Part shown: positions 1 through 64,000 of the stretch, in pieces | Position numbering within the stretch: position 1 is the stretch's first letter | How the letters are laid out: every line of letters begins with the position of its first letter | From: Gracilariopsis chorda | Lineage: Eukaryota; Rhodophyta; Florideophyceae; Gracilariales; Gracilariaceae | Reading direction: 5' to 3' | DNA: 64,000 nucleotides | Assembly: GCA_003194525.1 (NCBI GenBank) | Contig: NBIV01000046.1 | Location: 310,001 to 374,000, forward strand | Position numbers and translations under genes: made by a program | The notes under the pieces: model-generated | What the model was told of the DNA's origin: nothing | The model's database searches: none | Seen by the model: only the letters and a program-made list of their open reading frames with translations

Positions 1-1538
1 TTAGCAGCATCCTGGTTCATAGCAAACGATCCATATCTGTCATTCCATTTTGTATACCCCTTCAGCTCTGATGTCGCGACACTTGCTCGCACAGCTCTGG
101 TAGCCTGTTCGAAGTCTGGCTTTCGAATCGGTCTTACGCTCTCAGCATCCACACTGCCAATACGATCCCCTAATTCTCGCACCGGCTCAAGTGCCGCCTC
201 CGCACACAAAGCGTACAAATCACTACCAGAGTATCCTGCCGTCATTTCTGCAACCTTACCTACGTCTTCTCCACTCATATCCGTGCCTTGTTTCTCTAAC
301 AAACGATTAATCAGGGTGGTTCTGGCACCTGAGTCAGGGAGCGGAATATACAATCTCTTCACAAAACGTCGCCTTGCAGCTTCATCTAGTTCCTGCGGTC
401 TATTTGTTGCACCCACGACTAACACACGATCATCTCTGCTGGTACCAGCCCCGTCCATCTGGACCAGGAACTCGGTCTTGACCCGCCGTGATGATTCATG
501 TTCCTTGTCGCTTCTGGCCTGGAGAATGCTGTCCACCTCGTCAATGAAAACTACGCTTGGTTGCATGGCTCTTGCTGTCAGGAAGAGCGCTCTGACAGTT
601 TTTTCACTTTCGCCCATCCACTTCGACAACAACGACGATGCGCTAATGTTAAAGAATTTCGCTTTTGATTGCGAAGCGATTGCCCTACCAATCATGGTCT
701 TCCCAGTCCCAGGAGGTCCGAATAATAGCAAACCCTTTGGAGGTCCTCTAAGCCCGACGAATATATCTGGTCTCAACATAGGCCATATTACAGCTTCTTT
801 GACACAGCTCTTTGCAAAGTCCAAGCCAGCAATGTCATCCCACTGCACATTTGGAGCTTTCTCGAGCATTTCTTGCGTTACCATCTCGACTAACTTTGGT
901 TCGGCGCCCGGAACGTTGGGGATATCAGAGGAGCTTTCTCGGCAATCATTTTCGAGACGTGCTCGTTTCGAACCAAAAAGAGACTTTGACATGGCTTCAA
1001 GCATTTCATCTCTTCCTGGGGTTCTTCGATGCCGCGCAGCAAGCTGGGCACGCCTCTTCAACGGCAAACGTGATCTGGCAGATCGAAAAGAGGAAGCCAT
1101 GGGATTGTCCGGCTGAGACATGTTGGAGTTTAAATTGTTCATTGTGTGTCGCCTGGTGTGTAATTTTCGCGGCGGCATTGAAGCACCATCAGGGTTGGCA
1201 GAATCGGGTTGCTGGGCCGGGTTGTTGTTGTTTTCACGACGCAACAGTTTGTGCTTCTCGCGCGGAGGTATGCCTGGATACTCCGGACGGGCGGCTGCAA
1301 ACAGAGCGGCTACGACGTCTCTAGAAAGGGGTTTGATGACGTTTGAGGGTTCCTCTTGGATTTCGACGGGTTTTGCAGGTTGTGGATAGTTGAACGGGGA
1401 GAACATGTCGGGAATGTTTGTGGGTCGTTTCCGGGGGGGCAGCGAAGCTATCGAACGCGAGATGGACAAGGTGTCGAGCGCAACATCAAGTGAAGAATCA
1501 TTCAGGGCTACGAGACGGGTGTAGCGCTGCTCTTGCAT
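1..1538 (-). CDS. FIGL1: FIGL1-type AAA ATPase (fidgetin-like 1), 3' end cut by window edge
   Basis: The minus strand reads as one open frame of 512 codons from the ATG at 1538 to the left edge, with no stop reached, so only a few C-terminal codons are missing. The first ~200 residues are basic and low in complexity. A complete AAA module follows: the entry motif WDDIAGLDFAK, Walker A GPPGTGKT near residue 273, Walker B VVFIDEVDS near 328, GATNRPQELDEAARRRF with the arginine finger near 388, and the terminal SDLYALCAEAA and YTKWNDRYG segments. The stretch WPMLRPDIFVGLRGPPKG and the EHESSRR(V/I)KTEFLVQMDGA pattern are typical of fidgetin-like 1 rather than katanin, spastin or VPS4. In plants and animals FIGL1 is a nuclear ATPase that removes RAD51/DMC1 filaments and limits meiotic crossovers; that role here is inferred from family. 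No intron is visible. Confidence 0.93.
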   Translation of the reverse strand, partial: MQEQRYTRLVALNDSSLDVALDTLSISRSIASLPPRKRPTNIPDMFSPFNYPQPAKPVEIQEEPSNVIKPLSRDVVAALFAAARPEYPGIPPREKHKLLRRENNNNPAQQPDSANPDGASMPPRKLHTRRHTMNNLNSNMSQPDNPMASSFRSARSRLPLKRRAQLAARHRRTPGRDEMLEAMSKSLFGSKRARLENDCRESSSDIPNVPGAEPKLVEMVTQEMLEKAPNVQWDDIAGLDFAKSCVKEAVIWPMLRPDIFVGLRGPPKGLLLFGPPGTGKTMIGRAIASQSKAKFFNISASSLLSKWMGESEKTVRALFLTARAMQPSVVFIDEVDSILQARSDKEHESSRRVKTEFLVQMDGAGTSRDDRVLVVGATNRPQELDEAARRRFVKRLYIPLPDSGARTTLINRLLEKQGTDMSGEDVGKVAEMTAGYSGSDLYALCAEAALEPVRELGDRIGSVDAESVRPIRKPDFEQATRAVRASVATSELKGYTKWNDRYGSFAMNQDAA

Positions 1539-2901
1539 TGTGTGACGAAACGGAAGCGGGACGAGTCTGAGGAGGAGTCGCTGTTGACGGGGAAAGCGAT
1601 GATGCTGAAATAAGGGTTAAGGGTTAGGATTGCTACGCGCTGGAGTGCTAACCTTGGTACCTTTGCTGCCTTTCGGTACCTTTGTACCCTGGTACCAACG
1701 ATACCGAAGGTACACCAGGGGAACAGGAGTTTCGTACTCCGATTTTTGCGGTCATTTCTGAATGGCCAACCGCCAACGCTGTTTTCGCGCATGCATCACT
1801 TTTCGGTTCTCAGGTTGCATGGCAGTGCGTGGCGCTCTGCTGAGCATCCTGAATGCGGGTGTGCATTCTGCTTCCGTGGGCTCCGTTATCACCTCCCCAA
1901 ATTGTCGCCGCTTGGTCCGGGCCTCATTTGGATCCTCCTTTCAAGTAACCGGGCACTGTTGACGGGAAGATTGAGAAGGGCTTCATGTCCAAGGCAGGGT
2001 GCAAATCGCCCGCCAACCACGCCACGCTCCGATTTGGGACATCAGTACCCCTTGCCCCACAGGAAGGCGCATGATCAAGCAGGATTATTGCGCCGCTTAT
2101 CGTCGCGCACAGTGACCTTTTTGTGGGCCCTTCTCTCATAAGTCCGACGATCATGGTAATCATCCACAGCTGCAGGGAGTACAACTACTAGACAACGTCT
2201 CTGTTCGGCGAGGCCTAAGAAATTCGACCGGCTCGAGGAATCATTCCTGTGTCATGGTTCTGAGACAAACAATGCATATACTGATGCAAGGAACTCGATA
2301 TCTTCACGGAGAATCAGCGTCAAGTGTGCGCAGTGCAAACTTCCCTTGCACACCAAACTCCATGACCGTACTCGAGCACCCACCTTTCAGTTCGAGCGGG
2401 TATTTCACTGCAGCCAAAGCCCATGATGCGTTGCATGCCTCAAGTTGCATCTAAATCACCTCTACCAATAATATCAACCGGTATTGCTCCGAAACTGTAC
2501 ATGGTATACTATGACGTGGTTCTGCACACCAGACTCGGCGGAGGGAAGCAGTGGGATCTCAGCTTCACCCCGAACAACGACATGTGCGTCAGTTAACGAG
2601 AATACTCTTCTCGGTTCATGACGGCTAAATAGAGAAAGCATATAACATGAGAAAAACTGTTGTTTACGTACAGAAACCGGCAATGAACGTCGAGAAATCC
2701 CTTGGGATGCCCATGCTTGCGTAGCAGCCTAATCTAGGGTAGAGTTACTTCTACATCGAGGTACGAAGATGCTTGAAAGCCACTGCACCCTGTTTGCAGA
2801 GTGCTGGCTCTTCTGTAGCGGAAGTTGTCACCATAATCAAATGCAATAGCAAAAGGCATTCAAGTCGTGATAGTGCACTACAGGTGCATCCCCGACCACA
2901 G
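1539..2901. other. Intergenic, between FIGL1 and the MOSC gene
   Basis: No convincing gene was found. The short frames here have no recognisable domain and overlap one another on both strands. The part next to 1538 is the expected promoter region of the FIGL1 gene and holds the telomere-like and GGTACC motifs listed separately. Confidence 0.5.
1611..1720. promoter_or_regulatory. Telomere-like heptamers and a GGTACC cluster upstream of FIGL1
   Basis: At 1611-1630 the plus strand carries two AGGGTTA units and a partial third, like a plant telo-box. GGTACC follows three times, at 1656-1661, 1675-1680 and 1691-1696. Around them lies an imperfect inverted repeat (cctttcggtacc against ataccgaagg). 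This lies 70-180 bp upstream of the FIGL1 start, so a promoter role is plausible. It is inferred from position only. Confidence 0.3.
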
Positions 2902-3585
2902 TCAACTCTCTTCTTGTTGGGATGCATCTGTCTCCTTACCAGCTTCGCTTTCCAGCTCAGGCTTCAGCTTCTTTATCTTGTCACCGGCCTTGATCTCCCC
3001 GCCCTTGACAACAAAGAAGTAAATTCCACGTAAGCGCCTCTCCTTTGCTAGGGGAACACTGACCGCCTTCAAAGCATCCTGTCCGAACCTTGTTGAAAAC
3101 TTGATGCAGCCAGTATGAGGTTTTGAAGAAACCTCCAACAAAACCCTATCACCAACTTGGACACGATCACCTACTTTCAGGTTATGCTTTCCTAAGTCAA
3201 GATCAACGAATAGGTTATCCCCCGCAGCAGCCCATTCATCCTTGTCATCCCCATTGGTGATGGCACGAATGACGGCTTCCGACATCACACAAATTTGATC
3301 TTTCTTGCCTACTTCTGGTCGCTCGACCCAACCAGAGTTCTCCATTCCGCCACCAACAGTCAATCTGGTAGAGTTCACTATATTGCGAAGGTTTATATCT
3401 GGTCTCTCCACAATCAGCGATACGCATCCATTGTCACGCGGTGATTCAATAGGTTTAGGCCCCAGAAGCTTCTTCGAAAGCGTCGAGAACGGTAGAAATG
3501 GCACCACCGCGTGAACATTTGTGCAGTCCTTCGTGCGCTTCATAACTGCCGCTGCAGAGCTTTGCTGAACTGTAGTTGTGGACAT
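2902..3585 (-). CDS. MOSC-domain protein
   Basis: This is a 227-codon intact frame starting at the ATG at 3585. The C-terminal half has the MOSC (Moco sulfurase C-terminal) pattern: GGGMENSGWVERPEVGKK, then HTGCIKFSTRFGQDAL near residue 156 with the conserved cysteine, then RGIYFFVVKGGEIKAGDKI. The length fits stand-alone small MOSC proteins rather than full Moco sulfurases or mARC. Such proteins are thought to handle sulfur or bind molybdenum cofactor derivatives; the substrate here is unknown. The first ~30 residues are rich in serine, threonine and alanine and could be a weak targeting sequence. The tail is acidic and rich in Glu, Lys and Gln. The start was chosen because it is the first ATG and the frame runs unbroken. 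Confidence 0.82.
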   Translation of the reverse strand: MSTTTVQQSSAAAVMKRTKDCTNVHAVVPFLPFSTLSKKLLGPKPIESPRDNGCVSLIVERPDINLRNIVNSTRLTVGGGMENSGWVERPEVGKKDQICVMSEAVIRAITNGDDKDEWAAAGDNLFVDLDLGKHNLKVGDRVQVGDRVLLEVSSKPHTGCIKFSTRFGQDALKAVSVPLAKERRLRGIYFFVVKGGEIKAGDKIKKLKPELESEAGKETDASQQEES

Positions 3586-6084
3586 GGTTAAAACGAGTAG
3601 TAGGGGACCGACTCCTCAGAAAGCTCTACAGACGAATCCACAGACGTGAAGGGAAGACAAAGGCGGCAGAATACGGGAAGTGGTGTCTACAGTCCTGGTC
3701 CCTTATTGTCGTCATCTCCGTGGCAGTAGAGGCCCTGCCCACCGTTGGTAAACAAGAGTGAATTCACCCGTGAACGAAACATGTCAGAGTTGAATTGGCT
3801 ACCGTGTTTAATGGTGAATCTGACTTAAATATTGTAAAATTCTTCTTCTTTGATAGTCTTGTCGCTTGTCGCTAAAAGAGGCTACACGTTCAGCAAAATT
3901 AACAAACCCTTTGCTATGTTTAAGCAGAAATATTTGGAGTTTAAATTAAAAAACCGGCCCATTCGAGTAAAACTTGATCAAAAAAGCTTAACACAGAGTC
4001 CGTCAGTCAAGGAGGCTTTTTTCGACCTGTTTTGAGGAACTTACAATATTTGCAAGCATGACATTCTCCCCGGAAGGCCATCAAACTCACCAAATTGCTC
4101 AAAAAAAGCACAACAACTTCAATTATGATACTCAACAAAGCCAATTATGAAACAATTTCTTGAAAAATGCACCTGACAGTTTCAAGATTTCAAGAAAAAG
4201 TGTCGAAATTGTGCATCAAAAAAAACAACATTAAATTAGATTTTTGTATAAACCTCAACAAAAATACAGCTTTCTAAGCAAATTTCATTTCTTGATTTGC
4301 ACCAGAGCACATTATACACGTCGCCATCTCAGATTGCTCAGATGACAGGGAGCTTACTGTGCGCCTAAATTTGCTACTGGTAAGCAAGTAGCTTGCTTTG
4401 CTGCCGCAGTCAATTTTGCTCACACGCACAAAAATTGTATCGGCCACTGCATCGATAAACACCTTGCTGCATGCTTAAGCAGGCACTTGCATGCCTACCT
4501 GCAGTCAATGAGCACATCTCAAAACGTGCAGGTCAGCGTTGCACTCACATTTCCGCACGCTGAAACATACTAAGCTGCTATGGAAGAATTTATCTCAAGA
4601 TACTGCGCTCTTGACCACCAACCACGATAAAGTGCGACACGTTTGACATCAATCCAATAGAAGATGCTTTCGCTTTGTCTCCGCCTTTGCGACGATCGTT
4701 GCGACTTTGAAGCCATCAGAGACCAAGATTGACATGACCTGTTTTGCTTCCTACTCCACATGTTGGATGCAACCCTTCCAAGGCACCCACCAGCCATCGA
4801 CTGTCTCCGCAGTGACACTCCAAAGTTTTTTACTACTGGAGTACAACGCAACCCAACAACTCGGTTTCCTGCAAGGCGTTGAGGCCAACAAATAAGACAA
4901 ACAGAACGTGCCCAGGAGTTAAATTGCCACTATTTCGCGCTGTATGTGCTTCACGAAGACAGGCATTTGCTTTTCAGCAAAATGGTGGGCAACTCCAAGT
5001 GGCACCAGGCATTGAGCCACTGAAGTGGCACGCTGGTCAACTCGCGCCACAAACGCGTGCACAGCACGTGGTCAACGCGCGCAGAATTCGTGTTGAGACT
5101 CGATAAAGGCCCTTACGGGCTCATGTTCATCGCCAAGACGGCTAGTGCGCACGAATGACTGAGCTCACTGTTCGCCACGCGCATTATGAAAAACAGTACA
5201 TAGCCATCAGAATGAACGACCCATGTAAACTAGGCTGTTGCTCGGTGACCATTACGCCATCGGTCAGACATCCTGCGAAAGACCGTCTGTGAACGGCGGT
5301 GCTGCAGCGAAACAGTGGAGGAAGACACCCCAAGAGCGTTGTTGAAGCAAATGCTAACGACAAAAGCGCGCTTCTGCACGTTGTAAAAGTGCGAATTGAG
5401 ACGGTCAGTACGCTTCAGGTCAGACCTCATTTACGTTATAACCGTGCGCATGTTTTAGGCGACGAGCGTTATGGCTTCACGAACTTGAATGCATGATTTT
5501 GGTAAGCACGCTGCACAACTCATGTTTCACGCGTGGCGCTTTCAGCTGCTGCTCCCACTCACCGACCAGCCGCTTTGTCACACGGCGCCACTCGCAAGCG
5601 AAACGCACACGCTCATCACCTTGCGCATAGAGGCGAGCGTAAAGTTCACGCTAGACGCATCGCCCCCTGACACGCGCACAACCACATTCAAAGACAAAAT
5701 TCTCGCGCGTGCTCACGGCGGCGGCGTGTGGATTTGCTCAATGGTGGGCATTAGCGACGATTAATCTATCAAGCGCCTCATGGCGGGTGCTAGGGCCGAC
5801 TGCAACACGGCCGTCTATGGAGGCAATTACAAATCAGAGAGCTCGAGCTTCTTTTCGCGCTGTATCTGCCTGCCTAACCAGTGCTATGTGCGTGCAACCA
5901 TTTTTTGAGGCTGGACGTGGCCATACCATCCATTCTCACAATGTCGTACTTTGAAAGATTATTGTGACACACGAGCTTGAGCAGACATCCATCTCGACTT
6001 GGTTCTTCAAATTTCGTGCTTCACCTCTCACTGTCCAATTTTCACGTAAACATTTCATGCTTATCTATGACATTTGAAGCAAAT
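3586..6084. other. Gene-poor, partly A/T-rich stretch
   Basis: No gene is supported. 3780-4300 is A/T-rich with short A-runs. 4450-4510 holds small inverted repeats built on GCATGC and CAGGCA. 4880-5950 is less A/T-rich and has several short overlapping frames on both strands with no family signature. It may be old transposon debris, but nothing identifies it. Confidence 0.4.
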
Positions 6085-8225
6085 TTAGAATCCATCAGGG
6101 AGAAAATGTTCCTTTCTGTACGCCGTTTTCAACGACGAAACTCTATTTTTCACTTGTGCGTCAGTATGGAGTTTGTTCGGCAGGGATGATTCCTGATTGA
6201 ATCTTTTCTTCAACTCTTTTACAACTGCAAGTGGAGCAATTGTGTAGTTAGAACCTTGAACTATGTTATTAACAATACTGCGATACGGTGCCATGATTCC
6301 AGGGGCTCTTACACTTCTGTTGCTACCACGCTTCTGTCTGTTGAACATAACCTGTATGTATATCTGTATATCCGACTCTGTTGGAATGTCAAACCTATCT
6401 CCTAGCCGTGACATGAGATGCTCCCTCATTACAGAAGATCCCATCTTAAACGACCTATGTTTTGACCCCCTATCGAACAGATGCTGCAATGCTTCTTTGT
6501 GTTGATCGAAAAAAGTTGAAAACGTCTCCCATTTTCTTTCCCGACAAGCCAGTCCTTCAAATTGGGGATCTATGATAGAGTTGGAAACATCAATTTCTTC
6601 CAAGATTTCATCATCTTTGACAGACATAACGCAAATCTTTTTGTACCGTATAAGTCAGTTAGGGAGGTTAACACAACGTCCCAAAACCGTTCTCGTTTCC
6701 CTCTACTGCAATCCATTTTTGCATCTCTGCAAATGCTGCATGAGTCTCCTTTCCGATGAAAATTGCCTGCAACATTTGTTGCATTCGATTCCCATTTCCC
6801 AATCATAGTCAGAATCACTATAACCGTTATCGGTACTATTGTTGTCTACCTTCAATGTTGAACAAGCCTCTGTAAAGAAGCGAGACCTTTTGGCTCTTGA
6901 CTTCGTTTTTCTGCGCCAAAGAAACTTGTTTAACGCTTGCTCTGAAAGATCTAATACTCCAGTTTCTTTTCCAAACTTTTTTGCGCTGTATGCGAATTCG
7001 ATGATACATTCCTCTCCAATTTCTGAGTTACAAAGTCCTTTCCAAGGCACAACTCTCTCAGAACTCGTAGGTAGCTTACATGCCCCATATCTACTGAATT
7101 AACAATCTCGACCAGTTCCAACTGTGGAATAACTATTGCATCGAGCGCTAACCCTTTTCCAGCTTGCGCACCACCCCAGGTATTGTTTCTCATTATTTCT
7201 TCCAATCCATGGCAATCTGTTCTTGTTCTGACCTCGACGATTATCCCAAGCGCGAGTTTTTATGTTCTCCTGATCGAATCGTATCAATTCTGCGGCTGTA
7301 TTATTCATTCCACCGCCCGCACGGAGCGCTTTGACAAGAGTTGAGGGAGTTTTTATGTCCAGTCCTTCCGCAAAAATCTTTGAAACATGCGTCATGGCAA
7401 TAGCGAAACGCGCATCAACCATGCTCTTCCCGTCCTGCCTCTTGGTCTGCATAAATCGTAAGAGTGAAAATCCGTTTGCTTTCGCAATAAACGATAAGAT
7501 TATTGGTAACGTTATGCTCTGGTAGCATGCGGCATTGTCAGAGAGAACTACAACTTCTCTCAACTTTGGCAAGTCTTCTTTAAGCCGCATCACTGCCTCG
7601 TTGAGCAGTGATGCTACTGCACTTACGTCTTTCTGAGTGTCACCCTGTACAATGTGGTCGTAAAATAACATATAGAGGTGATGTGGAGATGTATTTTCAA
7701 CGTCAGAGCCATAATCATCAGATAGATAGAATACTACCGTACAGTTCCAGCTGATTCCTTTTTTGCCGAAGAATTCAATAGTCTTCTCTTTGTAGCGCAG
7801 AGGTTCAAATTTCATTTTGTATTCCGCCAACAGAACCACACGGTGATGAAGTTTTGGCGTAACAATTTACTCAAAAACAGTCTCGAGTGCTCTTTATTGA
7901 GTGAAAAACGATGGAGGTGCGCATAGTATAAGAAGAACCTTTGTCGAATATTTCTCAGCGCACAAAGTGCATCATTCCGTGCTTCATGAATGATGCGTTT
8001 CATGGTATTTAGAAGCCCGAAAAGAGCGCGGCAGACAAGGCAATCAACGGTTCTTCTCTCGTCTAAATCGCCTTTGAGCAACAAGGCGAGTTGGTTACTG
8101 CGCAGCCTAAGCTCATCTCGATCGATATGAGAATCAAGGTATACACTCTTTAAAAAGTATCCCACACAATCAATTTGTATGTTATAGTGCTCTCTGTTCT
8201 CAACAGCCCAAAAAAGTCTTACCAT
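6085..8225 (-). mobile_element. Decayed transposase-like gene: DDE-type core plus C2H2 finger
   Basis: Five overlapping minus-strand frames (8225-7812, 7839-7099, 7205-6951, 7050-6703, 6627-6085) continue one another through frameshifts, giving one broken protein of roughly 700 residues. Its centre carries VVVLSDNAACYQ followed ~40 residues on by RQDGKSMVDARFA. That is the SDN...GK..D signature of a DDE-like domain found in many C2H2 zinc-finger proteins of animals and algae that look transposon-derived. A C2H2-like finger, CNKCCRQFSSERRLMQHLQRC, lies toward the C-terminus at about 6710-6770. The last ~180 residues (SHKHRSF... region) are basic and unrecognised. At least four frame changes make it non-functional. 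I see no terminal repeats. The family placement is from memory of the motif. Confidence 0.6.
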
Positions 8226-8734
8226 TTGAATCTAATCTGGTACAATGTCATTGACGTAGCATCCAAAGACGTAGTCATTAGATGATTTCCTTTTGCGAAC
8301 CCGTGCTGTTAGCGTACAGCAAACATTCAAAACTGTAGAACGTCCTACACATGCCAATTCCTTTTGATTACAAGTTCTTATATAGTCTCTGTACATTACA
8401 CATTTTTTTTCTTTTTCCTTGGTACAGCAGGCAGTATGTGATTTCTCTCCCCAGTTTGAATTCTCTTTGTACCCCTGGAAAGTAACTGTATATTCGGCCT
8501 GGAAAATATAAAGCGAGCCAAAGTGTTACCCTGCTCCCCAGAACATCAAGAAAGGTTTCGTGAGTAGGTTTTGAGTTGTCCGTTTAGAATCAAGTAGTCT
8601 CAATCTAGTTTTGATGTCATGTATACACGTTTTGAAATTGCTTCACATCCCTCGCATTCCAAGATTTCAATTTCATCATCTAGGTGAAAGCAGTTGCTCA
8701 AAAACCGGTTTACATCATGTCACTTCATTGAAGC

Positions 8735-9137
8735 TCAAAGTACATTTCGAATAACTCTCCGTTCAATGGAACCACGAATTGTTGTGTTAAGAGCAGCACT
8801 TCTGTCGTTTGTAAAAACTGAAAAAGGACGGGTTTGACGAGTCCAATTTCGAGATGTAGGAAATGTACTAGCATCAGCTGGATATAATAGTTCGCATAAA
8901 CCAGAAAAAAAGTTGACGCAGTACGTAATCCAATGGGGTAACATCTGCACTGGAGTTAGAATGAATAGAAGTAGTGTTGCGCGAGGCTGGTAGATTGTCA
9001 GCATGATGTTTGAGAGAAAAATATTGGAGTATATCAGAAAGGTGTGCTTTGATTTGATTTGAATATATGAGATCAGCACTTTCACTGGATGTTTCTTCAT
9101 ATGGTTTTCTCTTCAGATCTCTTCGAGGTTTTTCCAT
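8735..9137 (-). pseudogene. Short broken reading frame upstream of the DDE/C2H2 element
   Basis: A frame starting with the ATG at 9137 (MEKPRRDLKRKPYEE...) stops at 8874. A second frame that overlaps it runs on to 8735 and looks like its continuation across a run of seven T's near 8905-8915 (read on the minus strand). It has the same orientation as the broken transposase downstream and could be its N-terminal part. No domain is recognised, and 8226-8734 between them holds nothing I can name. Confidence 0.25.
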
Positions 9138-10059
9138 CTTGTGTGAGAGATAGATGGTTTCTCAAGAAAACTCTAGGTTGGAAGAAAATTTGTTTGTGGT
9201 CTTTCCTTCGAGTGTGATACAACTTGTACAGGTGGTTTTCTGTACATGCTGTCTTCTATGTACGATTGCTTACAACATGAAAGTTGCACAAAGTCTTATT
9301 TTTGATTAAATTTATCGATGCTCAGCTTAGTCTTCAGTTTCATATTTTCATATGTCTTATAAAAAGTGATCTGTACCTTATTTGCTTTTTGAAAGGTTTT
9401 AAACTTAGACGAATACAGAATCACTTTAGAAAGATTTTAAGCTTTTGAATGATATCAAAATTTTTGAAAATGGACTATAATTGCGAGTTCGTACTTTTGA
9501 TAAGTTCTCACAACAAATTTACGGTGGCTGACAAACTGCGTACTAATACTTTGTAATCATTTTCAACCAAATTTACAGAAGAAATAAGCATACAGAAGCA
9601 AGCAGCGCAAGATCGCGACGTAAAAATGCGTTACTCTCTTCATTAATTTCTTGACTCTTTACACTTTCCCTTATACATGTGACACTCCTGTGTGTTCCGG
9701 TGTCTTCTTTTCTACTTTTCGCTGTCTCGCAGCCACCCTCACGGAATTAGACCGCAACCTCGTATACATGTCGTGACGATGATTCTTCGTTTACGCCAGG
9801 CAGGCGCACCCGCTCATGAAGTGCTTTGTCCTCTGTTGCTACTCTTCATAGAAGATCATCCCCAACTTTTTCGTTTTCTTTTCCCTTTGCAGGATACTGC
9901 AACAAAAACTGCACCCTGGAACTAGAAGTGTGTCAGAGGATTCAGGTTTTTTGGATCGTTTTGCGTTTGTACGAATCTTCTTTTTACTGTTGGCTATGCC
10001 GGTTTGTTTTGGGACTTATCTCGCGGGAAACCAAAGCTTTCTGCTGAAGAGGTCAGCAA
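9138..10059. other. A/T-rich intergenic, no gene seen
   Basis: The stretch is A/T-rich with scattered short plus-strand frames at 9692-10047 that show no domain. It may include the 5' part of the copia remnant that begins near 10060, but no LTR was found. Confidence 0.35.
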
Positions 10060-12420
10060 TGTGAAATGTGCAACATGAATCGAAGCGGCCACCAACCACG
10101 CCTCATCGCAACAAACGCAACCGATCACACAGCGGCCACAAGAGCTCAGCCATACCGACATCACAGGACCCATTGCTCCATCTTCTTTCCAACGATCAAA
10201 TTACGTGCAGTTTCCTATAAAATATCGGACTAGGTCAAGTGTGTTATAATTTTTAAGCCAAAACACTCAGTTCTTTCATACCTTACGATATTATAAGTCT
10301 CGCATAGATAAAGAAGTCCGTACGAGTAAGATGTATTACATTCGACTTGAGGGAGAGGGTGACAATCGGTCAGGCGAGTTCGTACCTTATTTGATGGCGA
10401 ATCGCATAATCCAGGAGGCTATACCACGGCATACATACCAGTCTAACAAGTTTGCTGAAATAATCATCCGGGATCTACGAAATATGGTTAGAAAAATTCT
10501 CTTTGTTTCAAATCTAATACATGAACCCCGGGAGGAAGCCATCTCCCATGCAAAGAACCTTAGAAATCATCCACCGAACCGCCAAGTTGGCATGAAGGTT
10601 TGATTCAATTATGGTTTGGAGATAATCTTGACTTCTCCTACTTCTTGGAATTCGGACAAACCGATCACGATCTTGTTTGCGGTCCAGAAAGAGCCCTGAA
10701 CAAGAAGCATCTCCCTCGCACCATCCTCGAACACTTTTTAGGTGTGAAAGGCGAAAATACATTGTACAGAGCAACATATACTTTACATCGGAAATGTTAT
10801 AAAGTTTCGCGTGGCAAACGTTAAGGTCTCGAAAAGCCCTTACTCCCAATCACGGACCTCATATAAATCTCATAACTCCGAGGAAATGAGGGCCCAGATT
10901 GAGATGAAAAGAGAACGAGTAGAACACTTGGATGCCACTCTGGTCCGCTGCGTAGTGGGATAATCGCTTACCAAAGACCTCTGGGATGACGGCAGAGTCT
11001 CTAAAAGAATTGAGTAAGTAGTCTGAAGAACGCTTATGCAGATGCTATCGATAGGAAAAAAGACGCAGTAGTACAGCGCAGATCATGAAAAGGCATAGCT
11101 AGAGAACCAGAAATGTAGGTGTAACCATTCCTTTGGGGACTGCTTGGAAAACGGTGTGGTCTGGTACGTCATGCCCCTTACCCAATTTAGACTGCATTGT
11201 ATGGCAATATGCAGCGTATGTATCTGGAATACGACCCCGGGAATCTCTAGCCTCCCGTAGCACGCCTTGAGACGACTCTTCATGGTGAGTTAATGCCTGA
11301 GCTCAGCGATAAATCCCAGAAAAAAACAAATTTAAGGAACGAATACCTATATTTTGACTGTCTCTAGCTTCCCATAATAGAGCAGCCGGAAACTGCATCA
11401 GGCTACCCTTTTGTCCATGGCAAAATTTTCCTACTTCTAAAGTCCATCGAGAGAGCGATGCAGGCATTATAAACATGGGGATCTATCATGCACAAAGAAT
11501 TGCTGCTAGTACGCTTCACACATTCGAGCACGGACAGTCGGATGTACATATGCAAATCTTCAAGTACTTCTATAAATGTCGTCGTTGTCACCGAGGGCCT
11601 TTTGACATCCTGCAAGTTGCATTCTCTTCTCAATGATTTCAAATCAGAAATGCAGAATGTTCTTCTGGTGAAGACTCTCGTTGAAGAAATTTCTTTTGTT
11701 GGGCTGGGCACACAGAAGAAGAAGAAAGAATTAAAGGGTAAATCAGCAGAGTGACGTACAGAAACCTCTTCAAGTACATGGAATCGCTAAGGAAAATCCT
11801 TTTAGATCTCAACTGCGGTCTTCCTGTGACCTGAAAAACAGGAATAAAATCGAGCCACGGCTGGGACCAAAGACTAACAACCGTTATCGAAAATTCATGA
11901 TATTTCTGGTTTATCTCCACGTAACGTCCTGGCCAGAAATTACGTGTGCTCTTTCGATGCTCGCGAGGCAAGCTCACTATCCACACTTGGCGCATGATGG
12001 AGCTACGAAGAAAGTAGTAATGTACATGATAGGTGCAAATGGTCTTAACTTCTTCTTCCATGCGAATAATTCAGCCCAAATGGAATCGTACTGCGACGCA
12101 GACTGGGCTGGCGCTCGAGACACCAGAAAGTCTACGATTGAATTCATGATCAAGGTGAGTGAATTACTTATCATGTAGACCACAAAGCGGCAAACCCGTA
12201 TGGATTTTGCGTCCCATGAAGCAGAGTCCGTTCCATTCTCGTTTTTGGGAAATACAATTATGTGGCCACAAAGAATCTTTTGGGCCATATGCATGGAATC
12301 AGTTCTGGAGGTTGAACCTCACACGTACCCATGTTCGTTTCACACAGAGGGCTCCACGGCGAATTCAGACGGTCTGAACAGGAAGGTCTAGGAAAGGAAT
12401 AAGCGCATTGCTTTTAGACA
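10060..12420 (+). mobile_element. Ty1/copia retrotransposon polyprotein remnant
   Basis: Pieces of a copia pol appear in order on the plus strand, in different frames. The integrase core is near 10150-10230 (HTDITGPIAPSSFQRSNYVQF). The rest of integrase is at 10331-10603 (PRHTYQSNKFAE..IRDLRNM) and 10600-10824 (PERALNK..PR, FLGVKGENT). RNase H is at 11897-12178 (YCDADWAGARDTRKST), continuing in another frame to 12391 (DFASHEAESVPF, the usual SKKQ..VALST.EAE position). The reverse transcriptase part between 10.9 and 11.9 kb is too degraded to trace. There are many stops and shifts, so it is dead. No LTR pair was found around it. Confidence 0.82.
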
Positions 12421-13557
12421 TCGACACACGAAACAGCTTATGAATGCCAAGTTTATTGACATATATTCAATAACAACTGGAGTTCAAGCTGTTGACATAT
12501 TCAACAACTCTGCATCCTTCGATTTCATAGAGATACTCAGCTTTCTTTGCAGTCTAATGAACTATGTGGATGTAGGAATTTACTTTTATTTTTTACTGCT
12601 AATCTGTTCATTTCCTTGTTCTTGTCAATTTTTGTTTTGTCGCGGTTTTTATCGCGTGTGGTACTAGTTTTATAGCTTTTCCTAGAGTACAGATATTCCA
12701 TACATGTTTCTTTCGCTTTAGTATTAGTTTGGAATGGTAGAGGTTAAGCAACGTAGCTATACATCATGTATTTCATGAATGTAATGCTAGCCCACTTGCG
12801 AGGGAGGGTGTCCAATTATTTGAATGAATGCATGAAAGCCATCCGTTGGAGCTGTAGTATGCTACAGTTATATATATATTTAGTTCAGGTTGGCTACGCT
12901 ACGAATATTGCAGGTACTGCCAGGATCACGTGCTGCAGTACGCGTGTTGCACTTGATTATCTGCCTGATTGGTGTACACGGGTCCCTACTGCAGTCGGTT
13001 ATCCTTAGCAATGGTAATCTCGCGCACGTCGTGTGACCGTCAACGCAAGACACTTTCTCCGATCCCTGGACTAGACTAAACCTGGACCGAATTGGAGTTA
13101 CTGTGGCCTTATCCATGGGAGAACGTTTTGAAGAATACGAGTGAGTTTGGAGCGTGCAGGGCTGTTGTAGATCACACACGGAAGCTAAACGGCGGCCATC
13201 CGGAGATCTCGGAATCTCTGTTTCTGGGCTAGAGTCGAGGTCTCTAAATGAAAGTTCCAACGGGCGCGAGTGATACGAAGATTCATTGTTGGCCACTGAC
13301 CTTGCATTCAATTTACAGTTTAACTGTACATCTTTGAACACGGCTGCAATCGATTTGGAATCCGCGCCACATTCCTTAAAATTAAAAAATTGTGCTGTTT
13401 TTTGTGATAAAGGTGTCCATTGGAAGGATACAAAGAGTTCTGCCTGCAAATAAAGTGTGAGACCTTTGAATACTGCAACCCAATTGCACTTCTAAGACCC
13501 CAAAAGTTTCATGTAGGGTCTCAGCCTGAACAAGACCCCTGTATTCTTCAGTTGTCT

Positions 13558-13610
13558 CTAGTGTCTATCGGACCGCTGACCTCATATGAGGTCAAAACAA
13601 TCAACTTTAC
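13558..13610 (+). repeat. Dispersed repeat with a 16-bp perfect palindrome, copy 1
   Basis: It starts with CTAGTGTCTATCGGACC and carries the perfect palindrome GACCTCATATGAGGTC at 13578-13593. A clearly related copy in the opposite orientation lies at 41445-41497, and a partial copy of the left half at 37071-37090. Confidence 0.6.
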
Positions 13611-14204
13611 GTTTAATTTTAGTTATTTTGATCGGATTTTTTTGCCTTTTGTATTCTGTATAAGTTATGCAACATGTTTTTGTATAGCAAAAATTCTAAG
13701 CTTCTGTTGTTTATGCTAGGTAAAAAGCCGAAACATAAGACAACCAGATGGTTTGATAGAGATGAGCTTGTAAAATATGACTAATTTACTACAGAGCTTC
13801 AAAAAACCGGCTTTTTTGATATCAAAAACGTACTTTTGATTCAAAAACACCGTTTTTGACGCGTGTATGAAAGGTTCAAAACCTTCAAAAAATAATCATT
13901 TGGCAACATTACATCCGGGCGGATAGACACTAGGCAGAACGCTTAGATTGCTTCTCTACTATAATCTTGAAAGCCCTTTTGGAGCATGCTGGATGTGTAG
14001 AGGAGCCATTGTTGCACCACATGTAACAACGGCAGAATAGGATCTTTCTAGAGAACTTTGGGAATGAACTTCAGTATCTTCTAGGAATTTGTGCGCTCTT
14101 CTATTACCTTCCTGATTCAGCATAGTTATCATGCCATTAACTGAAACGAGTTAGTTTGCTTTTCATAACTACGTAGACGAGTTCGGGCTTTTGACAAATA
14201 CCAC

Positions 14205-14630
14205 TCATCTCGCGTCACTGATCATGGCAACTGGTACAATATATCTCGGTTCTGGGAGTGTTTCAAGCGAGTCTCTGACAGCGGCGTTCACACACCCTCG
14301 CGAGGAAACGTCGCCTTCATAGGAGCCACAAACAATACTGGATCCATGTAAAATTACCGCCAAAAGTGTTACAGTACAGTGCTCGCCTCTCACACGATTA
14401 CACAGAGCCTTATTTGCCATCTCATTGCTGTTGCAGCGACCACAACCCATATTTTTTAGTAAAAAGAAATTATTTCGCATTTTTCTTTCCTGTGCTGTGC
14501 CAGCAATCTCATCCACATGCTTCTTCATGCTTCGTTTTAGCTTGTATTCACAATCAATGCCCAACATTAGTACACTCTCGTCCTCGTGCCCGGTTATTAA
14601 ATTTGTCAGTTCTTTGGAAAATAGGCCCAT
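14205..14630 (-). CDS. Possible 141-aa hypothetical protein
   Basis: This is an open frame with a start ATG at 14630 and no recognised domain. It has several cysteines (CGRCNSNEMANKALC) and a basic N-terminal third. It overlaps open frames on the other strand, sits in repeat-rich DNA and has no homology I can name. It could be chance or the remains of a transposon gene. I list it only because it is one of the longer frames in this tract. Confidence 0.15.
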   Translation of the reverse strand: MGLFSKELTNLITGHEDESVLMLGIDCEYKLKRSMKKHVDEIAGTAQERKMRNNFFLLKNMGCGRCNSNEMANKALCNRVRGEHCTVTLLAVILHGSSIVCGSYEGDVSSRGCVNAAVRDSLETLPEPRYIVPVAMISDAR

Positions 14631-14941
14631 TGACGCCTTGCCTTCTCCGCGGCATCTTCATCTTAACTCACAATGCTTACAGCAGCGCGTTCCATCACGC
14701 CTTCGGACGTTTCTCATCCAACAAGTGTATTTTGCATCTGGTTACTGTACCTTTTATTGTACTCCGTCACGACAAAGTATTCTTCGCCAGTGTGTACGAA
14801 CCGAGCTAAAACATTCTTATGCCATGTTCAGAGCACGTTGCTAGTCGTCATAACTGAGTCCAATTCCGCTTCTTTCCAACCAAGAAAGCATTTCCCCTTA
14901 GGATTCAATAAGGTCGAGTTGCATATTGTTAGATCTATGGT

Positions 14942-14976
14942 ACATAAGGGAAGGCTTCAAAATCAAGAGTACCTTA
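14942..14976 (+). repeat. 35-bp repeat, left copy of an inverted pair
   Basis: The last 22 bases (14955-14976) are identical to the reverse complement of 27248-27269. The 13 bases before them match with a few differences, and similarity continues weakly for about 30 bases on the inner side. The two copies bracket the 15-27 kb block in inverted orientation. Confidence 0.65.
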
Positions 14977-15229
14977 TTCCACACTAGACGGATTTCGAGA
15001 TAGCTCCGCCACTGCCTCATATCAGGCGTCCTCGTTCCGTTGGTAACTTTTGTTTTTATTTTGCAATCCAGCTTCATGATTCATTTTTATTTTCTCTTCC
15101 ACCGGCCGAGCTCAACCAGATTTGTGGAAGTCGAGCCGTTCCCAAGATACAGGCCAATCTTTTCGTTGCCATCGTCACCACCACCAGTTCTACCTCCTCG
15201 ACTACTCCTGCGAGCAACAGTATTTCCAG

Positions 15230-16978
15230 ATGGCGACATCCGAACAGCCTGACATTAACCTTACATGTGCTACCGCCCAAGATGTAATGGCCAGTGACCT
15301 CAGCACTCCACTTGATGACCTGCTTTCGGGACTTCTGAGTCCTGCAGATAGTTTGCCACCGCTTCACGAAGATTTCTTATCTTCGTTCATCTCTGATGAA
15401 CCATGGGACACTACCGACCCTCCCTTAGCACTTCGCCGCACCCCTACACCGCCGCTATCGCTCTGTGAGCACAGTACCTGCCACTTTGAATCCTGGCAAG
15501 ACGTTGTTACGTCGTTTGCCCGCTTGTACCAGACAGAACGCGTGCGAGTTGTTCGTGCTATGTTATTTGCTACCACGGCCCCACAGGGCAAGCACAATTT
15601 CTTAAGCGCATCCTCCGCCAGTGGTTGGAGGCGAGAAGCGAAGCGAAGGCGCGTCAATGATACAAAGAAGGAACGTTCGCACGTTGTGTACGCAATCAAA
15701 GGCAACGTTTTGTGCCGCTCTGCGTTAGCCTCGTTAATTTCCCTACAGGACCAGACCATACAGCGTCACGCAAATCGGGTGGTGAACGGGTCCGAGCGGT
15801 TGTACTATGACCCACAAAGAAATCTAAGCCGAAAAGATAAACATGGTATTCAGCGTCTCATTCTTAGGGGCTTCCTAGCTTGGTATGGCAGTTATTTTGG
15901 GCTGGAGAGTCCGCGTGGCCGGGGAACGCGAGACGACGAGCCTCTGCGATTATTAACGTCCTCAACCACCAAAGTCAATGTGCACGAGTCTTATGTTGAG
16001 TCGTGGCCTTCTCTTGCAGGAGCTGTCGAAGGTCTGATAAATTCCGCAAATCTACCCGCTGCCCCTCCGTCTTACTCGCTCTTTCTTCGGTATTGGGATA
16101 AGGACGCCCCAACTCTTCGCATAACGAAGAGTGGAAGCGACTTCTGTGACTTCAGTACAACGATGAAGGGTAACATTGCATGTTTAGAAGGCGGAGAGGA
16201 ACAGCTACAGATTCTAAGAGATGTGTTGGAGCAACACAGAAAAGAAGCAAAGGAAGAGTTTTTGTTTTACAAAGAATGCCAACGTCAAGCTCATGAGGAC
16301 CCTAACGGGGGAACGCAGCATTTTGTTTTCGACTTTGCCGAAAAAGTGCTCCTACCAAAGCTTTTAAAGCAGCCAGGACAGCTTCATTTCGTAACTGGTT
16401 TGAAGTTTGACATTTTTGGAGTTTCGTCGAGTAATGAAGAAAAGAAATACGTGTTTGGGCTCCCAGAGGGTCACTGGCCGAATGAAAAGACCGCCAACGT
16501 GGTTATATCAATGCTACACCACGTGTTAGAAACTCAAAAGGCTACCAACGCCCCGGGCGCTTTTGCACGCCACCTAAAGCTTCACGTGGATAACTGTGCC
16601 GGGCAGAATAAGAACAGATTTGCGCTTTGGTATTTATGTTGGAGAGTACTCATGGAGCTGAATGATAGCATCCAGTTGTGCTTCCTTATTGCAGGCCACA
16701 CAAAGAACGTCTGCAATGGTGTCTTCGGTCATGTCAAGCGCCGTTTCAATCAGACTAATACCCACACGCCTTCTGATATGATGACTTTTATAGAGAACAG
16801 TAGCTTTACAACCAATTTTGTGCCCAGTGTACACGTGGACTGGAAGGATTGGAAGTCTATGCTGTCTTCACAGTTCAGCATACCTAGTGGACTTGCCATA
16901 ACTAAGTTTCATGTTTTCACATTCCGCAAAGATTCTTTGGGATATGTCTCTTGTCGTCACCTCAGGGTCGTTCTATGA
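15230..16978 (+). CDS. Intact DUF7869-type protein (transposase-like nuclease fold)
   Basis: This is an unbroken frame of 582 codons from the ATG at 15230. The frame is open 36 codons further upstream, but the internal ATG starts a more normal acidic N-terminus (MATSEQPD...). Residues ~100-240 are basic and mixed. Residues ~440-520 carry the signature of a family common in oomycetes, algae and fungi and named, as I recall, DUF7869: HVDNCAGQNKNRFALWYL near residue 453, then FLIAGHTKNVCNGVFGHVKR near 489. Conserved D, N, H and D/N residues suggest an RNase H-like metal-dependent core of transposase type. Unlike every transposase relative elsewhere in this window it has no stop or frameshift, so it is either a young mobile gene or under selection. 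A near-perfect hairpin lies ~80 bp past its stop. Confidence 0.7.
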   Translation: MATSEQPDINLTCATAQDVMASDLSTPLDDLLSGLLSPADSLPPLHEDFLSSFISDEPWDTTDPPLALRRTPTPPLSLCEHSTCHFESWQDVVTSFARLYQTERVRVVRAMLFATTAPQGKHNFLSASSASGWRREAKRRRVNDTKKERSHVVYAIKGNVLCRSALASLISLQDQTIQRHANRVVNGSERLYYDPQRNLSRKDKHGIQRLILRGFLAWYGSYFGLESPRGRGTRDDEPLRLLTSSTTKVNVHESYVESWPSLAGAVEGLINSANLPAAPPSYSLFLRYWDKDAPTLRITKSGSDFCDFSTTMKGNIACLEGGEEQLQILRDVLEQHRKEAKEEFLFYKECQRQAHEDPNGGTQHFVFDFAEKVLLPKLLKQPGQLHFVTGLKFDIFGVSSSNEEKKYVFGLPEGHWPNEKTANVVISMLHHVLETQKATNAPGAFARHLKLHVDNCAGQNKNRFALWYLCWRVLMELNDSIQLCFLIAGHTKNVCNGVFGHVKRRFNQTNTHTPSDMMTFIENSSFTTNFVPSVHVDWKDWKSMLSSQFSIPSGLAITKFHVFTFRKDSLGYVSCRHLRVVL

Positions 16979-17057
16979 GTTTCTAAATGAAACGAAACGA
17001 AACTGGAAAACCATTCTCGAGCAATCAGGCATTTACACGTTGCCTCCAAACGCTTCA

Positions 17058-17112
17058 AGATTTCGTTTAATGTAGGGAGCACGATTGTTGCTTCCTACAT
17101 TAAACGAAATCT
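17058..17112. repeat. 24-bp inverted repeat with 7-nt loop
   Basis: Arms 17058-17081 and 17089-17112 are complementary at 23 of 24 positions. The loop is cgattgt. It lies 80-134 bp past the stop of the DUF7869-type gene and ~150 bp before the next gene. It could be a 3' RNA hairpin, a small foldback element or a transposon end. Confidence 0.85.
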
Positions 17113-17260
17113 GAACGTTGAAAGAATACACTTCACAGTTGCATTCAGTCAAAAACAAGCTTCCACCCGACAAGTCCAAATGACAAACCTAGAATTGCGT
17201 GGTTTCAATAACTATAATCTCTTTCTTGCCGCACTTTGTGAATGACGAACAACCGCTAGT

Positions 17261-18556
17261 ATGAACATGACAGACTCTGATCCGCAGCCATCAAGTACGC
17301 ATGAAGTTGGAGCCCGTACTCAGCCACCTCCAAAAACGCTCCATGAAGCTTGTAATCAACTTGATGCTTACACATTTCGCAACTCACAATGTAAGAAAGC
17401 GTTGAAGGTGCTCAAAGTTAGCGGAGCCATTAACGCAAAGATAGATACAAAGCGCAAAATTATATCCATGAAAATGGTACAGCGGAAAATAAGCGCATCG
17501 CATCTTGTTCAGGTAATGCAAAACGTAGTACCCAGCTCTAACAATGTTTCTACTCACATCCAAGACTTACCACATACGATAGTTCGTATAAATAAATGTG
17601 AATCTGGGAGAGAGCAGATCGATTTCATTCAAGGAGATGCACCGCAACTGATCGGAGATAAAGTATTCGTAGGAAAACCATCACTACAATCTTTTTACAA
17701 CAACTCGTCTCCCAACGAAAGTCGAAACCCGGCTTTTGAAGCCGCAGAGTATTGTAGACTGCTTCATGTCTTTGCGGACCCACGTATGACTGCAGCAAGA
17801 ATCAAACTAATGGAATGCTTAACCAGAGAGGAGCTTGATCGACAGAATGAAGATCCATGGAGTGAACAAATTGCGCCGTTATTTAATGACATTTCCTTCA
17901 AACCTGCTGCAAACACAACTCTTTCCGGAGGTATCACATCCGACGATATATGTATGCTCAATCCTGCTGAGCGTCCTTATATTCGTGAAGGTGGTGTGTT
18001 AAAGAGAAAGTTTGCAGAATTCAAAAGCGTATACGGTCAGTGCTTAGCAAAATTTGAGGCGTCGGGGCAAGGAGATCCAGAAGCGTTCTCTAGGTTTGCC
18101 TACGGCAAAGCATACATTATGTACGGGTACTGCTTTATGCAGCTACACCCTATTTTGAAACCATTTGTTACCCGTGCATTGGAGAGTGATGCTCAACGGG
18201 AGGAAGGGGTGGGGTATGGGGTCAACCCATACGGGTCTGGAGGAAATGAGTTTTTCCGTGACCAACAGAAGAGACTAAAGCGAGATGTGCATGATGTTAA
18301 TTTTGTTGGTTTAGATGAGCTGGTATCGGCCTTAAAGCAGCAGCGAAATGTCCCAGCTCAATTAGAACAACTGAAAAAGCGACGGCTACAGTTTGAAGTC
18401 ATGGACGCACAAGTTCGCTCTACTACGTCTGCGCTGGAAGCGATAGTGCGCGTGAAGGATATGTTGGAGCAAGGCGTTAGTGCGGAAGAAAAGGATTTGT
18501 TTGAAGGAGTTCTAAACAACCTCAAAGCATCTCTTGAGTCAGAAAGAGCTGCATAG
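17261..18556 (+). CDS. 431-aa orphan protein
   Basis: This is an intact frame from the ATG at 17261 to the TAG at 18556. I recognise no named domain. Visible features are a charged, helical C-terminal third (residues ~350-431) with likely coiled coil (LKQQRNVPAQLEQLKKRRLQ), and a central GGVLKRKFAEFKSVYGQCL segment followed by SGQGDPEAFSRFAYGKAY. That last pattern (basic helix, then FxxFxxGxxYxxY) reminds me of unnamed proteins that accompany transposons in algae and oomycetes. The gene lies 280 bp after the DUF7869-type gene on the same strand and 48 bp before the dead SRCAP gene. Given this context it may be the second protein of a mobile unit, but that is inference. Confidence 0.6.
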   Translation: MNMTDSDPQPSSTHEVGARTQPPPKTLHEACNQLDAYTFRNSQCKKALKVLKVSGAINAKIDTKRKIISMKMVQRKISASHLVQVMQNVVPSSNNVSTHIQDLPHTIVRINKCESGREQIDFIQGDAPQLIGDKVFVGKPSLQSFYNNSSPNESRNPAFEAAEYCRLLHVFADPRMTAARIKLMECLTREELDRQNEDPWSEQIAPLFNDISFKPAANTTLSGGITSDDICMLNPAERPYIREGGVLKRKFAEFKSVYGQCLAKFEASGQGDPEAFSRFAYGKAYIMYGYCFMQLHPILKPFVTRALESDAQREEGVGYGVNPYGSGGNEFFRDQQKRLKRDVHDVNFVGLDELVSALKQQRNVPAQLEQLKKRRLQFEVMDAQVRSTTSALEAIVRVKDMLEQGVSAEEKDLFEGVLNNLKASLESERAA

Positions 18557-18603
18557 TAGCATAACCTCTGCAGGAAGTGGCGAATTCTATGTAATGCAAA
18601 GTA

Positions 18604-21600
18604 ATGGGCACGGCTTGTTCAAAATGTTCTCTGCAAAGATCCGAAGTCCATTATATTATTGAAGAAGCAGTACGGTTGGCTACCGATTTCATCGGAGAGC
18701 GCAAGTGGAAAATGCAAATGGCGAGAAAGATTGCAAAGATGTTTGTACAGTACCACAATCAGCGGAGACGTCGTCAAGCTACAGCTCAAGTAGAAGAATT
18801 GCAACGAATTCGAAAACTTGCAACTTCTATGGCAAAGGATGTCTCGAAGTTTTGGAGGCAAATTGGGGAGATTGTTGATTACAGAGCCGCTTTAAAGACT
18901 AAAGCCCAGCAGAACAAGGAAAGGCGATCTAAACTCAAGGACCTTTTTGAGAAAACAGAAGCGCTCTCATCAGAGCTTGCATCTACGCTCCGAGTCCCTC
19001 CTTCAGCTAATCATCATAACGACGCCTGCAATGTGGTAAAGCATGTATGCTTTGGTGACGGAAGCGTTGAGAGCCATGCCCGGGATAGGGCAGAAGGTGC
19101 TCTTCTTCCAGAAGGTAGTCCTGATGAGAATAGTTTACGAGAACTGTCTACAACCATTGTCCGCGTCACAGGCTATGTTCCGAGTCCTGGCAACAGCAAA
19201 CAAGAGGATTGTGACTCTGATTTTTCGATTCCTGCCAGTAACTCTGCCGAAGAGCACACTGATGGCTTCGATGATGAAACCACTATGGCCATTGCAGAAG
19301 CAGAAGAAGAAAGGGATCCAAATGAATTGCGTGCATTACAAACTCAGGCTGATTTGCCACTATAGGACTTACTTCGTTCTCTGTTTATTGATCTGCAGAA
19401 GTATTTTTCGGAAAAGAACTCAAACACAGCGTTGGAGAAAGACGTCGACGATTCAGACGTGAGTGAGCCTACATCCTGGGATGAAGTTGTTGACGATGAA
19501 GAGACAATAAGAGCTGCGGAGGCTGAAGACGTGCCGGATGTAAATGAGGGTCAAAGGCTGGCCGACGAGGCAGCAGCCAGCATTGAAGAGATTTTGAGAG
19601 CCCAAGGAATAGACCCTGATGTGTATAGAACAGATCAGACGGTATACTTGAAACCACAGAGTGGATCAAAAGTTTCCACTCTATCTACGGATGCGAACAA
19701 TGATCCGAAATCCACACTTCTCTCTCCGGTAGAGAATGGGGTTAAGGAAGATGATGCAGGAATTGCAATGGTTCAGCAAAGGTGTAACATGCCATCTGTA
19801 AATATTGAACATGTAATCAAAGACCGTAACACGAATGCTGCCACGGTAGAGAAGTACTCTTCAATGAATGGACAGTCTTCAAAGATTACCGAAGAGGATC
19901 GTACGCATCCTTCCAGAGAATCGCCATGTTTGTCCGAACCACAAACTAATGGCAACTCTAACCATTCACCATCTGGTCAGGGAAAAGGACAGGTCGAGGA
20001 ATCCTCAAGAGCTGTCGAGAACGGTAAAGCACTTCCTGTTCATGTCGTTCGAAAGTATGTTTCGAGTACTCATTTACAAAGTACGCTATTTCGTGGAAAC
20101 CATCGAGATTACCAAAGAAGAGGTTTGAAATGGCTACTGACGCTTTGGCGCAAAAACCTCAATGGAATACTAGCGGATGACATGGGACTTGGAAAGACCA
20201 TTCAGACTATTGATCTCTTGGCATGGTTGGCTCTTGAGAAAGGGGTGTGGGGTCTACACCTCATTGTTGTTCCGACCTCAGTTATGGTGAACTGAGAAGT
20301 AGAATTCAAGAAATGGCTGCCAGGATTCAAGGTTTTGACGTATTTTGGCTCTGTCAAGGAACGAAAAGCGAAACGCCGCGTTTGGACAAGGCCTGATATG
20401 TTCCATGTGTTTATCACTTCCTACACCCTGGCAGTGCAAGATTCCATTATATTACGTCGGAAGAAGTGGTACTACTTTATCTTGGATGAGGCCCATAACA
20501 TCAAGAACTTTGAATCTCAGAGGTGGCAAACACTACTAACCTTCTCATCGAGACATCTTCTGTTGCTAACAGGTACTCCTCTGCAAAATTCTGTTATGGA
20601 GCTTTGGTCTTCAATGCATTTCTTGATGCCCAAACTGTTCGAAAGCCATTCATGGTTCAAGGATACTTTTTTGGAAGCCTCTTCTTGAAGCCACAGAAGC
20701 AGAAAAAGACCTGAACCATGGTAAGTCTGAAACAGTCTGCACTCTACACGGCATTCTTCGCTCTTTCTTGCTTCGTCGGTTGAAGAAAGATGTTGAGAAA
20801 GGGCTACCGCCCAAGTAAGAACACATAATACAGTATTATGTCGTCTGAGCAAACGGCAACGGCAGCTTTATGAAGATTTCATGGCTCGAGGTGACACACG
20901 AGAAACATTGAAGTCAAAAGATATGCTTGGAGTTATGAATGTTCTGCTTCAGCTACGAAAAGTCTGTAACCACCCTGACCTTTTCGAAGGGCGTCCAATT
21001 TTATCGCCATTTTCTAGTAATTCCATTTTCTTACCCGTGCCTATGATAGTGGCACGAGCGATTCAAGATGAACCAAGACATTATGTAACACTGCATCTTA
21101 TGGGTTTAGATTTTCAGTACGGGGAGCACAACTCGCCTGGCAAATGGTATGAAAACGAACTGGAACGTCTATCGGCCGTAAAGGTAATGCGAGACGGAAT
21201 GGATAGTCCTAAGTGTTTAGGATCTCTGCATGAGTCCCAAGAGAGCTTGGACTTTCGAACAGGTAGTCAACGTGCCCAACATCGAAGAACCGCATCTCGC
21301 TATGCTACTCTGCACCACCAAGTTTTGGTACATGCACTAAGGATCAGACAACGGGCGCTTCTAGGACAGGATTTACGTGGTATATATTCGATGACGGTTT
21401 CGTCCTTGTTTCATGTGCTTCAGAAAGATTTCCCTTCAGGTTTTTTGTGGGATACCCCTCGACCTTCATTGGTTCGTTCCATCGAACAGGTAGTGGAACA
21501 GGCTAAACCAATAGCTAATCGTTTTGTGTGCTGCATTACCAAAGTAATCGCGCCCACTGTTCAGCTTCGTTTCTATGGGGATGATATGTCACGTTTTCGT

Positions 21601-24600
21601 GAGCGAGACAGTTTTCGAGAGCTCACCCGGGCGTCATCGGGACTACGTGCTCTTTTTCGTGAATTTGAAGTTCGTAGTCAGGTGACGATTCCAGACACTA
21701 GACTTGTGCAATGGGACTGTGGTAAGCTACAAACTCTAGATCACTTGTTACGTGAGCTTAAGGTTCGGAAGTCGCGTGCGTTGATCTTCACACAGATGAC
21801 GAGAATGCTTGACATTCTGGAATCATTTCTGAATCTCCATTGCTTTCGATACCTTCGTTTGGATGGTACAACAAAGACTGACGAAAGACAAAGAGTGGTG
21901 GAACGGTTTAACGCTGATTCAAGAATTCTCTCTATGATACTAACCACTCGTGCAGGAGGCGTTGGGATTAACTTAACTGGTGCCGACACGGTGATTTTCT
22001 ATGACTCTGATTACAAACCTGCGATTAATAATCATGCCCAAGACCGTGCGCATCGTATTGGGCAAACGAAGCCTGTGCATGTGTACCGCCTGATTTCGGA
22101 ACAAACTGTAGAGGAAAACGTTCTGAAATGGGCAATGGGGAAGCGTTCACTGGAGCAGCAAATAATTTCACATGCTGGTTCACCACGGATGGAATTCAGA
22201 GATATCGAGATTCCTCCAAAATGGTAAAGTCTCCACAGAATACCTGAGAAAGCCAGACCTCACTTCCTGCTGTTCATAATGAAAGACTTGGAGCTCCCAA
22301 GAACGGAATACGAAGCAGCTCACTGACTCCGAAATCTATACTACTGCAGGACCTAGCAGAAAACGGTAGGAGCCGACCAGTTTCTTCAGAATCATTGCAG
22401 AGTGCCGAGAGTACTGGTGTCCAATGCTCCTACGGGGAGTTTACAGGATTCAGAGCAGCAAATAAGAGCGAAATGGAGAATGGTATGGCAAAGGCAAGCA
22501 GTGAGGCAGTGATTCAGGACGTTGGGGATGGCTCTGATGAGTACCAAGAATTAACCTCCAAGCTTCTAGCCAGGGAAGATGAGCGTGAAGAACTAGCCCT
22601 CAAAGCTGCCGAGAAAGAAAAACATGACCTAGAAGCTGAGTTTGAGGACACCCCGGAAGATCATCATATTGATGCGACGAGGGCCGACAACAAAAGCAGT
22701 CGAACTAATGAGCTTGCGAAGGTCATGAACTCTCTAACCCGTATTCAGAGATACGAACTTCGTGTTTTTGAACGTATGAGTGGGGCAGAATCTCTTCCTG
22801 AGCCCTCGCATTGCAACAACATTGGTGCAAATTGGGCTACTCCTGGATTCGATTCTGTACTTGGAGAGTGCTCTCGTCCAGATGATGCAAATGATTCTGA
22901 AATCGAGAGCACTGGAGAAGATGATACGGAGACTCTGCTGTATGAAGTGGATATTACTGATGATGGACATGCAAGCTATGTAAAAGCGCTGACGAACGCC
23001 GACGCGGACATTGATATGTACCTGTCGCTACGCGACGGTGGTCCGGAAGAGCTTCACTTTTCGTCGGTAGTACATGGCACCGCAGCGGCTGGTTTAGAAT
23101 GTGCGGAAGATGCAGCTTTCTTCCCGCACCCTTACAACAGAATGAGCCGGACAATGCATGCAACGAGAAGGCAGAAAGAGAAGGGTCTTGAGAACCTGCG
23201 GAAGGGGAAGGCTGAAATTGAGAGAAGACGCAAGTTGGAAACAGCATGTTCTGCTCCTAACCAAACGAGCAGCCGCGCTGCATTTTCTGTGGACTCCTAC
23301 AGGGATGAGCAGCTTAAGGGATCAGGTGCCACGGATCGTGCAAGGACAACAAAAGGAAAACCCGAGCTACTATCCATCTCAATCCAATCTGCTTCGAAGA
23401 AGAGCAGAGCAGATTCTTCTTCTAGGTCGAAGACCGCAATGAGTGTAGCTAGTGCAGGTTCAGGATCTGATACACATCATTCGAGTATGTGTCTATTCAA
23501 GAACAAGCCAAAGAAGAACACGAAACGGTTTACGATTCCTGGAATTAAGTCTTCAATTGCGAACTATGGAAGCAGCATATCTAACGAACCTAACAGAGTA
23601 AACGATGGCTGGACCAAGGAGGAGGATGAGGCCTTGATCGATGCTGCCTCTGCGTGTAACAACAATATGTTTCTCGTGGCTGACCTTCTGTCTTCGGATC
23701 CACTCGTATGAATGGGAGTTCGTCGACTCAGGCCAGTCCGGCATTGTGTAGATAGGCTTCTCAATGATTTTGGAAAGGATATCAAGAGCGTTCGACCGGT
23801 TCCGAAGGCAATTATAAGCGATCGGGAAATTGTGCAGAAGTATCATTCCGCGTTTCAACGTGCCGTCAGTGCTTTAAGTACAAAGGCTGTGTCAAATAGC
23901 GGACAGACGGGACTTGAGTTGCATTCATCCCAACAGAAGTTAATGTCTGAAGCGACATCAAAGATGAAGGGGATGGTGAGGCCAGAGCTTTTGCCACCCC
24001 TGACCGCAGTTCTTAAGTGCTTCAATATTCCTGAGCACCATAAGCCCAGAATGAAAACGACCGAAACAGGGCCTCAGGCTGTTTACAAGCGTCGACGGCC
24101 TTTCATGTTTCCTCCTAGAGATAATATCTGACTCTTAACGCGTACAGGTGGGCTTTCAACCGCTGTTGGTGCTTCTTATCAAGATCAACCAGCAATAAAG
24201 AGTGGAGACCCAAATCGCTTCCAAAAGGGGCCAGGCAGAGGAGCTCGCAACATGAATCTTGGAGCATCGTCGCGTCGTAACGGTCAGATTCGCAATGCTG
24301 CCGGCTCTCGAGGTTCTACACCGAAGATGAAGACAGTTGATTTGAAAACGGAGAATCAGTCGACTTCCCATCGTCCCCAAGAGGCTAGAAATGTTCTGCC
24401 GCCTCATAGCATATCTCGCAGGGAATCCAACCCTTCAACTATAAAGTCTTCTGGTTACAAACATGTGAACCTGGGAAATAGTGGACAAAGTGTTTCAGTG
24501 TCAAAAAAAGGAAGATGGCCAAAGCCAGATAGGATCCGTCAACCACGCTGTTTTGATGACTCGTGTAGCTACCTCAGCTGTGCAGAATGCAGCGAAGTAT

Positions 24601-24951
24601 TCTCGTTCTACAGCTGATCTTCCCAAGTCCTGGGGAATGCCTCCATCTAACGCGGGGAGCACATTGAAGGCAACTTCTGGAAAGATTGCCGGATCTCAAG
24701 GCGTCGTACAGTCAATGGTCACCACCTCCATGCTCCAGAACGGAGATGCGCGGGTTTATTATTTGGGGACTCCCGCGCTCTTGACTGGTTCACAATTCCG
24801 TATAGGACAAGTATTAAACTACGGAGGAGGTGACCACAATTCTAAAGCTCTCTATTCTTCGTATGTGTCATCATCACTTCAACCTGGGAACGGCAGCGGT
24901 AATCCACTGGCGCGTTGTCGGGGAACTGCCAGCACAGCGGAGCCCCAGTAG
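18604..24951 (+). pseudogene. SRCAP/SWR1/PIE1-type Snf2 chromatin remodeller, broken
   Basis: All landmarks of a SWR1-class ATPase occur in order. An HSA domain is at ~18640-18900 (LATDFIGERKWKMQMARK). Two acidic DDE.TI repeats lie at ~19270-19530. Snf2 ATPase motifs follow: ADDMGLGKTIQTI near 20172, DEAH at 20485-20496, LLTGTPLQNSVMELWS near 20564. LRKVCNHPDLFEGRPILSPF near 20956 marks SRCAP/SWR1 with its long insertion. C-terminal helicase motifs (TTRAGGVGINL, QDRAHRIGQTK) lie at ~21940-22070, and a SANT-like domain at ~23610-23770. In-frame stops at 19363 (TAG), 20293 (TGA, where Trp is expected), 20816 (TAA, where Tyr is expected), 22245, 23709 and 24129 (TGA), plus frame changes near 20672, 20838, 22218 and 24545, break it. 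Only ~20 residues precede the HSA, so the N-terminus is also short. A coding-like tail may extend to ~25315. Confidence 0.88.
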
Positions 24952-25085
24952 GTCCCAGTGCCGGCACAGGCAGGACTAATCAGGGATTAGATGGTTCATG
25001 AAAAGGAAACGATAGCATGACAGTGAATCGTGGTACCGTGTGCATGGCACGAGAGGCATTAGAGCTGGGAATGCTGCAACGATCA

Positions 25086-25152
25086 GAGGTGCGTCAAGAG
25101 GCGCATCTAGATGCCCATCAAGAGGGGCGTCAAGGGTCGCATCAAGAGGAGT
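25086..25152 (+). repeat. ~12-nt degenerate tandem repeat (RGAS-like)
   Basis: About six units of the type cgtcaagaggcg or catcaagagggg run head to tail. On the plus strand they encode repeated Arg-Gly-Ala-Ser, which would suit the disordered tail of the broken SRCAP-like protein. On the minus strand they read as repeated Pro-Leu-Asp-Ala. Confidence 0.6.
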
Positions 25153-25298
25153 AGCTTGAGTTACCATTTCGAACCCGGCTAGCACGGGTATAGCTATCGG
25201 AAGAGCTGTTGGTTTAGGACGTGGCAATGTGGCGTCCCGGTCAGATACAGGTGCAGAACTCGTTAGAACTCGAAGAGGAGGTTTACTAGAACGTCTTT

Positions 25299-26623
25299 TC
25301 ATATAAAACTTCGTCTTTGCAGGTATCCTAGCCTATGAAGCTTTTCTGCAAGTTCATTGCGCCGCGACGACGTTTCTCTTCGCCTGTTCCTTGACCGTCT
25401 GTTTTCGCCTTCTGTGTGACAGTCATCCTGAAAGTGTATGATAGGCGTACCAGTCACACGATTATCATCATGATGCGGTACGAGTTCAAACACGGAGCTG
25501 TCTCCATTATCAATAATGAAGTTGTGGAGTTTGCACGTGACCATAATGATAAGTGTAGAAGTTGGCAACGAGTAACGAAGAGCTGACCAAAAGATGCCAA
25601 ATCGGCATACAAGCATCCCGAACGCCTGCTCGCAACAAACTCTGGATAAAGAATGATACGCGTTGAAAGAATCTTCTTTTGTACTTAGATTTCGTCCTGG
25701 ATACGGCGTTAGAATTCTCTGCTCGTTTGTATACGCTTCATCAGCAACAACAGCTGCCCACGATGGTAGCTGTGCACCACTTAACAAATCGTACAATAAA
25801 GTTGCCTAAAAGCTGTAGAATCATGCGTTCCACCCGCATGTCGCGCCGAAACGAAGCAGAATTTGTAGTCTGCTTGAACTGCTGCCTGCACACAGATTGC
25901 AAAAAACCATTTGCGATTGTAGTACTTACGAGGATCTGACGCTTCTCGAAGCTTAGGCCGAATAATTTCGATCGCGATACCATCCAAGGCTGCCACTACA
26001 CCATCAAGTGGACTTCGGCGACGTTTCTCGAACATATCCGCGCTTGCAAAACACTCTTCAAAAGAGATCGGAAATCGAATTTGTGGAAGGACTTCATTTA
26101 GAACGTGAAGAGTTTCATGAAACACATGATATACGGTAGACTCAGCAACACCATATGCCCACCCCAGGTCTAGAAAGCTTGCACCTGCTAAGAGCCGTAA
26201 AGTTAAACATAGCATAACAGGTACGGATACAGAAGCAGCAATATAGCTCCGCTTTCTTTGCATTCTCAAGAGTTTTACTGAGAGAAGTTTGGAAAGGATA
26301 TTAAACTGCTCTTTTGAGAGACGGTACATTCGGCGAAAGAATTGAGTAGAAAGAGTAGCCATATGAGCTTCAAAGTTGAATTGTGGTCTCGGAACAACAG
26401 GGCTTTTGAAATGTAAAGGTGAACATAGGTCCGCTGCAATGGTGAGAAGAATAATACAAATAACGGTAAGCACGCTTTCGTTTTGTGTAGTTGATGAGTC
26501 TACGAACAAACTCATTGCTCTGGAAGGATCTTTCTTGGTTAATAGAGCGCGATGTCTTGGTCTGTGACGTTGCTTTCGAATTCGCGGATATTGGCGTTGC
26601 GTTCCCCTTTCTAACGTTGGCAT
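25299..26623 (-). mobile_element. PIF/Harbinger transposase (DDE_Tnp_4) with one frameshift
   Basis: Two minus-strand frames, 26623-25781 and 25796-25299, make one transposase of roughly 440 residues. The first holds a helix-turn-helix-like stretch (GWAYGVAESTVYHVF), the first catalytic Asp in VVAALDGIAIEI, and the second in HAGGTHDSTAFRQ. The second frame holds VVADEAYTNEQRILTPY, the SFNAYHSLSRVCCEQAFGML segment with the catalytic Glu, and CKLHNFIID. The tail is Arg-rich. The frames overlap near 25785, and a single-base shift joins them in the usual order, so this copy is nearly intact and probably young. Terminal repeats and a TTA target duplication were not found by eye. It lies at the 3' end of the broken SRCAP-like gene, facing it. 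Confidence 0.85.
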
Positions 26624-28607
26624 GGTGCAAGGGTGGCCGTAAGCGTACTGAATTGTCTCTGGGAGGGTATGGGGCTCGCGTTAAGGAAAAACTCATAGAA
26701 TGAAGCCTTGGCTGAAAGCTTGAAGTTGACCGCGTAACACGTTTACATCCGTTAAAATCTAGAAACTCATAGAACGGCCCTCAGTACGGAGGAAACATCG
26801 GAAAGCTTTGCACTAACTAGCATGGAAACGTCGGAATCATTCCGTAGAGAATGGGCAACACGCATGAGGCAGGAGGACTTTAAAAGTTTAATAGTTCTAC
26901 TTGAGGACGTTGCTTCTGCTAATCATAAAAAAAGGAAGCGGTACCTCGAGGTCAACATCCTCGACCGCTACTACGCAAATGACCGCCACATGAGGCAGAA
27001 CTTTTTCAGTAGTGGTGTAGAGCATGAGAATCAATAAGTGAGGCGTGCAGAGGCTCCTCGAGATGGAATTTGAGCGTACATCGGCAGCCTCAGAGCGTTT
27101 TGGACGTATCTCCGCAACAGGCTCGAGTTAGCCGGAGTGCTTTATCTTGTTGGAAAAAGCTCAAACAGCCCTCCAACTTCGGTTTTGAGCACAAAAGGCC
27201 AATTTCTGGATGTTTTGGCCTATATCTCAAAACTGAAAAATTACTTCTAAGGTACTCTTGATTTTGAAGTTCTCCCATATGCAGATGTATTTACACTCAT
27301 TCTTTCAGGCACTGGCGAATTGAGAAGTATTTCATGTAATATTTACAACAATGTTTGTCGTCTTGATATTTTGAAGCTTTTTTTTTTTCAAACCTCCGAA
27401 AGTTGTCGCTCAACATCTGAAAGCCAGTGCCGATTAAATTCACATTAATACTAGCTTTGGTGCCTACTATCAACCCAATCCAAGGCACACTGGCTGATCA
27501 ACGGCTCGCCACTGCTTTCAAATTAGACAACACACTTGCTAGCGTAAACAGAAGCATATGGCAGATGGTCGATGAATTCAATGTCACATATCAGATTCGC
27601 TGCTCTGTTGTATCCCACGCAGAGGAAATTTAATGCATATCACGGAATGGACTTCTGGTAGTACTTTTGATCATGGTGAAAGGTTGTGCTTACAAGACTA
27701 ATGGCCACCTGGAAGCGCAGACTTCACTTACGTTCGGTCAATCTTCGGCATCGCAAATACGGTACGAATGCAGTTGTTACGACTATTAATGGCTTGAATT
27801 GAGAGTCCATTATTAACCATTGTTAACACCGTAGCTTTCAGATGCCTTAAAGCATTTGCTCGCAACTTTTATGCAAGAATCAATCGAACTTGGTGGTATA
27901 AATGTGGACGATTAAGGTGACAGAAAACCCGCCTTTTCCCATCATCTCCTCTAGCTGCTTCATGGAAGACGGCCCATTCTCATAATGCGCCTTTAGAATG
28001 TGGCGTTCATTTTGCCTCAAAATCTCGATAGATTTCCTTAGCACACCAAACCTCAGAAAGGATCGTGGGATCACCTGTCAGTTTCTTTGTCTACGCAAGC
28101 CTATCAAAGTTGAACTTGAAGCTTCCTGATGAAGGTCTGGGTCGTTCGTTCAGCGTACCCCATTTGGTTATGTACCTGAGACAACTGAGCCCAGTAATGT
28201 TGGACGAGTGGTTCATGGTTTGCCAAAAGGTCGAGAACCTTTAAAGCACCACTAGGGCTGTATTCTGGTTTAAAAGGTTCTAAATGTGGTAAGTTGGCAC
28301 TGTTATCAGTTTGTTTCATAAAATTGGTTAGTTGTCGAACGTTTTCACGGTATTTTAAAAGACTGTGAAGCAATGGATACCATACGAAGATGCAGTAGGC
28401 TTGAATTGAGTACGAAAGAAGGGAAAGCGAAAGTGCGAGAGCGAAACTCTAAGCAATTGAATTGCAAAATGGTTGTGCAGTTTCTGCAAATGCATGGCCA
28501 CCTTCATCATGGAAAACAATGTGAACCGTCTGATTTGATCTTGTTTCACTGTAGAGACAAGGCTTCCCCCTTATGTGTCCTTTTCTGTAGATTTTTGAAT
28601 GGTCTTA
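26624..28607. other. Intergenic debris between Harbinger and the LTR element
   Basis: There is no clear gene. A 71-codon frame at 26822-27037 (plus) has a charged, helical sequence without a domain. Minus-strand frames at 28549-28355, 28373-28104 and 28074-27880 seem to continue one another and could be a decayed gene of ~180 residues (GALKVLDLLANHEPLVQHYW), which I do not recognise. The right copy of the 35-bp inverted repeat is at 27248-27282. Confidence 0.35.
27248..27282 (-). repeat. 35-bp repeat, right copy of an inverted pair
   Basis: 27248-27269 is the exact reverse complement of 14955-14976, and the next 13 bases match with a few differences. See the left copy at 14942. Confidence 0.65.
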
Positions 28608-28693
28608 TGAGAGTGAAGCTTAAACTTCACTTTGCTTCGATTTCGGATCTCGCTTGTCTTAAGTACTTGGTATTTCTATTGTAATGTTTGACT
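28608..28693 (-). repeat. Short LTR (3' LTR of the minus-strand copia element)
   Basis: It is 86 bp and recurs with moderate divergence at 36948-37033. On the minus strand both copies run from TGTCAAACATTAC (the first base is changed here) to CTTCACTCTCA, with the TG...CA ends usual for LTRs. Confidence 0.7.
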
Positions 28694-31600
28694 TCCCAAA
28701 ATGTGGCCCAACAAGATTCGTGATTGTGTTTGACAGTCCCCGGTTGTTGCTTCGCATTTTGACGAAAGCTATTGAGTCTACATCTCAGTTGTTGGCATCT
28801 ATTTCTATTCAACGGTTCAGTGTGTATGTCTGTTTTCATTGCATCGGTATGACGTCTGGAGAGCATGATTTTTTTGTCTGCAACGTGATGTTGAAGGACT
28901 GATGCCTTATGTCAATATATGCGCGTTGCTTGATCGGGGCTTGGTTCTGGAGAATACCGATTGCTGATCTATTTTCGATATTGGGTGCCATTGGTTACTT
29001 AATTGCAAGGTAAGATGATCGAAGGAGTTGCTGTAACCAGTTGGTATGTTGTCTGGCATTCGTCACGGCTACTTCCTAGGCCTCAGTAGTCAAGAGTGCA
29101 ACGATGCTTTGCTTTATGGATAGACATGATCTTGGGGATTCGTTCATCGTATGGAAGCTGCCGGTGATCAACTTGCGGGTGAATCCATTCGCAAAATCTG
29201 CATCACTGTAGACCTTCATCGTGTGCAGGTGGAGTTATTTTGAGCCAATGAGGGTGAAGACTAGTCTATATGTCTTGGTGCTTCTTAGATACCGTATGAT
29301 GGTCTTTAACATTGGATTATGGTGTTGTTGCGGGTTTTGCATGTGCGGTACAAGCCTATTCACCTCGTAAATGTTATCAGATCTGGTACTATCAGTGATA
29401 CACCTGATCCCTCCGGGGATTTTTCTATATCGTTCCGCTTATTCGGGTGGTAATAATGGAGTGGGGAGTTGGTGCTCGAGGTGCTTAAGCGTGGTGTAGG
29501 GGGTGTGAGTTGGATTGCAGGGTTGCATGTTTATCTGTTAGATTATAGCATCTACTGCGCCTGGTTGTGCTATGTGCAGTCTTCCGTCTTCGTGGTTTGT
29601 GATGGTCCGACTTAAGAACCGTGTGGGTGTTACAAGTCGCTTGCTTCTGTACTTGGTAAGTTTTTGTCGATGGGGATCGTCTAGATGCTGGGCATTGGAT
29701 GAGAGAACTAGAACTCATGGACCATGGTGCTCACGAGGATCCATATTTGTCGGGTTTATTTACCATGAAGGGACGGTTCATGTTTGCATGGTCTCAATCC
29801 ATGGTTGTTGAGGAACTCTTTGATTCCGGGATTGTATTTGTATGCTGAGGGTGGTGAACCGTAGAGCGTCCCCTCCAACATACCGTATTTTCTGCTGCGT
29901 CGATAAGTGCTGTCGAAGTTTTACATCTGTTTGACATATGCAGGTTTGTTGTAGGTGTATATGTACCGGAGAAATGCCGGCTTAATATCAAAATGCTCAA
30001 GCAGTAGTCGTAGTGTGGCTTGCAATACATCAAAAACCCTCTGCATGGTGCGGTTCGCTGTGTACGATGTGATATGCTTTGGGTCAGAGTGTGGGAGAAC
30101 GACAGTACGAAGACCGAAAGTAGGCAATGAGAGATGCATGTGGAGAATGGATGACGTAGGACCGGATCAGAGCAGAGGTGAAAAGGTGGCTAGGATGGAA
30201 CGAACGGGTGGGGCAACTGACAATTTCTAGACGTTGTACACGTGGCCGAGCGGTGGGCGCTGCAGGTAGCCATGCAAAAATTACCGGTACTCGCGCACGG
30301 ACAAGTTGTTATTTAATTAGTTTTTAGAGGTAGGAGATACCGCCCAAGACAGTCATTCACCCATATCTCCCTTGGATACACGGCAGGTGAGAGGCCACCC
30401 CGAGGGCTGGCGGGTATTTGTGTTGTAGTGAGTGCGACAACCCCTCGTTGAGTAGAGGCAGACGTCATCCTACCAAATGGAATAGTATCTTGTTCTACTT
30501 GGCGATACAGACTGCCCACTAGCGTGTTCTACTAAGCTGTACGGTAAATCAATAGTGGTGCACGACTACCATTACTCTACGTGTGTTCTTTGACCATGCC
30601 TGACGCAGTTGCCCGTCCTTTCCCGCAGCCCTCGACTGGCGTCTCCTGACTTCGAACGTTTGAATCTTCCGCCCAGGCTTTCTATGAAATTCTTCAATTG
30701 ACAGCTGAGACACGTTCAACCAGTCATCAATTTACGCAAAGCATTGCGCTAGTCCTGGCTTCATTAAACTGCCTTGGAGATTGCATCCCGGTTTTCGCTG
30801 AAGTATATGACTGGGTTGGGAGCATTTGTACCCTTCTAATATCATCCATGGTATTAATTGCTTTCGTGGTGGGATGAAGTGTTGGGGAAGCCATTTGATA
30901 CTGTTACATTGGTCGAAGTGGCCAAATTTTTGTCGTGTGCTTGTGCTTTTGTGTAGCGTCTGGATATTTTCTGGCTTGTGTGAGGTTGGCCGGGGGAGGG
31001 ATATCAATGGCGATGTGTTTGGGTATGGTTTGTTGTGGCTACGCATGGGCCTTGAACTCTTGTGTAGTATTGAATGCAGGATCGTGTGCTTCGTGGTGTG
31101 GATGGGAGTCGATGGCGCGGATGGGTTGTTAACGCTGTGTGTGAAGATTGAAATCACGAAATGGGTCGGGGATGGGGGTACATGTATCTGGCCTGATAGG
31201 CTCTTGGTTGTAGCTTCTTTTTGGGCGCATATACCGGTGCTGTGCCGATTTGGCCGGATTTGAAGAGTTGTTGTATGTATGTTCGGTTTGGTGCCGTACC
31301 GTAAATGGTAGGGGTATTGTTAGGAACAGAGGTGCAATGGTTGAAATTGGTTGGAAGTCGATGGTGATGATCAGAGTTGAAGTTCGGGGCATCCATCGGG
31401 GTTTATATAGAGGGTCGACCCTAGTTCTATCAGCGCGACTAGTCAATGAGAAATCGTCTGGACTTAACAGCATTATGCTTGGTCTTCTCGTGGGCTTCCA
31501 TGCGTGGGTGGCTTACCGGGTTCAATGCCAAATCTAGCCGTTTGATGACCTGGCAGATTCCCCAGCTGATGAATTGTTCTATAACTTGGCAAGGATCAGA

Positions 31601-34600
31601 ATTGGACAGGGTCTTGATGATCTGGCATAACCCCAAAGTGCTCATGATGACTTGGCACGGATCTCTCGGGAACCTTCTATGACCGTTGGATCATTGCTGT
31701 ACCACGTGAAGTGTTTGTCAACTTTGTAAGTAGTAGGCAACGTTTATTTCGGAACCAACTTTGTCCACGTAGTCGTTCGGGGCTTTTCTGAGATAAGCAT
31801 GTAGTCGTGTCATATTGACAGTATGTCACAAAATACGTCAACTCGGCTTTGAGACCAGGTAGAAATGTCAAATAGGTAACTGAAGTGCAACGTCCTCAGG
31901 GAGGGATTCCTGGTACTTGATCGTTTTCCCCATATTATCGGTTGTGTAGTGTTTATATGAACTACGCCCCACAATGGTGGGTATAGACACGTGGGACATG
32001 GTTTTGGGTCAGTTGGCGGTTGGCCACAGTAGTGGATGTTGCCACGAAATGTGGAGTATTCTAGTTGATTTTATTTATTATTTTCACACCCATTTATGGG
32101 AAGCTAGTACTTAGTGCGACGGCGCCCTGCCGTCGCACGAGTAAACCTTCCCCAACAAGGGACCCCAACCTGGGGATTTGGCTCTAGTTGTTACCGCTTG
32201 CGCGCGTGCTCTACTCCTCCTTGGAGGGAAACGCCGTAAACCACGGGCCATCTAACCCCCTTGCACATCTAAAGAGGCCCATCCTTGGGAGTATAATTGT
32301 TCCAATCAAATTGGTGTTTTGCCCTGTATAGGGAGTCCTGTCCACCGGCATTGCCGTATTCGTTCGTCGCTCTCGCGACGCACCCTCGCCCACTCTTCGT
32401 CCTTTCCCTTCACTCTCCTCCTTTCCCCCTTTCAGGGTAGTACATCCCACTACCCGCGGCCCCTCCTGTGTGCACCCGCTCACACTTCCCCACTTACGTG
32501 GAAACACACATCTACTGAGGATCACACCCCGCTCACGCAGATACTGATTCTTCGCCTTCACCTCCCTGCGCAAGTCGCGACAGGTGTCCCTGGTCTTACA
32601 AACCAGCTTCGCCGTGACACCTCTGGGAGGGCTCTACCCGACTGGGTTCACCTCGTGAGAGGAAGATCCCGGACGTGTTTCGGTGTTTTTCCCCTTTGTG
32701 GCATTGCACCACAGTAACCGATCTCTTCAGGAGATCGAGTACAATAAAAGTAAGAAAAGTAGACACTTTACATCTGATGCTGGAGCCAAGTATACTCAAA
32801 CAAAGCTAAAATTGTAACTAAATCTAACAGGGAAGTACCGAGGTGCGCATGGTGTAGGAAGTTGTACTTGAATATGGTATCTCTGGCTGCATCTTCGCAA
32901 TATTGATCTCCTAGTTGGGCTTTGTTCAGTAACGCTCTGAATGACTTTCGGCTATAGAGTTTTCTTGTGGCTAGTGGGGCCTTCTTAGATGACTGCGCCC
33001 TTCGTCCTTTCGTTATATTTCTTGCCTCGCGTATGAAGTGTATTTTTTCGCTATACAACTTCTAAAGTCCGTTAGAGGGTGTTTTATATGAATTCTGATG
33101 TGGTCTAGACTGTCGTTTACGTGTTGCAGTATTTGCTTGGGAACTCGTACGTGTAGTGCAACGCGCTCGTGGAGGTTTATCTTATAATGTGACTCATACA
33201 AATGCGGATTTACCGCATCGCGGCGAAACCGTTCGATATATGAATCGGAGGTCAGTTACTTGACGCCGAGGTTACTGGCACATTTTCATGGCCATTAGTT
33301 TACTTGCCACTTTGGGACACTTACCACACGTGTCGTGGTGTTTGCTCCTATTATTTAGAAATAGCTATATTCTATTTAGCTAATAAAATATAGCTGCCTG
33401 AAGGTGGATCGGCACCGCCTATACTTCGGTAGGCAACCGTGCCCCCACTGCGGGGAAGTAAACAAAACATCAGAGTGTTCGGCTCTGACTCAGGCACCCC
33501 TGGTGCTTGGAAAACTCCGTCGGAGAGCCAACGTGTGGTGCTGGACTAGTTACTCCACCTTGTAGTATCTCCAACCGCATTCCGCGTCGCTGTATCATCC
33601 GCTCCACGTGTTCCATTATCTCGTCTATATTATCACTGATACAGGCCGCACCCCCATGCTGGCCTGTTATTACTTATTTCTTTCTCGCTTGTCTCGCGCT
33701 TCCTTCGTGGTTATACCGTACACCTGCACGCCCGTCGTGACAGTGAGCCTCGGACATACACCCGGCTAACGCGCCCACCGCAGGTGGCTCTGTTTACTGT
33801 TGCTACCCTTTACAGAGGACGATCCGAATGCCTTCGCGTATCTTTCCCTCCGCGGGGTACTGTACCACATTAAGAAGTATGCTAACGTGAAGTGGCTGTG
33901 TGAGCAGATGAACAATTGCATGTGATTGTTCCCATAGGTGGATGTGGGCTTAATGGGGCCGCATATATCGGAGCGGACATAGGCTTCTGTGGGATAGTTG
34001 TGTACGATACGTCTGTGAGGAGAGGGGCGGAGTTTGGTGTGCGAGCAGTTGCTGCAGGTGAGAATGGTATCTGCTAGTAGTGACTGTACCATGCGTGGGA
34101 TTAGTCAATGAGCTGTTGCTAGTGAGAGTTTGGATGGATGTGAATGACTTAGGCGGACGAGCTAATCTTGTATTATGGTTTGTATGTTGGTTGTGCCACG
34201 CAGATGATGAGAATTCCTTGGGATGTGAAGTAATCGGAGGCCTGTGGGGCCTTCGGAACTCAATGTGACAGGTGGCTCAGGGTGCCTGTGACTGTGAGTT
34301 TTAGGGAAAGGGCTGGATTTGGGTGTGCGATAGGAGGCAGCTTTGTGTTGGTTACTCGTTTTATTCGGTATGGTTCGTGCCATGAGTGCTCGTTTACGTT
34401 CTACGGTGATCCCAAATAATGCGTATTGGTTTCCCGTACATGCAGACTGGGGTAATATGTGTGGTGTTTGTTGTGATTTTTGAGGATAGAGCCAGATTTT
34501 GATGTGAATGGCACTAAGCCGTTGGTTTTGGCGAGATCAAGTACTGAGAGAAGGCTGTGCATTAGGAGATAATCAAGACGAGCATACGTTTAGGCAGTGT

Positions 34601-36947
34601 GCTTACTGCAAAGCGGTTGGATTGTGATGGTGCCATGGTGCGCGCATGGCGTCTGTAGAGCAATATCCCTAGATGGCAAATCCTCCCAAGGTGTTCGCAG
34701 CCTTGCTCTCTTGTGGGGTAGGCGCAGCGACAGAGCCCTCCGTACCACACAGTGTTCTGGTGTAAAACTGCGGAGGTTTTCGGATACACCGACGGAAATG
34801 ATACCTAGAATCGGGCTACACGCTGGTAAATGTAGTGCACAGGTGCCTGTGGGCGATGTTCCGGTCCACGCAGAATCCAGAAAAGGAAAAGGGAAAAAAG
34901 GGGAGAAACCAAACGGAAAGATATACGTGGGTGGGTCGAGCGGAAAGCTGAAAGAGACCTGGTGTTGGGGGGTGTTGCCTGTACAGCCAGCACGGCAAAA
35001 CGAAATAATGATTCGAATGGATATCTGATCCCACAATAGAAAGTAACCAAAACGGTAAAAACAGTGAAAAATGTGCGAACCCACGGGGTAAGACAGATCA
35101 GCGGTCCTTGGTGATGATTTGCAGGTGAGTATAATGAGACCTAACGCGGTGAAACCCCAGCAGAAGTTGATCACTTCGCGCAGGCGATAAACTCAGAGCA
35201 GAGTCACAGCATGTCTTTACTTCAGGGTGAAACCGCAAGCCCGTCCTCTCTTAAGCACTATTGTGTCACAATCAACTAAAATTACTACAACTATAGTGTG
35301 CCACATTGTGGTCCACACATTTGTGTCACTTGGCGGCACTGCCAGCCAAGGTACAAAACGACACGTGCGAATCATGCTAACCATGAATAATATCCGTACC
35401 CTTGCCACGCGTCCATCTGTTCCAGATACCACAGAAATAACCCACGAAGTCCCCAAAAATACCAATTAGAATTCATATGGAATTTCGCCTAATATTTCTG
35501 AGGGTCCACTCATACCTGAGTTGAACCGATGCCACGTCGGTATTTAATCATTCATGATCCAACTCGCCTAGAGGGTATGCGCGCACGCCTTGCTCTACGG
35601 CATTTGTGTGTTGGAGGCAGTGGAAGTCGGCGTCGGTGTTGGTTCTTTGTCGATGGAAGCTGGGGGTTGTAAGATATGTGTAGGATGGGCTCCAGTGTGG
35701 AGTATGTGGAGTATATGCGTACCGTTGTTGTCAGTTTTTGTTCCAGATATCACATCTGCTGGCGATGGAGGAGGGGGTAAGGCGAAGAGGTTGTAATGTA
35801 CGTTGGAAGTGGAGAAGAGGCCATAGAATATACATAGTGCTCGTATGTGGGTGGTGCTTGCGCATAGTCTGCTTGTGGCCGGCTTGGGGGTTTAGTACTT
35901 GAGATGGCGTCGATATTAACATTCTTCACGGGTGTCAATGGCTGGTATTCCAAATGATGTGTGAAAGCGACAAGGAATTTGTGCAGAGTTTAATCGTTTG
36001 TTATAGTTGTGGCAGCGGAACGGTCGATACGTTGGGCGGTTGTTTCTCCTTCCCTTGAAGCTGTAGTTCCCGGTGAAACTGGAGGGTGTGGTTGGTAGTT
36101 GTGTCGGGCCATGTACTATTTGGTACAGAGAATGAAGTTCTTAAAGCGTTCTGGTGAAATACTTGATAGACTCGAGCTTTGAGACAAAGAGTCGGCTTAG
36201 GTTGTAGTTTAGGGTTGCAAAAAGGAAGGCATAGTACTGTGCTCATAAAGTCGATGGAGTTGTATTTGTATGTTATTCTGGGTTGTTTTGCTGCAATTAT
36301 CTTCTGCCTCGTTTTTAAATAGAGTTTAATGAGTCATCAATGGTAATTTCTAGCGTATAATCGATACTTTTCGTCTCGGTTTAAAGGGATTTGTGATAAT
36401 CATTTTTCGAGTTGATGTGTTCTATTATCTATTGGACCAAGTCATATAGGATGGATCTGTGGTTTGAGATTAGTATCAGTCCGAGTATCTTGGTCGGCAC
36501 AGTGAACGTAGCACGGAAAGAACTTTGGACTTTTTGTTGGTGTATTAATCAAGATGAGTTCGGTTCTGTAGGGATCTGCTGTTTCCGGTCAAGTGAGAAT
36601 GGGATTCAATTGTAATAGCGGAAGTGTTTTGTGCTGCATACCACGGGCCATAACTGCGGGCATAAATTTCAAGTAGGCATGGTTGTTTTCCAGTATCCAG
36701 GATGAAGATATGTGTCGTTGGTGTGGATGTTGTGTCGAGTAGTGTGTAATTATTATCTTGATAAAGGAGTGCGTTGCAGATAAATTGTTCTGTGGGTTTG
36801 TCGAGGTATCAAATGTTCTTTTGTCTCTCTGAGTGTAGGCTGTGCGAGAATCCGTGCTGGTCTGTGTCGAGATTCATATGAGAGGGGAGGGTGGAAAGGA
36901 TGGGTTTGGTGGTGGTCTTGTGGCTACCTCGTCGGGACCATTAACTA
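28694..36947 (-). mobile_element. Decayed Ty1/copia retrotransposon, minus strand, with a probable nested insertion
   Basis: Reading the minus strand from high to low coordinates, copia pol pieces appear in order. The integrase zinc-binding region and core start at 34092-33766 (CSNCSHTKLRPSPHRR, then RSDICGPIKPTSTYGN). A proline-rich linker lies at ~31.5-30.7 kb. Reverse transcriptase is at 30139-29921 (EHFDIKPAFL, NKPAYVKQM). RNase H is at ~29390-29150 (IYEVNRLVPHMQNPQQH, then IIRYLRSTKTYRLVF, and a degraded Asp-Ala-Asp site). No frame is longer than ~200 codons, so it is dead. The distance from integrase to RT is ~3.6 kb, longer than usual, which suggests foreign DNA inside, probably 31.9-33.5 kb. 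Gag is not traceable in 34.2-36.9 kb. Confidence 0.78.
32114..32138. repeat. 10-bp GC-rich hairpin inside the copia remnant
   Basis: GTGCGACGGC at 32114-32123 is a perfect inverted repeat of 32129-32138, with loop gccct. It is followed by a second small stem (ccccaacctgggg). It lies at the left edge of the suspected nested insertion, just before a C/T-rich tract at 32340-32720. Confidence 0.7.
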
Positions 36948-37033
36948 TGAGAGTGAAGCTCTAACTCAACTTTACTTCGGTCTCGATTCTCGCTTGTCGT
37001 AAGTACTGGATATTTATACTGTAATGTTTGACA
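36948..37033 (-). repeat. Short LTR (5' LTR of the minus-strand copia element)
   Basis: This is the 86-bp partner of 28608-28693. On the minus strand it starts TGTCAAACATTAC and ends CTCTCA, and it has a good TATA-like site, AGTATAAATATCC, 14 bases in. That fits an LTR promoter. Flanking 5-bp sequences on the two outer sides do not match, so no target duplication is left. Confidence 0.7.
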
Positions 37034-37630
37034 GGCCCCATTTGTGCTTGTTCTGGCTCAAAGCACAAGTCTAGTGTCTATTCGACCAAGATGTTGACCC
37101 GTACGAGGCCAGCCGATCTGAGACTAGAAGTAAATAGAAACTTTGACTTCCGGCTCAGAAACAAAGAGTTTTTGAACTAGCGGGTCAAATTCGAAGAGTT
37201 GAAGCACAAACAAGCTATTTTAAACGGCTTGTTTGAGCTTAAATGCTTCAAAAACTGTACCAATAGGTATTTATAACATCTGAATTTAGTCCAATCAATT
37301 GAAAAGCTGTATTAAACATGAGTTCAAACCTCGCTGAGTTTCTTCAAACTCTAGAAATCCTTCGAGATCTCGACTGATTCTTGTAGTAATTATTTCTCAG
37401 AACGCATACGCATCCACTTGAACAACAAAAAGAATACGGTGACATCTGTTGAAGTAGTTGTTTTGCCATAGAAGTAATTAAGTCTTGCAAGTTTCATGAT
37501 GCACATTGAATCAGTAGGGTGCTTATGGTAATTGAACTTTTGCGTTTGTCAACAGCACGTAAAAGCTTTGAATTTAGATCAATAAACGAGGTTGACTCAT
37601 GTTTTTACGTCTTTGTTTACTTGGTTTATA
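37034..37630. other. A/T-rich spacer
   Basis: No gene is seen. A partial copy of the CTAGTGTCTATTCGACC repeat lies at 37071-37087. Imperfect self-complementary stretches built on acaaacaagc and gcttgtttga lie at ~37207-37240. Confidence 0.4.
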
Positions 37631-38660
37631 TCATAACACCGTGAAAGTCACGTAAATGCTCAAATAAACATTCTCTACCAGTTCCAATATGACACATATA
37701 AATGGAATCATTCTTGAAAGGAAAACAATCGGAACAAATATCTTTGACCTCTTCGCTGATTTGCAGTTGTTGCAGCGTCCTTGGTAAAGTGCCATTGTAT
37801 CGGTACCATTACTTTTCTTACGCTTACGACTACCTTGCATCAAATGAATGCCAGTATCAGCTCTTTTTGTAGCGAACTCGACATCATCCAAAATTTGATT
37901 GGTTCGATCTATAAGCCCAGTTGTATCCCAGGTATTCACGATCAACTCATCTGCCAGTTTCGTATAGAATGTACTCGGATTGAGTTTACATCGTCCTTCT
38001 TTAGCTGAATTGAATATATATTCCACGCGTCAACCATGCACATTGCCAAAAGCGAGCAATTAACCCTCAAATACCATTTCTTAACTTCTATTTTCTTCTG
38101 AAGTTTGAGGTCATCTTGGCGGCACCAATTGTGCCGATCAATCATCGAATAGCACTCATATTACTCTTTGCATACTTCTGAAATAGGTGTTTCAAACTCC
38201 ACAATGTTGGTGCTGTTGTCAACTTTCCTCCAACGCTTTTTCAAGATTAGAGTAGCAGAATTTGTGGTTCTATAAGTAGATATAAAATCCCTTCGATCTC
38301 TGTCCACCCATAAAACTGCCATGAGATTTGTGTTAACCAAATTTCCCTTCAATAGAAGCGTAACGTGGTCTCCCCTTTGAGCAAATGTCAATTCTGACAA
38401 ACATTTCATAAACATTATGTAGTGGCAGTCTTTACAACTCCTGTAAATCTTAACCCCTTTTGAAATAAAGAAATTGCAGTTTGGACAAAAAAATCCTTTC
38501 AGTTCCAAACCAAAGCTCAAACAGTCGCAGAAGAACAGCAATTCCATGCTGATGATTCTCAGAGACCGAAGATTTTGAGTTGTTTTCTGAACCCATATTG
38601 AGTTCAATTCTCATCAGAATACCGCTTTCTCCGCAACAATTTATTTTATCTAACATCCTT
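37631..38660 (-). mobile_element. piggyBac-like (DDE_Tnp_1_7) transposase remnant
   Basis: Minus-strand frames 38656-38450, 38607-38161, 38145-37942 and 38026-37631 read on from one another. Landmarks of the piggyBac-type fold appear in order: LMAVLWVDRDRRDFISTY, the usual W-x-D-x(R/K)-x-V-x-(L/I)-ST position; then SMIDRHNWCRQDDLKLQKK, matching the N-x-VD-x-x-D/H motif; then a Cys-rich C-terminal zinc-ribbon-like part with YQGRCNNCKSAKRSK. Three or more frame changes make it inactive. An acidic frame pair at 39618-39302 could be its N-terminus. No TTAA-flanked ends were located. Confidence 0.6.
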
Positions 38661-39912
38661 TCTCGGGTTTGCGATCCAGTGCTCTGTAATGCAAGAGGCC
38701 AACTTCAACCCAGTCCCCACCAAGCCTCTACCAACGTGACATGCTTTTCTCAACACAGAGAGGGTGCGACGGAGTGACGAATGTTCGGCGATGGTTGTCA
38801 CCTGCTTTCACACAATCGGTGACGAGCTTCCAACGAGCAACTCCGTATTCGTGGCGCTTTTAATCTCCGCCTAGTAGTCTCAAATCTGTTCCTTGACTTA
38901 TTTTTTCCAAGATCAGGGGATACTAAATACCGCTACTGAGAATTGTGACCCCACAAATCACGCCTGTCTGACACTTTAATCGATTCATATAAACGAGATT
39001 GACAAACAACGTTAGAATCTATCCTTCACCAGTTCTCAAAGAACCTTTGCGAAAAAGAACATCATGGGTTCTACACAAAATCAATTTTAGATAAGTGTTT
39101 AGAAACGTTCATATAAAGATGTCTAATGGCATGAAATTATTCAAAGCGTGACAGACAGTAATCAAGTTTCCGGCTGGCCCGATGACTTTACATTGATAAA
39201 GTTGCACAACTCAATTCAAGGGCGTCGAAAAATCAGAAATTATCCACTTTCGGTCATCGAAATCGACTGATTGTCGCCTGCAACTTCAAAGTCGGTGAAA
39301 CTTATGTTCTGTGAAATAAGTCAGCGTTACGTTCTGTCACGGTCAAATCTTCATTGTTCGGGTCATCAGAATTGTTGTTTTCATCACAAGTGCTAGTGCT
39401 ACTTCCTGGACCTTCTGTCGGTTTTTTTCTGTGGTTAGCACAATTGGCCTCTTGTAACGTTGCGGAGGTGCAAGGCTCACTGTTCGGTTTGGCATAGTAG
39501 TTAAAACAAAACAATTATCATTGATCGAATTATATTGTTTAATTTGACAGTTTTCACGTCTGTGACAGTACCATTGATCATTGGTGTCTTCCAAAGAGAT
39601 CCAAGAAAACGTTTGCATTTAGAAACTGAAGTCACAAGTGGATTACGTGTTTGAACACGGCAGCCAACGTTGCAGCGCATATTACAGTGCGCGAAACGAT
39701 AATAAATACACCCTGCTCTGCTTTCTTTCTCGCCACATACCAGACCATTCTAGCACTCCCAACCAGAAACCTAGGTAGTGAATAGGTAGATATAAAAACC
39801 CCCGGTCGCCTGTCGAGCACGTACACCTGATCTGTACTTATAGCTACAAAACAGTTATAAATACACGAAACAACAATAAATACACTTTACTTCACGTGAA
39901 TCTACGCATAGC
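38661..39912. other. Spacer between two dead transposases
   Basis: The minus-strand frames at 39618-39343 and 39514-39302 encode Ser/Asn/Asp-rich low-complexity sequence (ENNNSDDPNNEDLT) and may be the piggyBac-like N-terminus. Nothing else is recognised. Confidence 0.35.
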
Positions 39913-40778
39913 TCAGTACTTAGTAGCACCCCACTTCTTATCCATAACAGCAAGGAGACTTCTCGGTATAGACCTGTACAGCTGTTGAAGGTAATCTCCA
40001 GCTATATCGTCCCATAAAGCAGTTATAGCGTCCTTAAGATCAGTTACATTATTGTAATGCTTGCCAAGTGCATAAATACCCCTAGCCATAAGTCCCTACA
40101 CATTTTCAATAAAGTTCAAATCCGAGGACTTTGCAGGCCACGGTAGAACGCGTATATTATTGTTACGCAGCCAGTTCCTTGTGTAGATAGAGGTATGTAT
40201 GGAAGCATTATCCTGTTGAAAGTGCCAGGGCCGTTCTTCACTGAAGACATAACCTACCCATGGTAGTACATTAGACTCTAGTCCATCACAGTACTTTGTA
40301 GAATTATGATCTCCAGTAGTAGAAACCAAAGAACAGACTCCTTAGAAAGATATTTCTCCCCATATCATAACCGAATCTTCTCCATTTGACGCTTAGAAAA
40401 TCATCGAGGTTCCTTCCGAAGATCAGGTCAGTGATATGCGAATCCATCCGGTACATCTAAATTAAACTTCTTCTCATCGCTCAAAATTACCTTGCACCAG
40501 AAAGAGTGCCCACGAGATATATTAAGACGGGCGTATTCTATGCATGCAGTTTTATGCTTCTGAGTCATTAATAGACCGGTTTCTATTTTGAGATATTGAA
40601 GATGTTCACATTGAAATATTAATTGCTAAACTCTCCGCACTCCGATGGGTAAATTAAGCGAAGATTTTAGTTAAGAAGCAGATTGAATGGCTTTGGAAGC
40701 TTGCTTTAGTACTGCTATCTTCTGTTGCAATGACATCTTGAACTTTTTCCTGACGTTTCCATGCGGTTTGGATGTCAT
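39913..40778 (-). mobile_element. Tc1/mariner transposase remnant
   Basis: The minus strand from the ATG at 40778 to the TGA at 39915-39913 reads as a ~285-residue Tc1-type transposase broken by several in-frame stops. Landmarks are MSLQQKIAVLKQASKAI (helix-turn-helix start), VILSDEKKFNLDVPDGF (first catalytic Asp), WHFQQDNASIHTS (second Asp), LPWPAKSSDLNFIENV followed by a stop where Trp is normal, and the C-terminal LRDAITALWDDI-like segment ending in KKWGATKY. The order, spacing and total length fit Tc1/mariner. The reading frame is almost free of shifts, so decay is mostly by point mutation. Terminal inverted repeats were not found. Confidence 0.85.
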
Positions 40779-41918
40779 TTTGCGTCTCAGTGCTGATTGT
40801 ACTGCTCCTAAATAGCGGTAGATACCGTCAGCAGTTTGTTGAAGAGACATTTTTCATGTCCCAGGGCATGAATCTGGCCGATTTTGAACTCAGAAAGACA
40901 AGGGCCTTTAGCCATGTTTGGTTTGCCAACAAACCGGGCAAAAATTGTCAAGATGTCGCACAGAACTGTTTATTTGATGGTAGTAAGTATGTAGGCAATG
41001 GCTAAGGTGGTTTGAATATGGCGCGGTGTTTGTTTTGTGTATTTTTTTGTTCCCTGTATTTGTTTTTTTTTGGATTTATTACTGTTTCGTAGGGTGTAGG
41101 GAAGTTTTTTATATTGGTAAAGTGACATTCTGCTTTGTGCAAATTAGTGAGCTACATCGTTCGTTTAGGAGTAAATATCCTCTACATTTACTAAGGCTAC
41201 ATGGTCACAAACGGAGAGAAAGACGCAACGTCTTTAAGAGTGCTGCGTGTATTTAATGTTATTTCGCGGACTATAGATACAGTTGTCACGGTGATGGTTT
41301 TTTTGGAAGTTGGCGACGTTGAAGCGGTTGAATGTAAACTTGATGAGAGTATTGACTGGCACTTCAGCTCTGCCGGAGTAAACAAGACTTAAAACTACGT
41401 CGTGGACTAAGAATCTTCAGAAAATATCCTTGTTTACAAAATTTGTTAGGCAATCAATTTTGGCCTCATATGAGGCCATTGGTCGAATACACACTAGTCG
41501 ACTGTTTATCATATATAATACGCACACGTGGCCCTGAATGGATGGGATTTCAGCAGATCCGTGGGAGCTACCAAAAATTATGTGAAAATTGCGCACTGGT
41601 TGCAGAGCCACAAAGGACTTTGGATCTTCGGTTGAAGTCAAACAGTTTCAGTTTGCGCGAACTGTACTGCTCCGCAGGACAAAATATCTGCCATTGGCCA
41701 TTCAATGGCTGTGAAGCCATCTGCGATCTTTGCTATATCTACGTGAGTGCTCCTTTTTTTCATCACAAGACCCGTCACGCCATGCACCCACGTGGGCGGT
41801 GCTGCGAAAGCTTCTGAGCTCTTCCAGCGATACCTTTTTTTTCGCTGTGCACTCAGGAGGTGCCTATTCCCGTCCACAGTGATCGTTCGACTTTGTTCAT
41901 CTGACACAAACCGCTAAG
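40779..41918. other. Spacer and promoter region of the DUF3598-like gene
   Basis: No gene is supported. T-rich stretches lie at 41035-41110. The second copy of the palindrome-centred repeat is at 41445-41497. The last ~100 bp before 41919 is the probable leader of the plus-strand gene. Confidence 0.4.
41445..41497 (-). repeat. Dispersed repeat with a 16-bp perfect palindrome, copy 2
   Basis: It contains the perfect palindrome GGCCTCATATGAGGCC at 41462-41477. Its reverse complement aligns with 13558-13610 from CTAGTGT through the palindrome and beyond. The two palindromes differ by compensating changes (GACC/GGTC against GGCC/GGCC), so the symmetry is kept. Confidence 0.6.
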
Positions 41919-42881
41919 ATGCCCATCTTCGCGTTTTCATCACCAGGTACCACCAGCCTTTTCAAGGTGAAGCATGCAGCCGCCTTGACGCACAGGCCCA
42001 ATTTGGCTGTACCGCGGGTGCCAAAGTCGCGAAGAACTGTAGTATGCTCTGTCACAGTCGACAACGAAGTGATTACCTCGTTTGCTGAACAAATCAAAGG
42101 CGAGTGGACAGGATACGAAGGCAACTTTCACAGCGAAACCGGAAAAGTTCTACCGGTACCAGATTTCTACATCCCAGAAGAGTTTTCACAGTGGGGTCTT
42201 ACTCCGTTAGGATTTGAAAGTAATCACTCCATCACAGTGCGAAGTGACAAGTTGTACAGAAAGTTCTTCCGTGTTTTGCCGACCGTATCGTTGTTTGCGG
42301 ACCATGTGGACGCGGAGGAAGATTTCCGGTGCGACACTATTGGGGATGGACTCACTGTTTATGCGGATGGCAGCTTTGTGAACGGCGCAAACAAGGTGGC
42401 CATTAAGAAAAGCAAGCTGGAGCGAGCACCTCGCGTAGAATTCCGCTTGCCCCATCCGCTGGAAGAGAAGCAAGCGGCGCATATAACGCTGCAAATCGAC
42501 TTTGAATCTGCGAACATGGTGCACGATATCCGCGCCGTGCTGGAGAAATGGTCGTGTATTTATTGCGATGGAGCTGACATGGAGGGCTCTTCTGGGTATG
42601 TTGAAGGATGGGTTGTGGGAACTCCTGGCAGTGCGCAGGACTTGACGGGGATATGGCGGCGCGGCGAAGATGTGTTTGAGCGAGTGGATGGTAGCGAGTT
42701 TGAGGGCGGGAATGTGTTCTTGCCGGAGGGAATTGACGTCGCTTTTGAGAAGAGGGCGGATGGCGGCCGAACTGCAAGGGCGGCCTGGCGAGTCGGTCAT
42801 CGGCGTATCGGGTTACAACGGCTGTTTGACAGGGAGGGAAATGTTGTGGGCAACGAACGGTTTGTGGAGCAGCGTGAATGA
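41919..42881 (+). CDS. Plastid-directed DUF3598-like (lipocalin-fold) protein
   Basis: This is an intact frame of 320 codons from the ATG at 41919. The first ~45 residues are rich in Ser, Ala, Arg and Thr with few acidic residues, as expected for a plastid transit peptide. The body begins FAEQIKGEWTGYEGNF, then PDFYIPEEFSQWGL, FRVLPTVSLFADHVDAEED and GDGLTVYADGSFV. It resembles the DUF3598 family of cyanobacteria and plastids, which has two beta-barrel lipocalin-like halves, and weakly the CpeS/CpeT bilin lyases. The W-x-G-x-Y/F-x-x-F start and the 'LPTV' and 'ADGS' blocks are the main support. The function of the family is not established; pigment or lipid binding is a guess. It is convergent with the SET gene. 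Confidence 0.55.
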   Translation: MPIFAFSSPGTTSLFKVKHAAALTHRPNLAVPRVPKSRRTVVCSVTVDNEVITSFAEQIKGEWTGYEGNFHSETGKVLPVPDFYIPEEFSQWGLTPLGFESNHSITVRSDKLYRKFFRVLPTVSLFADHVDAEEDFRCDTIGDGLTVYADGSFVNGANKVAIKKSKLERAPRVEFRLPHPLEEKQAAHITLQIDFESANMVHDIRAVLEKWSCIYCDGADMEGSSGYVEGWVVGTPGSAQDLTGIWRRGEDVFERVDGSEFEGGNVFLPEGIDVAFEKRADGGRTARAAWRVGHRRIGLQRLFDREGNVVGNERFVEQRE

Positions 42882-43423
42882 CGGGGGGTTGTTGAGTGGG
42901 AGCATCGAAGTGGACGGAGGTGGAGACAGCTGATGAAAGCGGATACGCACGCGTGTCACGGTGCAGACTTGTGTCGGGAAGATGACTGTACAGCAGCTTT
43001 TGGGTGGCTCACATGCCGTTGCATGCGCTGTTCGCAAGACGGTGCGAGGAAGGAAACGGTGTGAGATTAGTTTTTTTTTCTTTTACCGCGATGAATGCAA
43101 CACCATCCGAACATAGAAAGGTGTCGAAACGTCAAGCGACGCGCCCTTGTTGCCGAAAGCGCACAGGTGTCATCCCATGATGGCAGTTTGTAAGATGTTA
43201 TACCTTCGTAGCTACTCCCAACAAGGGAAGCACACATAGATACGCTCTCCATCAAGACCAAGAAAGTAGCAGAACACGAAGGGTTAGCAAGGCACCAAAG
43301 GTGAACTCGTCTTACTAAAGAGTAGCAATGGGCGGCAACGCGATGCAGAAGAAAAACAAAAAAAGACAAAAAAAAAATGGATAGGCTGCACGGGCTATCA
43401 CTTTAGTACGTTGGGCACGGTGG
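42882..43423. other. Convergent 3' intergenic region
   Basis: It lies between the stops of the DUF3598-like (+) and SET (-) genes. It has T- and A-runs near 43070-43080 and 43350-43377 that could belong to the 3' ends. No gene is seen. Confidence 0.4.
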
Positions 43424-44761
43424 TTAGCTTGAGGAGCAGTTAGGCGGGGAGGAGGAGTGAGGCGAAGGGTGTGCATCGATTTGTTCCAAGTGACGTTGCA
43501 AATGTGCGACGCGTTCAGAACAGGCGTCGACAATAGCCATGTGAGATGTGATATAATGGGCACAAAAGTGCACAAACTGATCATGCGCGCCTTCAAAGAC
43601 GCGCGTGATGCGCAGCGCGTCCAGCAGAGAGCGCAGATATTGCAAGACGCCTCGTTCATTCCGGTCGGACACCAGCTTGGTAAAATCTGTGGTGGCGGCT
43701 TGAGATCGCTCCTCGTCGTTGAGGACGATGATTCGCAGGGCGATCAACATCTCCTGCGGCAGGGGGTCACCGAGCGTTAGAGTAAAGTCGAGATCGGTGT
43801 AGCCGAGCGCAAGGTGCAGTACCAGTGTAGTGGCAACCATAGTTTGTTCAGGCGCTTGCAAAGAGACGTCAATACCGTCATCGGGGTTATCTGCGAGTGC
43901 GAAGCCGTAGTGCAGCAGCAGTTGCCAGTTCTTCAAGGCTCCGTACGAAATGCAAATCTGCTCGCCGGGCGCAATTGGGCGGGAGGCGTACAGCTCCAGA
44001 CCGATGGTAGGGTCGTGTTGAAATGCATAACCGCGGACTTTTGCGTTGCACAATTGGGTATGCGCGGGAGCATGATTAGCCATATCGGCGAACGGAGCGA
44101 GCATGGTAAGGTGTTGAATGCGGAATGAGCGCGATTCAATAACGCTATGGGCGTATTGAAACAAGTGGAATGTGCATATGTGCGGCGGAAACAAGCGCGG
44201 ATAGGCGCGAACTGCATAGGGGATGAACCAGGAGTGGTACATTTCGGTGAGCTCTGCACGAAGCTTGAGAATTAGGGGGTAGATGGGGGTGTCGTAGAGC
44301 AGATCTGTGACGCGCTCCAACGGAAGGGTGAGGGGGGTGTCGAGACGAGAGGGCAGGGTTTGAATCCAGGGGCGGAAGAAGGAGCGCTGTTGATCGGCGA
44401 GTTGCAGCAGCACGAAGAGCAATAAGACGGCGTTGTCGCCGGTGGCATCGGGCAGGCGCTGGTGCAAATTGTCGCGACGCACGGCGCGCATGATGTCGGG
44501 AATGGGGAAGGCAAGCGCGGCGGCGGCGCAGCATATGAGGTGCGACGGCGGGATTCTGAGCAAGGGCTGCGAGGGGGTGAAGGACTGGGCGGCGCGCAGT
44601 TCGCGCAGGTCGGCGGTGTGGGGGTGGAGGCGGAGAAGAAGGGGGGAGGCGACGGGACGCAGCCAGTCGCGCAGGGCGGCGAGATGGGCCACATGCGCGG
44701 GCTGCGGCGGACGCACCATGGCGGGGGTGGGGGAGAAGGTGGGGCGATTGAAAGCGATCAT
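43424..44761 (-). CDS. SET-domain methyltransferase, Rubisco-LSMT/SETD3-like
   Basis: This is an intact 445-codon frame from the ATG at 44761. It has the split SET arrangement of plant Rubisco large-subunit methyltransferase and SETD3/SETD6 proteins. SET blocks include the MLAPFADMANHAP motif near residue 220 (NH of the cofactor site), GLELYASRPIAPGEQICISYG near 255-271 with the catalytic-tyrosine SYG motif, and LLLHYGFALADNPDD directly after it. That last segment is typical of the SET to Rubisco-substrate-binding junction. The C-terminal ~150 residues are helical and fit the substrate-binding lobe (LRSLLDALRITRVFEGAHDQ). The target may be Rubisco, an aldolase, actin or a ribosomal protein; the sequence alone cannot tell. 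The N-terminus lacks a clear transit peptide. Confidence 0.85.
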   Translation of the reverse strand: MIAFNRPTFSPTPAMVRPPQPAHVAHLAALRDWLRPVASPLLLRLHPHTADLRELRAAQSFTPSQPLLRIPPSHLICCAAAALAFPIPDIMRAVRRDNLHQRLPDATGDNAVLLLFVLLQLADQQRSFFRPWIQTLPSRLDTPLTLPLERVTDLLYDTPIYPLILKLRAELTEMYHSWFIPYAVRAYPRLFPPHICTFHLFQYAHSVIESRSFRIQHLTMLAPFADMANHAPAHTQLCNAKVRGYAFQHDPTIGLELYASRPIAPGEQICISYGALKNWQLLLHYGFALADNPDDGIDVSLQAPEQTMVATTLVLHLALGYTDLDFTLTLGDPLPQEMLIALRIIVLNDEERSQAATTDFTKLVSDRNERGVLQYLRSLLDALRITRVFEGAHDQFVHFCAHYITSHMAIVDACSERVAHLQRHLEQIDAHPSPHSSSPPNCSSS

Positions 44762-45184
44762 TGCTTCCCGTCCGCGCCTCCGTTCCGCACCGCCATGCTA
44801 ACCAACACTGGCTACTGTACCGAACGCGCTACACATGTAAACGGATTGCTATGTAGATATACCAACGGCAGCAGCCGTACATAGTAGAATCTACTAAGTA
44901 GATACACACTTGCGCTGTTTGCTGTAAACATTTTGTGTGTCCACACCGTTGCTCACATCAAGGCGTTGACGTCTTGTAAGTTACCCTGGTACCCGTACTT
45001 TCTTCGCCAGCTGTGTCCATACACTACTCGTCAACATGAACGGTTACAGTTAAATGCTAGCGCTGCACTTAGCTACCTTGGCAGCTTCTCATTGCTAACT
45101 CTTTCAAAAACGCAACGTCTTCACCAAGTGCTCATCCCCCGTCACTGTTTCATGTCTCGCTGCTTCGCGTGTCGGCCCCCTCGG
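44762..45184. other. Short intergenic region upstream of the SET gene
   Basis: No gene is seen. It contains a TGTAGATA site at 44852-44859 and a small inverted repeat (gaatctactaagtagata) at ~44886-44903. It serves as the SET gene promoter and the 3' end of the next minus-strand gene. Confidence 0.4.
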
Positions 45185-46402
45185 CTACGACGCGGGAGAG
45201 ACGCGCTTCGCCGCGCAAAACTGGCAAACGCATCCATCACTCACAGCCACACATCTCCACAACGCTCGCGCGCCATCAATAAAGCGCTCACCCCCGTCCG
45301 CGAACAGCGCCGCCATCAGCAAAAGCTGCTCAACAACCGCCTCCACCCCCGCCATCAGTGCATCATTTCTTCCGCCGCCGCCACTGCGTCCCACAATCGG
45401 CTTGCTACACGCATACAGCGCTTCCCAAATGCGCATCACGTCGCTTTGCAATCGAACAGGACGCAGTAACACCGTCTCATTATCGCGGAATCCATGCCAT
45501 TCCAATCCGCCCTTCGCCTTGTGACGCCCGATCGCATTGCACACCTCCGTGCTTGTCACCAGCGTGTGCACGTCGTCGCAGCGCGAATCACTCAGACGCC
45601 GTAGCGCATCAATCCACCTGTCGTGTCGAACCTCGAACAATAGCCACTTCCACTCTCGGCGTTCAAAACACTTGAGACAGTTGCTACCATCCAAATCGTG
45701 ACTTTCCACACGCCACGCCTCCTTCACGCCCATTCGTGCCACGTCGTTCAGCACCACCGAAAACGGCAGCATCTTGTTAAGGTCGTCAAGAAGCGCGAGT
45801 GATTCTTCCAAATCCCGAACATCGCCTTCGCACTGTGCAATGCGCGCTTTGACAAACTTGTACACCGATTCTCGCACGTCCTTCCACAAATCTTTCTCAT
45901 CGGCCTGACGAAGAAAGCTGTTCACATGCACGTTTTCACCACGCACGTTGCGATTCACCAACTGCTGCGCCGCACATACATAAGCGAAAAACGTGAGCAG
46001 GCTGATGACGGGCAACTTGGCAAACCACATCGGCAAATGTTCATCAACAAGGTCCATTACATCCGCGCTACTGTCCATCTCATCTGCAAATCTCATCCCG
46101 GCATTCAACCACTCGCCACGCTGAGATCCACTCAGCCGCGTCAGCACATACCCGACGTGAAGCAACATTCGATTCTCACTCTGGTCAACGCACGAATCTC
46201 TCGGTTTACAGCCCGTTGTGAAGCATTGTAAAATGTCAAGCGGCATGTGGTAGCCGGATTCTCTCTGACACGTTTGCAGTTTCTTTTTCAAGTCGAACGT
46301 GGATATGGCAAGTAGCCTGTCGCTCAACGTTCTGTCGTAGATACCTGCCAGTTCTTTCTGGATGCATGCATCGCTGTCCATGATTTGATGCTCTGATTGC
46401 AT
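45185..46402 (-). CDS. 405-aa protein of unknown function
   Basis: This is an intact frame from the ATG at 46402. A second ATG seven codons on (MDSDACIQ) is an equally good start. I recognise no domain. The sequence is of ordinary composition and looks mostly helical, with a mildly hydrophobic stretch near residues 130-155 (LPVISLLTFFAYVCAAQQLV) that is too polar at its ends to be a sure membrane span. Cysteines occur throughout, including CVCQFC near the C-terminus. Length, codon use like its neighbours and its place in the gene island make it a believable gene. It is divergent from the fibrillin gene. Confidence 0.7.
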   Translation of the reverse strand: MQSEHQIMDSDACIQKELAGIYDRTLSDRLLAISTFDLKKKLQTCQRESGYHMPLDILQCFTTGCKPRDSCVDQSENRMLLHVGYVLTRLSGSQRGEWLNAGMRFADEMDSSADVMDLVDEHLPMWFAKLPVISLLTFFAYVCAAQQLVNRNVRGENVHVNSFLRQADEKDLWKDVRESVYKFVKARIAQCEGDVRDLEESLALLDDLNKMLPFSVVLNDVARMGVKEAWRVESHDLDGSNCLKCFERREWKWLLFEVRHDRWIDALRRLSDSRCDDVHTLVTSTEVCNAIGRHKAKGGLEWHGFRDNETVLLRPVRLQSDVMRIWEALYACSKPIVGRSGGGGRNDALMAGVEAVVEQLLLMAALFADGGERFIDGARALWRCVAVSDGCVCQFCAAKRVSPAS

Positions 46403-47050
46403 GGTGTGTGCGGTAGCTTTTGTCGCATGCGCTTGTGGGGGGGAGGAGGTGGTGCTACTTGCGCACCGTCTAGTGGCGATGCATTCTTATAGCATTCTTA
46501 TAATGCTGCGAAAAGCCGTTACGAATGCTTGCGTTCGCAACGGCGTTCGGATTTCATTCATACCGGCGGTGTACGTTCACACTTGCTTTCAACATGGGCT
46601 GCCACAGCAACCAAAACGTCTTCATCCCGTCTCCACCATACTATGCACTATGATACACACTGGAGACGTTTGAACCCAGGTGCGCAGCATCGTCGAGGAG
46701 CATCCGTAGGATCTGTCCCGGGACGACATGTCACGGAAACCGCCGCGTGTCGGCCACATGCACAGCAAGGTGAAACGCAAACGACAATATGTCATCCCGC
46801 CACAGCAGCGCCACGTTGCCATGTACCACGCAGCCCTGAGCTCAACGAACTTGCCGTGGTGCACACTGCCCAGCGCCACCACAGCGGCCGCTTTGGTTGG
46901 ACCGCTGCTCTCCAACGGCCTCTGCGTCTTAATCCATTCGTCACCCCCGCGCCGCCCTTCGCACCGCATCTCGCCCCTCCAAACTCAACTCCAGTCGCTT
47001 CCCCGTCCTCCCCCCCTCACCCCCTCCCCAACCCCCCCCCCAACGCAGCC
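46403..47050. promoter_or_regulatory. Divergent promoter region, unknown gene (-) and fibrillin (+)
   Basis: This is a 648-bp gap between two divergent starts. The plus-strand frame into the fibrillin gene is open upstream as far as 46529, but that part has no homology and is Pro/Ser/His-rich, so I take it as leader. A direct repeat gcattcttata occurs twice at ~46480-46503. A C-rich run directly precedes the fibrillin ATG. Confidence 0.4.
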
Positions 47051-47881
47051 ATGGACGTTCTGGCGTTCACCACCACCTCCTCCTTCCTACGATTAACTCC
47101 CGGCACCCAGCAATGTTCCTTCACCTGCACAAAGCGTGCAGCCACGCCAAACGTGGCACGGCGCGCACGCCCTCTCAACATTCGCATGGAGCTCGAGGGA
47201 GAGGAAGCCGAAGATGAGGCGCCCTCCGACGTCGCAGTTCCAGTAGGAGACGCCGTGAAAACCATGATTCCCGGAATGGACGAAGCCAAACGAACCGCGC
47301 TTGTGGCCAAACTGCTGCAGTACGCCGCCATCACCGACCGCGGACAATCCGCCACAGACGCCCAAGTCTCCGCTGTGGACGACATTGTCATGTCTCTCGA
47401 GGAGGTCAATCCGAACCCGCAGCCCGTTGAAATCGACCTCATAGATGGAGAATGGAACCTTGTATACACCGCTGCAAAGCTGTTTCAAACCAATCCATTC
47501 CTCATGGCCGCTGCCACACCCCTGTTGCAGGTCGGTCAGGTGCGCCAGCGCATATCTGTAGACGAAGGAAAGCTCTCCACTGAGGTGGAGGTAATCGCCT
47601 TTCCCGTAACGTCATGGACCGTGAAGACAACCGGGCGCATCACCCCAGTCGGGGCGGAACGACTTGAAGTCACCGTGGAAACGACCAACATTACGGGTGG
47701 CAAAATTGCCGATCGCATTGACCTGGGCGGCATTTCATTTGACGTGCCCGTCGAACAAATCTATTCTCGCATTCGAAACGCCTCGCCGGAGACCTATGTG
47801 GATACTTACTATCTGGATGAAACGCTGCGCATTTCCAGATCGAAGGAAGGAAAGTTATACATTTATACGCGACTGGATTGA
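47051..47881 (+). CDS. PAP/fibrillin family plastid lipid-binding protein
   Basis: The protein is 277 residues from the ATG at 47051. I prefer this start to 46529 because it puts a typical transit peptide first (MDVLAFTTTSSFLRL..., Ser/Thr/Arg-rich, ~45 residues) and the extra upstream part has no homology. An acidic linker leads to a helical segment (DEAKRTALVAKLLQYAAITDRG). The PAP/fibrillin lipocalin-like domain follows: LIDGEWNLVYTAAKLFQTNPF, LLQVGQVRQRIS, and the family end ETYVDTYYLDETLRISRSKE followed by LYIYTR. Fibrillins sit on thylakoids and plastoglobules and take part in plastoquinone and lipid handling and stress protection. The gene is complete with a normal length for the family. 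Confidence 0.9.
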   Translation: MDVLAFTTTSSFLRLTPGTQQCSFTCTKRAATPNVARRARPLNIRMELEGEEAEDEAPSDVAVPVGDAVKTMIPGMDEAKRTALVAKLLQYAAITDRGQSATDAQVSAVDDIVMSLEEVNPNPQPVEIDLIDGEWNLVYTAAKLFQTNPFLMAAATPLLQVGQVRQRISVDEGKLSTEVEVIAFPVTSWTVKTTGRITPVGAERLEVTVETTNITGGKIADRIDLGGISFDVPVEQIYSRIRNASPETYVDTYYLDETLRISRSKEGKLYIYTRLD

Positions 47882-48532
47882 ACGTGTAGGAACGCCATTC
47901 AAAGCGACATAGCAACGAGCATTGCTTTTCTAGCGATCCCGTTTCGAACTGCAACTGCGGATATAACACATGTGTAGTAAAATCACTCAAGCCGGTTTAC
48001 ACATATAGTAAATATGTATACTGTACGTACAAATGGATATATGTAGATACGTAGCCTACTAGTCTTTGGTGGCGAGTGCGTGTTCGCATGTTTGACTGCA
48101 TCGCTCGCAAGAAAAAAAGCCTTGTTTGCTTGCCTGCGTGGCCGACAAATGTAAGCACCCTTCAACCGATTCGCCCCCCGTGATAACGCCCAACAAGGCG
48201 AAGCCACAAGAGCTACCCAAAACAACAAGTAAGTCATCATACCCGCAAAGCGTGCTCAACAGCAGTCAAAAACAAGAGGTGACGACCATCGGTGTGCTGC
48301 TTGCCATGCCACGGGTGATCCATGAGAAGAGGTATCTTATAGACCACACACACGTTGCGTAGCATACGCCAGAACCAAAAAAAAAAGAAAACTGGCGGAA
48401 GCGCATAATAGAAAAGGGGAGGTGGGGAGGGGGGGGGGGGGGGGGGATGGGTGGTTTCTTTAAGAGGAAGATAGGCAGCAAGAACCAAAAGGCGAGACGT
48501 TATAACAAGTGTAAGTGAACGGGGCAGCTGAA
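47882..48532. other. Convergent 3' region, fibrillin and zinc-finger genes
   Basis: No gene is seen. It contains a TGTAGATA site at 48042-48049 in the probable fibrillin 3' UTR, an A-run near 48377-48388 and an 18-base G run at 48429-48446. Confidence 0.4.
48429..48446 (+). repeat. Poly-G run of 18
   Basis: Eighteen consecutive G's lie inside a purine-rich stretch (48415-48475). It could form G-quadruplex DNA and its true length is uncertain in any assembly. Confidence 0.8.
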
Positions 48533-50128
48533 TCAGTCCTTTCGGGGAGGAGTTGCAGGGTGTGGCACAGATCGAAATGGCGACGACACATTGACGGACG
48601 GTTTCGCTGCAGTGTTGATAGGTTGATCAGGGGTAGATGCATTCGTTAGCGAAGGAATAGACATGACATATAAAGGGTGTGCGTGCGTAGCAACACTCTC
48701 TCCCCCCGAAGACGGGCGAGGCGGTGAAGCGGCGGCAGCATTCGCAAGTAGCGAAGGAGCAGGAGAAAGTGGATGGGAATCATCATTGAAAAGTTTGACA
48801 ACGCACTGTTCAGCAGCTTGTTGTTGCTGATGAAGTTGTTTCTTGGCGTGCGACTTGCCGATGAGATGCGCCTCATAATTGGCGGCTCCGGAAACGGTGA
48901 CGTTGCATAGTTGGCATTGAAAAGTGTTGACATGGGACGCATTGTCGAGTTTCTTGCGGTGACGTGCACTTGCGAGATGGGCGTTGAGGTTGTCATTGGA
49001 GTTGCAGGTGATGTCACAGACGGAGCAGTGGAAAGCACCGACGATAGGTTGGGGAGTGGACGAAGAGGGTTGTGAAGAGGTTGTGGATACGGGTTGGGGT
49101 GAGGAACGAAGTTGGGGTGAGGAACGAAGCGCTGCGCCTGCGCCTGCGGCGGCGGCGGCGGCGGTTGCTGGGGCTGTTGGAGCAGTTGTTGTTGAGGTGG
49201 TTGTTGAATTGTTTGTGGTTATTGAATTGGTGGCGTTGTGAGTTGGTGCGGACGGCGGCGGTGGGGCAGGTGTTGTGGTTGGTGTTGCGGTTGTTGTTGT
49301 TGCGCTTTTTGTTGGGTTTGTGGGCGAGGGTCGGGAAGTAATCGGAGATGAAGTTGTGGCAGTGATGGTGTTGGGCTGTGCAGTGGAGGTAGGAGCGGCA
49401 ACATGAGTTGGAGGCGGGCGGGTAGAGGCGGAAGGAATGACATTCAAGGCGGGCGACACAGGTGGCGGTGTAAAGGCAGGGTGCGGCGATTCAGGTGCGG
49501 CACGGTGCGGGGAGGTGGAGGCGGGCGGTGACAGTCGGCGATGCTTGGCGCAGTTGAGATGTTGTAGCACTTCGTTGTGAGCGTGGATGGAGGTGCGGCA
49601 GAGCTGGCAATACCATTGTGACGGGGCTTGTTGAAGGATGCTCTCCTGAGAGAAGCGGCGTTGGGCGAGTTTGAAGGCGTTGTGCAGTTCGGCTTTCTTG
49701 CGATGCTTCTGGCCGGACTGGTGGATGGAGAACTGTGATGGGGTGTCACAAGTGATGTTGCAAATGGTGCATCGGAAGTGGATGGCGCTTGAGGCGGGTT
49801 GGTGTTGGTGTGGTTGATCTGGGGAGGAGGGGGCGGGGGTGGAGAGCCAGGGGGGGAGGTGGGGGGGTGCGGGGCAGAAGGACGGGTGGACGGCGGAGAG
49901 ATGGGCGGAGAGATGGTCGGGGGAGGGGAAGGTGGCGGGGCAGAGGGGCAGCGGGGGATGGGGGGAGGGGGGGGTGTGGCGGTGTGAAGTAGGCGTCGGC
50001 GGGAAGAAGGAGCGGCTTTATGGAGGAGGGGTCTGCCACGGCGGCGTTGTAGCGCGGCGGCAGGGCGGAGAAGTGCTGGTGGAGCTGTTGCAGGTGGGGG
50101 GGGGGGCGGGCGGCGGCGAGTTGGACAT
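48533..50128 (-). CDS. C2H2 (U1/JAZ-like) zinc-finger protein, frame broken at poly-C runs
   Basis: The frame ending at 48533 is open back to 50017 and contains four fingers with the long C-x2-C...H-x5-H spacing of U1-like/matrin/JAZ fingers: FRCTICNITCDTPSQF..H (near 49.77 kb), WYCQLCRTSIHAHNEV..H (near 49.60 kb), FHCSVCDITCNSNDNL..H (near 49.02 kb) and FQCQLCNVTVSGAANY..H (near 48.91 kb). This finger type usually binds double-stranded RNA or RNA:DNA hybrid. The open frame has no ATG before the fingers. The likely start is the ATG at 50128 (MSNSPPPAPP...). From there the coding-like text changes frame in an 11-C run (50096-50106) and again in the C-rich stretch near 49.96-49.98 kb. Linkers are Pro/Thr/Ala-rich. 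Either the homopolymers are mis-sequenced or the copy is inactive. Confidence 0.68.
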
Positions 50129-50154
50129 GACTGCTGGGGGAGGGAGGGGGGAGG

Positions 50155-50196
50155 GGGGACGGGGACGGGGACGGGGACGGGGACGGGGACGGGGAC
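50155..50196 (+). repeat. Seven tandem GGGGAC hexamers
   Basis: Seven perfect head-to-tail GGGGAC units lie ~30 bp upstream of the zinc-finger start, inside a G-rich tract (50090-50260). On the minus strand they read as Pro-Val dipeptides. Confidence 0.9.
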
Positions 50197-50356
50197 GGGG
50201 GAGGGGGAGGGGGGAGGGGAGGGCGCGATCGGGGGAGGGGAGGGGGAGCGTGGGATCGGGGGAGCGTCGGGCGTTGCGCTTGGGCGTTGCGCTTGGGCAG
50301 CGGGGGCGGCGCTGGCGAGGGCGCGATGCAATGGTTGGAAGCGCCACAAGCACCAA

Positions 50357-50693
50357 GCGCAAAAGGGCGCCGCTTTACACTGTAAAGTCGCCGTGCGCAA
50401 AAGGGCCTCGCTTTACACTGTAAAGTCGCCGTGCGCAAAAGGGCCTCGCTTTACACTGTAAAGTCACCGTGCGCAAAAGGGCGCCACTTTACACTGTAAA
50501 GTCGCCGTGCGCAAAAGGGCCGCTTTACACTGTAAGTCGCCGTGCGCAAAAGGGCGCCGCTTTACACTGTAAAGTCGCCGTGCGCAAAAGGGCCTCGCTT
50601 TACACTGTAAAGTCGCCGTGCGCAAAAAGGGCCCCGCTTTACACTGTAAAGTCGCCGTGCGCAAAAAGGGCGCCACTTTTTTACACTGTAAGG
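50357..50693. repeat. Nine-copy ~37-bp tandem array, each unit with a 15-bp palindrome
   Basis: The unit is gcgcaaaagggc, then 2-4 variable bases, then CTTTACACTGTAAAG, then tcgccgt. It repeats nine times. CTTTACA and TGTAAAG are perfect inverted arms around one C. Copies differ mainly in the 2-4 bases before the palindrome (gccg, ctcg, gcca, cccg). One copy lacks an A in the right arm, and the last has extra T's and is cut short. The array fills the gap between the zinc-finger start region and the HAD gene stop, ending within a few bases of that stop. Both strands are open across it by chance of unit length and composition. Confidence 0.95.
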
Positions 50694-50694
50694 C

Positions 50695-51759
50695 CTACAG
50701 AGCGCGCCCGCCGCAGCGCTCGCCCAGCAGGTCGCGCACTTCGATCAGCGCCGGCTCCACGCGCACCACGTCGGCGCCCGCCGCGCTCAGCGCCGCGCCC
50801 GGCAGACTGGTGCTCACGGCCACGCAGCGCATGCCCGCGCGCTTCGCCGCCACCACGCCCGCCTCGGCGTCCTCCACCACCACGCAGCGCGCCGCGGCCA
50901 CGCCCACGCCCCGCGCCGCCGCCAGGAACACGTCCGGCGCCGGCTTCTTGCGCTCAATGTCGTCGCCGCACGTCACAAAGTCGAACTGCTCCGCCCCCAG
51001 CCCGATGGCGCTCAGGTTGGCGTCCACCTTCACGCGGTCCGCCGAAGACGCCACCGCCACCTTCAGCCCCAGCTGCTTCACCCGCCGCACCAGCCCGTCC
51101 ACCCCCGGGAACGACCTCAGCTCGTTCACGTAGCCGTGCTTGTGGTACACCTCGAAGAACTGCTGCTTGGCCACCTCCGCGTCGAAGTTGGCCACCTTGT
51201 ACACCTTTGCCACCCCCGCCAGAAAGTTCGCCTCCCCCGTCCCGGTGAACGGCGCAAAGTCCTCGGCGCGCACCGTCACGTTGTAGAACCTGCGAAACAC
51301 ACACACCGCCGCATTGCGGCTCGCTATTTCAGAGTCGCAAAGCACCCCGTCCATGTCGAACAGCACCGCGTCGTAATCGCGCTGCTCGGCCGGGATCGCC
51401 ACGCAGCATCGCGCCCCGACGCGCCCGAAATACGCCCGTTCCATGTGTCCGAGGTACTTGTCCAGCACGATGGTGCCCAGCTTGGACACCGATCCCACCC
51501 CGCGGAAGCGCTTCGCCGCCACGTTCTTGAGCCTGTTGTGCGTCGTTTGCGAGATGGCCACGCGTTGCATTGCCCCGTTCAACGGCGTGCTGCTGCTGTG
51601 CGGCACGCCCAGATACGCCGCTGTCGTCCTTCTTGACCGCTCCATACCTTTGCCTTCGTTCTTGCGCTGCTTTCCGCGCTCACTCGCCTTGCTGTTCACG
51701 TACAATTGTCGCCTTAAGCGCGGACGAACGCGCAGCTCAGCTATTTGCGTATAACACAA
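50695..51759 (-). CDS. HAD-superfamily hydrolase, SOQ1 N-domain-like (beta-PGM/CbbY type)
   Basis: The frame has 354 codons from an ATG at 51759. A likelier start is the ATG at 51645 (MERSRRTTAAYLG...), and another lies at MQRVAIS. The N-terminus before ~residue 125 is basic and Ser/Thr-rich, fitting a plastid transit peptide. The HAD core has DMDGVLCDS near residue 132 (nucleophile Asp, then the acid/base Asp), GTGEANFLAGVAKVYKVANF (cap), VAVASSADRVKVDANL (motif II Ser), KKPAPDVFLAAA near 269 (Lys) and CVVVEDAEAGVVAAK near 292 (acidic motif). The GTGEA..FL.GVA and ASSADR.KVDANL wording closely matches the HAD domain of plant SOQ1, a thylakoid protein that limits a slow form of non-photochemical quenching. 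Here there are no thioredoxin or NHL domains after it. The gene is very GC-rich. Confidence 0.85.
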   Translation of the reverse strand: MCYTQIAELRVRPRLRRQLYVNSKASERGKQRKNEGKGMERSRRTTAAYLGVPHSSSTPLNGAMQRVAISQTTHNRLKNVAAKRFRGVGSVSKLGTIVLDKYLGHMERAYFGRVGARCCVAIPAEQRDYDAVLFDMDGVLCDSEIASRNAAVCVFRRFYNVTVRAEDFAPFTGTGEANFLAGVAKVYKVANFDAEVAKQQFFEVYHKHGYVNELRSFPGVDGLVRRVKQLGLKVAVASSADRVKVDANLSAIGLGAEQFDFVTCGDDIERKKPAPDVFLAAARGVGVAAARCVVVEDAEAGVVAAKRAGMRCVAVSTSLPGAALSAAGADVVRVEPALIEVRDLLGERCGGRAL

Positions 51760-52324
51760 AAGCAGCTGCCGCCATGCAGCTGGAGGCGACCGTTGTGAGC
51801 TTTACTTCCGGAACGCTTCTCACTTGCGAACGCCTCACCTTGGCTCAGCGCTGTCCAACGGTCCACGTACAACACCCACACTGCACAACGCCACAAACCA
51901 CCCTCAAGACTCGAACCCGCCATCTCCGCCGCCGCACCCTCTGCCGAACCGTCAGGTATAAATACCGCCGACGAAACCCACTATCCGCATGACCGTACTA
52001 GTCGGGATCAGACTGTAGGTCATCTACTATCCAATTCTCTTAGAATTGACGCTCAACTCAAGCGTGGGTGATGACATCGTCTCTGCGTGCTGAGCAGGAT
52101 AGATGCCGTGCTCTCCAGCGCAGCGTAGAAGACCGTGCAGCCGTGCGGGCCCTGCCCCGCGGCGCGGCACGCAGGACAGTCAGACCGCTTTTTTGTTCCT
52201 CCGCTCCTCTCTCTCTTCTACACAAAACCAACTACAACAACTACCGCCACACGCTTCTTTTACAACGACACTCTTTTGCACTTCTATCGCTTCCAAGCTT
52301 GGCTGTCGCGCGCACGTACCTCGT
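51760..52324. other. Intergenic region upstream of the HAD gene
   Basis: No gene is supported. It serves as promoter for the HAD gene on the minus strand and as the 3' flank of the 222-aa gene. A pyrimidine-rich stretch covers 52190-52300. Confidence 0.35.
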
Positions 52325-52993
52325 TCACCAGTAACTGTCGCTCTTCCTCCTCGGCAAGTCGCAGTCGTCCGCTATCCCCTCGCGCAGCCACACAGCCCTC
52401 CTCACCTCCGCTCCGCCCTCCCCGATCTCCACAAACGCATATGTAGTTCGTCGAGATACGTCCACCTCAGCCCCTTCGATCTCCCTTTCCAGAAACTCGG
52501 CCCACGAACTATTCACAAACTTTTCTTCCGCACCGTCCGTCTGCGCACCGTCGTCCACCCCTTCCTCCACATCACCACTTTCAGCCTCACCTTCATGTCC
52601 AAGTCCATCCCCGCCAGAAACACTCGCCCTGGCAATCGCTCTACCTCGAAACACACCTTCACCCAGCATATTCCACGCCTCCACACTTCGTTGTTCAAGT
52701 TGCTCAACTCTCGACTGAACCTCTTCACTGCGCGCTTTCGCCTCGCGTTGGCGCATTTGTCGCATGCGAAACAGTCGTAAGATAGCTTCAACATTTCCTC
52801 TCTCCGCTGAGAAGCGTGTTGAAAGCGTTGTTACATTCCATCGTTTCGGATCCTCTTCATGAAGAGCCATGATTTCTTCCTTCGTCTTGTTGGGGATGTA
52901 CAACAGTTTCGAACGCCCTGATGTGCGTTTCGTCTCACTTGAGAGCGCTCGCTGCGCCCACCTCTGTGCTGATCGTTGCACGTGCGATCTCAT
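52325..52993 (-). CDS. 222-aa protein, possibly mitochondrial (Rrg9/neugrin- or mitoribosome-associated-like)
   Basis: This is an intact frame from the ATG at 52993. The start is a classic amphipathic, Arg-rich presequence without acidic residues (MRSHVQRSAQRWAQRAL). It is followed by KTKEEIMALHEEDPKRWNVT and ..RFSAERGNVEAILRLFRMRQ. That block, 'helix, LHxxDPxxW, then a winged-helix-like VEAILRL', resembles fungal and animal mitochondrial proteins such as Rrg9/neugrin or Bot1-type regulators of mitochondrial translation. The middle forms a likely coiled coil (EAKARSEEVQSRVEQLEQRS). The C-terminal half is acidic. The family assignment is weak. A gene is supported by the intact frame, the targeting signal and its place in the island. 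Confidence 0.6.
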   Translation of the reverse strand: MRSHVQRSAQRWAQRALSSETKRTSGRSKLLYIPNKTKEEIMALHEEDPKRWNVTTLSTRFSAERGNVEAILRLFRMRQMRQREAKARSEEVQSRVEQLEQRSVEAWNMLGEGVFRGRAIARASVSGGDGLGHEGEAESGDVEEGVDDGAQTDGAEEKFVNSSWAEFLEREIEGAEVDVSRRTTYAFVEIGEGGAEVRRAVWLREGIADDCDLPRRKSDSYW

Positions 52994-53421
52994 TGCTTGT
53001 CCGCTTCTCTCGCCGTCTTTTTAGCTTCTTGTCATGTAAAGGAGAGCAGAGTCAAACGCCCAACAGTTCCGATCGGCGGCCACTGAAATGGCCCTTGTTT
53101 CAGAACGCTGTGTCGTGGACTACCGTGCTAGATGGATACTGTAGATATATGCGCTTTGATCCCACGTTCTGTAGCTGTGTTGAGGAGTTGCTCAAAATGG
53201 CGATGCTGCCTCTGAGAGGCCCTGCCACGATTACAGTCCATGCCTTTGACCTAACCATTTATCGCACATCACCATGATGCATCATGTCGATGTTTCTTAA
53301 CGCTCGCTCCCCGCCACGAACGTACTGGCCCGAATGAAAAAGGCGACGGCGGCTAAACCATGCGTGCATTTTACTAATCATTATGTACACCTACCATTCG
53401 ATACAAAACTCGCGCTCACGT
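52994..53421. other. Intergenic region, RNase Z 3' end and promoter of the 222-aa gene
   Basis: Nothing gene-like is seen. A TGTAGATA site lies at 53140-53147. Confidence 0.35.
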
Positions 53422-55758
53422 TCAGCCGACTTCCGCCCTACTCGTGTCTGGTTTCGCACCAACACTCCGTCCTGCTGTTGTGCTTCCCTGCACTTCAGCA
53501 GGTAGCACATTATGTTCCATGAAATCTTCCGCAGCCACAATCACCGCCTTCCCATTTCCATAACCCTTCCTAGCTTCGGATACCAGAACATTCGGGCTTG
53601 CAAGATCATCATCTTCCTCTTCACCTTCAAAACGGTCATCGTCCTTCCCGTTCCCACTCGCATTACTCGCAACTTCATGCGAATTTAGAAAGCCCTCATA
53701 CCGGCTCGAAAAATGCGTCAGAGCAATCTTCTTCGCTTTTATCCGTTTGCCAAACTCTCCAGCCATCCGAGCAGTGCTGTGCATCGCCACACGTGCCTTT
53801 GCGCGCAGCGCATGCGTAAAAGTCGCTTCATGTACCAGCAGGTTCGTGTTCATAGCCGCCTCCGCGATTGCACTCGAGTCGCAAGTGTCTCCCAGAATCG
53901 TTACACTTCTCGAGAATTTTCGCTTCGTCGATGCCACCTTTGTGTGCATTCCATCTAATTCAGAAAGCGCTTCCCCTTTCTTTGTACTCTTACAATGGTT
54001 TGTGGTTGAAACGGCCACATCTTCCGGTCGGACTACTGCCCCGGTCTTCGACACAGTGACGGCTCGTCCGCTTCTCAAAACTTTAAACTGACTTCCATAA
54101 ACGCCTAGTTCCTTTGCCTTCAGTTTGTCGATTTCAAAGTTAGTATGAACACTTTGCTCTTTTTGCTTCGCAGTAGCGTCAAATTTCACGTGCAAGTCTG
54201 ACTCCACCTCCGTTCCAGTTATCAAACCGTTCTCAGTCTCATTCCCTCCATCATTTGTTCCCTCGTCCGCAACCGGTTCTCGAAAAACATAACCAAAACA
54301 GGGCAGTCGATGCACCAAAGGTGCTGCGACTACTTCTATGCGCATATCGTCATCATCTTGTTTCCATACGTGCCACAACCCATCCTCGCTTACATGCACA
54401 TCATCAGTGCGAACTTCTTCTTCGTGAGGAGGAGGGCATTCTTTTCTAAAATCAATACCGGATCCCTCTTGCACCTCTGCAGAATTACCGCATTCAGCGA
54501 CATATATCTTACCTCCAACAACTTGGTCATCATATACTTTTATATGACTAAAATCCTCGTCGCGAGGAATGAGTTCGGCGACTGAAAACCGAACTCCAAG
54601 TGGGTTTGTCCAGTACAGACTAGACCTAACGAAGCCACGAGTTCCATACGGTCCAAAAATTCTGATAACTGGCTCAGACTCTGGGTCCCCGGTCTCAAGG
54701 GCTTTTCGTCGTCGAAACTGAGCGTATCGCCCAATTCTGGCTAGCAGCATCGGTAGACCATAGATGTGATCTCCGTGAAGGTGTGTAATGAAGATAGCCC
54801 GGATCCAACGAAATCCATGAGTCATGCACCAGTCGCAATCCCTCAATTGCCAGTCCGTGTTCTCCCCGGTGTCTACAATAAACATGGACGGCTCCCTGCG
54901 GTGTTCAGAAACAGCCTTCGTTTCAACCACAACTGCGGTCGATGATACGTTTCGCTTGCGAGTGGGGACAGCTGAAGAAGTGCCAAGATGTACCACCTTC
55001 CAGCCTCCCGGAGAAAGCCCCAAAGGTCTACGTCGATGTTGAAAAGGTTCAGATGGGAACGGGTATTCAAGGTCCGGATCTCCTTCATAGTATGAAACGT
55101 CGTCCTCGCTTTGCTCCGATTCATCGGGCTCATTCGGTAGAACATTGATTCTAAGAGATGTGGGGTGGTCATCAGCTCCGGCCTGAGGTATAAAATAGGG
55201 ATCGACGATCGGGGATGGTGTCTTCAGAGCTTCCTCCTCTTCCTCCGAAGTAGGAACCCATTCGCCGGTTTCGTCATCGTACTTGACAGCTGCAGGATAC
55301 ATTGCTGGATACCCGCGACGATCTAGCACTGGAGGAGGTGGTTCCAGGTCTTCTGCGGTTGATGTCGTCGGTGCTCGGAAAGCCGCATCCAACTCCCGAA
55401 AGAAACGCCAATACTGGTCTTCTTCACTAGCATCGTACTGTTCCTGTAACTCAGATGGTGGTGCTCCTAGCTTGTTGAACGGACTTGGAGGGTCGAATCT
55501 CACCATTTCAATAACCGGATCCTCGCGAACTCTGAAGGAATGTTTCTTTTTCTCATTGCGCAGCAACCTTATATTTTGAGATCCGTTTCTGTTCTTCAAA
55601 GACTTGTCCAGGCCCGAATTGGAGCTGTCAGTCATGATGGCAGTCTGTCTTGCAGGACGATGTTGGTATACCTTTCTATCCCAACATGAGACTTTAGATG
55701 CCTGAAGCACGCGGTAGCCAGGTAGCGACGCTACCAGAAAGCAAACAAAAGCTGTCAT
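53422..55758 (-). CDS. Ribonuclease Z (tRNase Z), short-form with insertions
   Basis: This is an intact frame of 778 codons from an ATG at 55758. A second possible start is the ATG at 55635 (MTDSSNSG). The longer form begins with a hydrophobic/basic stretch that could target an organelle. After ~250 residues of acidic, disordered sequence comes the metallo-beta-lactamase fold: VVHLGTSSAVPTRKRNVSS, THLHGDHIYGLP at residues 325-331 (zinc-binding HxHxDH), FGPYGTRGFVRSSL, a variable insertion of ~160 residues, ILGDTCDS near 621, LLVHEATF near 642, HSTARMAGEF near 660 and IALTHFSSRY near 679. These are the tRNase Z motifs. The enzyme cuts the 3' trailer of pre-tRNAs to prepare CCA addition. The single catalytic domain argues for the short (S) type; the length comes from the N-terminal and internal inserts. 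Confidence 0.93.
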   Translation of the reverse strand: MTAFVCFLVASLPGYRVLQASKVSCWDRKVYQHRPARQTAIMTDSSNSGLDKSLKNRNGSQNIRLLRNEKKKHSFRVREDPVIEMVRFDPPSPFNKLGAPPSELQEQYDASEEDQYWRFFRELDAAFRAPTTSTAEDLEPPPPVLDRRGYPAMYPAAVKYDDETGEWVPTSEEEEEALKTPSPIVDPYFIPQAGADDHPTSLRINVLPNEPDESEQSEDDVSYYEGDPDLEYPFPSEPFQHRRRPLGLSPGGWKVVHLGTSSAVPTRKRNVSSTAVVVETKAVSEHRREPSMFIVDTGENTDWQLRDCDWCMTHGFRWIRAIFITHLHGDHIYGLPMLLARIGRYAQFRRRKALETGDPESEPVIRIFGPYGTRGFVRSSLYWTNPLGVRFSVAELIPRDEDFSHIKVYDDQVVGGKIYVAECGNSAEVQEGSGIDFRKECPPPHEEEVRTDDVHVSEDGLWHVWKQDDDDMRIEVVAAPLVHRLPCFGYVFREPVADEGTNDGGNETENGLITGTEVESDLHVKFDATAKQKEQSVHTNFEIDKLKAKELGVYGSQFKVLRSGRAVTVSKTGAVVRPEDVAVSTTNHCKSTKKGEALSELDGMHTKVASTKRKFSRSVTILGDTCDSSAIAEAAMNTNLLVHEATFTHALRAKARVAMHSTARMAGEFGKRIKAKKIALTHFSSRYEGFLNSHEVASNASGNGKDDDRFEGEEEDDDLASPNVLVSEARKGYGNGKAVIVAAEDFMEHNVLPAEVQGSTTAGRSVGAKPDTSRAEVG

Positions 55759-56750
55759 GAATGACGACTTGACGTGATGAGAAGATAATACGAAAGAAAC
55801 AAAAGGAACGGTGCGTTTTTTGATTGCTTATTCCAGACAGGCGTTGGAGCAGCTGATGATGATGATGATGGTCTTCGTATATCGTCTTGCAGTGTAGTGA
55901 AGCCACAGCAAACAAAAAAAGAGGGACGTCACCAACACGGCAAGATGCTACCAAATGTTGATAATGGCTACAAGCGGTAAGGGTGGGCTAGAGCTCATAT
56001 ATGTCAGGAGTGTCTTGGAAGAAGATCTAAAGAGCATCTCGTTAAAACCAAAATACATGGCAATTTGAAGACGGGATCCAGGTGGAAGTACGAGTTGACG
56101 ATCCGGGGAGCCCCACCGAAAAACAAGTAGGTGTGCTTTATAGCCAATAGGAGAGCACCAACCACCAAAATGAACAAAGTGAAACTTCAACCCGCCAGAA
56201 AAGAAACCGAAACAAGAAACTGAAACAAAATATTAACAAAATATCACTTTTTTCTTCCCAATTAGTGGCGATCTTCATTTCATCGATTTGTTCTGATTTC
56301 TGGTCCGTTTCGCGCCATTATAACTCCAAAATCGCACCGCATACATCTCTGCTCTACAATGACCCAATTACAGCTTTTCTACAGTGCTATGAGTCGCCTT
56401 TTGCGCTTTTTATACTCATCTCCGCTTTGAAAACCTATCTAGCTCTGCAGATTTGCTGCTTTTCTCCTCATGAATGCTTCATCTATCTGCTTTACTTTGT
56501 GTGACGTTTCTGTCTACTTATCCTTTCTTAATAACTCTGCTACGCGCTACCTTCGCATCTGTGTTTTACTCATCCTAGTTTCGTTGCTACGTTAAAATTC
56601 GTCTTGATACCAGAAGTTTTTTCATCATTGCTTTGCCTGTACTTTGGTTTCTTCTCTTCACGCATTACGCGCCTGAACTGCACTCTAACGATCATTATTT
56701 ACCAGTTTACTTGTGATTTACCTTTGCAATACATATTTCTTATATTGAAA
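55759..56750. other. Spacer, edge of the gene island
   Basis: No gene is seen. Base composition turns A/T-rich after ~56.2 kb, where the transposon-like tract begins. Confidence 0.4.
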
Positions 56751-58968
56751 ATGGTAGTAAGTGTCACCAAGAAGCTACTTAAGGCTGCAATCAAGGTCAT
56801 CGAAGATTTTTTCCAAGTTTTGAAGGAAAATGGGCAATTGAAGTTCCCAAAAGACGAAAAAGCGCAGAGGTTTCGATTTCATTCTGTCTATAAATTTATT
56901 GCAACAATTATGTTGAACGACTGCAACCACTCAACATCAAATATTTTCATTTGTAATTGTCGATCGAGTGAGTACATGTGTACTTTGCTCATTAATGCTG
57001 GTATAACAGACCTAGAACCGGTACTTGGAGTGGTATTTTTCACATGCAATACTGGGGCCTATCTCATGGGAGTTTCCAAATCGTTTTACTGGAAGAGCCA
57101 CTCAGCTGGGTTTAAATTGGAATACCTGGAAGCTTTTTCTCGGCCATTCCGGTATTCATTGTTTTGGAATAATTCAGAGATACACACTGTGGTCGTACCA
57201 CTGAATATTACGGGAGCTCACGGGACAATGATAGTCGAAAGAAGATCTTTGAGTAAACTCAGCAGTTTGGAGACAAACACTGTGTACTTTGGAGACAGTC
57301 TCGGTTGGACTTGCCCTGATTACGTATTGAGATTCTTTAGGCATCTTTTGAGCACTCGTTTCCGCGAAATTCTATTTAATGGACAACATCGAAACATAAC
57401 TACATGTTAGACATTTTGAGGTTCGAGAAACAACAAGATTCTCACAGTTGTGGTGCCTACTTTATTGCAGGCTGTGCATCCTTTGTGGCAAGCACAGAAC
57501 ACCTTCCAAAACGAACATTTGTTGATGGGTACGACAACAATCTTACGGATCAGTACCACTGGATGTCTGCAAAAAGACTTCGTTTTGAATATTGCCCGCG
57601 CATTACAGAAAATTCATCCGGAAATCATATCTGAAGGTGACGTTGCTGTTTTTCAATATGAAAACTGGAAGAATCGTCTTGTTTTTTGACGAGAACAGGC
57701 TCGTCAGAGTAAAATCGGAAATGAGTATACAGACGCCGCAACTGAAGAGGTTGTGCCATTTCCGCACTATAGTGTCATGGATTTGGTAATGAGCGCATAC
57801 GAGGAGAGAGAAAGGGCTCAACGACCCGTCTCAGTTAATGATCATGAAGGACGTCAAGGGCAAGCCCAGAAATTGAGAGCAGTTGCGGAGAATCAGGATG
57901 GTTGGTACAACTGGGCTTTCGGGAGAATTCAGTTTCTCGTAGACGTTGCAAAAGGATACGACTCATAGACAGCGCACTGTTAATAGGTATTATCATCCAG
58001 GATATCCTTACGGAGGCAGCCATGTCATCAAACTCTAAAGTGCCTGGGATGACAAATCTGAGCTCCTGTTCGCAGCCATCGGGGAGCCAGACTCCCACTT
58101 TGGATACTACTAATGATGTAGAAGATCTCGTTGAAGAAGTGTCAGATCTGACAGATTTTATCTATAATTTAGGCCTCTCTGGACAATTTTTTGGGTTACA
58201 TAGATTCCGCATCATATCCCGAAGTTGCGTACGACGAAGTACACTAGAAACAGCCCAACTCCGCTGCATAAAGCACAAGCCGCCAGTGTCATGTCGGCGA
58301 TTCATCGTCACAAAACTACAAACAAAGTCGATGAGGTGGGTTTTGTCGTTCAGGGGACCCTCATTCATACGTTACAGCCAGTTTCACAAGAGGTCTATGA
58401 GGATAAATACAACGTAGTTGTGGGGTAAATTCTCAGGCGTGTAAAGACCTGGAAAAGAGAACAGAAGCTGGAGGATACCTCTTGGTGTTGGGATGTTCTT
58501 GCAAGAACGCTGATTCCGTTTCAGCAGAGAAATAATTTAAACGTTGTGTCGAATCGTTTATCATGTACAGGGAAAAAGGTGGGGGCAGTCAATGATAATG
58601 AGGTGCAGATGAAGAGTAAGACAGGTCTCATTCTGCTTAGACCAAAGGCGGAAACAGAAGAAGCACATTTCTTGAAAGAGGATGAAGTGGATTTGGTACA
58701 GGAACCGCGCGAAAGGCCACCCGTAGAATACTTCTTGACTGATGATCACGATTCTTTCCCTACCTTGTTTCATGATCGTGATGAGAATGCTGCCGCAGCC
58801 ATTCGTATGGTCGAGAATCAGGAGGGAAGTAGAAAGGAAGATGACGCAGTGGCTATGGGAGATCTTCTATTTTTTCGGAATGCTAGTTTGAGTGATAGTT
58901 TTTCTGGTTTGGGTGTGCTAGAAAGTCTATGGTGGGCATTCAAAAAAATCTCAGATCTTTTGTGCTAG
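56751..58968 (+). pseudogene. Broken gene with Ulp1/SENP (C48) protease core, probably transposon-borne
   Basis: Plus-strand frames continue one another: 56751-57410 (from MVVSVTKKLL), 57404-57634, 57450-57689 onward to 57968, then 57902-58428 and 58546-58968. The first two carry a Ulp1-like catalytic layout: His in SEIHTVVVPLN, Asp in NTVYFGDSLGW, then Gln and Cys in RFEKQQDSHSCGAYFI after a frame change near 57405. The later part is acidic and Ser/Thr-rich with no domain. Ulp1-type proteases are often carried by large DNA transposons in algae and plants, and the surroundings here are transposon-rich, so I infer a mobile origin. No transposase was found nearby. At least four frame changes make it inactive. 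Confidence 0.6.
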
Positions 58969-59247
58969 TATATCTAGCACAAACTACTAGCTCAAATGAA
59001 TGCATGGGTGAAGGTGACAAGACTAGCAACATTCATACTAGCAGTAAGAAACTATCAGTCTATCATTCAGTTCTCATTCATACTAGAGCATAAATACTAC
59101 GCACAGTGAAGGGGTTACTGTTTGTCATCTAGTGCCAGATCATTCACCATCGGCAATGAAATGTAGCAAGACATGGACGTTTTGGATGCGCTATTCATTC
59201 ACTTTTACTTCGTCTAATGTATGTAATCTTGAATCTATACTACACCA
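58969..59247. other. Spacer with repeated ACTAGC/CTAG motifs
   Basis: Between 58960 and 59090 the short string ctag(c/t/a) recurs many times, with repeats of attcatactag. No gene is seen. Confidence 0.5.
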
Positions 59248-59393
59248 GTACAGGCCTCGGCTCACCGTCTATCGTGGAATGGAAACGGCTTTCATTGTCT
59301 TTTCAATTCGCTCCAGATGCAGTACGCTTGGAACAAATTGAGACAATGAAAGTGGCCTCCATTCCACGATAGACTTGAAATGCAGGCCTGTAC
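59248..59393. repeat. Foldback: 53-bp imperfect inverted arms, 40-nt loop
   Basis: Arms 59248-59300 and 59341-59393 are complementary over most of their length: a perfect outer 10 bp (GTACAGGCCT), a mismatched patch of ~9 positions, then a near-perfect inner ~34 bp beginning GTCTATCGTGGAATGG. It could be a MITE-like foldback or a hairpin RNA precursor. Confidence 0.9.
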
Positions 59394-62166
59394 CCATCAC
59401 AAAACGAAACCATAAAAGAAACAAGTTAGAATGCGTTCCCTCCTTTCATCACGATGCCTCCAATAACACAACTTGTGTTAAACACGTACCTCATTCAAGC
59501 CTCCCCTCATCCCCCTCGCTGCCCCTTCTCTCTTCGACCTCCTCATTCACATCTGCACAAGATATATATAAACAAACACAAACAAAAACTCGTTAGAAAC
59601 CATCAAACCTCATCCAATCTGCAACTTCTCTCTCGCACTGGCTGCATGAAGCTGCAAGAAGAAGTCAATGGTATTTGCCTCTACTTCATGGAGATGTACC
59701 ACACTCGAGCCAGTCTATATGCCCGGTGAGGGGCTCTGACCTCTGGTAACTATTCCTAGAAGTAATATACAACTAATGACTTATCTGTAACATATGGCCA
59801 CGATTCCATTGCAATCACATTATAAAATGATAGCATCAGTCTTAGCACAAGGCTTGGCCATGTGGAACCCTCCTGCCAGCAATGCTCTGACAATCAGTGC
59901 CACCCCAGACCTATGCTTCCCCATTCCACAGTTTTCCCAGTGGTTAGGCTTCTGTAGATCTCTCTCCTTAAGTTACGAGGTGTCGGTGGATCTTTTTGAC
60001 CAAAGGCTTCCGTTTCTTGTGCATGCTGCACAGTTCTGGCTGTTCTCCAGCTCCCTTGGTTTCCTGTTCCTGTATTATAGCTTTGGTCTGATGTAAATTC
60101 CAATCGTAGCGCACCATCCAGTGGTCATCTTGCGATGGCCAAATGAATATTATTTGGTTGGCTTTGCCGATTCCTACCTTGTATCAAGTGCAAGTGCCAA
60201 AAGAAGTGCGGGAGGAAAATGTCTCTCTTGGCTGCAATATGTCGTACAAAATATTTCCGTTTGGGCCCTCATGATATAGTGAAAATTCCAGCCATAGGTA
60301 GCGATACAGTCTTCTTCAGGTGAAATCATCCCCGCTGTTCATCATCGTTGTAGACACATCCTCCTTGATATCTGCTCTGCTGACCTAAGTTTGGGTCCCA
60401 GTCAATCTGGTCCGACGCGCACCATTAGTTAATTTACACCACCCAACAACCCGGCTCATTGGTCCAGATTAATGCCCTATCATCTGGACATTTCACAAAT
60501 TTCAATGCAAGACACACTGGACTCGCAGATCCAGGAGGGAGAGATTTGGCATACCAGTGCTGGACGAAGACCTGGACAAATTGTACTTTGACGATGCCCT
60601 CACTGTGTCTAAAGTGAATTCACATGGTCCTGTACGGTTGCAAAGTACTTCGCACGGATTATCTGAAGCCTTTGGCTTCTCTCAACGGTCTTTAACATCC
60701 TTCTTTGTCTACTGAAAAAGCAGTCTACATGGCCAAGGTACAGTCCATGGTGATCAGTGTCCTTCACACGTTTTGTGCTCAAAGACCATTCACAAAACTA
60801 GAACATCGCCGAAGCCAAATAAATTTTACTTTGAACCAACAGGGGGACCAGTGTAACACGAATCTTCTGTGTCCATGTACTTGAACTGCCAGGGTTTCAT
60901 TCAAAACCGAAGAGAAAGAAATCAAAAATATTCTTTTTTGATGGTAGCAATTAACGTCTCATGATGAGGTTCAACACGTAGACCCACAGAAATTGTTTTG
61001 GTTTGCCCCAAGTGAACTAGCAAAAACATTTCCATATGGCCTAAATAAAACGAATTTGGCCATCGGATCTCGGGATCTTCTCAAACCCACACCGTGTGCC
61101 ATATCTTCTCTCATATAACGATCAAATCTACGTTTGAGTGTTTTCCATCGGATGAACGCAGAATAGTATGACAAATTGTCGTGGTCTGAGTTCTACAGGT
61201 AAGGTTCTCTTCTAATATCATACAGAAAGACCTGGCCAAATGGGATCAATAATGCACATTTTGTAGATGCAAATAGGTGCGCTTCATACAAACTTGTCCA
61301 TTGGTCGTCTCTCGAAATCAAAAGGGCATCAAAGTAAGGAAAGGGGATGCATCTATCGTTCTTGAGCAAGGGCTTTGAATATAAAAGGTATGTATGGGAG
61401 GGAGACCTTTTATGGGAAAAGATGGCAATAGACCGTTGCACAAACTACCAAATTGTCATAGCGTTGTCAAAGCGATCCCCAGTAAGCTAATAACTCTCCA
61501 AGAGAACCAGATGAACAGAAACATTTCCAATATCCACGGAAACATGGCATCCACTCCCATAGAAAAACCATCCTTTCGGTCTATCGCGTGATCGTTCCTA
61601 ACAAAGTCCCTGGATTTTTCCGTCAATGTTGCCCATTACAGGCGCAGGCGTGATTATCATGTTTTCCGAAGTATTAGACCAAGAGAGCTCGACATTGTAT
61701 GAATTCGAAGTTGGTCAAAGTCGGTGCAATCCTTAGGGAGAACCGCCTTGGTTCCATGGAGTGGAGCGAAGTGAGAGGCGGTTCTACGGGCACTGCGTCC
61801 AAAAAAAGTGGTTATATTGGACGTGAGCGTATTGGGTCTAGCTTAAGTAGAATTATTAGCCAGGATTACCCCACTCTATAAGTTCACGCTCTCTGTGGCG
61901 TATTCGTGACCATTACCAGGCCACAAAATGATACGGGATGGCTGAGCTCGGATGCCTAGTATCGTCCTTGGGGTAGTAGTCATACCACCAGAGTGTGTAG
62001 TGCACTTCACCATCGTTAATCAGATCGGCGGAAAATGTGCAAGCAATGATATACTCCGGTTAGTCGTTTGATTCTGTGTCCCCTGGCAAGTCAATTTGGT
62101 CCAAGAAACCGTAGTAATCTGAGAAAGGGCCACCTGGATAGGCGGAGATCAGTGGTGCCTGCGATA
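59394..62166. other. Transposon-like tract without an identifiable gene
   Basis: Short frames occur on both strands, none with a firm domain. Around 60500-60720 a plus-strand stretch reads like coding sequence (FGIPVLDEDLDKLYFDDALT) but I cannot place it. An inverted repeat AGAACCGCCT / AGGCGGTTCT lies at 61739-61785. Part of this tract is probably the 3' end of the gypsy element. Confidence 0.35.
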
Positions 62167-64000
62167 CTATAGAATCAGCGATAAGTGGATCCGTAGGAAC
62201 GTTGGCCGGCAGTTGGATGAAGGGAGAGCGCGCGAGTCCATTCGTTCAGGCAAAGATGAGCGCAGGAGACGAGAGACTGTGTCAATTGTAAGTTTGACCT
62301 CTAATCCACCGTCATCTATAAGAAACGTATGCCCGGTAGGATTGATTACCTGGAAGGCCTCTTGGATGTAGGCTGTAGTCGCTTCGTGATATTCTCTGCC
62401 TCGTGCGTCTCCTTCGGTTGCCGGCACAAATGGACGTAATCACCCACCGCAACATCTAGTAAGAAGCACATGGACCGATCAACGTCAGCCTTGTACCGCG
62501 CTTGTGCTTTCACTGATGTGGTCCGTGCAGCCATAGGGATGGGTTCAGTTCAATTCACTTTTTTGAATACCGTTTGGCCTGGAGGGTGGTCATTTCTTCG
62601 ATTATGTCTTGTCAGCTATCTGTCCCAGCCACTCGAGCATATAGGGCGCTGGCACACGGACTAGCGTGGGATCAAAAGGAGTGGTACCAGTGGGCTTGTG
62701 CACCTGCTCATTGTATTTAAAGACGAGTGGTTGTGCATATTCGTCCCAGTGTAATTAGTGTTCAGTGGCGTATTGAATCAACATCGTGGCCAAACTTTTA
62801 TTGAACCCCTCCGATTTTCCAGTGGTCTGCGGGACGTGACCCGTAGAAAAACGTTGTTTTAGACCAAGAGGCAAGACCATATTCTCAAAGAATTTGGAGA
62901 TGAATATGGATTTGTTGTCCGTAACGAGTTAGAGAGGTAGGCCACAAGGATAAATCCAATGGATAAAGTATGGCCGTAGCCAGTTCCGTAGCGCTTTTTG
63001 ATTTGAGCGGAATTGCTTGGGTAAAACCTTGTAAAACAATCGCTATTAACCAGTATAAAACGATTACCATGGGTGTAATTTGGAAATGGCCCAAAAATAT
63101 CTGTGGCATTAAACTCCAATGGCCCGTACGTCGACAATAGCTTAAGTCCACCGTGCTCTATTTCAAAGGATCTTCGCCCATGATCCATACGTCCTTGCAG
63201 TTTCCATCACATCGGTGGCCGTGAGGGGCGAATGGAAACATCTCCATAGGGTTTGATACATCTTGGTTCCTCCAGGGTGGCCAGCCAGCCTCAGATAGTA
63301 CGCAAGGTGGATTATTCGTGTCAGTATGGTATTAGGGACTATCTGCAATATATCTTCGTCCAGTGGTGAGTTATGGAATGAATTTGCTCGCCAGCAATAA
63401 TCAATCAGCGACCCAGGCATCCTTACTCTGCCTCCGATCTGAATGAAGTATTCCTTCTTTTTCTGGACCTCAAGGAGTTCCTCTAAAGGTATCGTCTTGA
63501 TGTGGCACTTCCCGAACAGGCCATGTGGACATCCAATGGTGGCTGTTTACAGTTCGTGGTGCATACGATTGCTGCGCCATGTCCATTCGTCTATTTGACC
63601 ATCCTCTCCTCAGCGAGCACTTGTTTCTATCGCTCGTTTTCAATGTCTTGCGGTCCATCCCAGATGGTGGAAATTTCGTCTTCCAGTGGACTCTGATCCG
63701 TACCATCGTTTTTGGTACGTGATAACGCATCTGCGGCCAGGAGTTTCAGTCCTTCTCTATAGAGTACGTCGTAATGACCCTCTGCGAGGCCTAATCTCCA
63801 TCGGGAAAGACGGGATAATGCGTCACCCATGTGAAGCAACCAGTGAAAGTAGCGGTGATCTGTCCTAAAGGTAAAGCAAACTGTTTTCAAGTAAAGCCAA
63901 AAGTAGAGCATTGATCACACAATGGTCAAACTATCCTTTTCCGTATTGGTAGAGGCCCTTTGGGCCTTCATCTGGAACCGACTCAGTAGCAAGCTGAACA
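62167..64000 (-). mobile_element. Ty3/gypsy retrotransposon pol remnant, runs off the right edge
   Basis: From right to left on the minus strand, gypsy pol pieces appear in order. RNase H is at 63911-63627 (FTFRTDHRYFHWLLHMGDAL, then GLKLLAADALSRT). The integrase zinc region is at 63420-63163 (LAYYLRLAGHPGGTKMYQTLWRCF). The integrase core is at 63188-62859 (YGPLEFNATDIFGPFPNYTHGN, HGNRFILVNSDCFTRF), continuing in another frame (IPLKSKSATELATAI). The post-integrase C-terminal end is at ~62534-62167 (VGDYVHLCR, then NPTGHTFLIDDGGLEVKLT). The RNase H-before-integrase order is diagnostic for Ty3/gypsy. Several frame changes and stops make it dead. Reverse transcriptase would lie beyond 64000. Confidence 0.85.

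Follow-up and report, generated by a model that had tools for sequence, protein, structure and literature searches.

A broken SWR1/SRCAP-type gene as probable transduplicated cargo of a PIF/Harbinger-type transposon in the red alga Gracilariopsis chorda

Introduction

Several described systems bear on the locus presented here, and our accounts of them follow excerpts of the papers cited. In grapevine, the PIF family Pifvine-3 keeps its transposase and a second open reading frame (ORF) while holding host exons and introns; its long 5′ region, which can reach 3.5 kb, is sometimes common to several copies, and its target-site duplications (TSDs) are mostly TAA or TTA (Benjak et al., 2008, PMC2528002). 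Pack-TYPE elements are defined as non-autonomous, and their PIF example, cluster 18 (a maize Pack-PIF), contains 163 and 58 bp of gene-derived sequence (Gisby and Catoni, 2022, PMC8903248). Pack-MULEs are mostly 1-2 kb long, and cargo above 6 kb lowers transposition efficacy (PMC6431247). In fungi, a hAT element roughly 9.5 kb long has multiplied a histone H3 gene that it captured, of which there is one intact original and many dead copies (PMC6710886). HarbingerS, with a SET gene, and PHISTA, with a TET/JBP gene, are Harbinger-superfamily transposons with a chromatin-modifier gene described as element-encoded (PMC12730594), and a review leaves room for an undiscovered route of gene capture (PMC13317346). 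Within titles and the first lines of abstracts of a mainly open-licence literature (including PMC8616336), we found no case of a red-algal Harbinger element or gene capture, nor of a transduplicated SNF2 gene.

The element and its limits

The window, by which we mean the whole stretch of 64,000 nucleotides that was analysed (C46 310001-374000), was set against a genome of 91.3 Mb in 1,081 contigs. At 18604-24951 it contains an SWR1/SRCAP-type gene with in-frame stops and frameshifts. Very probably, this broken gene is cargo that a cut-and-paste transposon of the PIF/Harbinger type transduplicated; the parts of the element are as follows (positions are those of the window).

15080..16964, + strand: DUF7869 repeat ORF, the host of the insertion, outside the element (PF25273; uninterrupted relatives on C161 and C163)
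16962..16964, no strand: left target-site duplication, TCA (TCA at both ends; a single TCA at empty sites)
16965..26780, + strand: whole PIF/Harbinger-type element, 9,816 bp (match ends on other contigs, terminal inverted repeats, TSD, empty sites)
16965..16988, + strand: left terminal inverted repeat (TIR), starting GGGTCGTTCTATGAGTTTCTAAAT (same end in other copies)
17058..17112, no strand: subterminal hairpin with 24-nt arms, 96% complementary (palindromic matches in other copies)
17246..18556, + strand: ORF2, the second protein, 436 aa open, first ATG at 17261 (without Pfam domain; at least 98 related matches in the genome)
18650..25280, + strand: captured SWR1/SRCAP-type block, donor residues about 168-2376 of 2,534 (96% identity to C223:124191-117568(-), where the arms are unmatched)
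25299..26680, 5′ end approximate, - strand: transposase, HARBI1-like DDE_Tnp_4, frame-broken, convergent with ORF2 (PF13359 in the piece 25781-26680)
26757..26780, - strand: right terminal inverted repeat (inverted-repeat search)
26781..26783, no strand: right target-site duplication, TCA (duplicates the left TCA)

The limits of the element were seen in several ways. Matches on other contigs start at 16940-16966 (mostly 16961-16966) and stop at 26779-26787. Among the inverted repeats listed between 16900 and 26900, the longest is that of the TIR arms, which measure 28 nt with the duplication included and are 89% complementary. Two empty sites, on C161 (L053) and C163 (L054), show the DUF7869 repeat uninterrupted, reading ..CGCCTCAGTA.. 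with a single TCA. Five copies could be read at both ends: a 3-bp TSD is identical in four of them (TCA in the window, TCA in C352, TAA in C8, TTA in C139), and a matching duplication is absent from C121.

Elements of the PIF/Harbinger type have short terminal inverted repeats beginning with G and TSDs of 3 bp, mostly TWA, and their second protein usually has a Myb/SANT domain. The transposase matches PF13359 at E 9e-8 in the window piece and at E 4e-23 in the open 429-aa frame of C352, with HTH_Tnp_4 below cut-off; neither a Myb/SANT nor any other domain was found by sequence in ORF2 in Pfam, NCBIfam and PDB. The element combines a DDE_Tnp_4 transposase, a 3-bp TSD and short TIRs beginning with G, and its features fit PIF/Harbinger. 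The analysis also recorded a weak match to a phycobilisome domain (28.1 bits, cut-off 22.2) and, separately, a PAP_fibrillin gene, both in keeping with a photosynthetic eukaryote.

The intact donor gene

A sequence-only reading of the window had predicted that a second, intact copy of the gene should exist. The genome was queried with two cargo pieces and with the whole 7,201-bp DNA stretch, and among the close matches a sole frame spans both pieces: C223:124693-117092(-), 2,534 aa from stop to stop, with its first Met at residue 8 and no intron required. It is flanked by a gamma-tubulin-complex gene on one side and an eIF-6 gene on the other, and transposon arms are absent from it; its alignment covers only 251-6881 of the 7,201 bases of the query, that is, window 18650-25280. 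This is the single intact SWR1/SRCAP-class gene found, and the cargo copies 6.6 kb of it without a break, the 96% identity over that length being far above chance.

Among SNF2 proteins of solved structure, those closest to the donor frame are human SRCAP (2e-219) and yeast Swr1 (3e-192), with p400 and INO80 behind. Its domains are HSA (158-225), SNF2 (655-943) and Helicase_C (1191-1303). An HSA domain together with an ATPase that has a long insert characterizes SWR1/SRCAP-class ATPases, and cargo and donor alike have this arrangement.

State of the captured gene

The domains and the stops of the window copy that had been noticed beforehand are listed here against the donor.

18646..18819, + strand: HSA domain, its start cut off by the capture junction (PF07529 in P0004, residues 18-75; donor HSA = 158-225)
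19363..19365, + strand: stop TAG, donor Glu406 GAG>TAG (common to C24, C8)
20110..20982, + strand: SNF2 ATPase N-lobe, disrupted by frameshifts and by two stops, 20293 and 20816 (PF00176 in P0001, P0002)
20293..20295, + strand: stop TGA, donor Trp716 TGG>TGA (common to C24, C352, C8; seen in C155 too)
20816..20818, + strand: stop TAA, donor Ser890 TCA>TAA (common to C24, C352, C8)
21724..22062, + strand: Helicase C-terminal lobe (PF00271 in P0002, residues 310-422)
22245..22247, + strand: stop TGA, donor Gly1365 GGA>TGA (common to C24, C352)
23610..23790, end approximate, + strand: Myb/SANT-like stretch (WTKEEDEAL..), with stop 23709 inside (weak PF13921 in donor 1820-1881, E 0.0048, below cut-off)
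23709..23711, + strand: stop TGA, donor Arg1853 CGA>TGA (window copy only)
24129..24131, + strand: stop TGA, donor Arg1993 CGA>TGA (common to C24, C352, C8, C139)

The sequence-only reading had described the domains of an SWR1-class ATPase in order, and Pfam indeed finds HSA, SNF2-rel_dom and Helicase_C, in separate pieces. It had also counted six in-frame stops (19363, 20293, 20816, 22245, 23709, 24129) and about four frame changes. Every one of these stops stands where it was placed; the totals were too low, as alignment with the donor yields eight in-register stops (donor residues 406, 716, 890, 1365, 1853, 1993, 2283 and 2335) and six frame-changing indels, partly because homology extends to 25280. 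With these lesions, the window copy lacks the open reading frame of a working SWR1 remodeller. Of the two stops that had been ascribed to particular lost residues, that in VMVN-stop-EVEFKKW does replace a tryptophan, donor Trp716; that in PK-stop-EH had been taken for a mutated tyrosine, and the donor codon there encodes serine (TCA>TAA).

Many of these lesions are not private to the window. The stops at donor residues 716, 890, 1993 and 2335 (Arg2335) and the frameshifts at 2117, 2261 and 2296 are common to the window, C24, C352 and C8, and the frameshifts at about 2261 and 2296 are present in C294 and C121 as well. Since lesions are common to several copies, the gene was already dead before the window copy jumped.

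Copies and their history

Arms together with SWR1 cargo are found at 12 other loci (C24, C352, C294, C8, C121, C146, C195, C49, C340, C139, C302, C155), some of these copies being interrupted or shortened, and an extra fragment of the cargo lies at C223:18862-20086. In the genome DNA search C24, C352 and C294 align over the entire 7.2-kb query, with 94-99% identity. A single alignment spans the left capture junction in 11 of the 12 other copies, and the right one in seven of the nine with data. C340 extends only 9 bases beyond the right junction, and C155 departs at both: its arm stops at window 18648 and is joined to donor residue 517 via microhomology of the GATCCGAA type, for which an internal deletion is a simpler account than an independent older capture.

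Between copies, dN/dS of the cargo ranges from 0.74 to 1.99 across the pairs counted. Pooled over four non-overlapping pairs it is 1.10 for the cargo and 0.82 for ORF2, and over three pairs 0.85 for the transposase; in the window-C146 pair the respective values are 0.99, 0.60 and 0.58. Both ORF2 and the transposase are at about 0.5-0.7 in several deep pairs and near or above 1 in several young ones, and some cargo pairs also fall below 1 (window-C340 0.81, window-C155 0.74). The contrast between cargo and transposon genes thus goes in the expected direction, yet it is modest: the transposon genes pool to just under 1, and the pooled Fisher tests are weak (p 0.050 for ORF2, 0.17 for the transposase). 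The comparison with the intact copy that the sequence-only reading had proposed gives donor-copy values of 0.66-1.01; some copies drop to 0.41-0.5 within portions of the ATPase lobes, where changes are few; these low values fit constraint on the donor, with brief constraint on the cargo as the alternative.

A simple single capture is at odds with the clock. Between donor and copy, synonymous distances are unequal, ranging from 0.04 (C24, window) to 0.14 (C195) and 0.29 (C155), despite most copies sharing both junctions. In a tree built without C302 and the C223 fragment, the donor falls between the window group and older copies (bootstrap 85). A change-point test was applied to divergence from the window over the left portion of the element, as far as 21000. 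For C340 and C302 the optimum is no more than 25 bp away from the capture junction (with likelihood ratios of 22.9 and 18.0), the arm having diverged more than the cargo; that of C146 is at 19583 (likelihood ratio 26.7; 13.4 at the junction), and C49 has a likelihood ratio of 7.7 at the junction. In C195 and C139 a divergence step at the capture junction is absent, arms and cargo being equally diverged. These discrepancies may reflect either lineage-specific mutation rates or a swap of cargo between backbones; for C340, C302 and C146, where arm and cargo differ in divergence, gene conversion by the donor or a second capture from it has also been considered. When substitutions in the copies were tallied by CG, CHG and CHH context, CpG transitions were elevated in most copies and transversions climbed in parallel, so that methylation-like decay alone cannot account for the unequal distances.

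Other cargo in related elements

Relatives were scored for 96 of 218 ORF2 candidates and 131 of 298 transposase candidates, which makes all counts lower bounds. At least 98 matches to ORF2 and at least 131 to the transposase merge into at least 91 and at least 125 loci, respectively. The two genes form at least 68 convergent pairs within 25 kb (at least 63 within 12 kb), as against at least five same-strand neighbours within 12 kb. Among the pairs listed, four have gaps of about 0.5 kb, 16 of 1.0-2.9 kb, 43 of 3.5-8.7 kb and five of more than 12 kb, values that overstate the space by some 0.5 kb, since the query for the transposase ends before the end of that gene; the five longest may be interrupted. 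In one of the pairs with a gap of about 0.5 kb (L061), read directly, the stop codons are 8 bp apart.

Some of the wider gaps hold other host DNA. That of C258 (L060) contains part of a protein kinase and part of a DUF676 esterase. It is matched end to end at no fewer than five other places, and C11:431184-436169 covers query 531-5512 only: this cargo corresponds to one contiguous 5-kb stretch on C11 in which parts of several genes lie. In sister elements the similarity to L060 extends to about 530 (C171, C240, C8) and resumes at about 5507-5549 (C8, C96, C240, C95, C44), with the middle unmatched, which marks the same slot. In its middle, the C41 gap (L063) contains a piece of a class I tRNA-synthetase (Pfam: I, L, M and V), which we read as the valyl type, and a glyoxalase-type gene; among the matches listed, C108 aligns with just 1-1331 of the query and C140 with just 1320-2801. 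No ORF2 or transposase match was seen near the C108, C140 or C11 stretches among the matches listed, and on sequence grounds C11 is a candidate donor of the kinase/DUF676 cargo, C108 and C140 being candidate donors of the chimera. A stretch of 601 bases sampled from the C208 gap (L064) recurs at seven other loci; its short ORFs stay below every Pfam cut-off, and no certain donor was seen for it. The position of the slot between both genes may simply reflect the fact that one or the other gene would be broken by cargo placed elsewhere, and that the pairs were found by those genes.

Origin of the broken gene

We can picture the origin of this locus as follows. In an ancestral element a host segment would have ended up between the convergent stop codons of the two genes, probably when a gap made by the transposase was wrongly repaired or when neighbouring insertions fused, and in that place it would have left mobility intact. 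The capture would have omitted the first residues of the gene and the beginning of its HSA domain; the cargo, without lasting selection, would then have multiplied as dead freight, and related elements would have done likewise with other host DNA, giving a repeatedly used cargo slot. A broader proposition, which we offer tentatively and consider rather unlikely in its full extent, is that of a two-gene PIF/Harbinger lineage with a modular slot between convergent stops, where multi-kb blocks of host DNA were captured repeatedly (three cargos, one a two-locus chimera) with the transposition genes outside, and where cargo was passed between diverged backbones; such elements would be gene-shuffling carriers rather than occasional Pack-type accidents.

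Other origins have to be weighed against transposon-borne cargo. The sequence-only reading had envisaged a recently dead duplicate. An intact gene 96% identical to the window copy does exist, and the copy is indeed dead; it is no single, recently dead duplicate, being one of at least 13 dispersed, transposon-borne copies, most of which have the same junctions and several of which have lesions in common, most stops of the window copy predating the last transpositions. Its ends are TIRs with a 3-bp TSD, and there are two empty sites, so that an ordinary segmental or tandem duplication of the SWR1 gene, recently dead, seems exceedingly improbable. Errors of assembly or base calling within a living gene, also envisaged, have a negligible probability: four copies, which lie on as many contigs amid different flanking DNA, have in common three frameshifts and the stops at Trp716, Ser890, Arg1993 and Arg2335, the copies differ mutually with dN/dS of about 1, and the intact gene is assembled elsewhere. 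A processed (retro-) pseudogene fallen by chance into a transposon is hardly more credible. The donor is a single intron-free open frame, which deprives intron loss of its usual information, and the idea is weakened in that the block begins within the HSA domain and stops about 158 residues before the donor's stop; the kinase/DUF676 cargo, for its part, is a contiguous 5 kb of C11 with pieces of more than one gene.

It is also very unlikely, if somewhat less extremely so, that the gene is recoded or edited, as the sequence-only reading had allowed, or that the cargo was retained for a function of the transposon, for example opening chromatin for the element. Almost the entire ATPase gene is carried, several copies have diverged less in the region at about 20.6-21.0 kb, and donor-copy dN/dS goes down to 0.41 in the ATPase lobes. 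Chromatin genes recur in transposons (SET in HarbingerS, TET/JBP in PHISTA, histone H3 in the hAT element; excerpts of PMC12730594 and PMC6710886). Against this, dN/dS of the cargo between copies is about 1 and frame breaks are many, which makes editing or recoding unlikely; the youngest copies share stops and frameshifts, and other elements have unrelated cargo.

Comparison with known systems

A DNA transposon of 9.8 kb here bears most of a gene of about 2,500 residues, and its relatives in the same genome place other host DNA at one spot beside their mobility genes. Comparison of the junctions opens the mechanism of gene capture to testing, and counts of chromatin-regulator genes, or their copy numbers, can mislead in such genomes if the cargo of transposons is not first taken out. 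Grapevine already offers a precedent for transposase-bearing PIF elements that capture genes; what is striking here is the size of the cargo and the slot that appears to have been used repeatedly.

Set beside the excerpted descriptions, the element resembles Pifvine-3 (PMC2528002) in being a transposase-bearing PIF that holds host gene DNA, and differs from it in the place and extent of the capture: extra DNA lies in the 5′ region of Pifvine-3, whereas here it lies between convergent genes, reaches up to 6.6 kb and amounts to most of one very long gene. With Pack-TYPE elements and Pack-PIF (PMC8903248) it has in common host coding DNA transduplicated within TIRs, TSDs and the PIF superfamily. 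Unlike them, the family keeps genes for its transposase and ORF2 (in C352 the transposase frame is open for 429 aa), though the transposase of the window is frame-broken, and the element is therefore not classed as Pack-TYPE. The cargo of the fungal hAT (PMC6710886) is a transcript-derived coding region of 411 bp, decayed by RIP, as compared with a 6.6-kb block in a PIF/Harbinger element here. Finally, unlike what is described for HarbingerS and PHISTA (PMC12730594), the cargo is broken in the window and in the other copies examined, and it varies between subfamilies.

Insertion site and neighbouring repeats

The PIF/Harbinger-type element that carries the broken SWR1/SRCAP-type cargo has broken up the open reading frame of a repeat that has relatives on contigs C161 and C163:

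window 15080-16978: repeat with DUF7869 open reading frame (PF25273; Pfam match)

Other repeats lie in the window, at about 13558-13933 (about 376 bp; at least 20 further genome copies, at 96-99%), at about 31881-32713 (about 833 bp; more than 30 copies, at 90-95%) and at 8000-9545 (kin on C61, C173, C10 and C13, at 81-86%).

Cargo junction and divergence

At the C155 copy (L051, about 645-720), an arm of the element meets SWR1 residue 517, numbered on the intact donor gene, through GATCCGAA-type microhomology at the edge of the slot between the convergent ORF2 and transposase genes, and unassigned DNA precedes the right arm. This junction may reflect either an internal deletion or else an older second capture. 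In several copies, the cargo at about 20.6-21.0 kb of the window diverges slightly less from the window than adjoining parts do.

A distant transposase lineage

Among the genome matches listed, a second, distant transposase lineage stands at 35-36% to the window's transposase. At no fewer than five loci it shares its orientation with a nearby SNF2-type helicase match, and the match coordinates put 3,609-3,618 bp between the two:

Transposase with SNF2-type helicase match, same orientation (match coordinates)
C318:19033-24046
C82:160233-165228
C10:91253-96248
C236:69453-74481
C171:123966-128969

On these coordinates, the lineage is possibly a further Harbinger-type family owning an SNF2-like gene.
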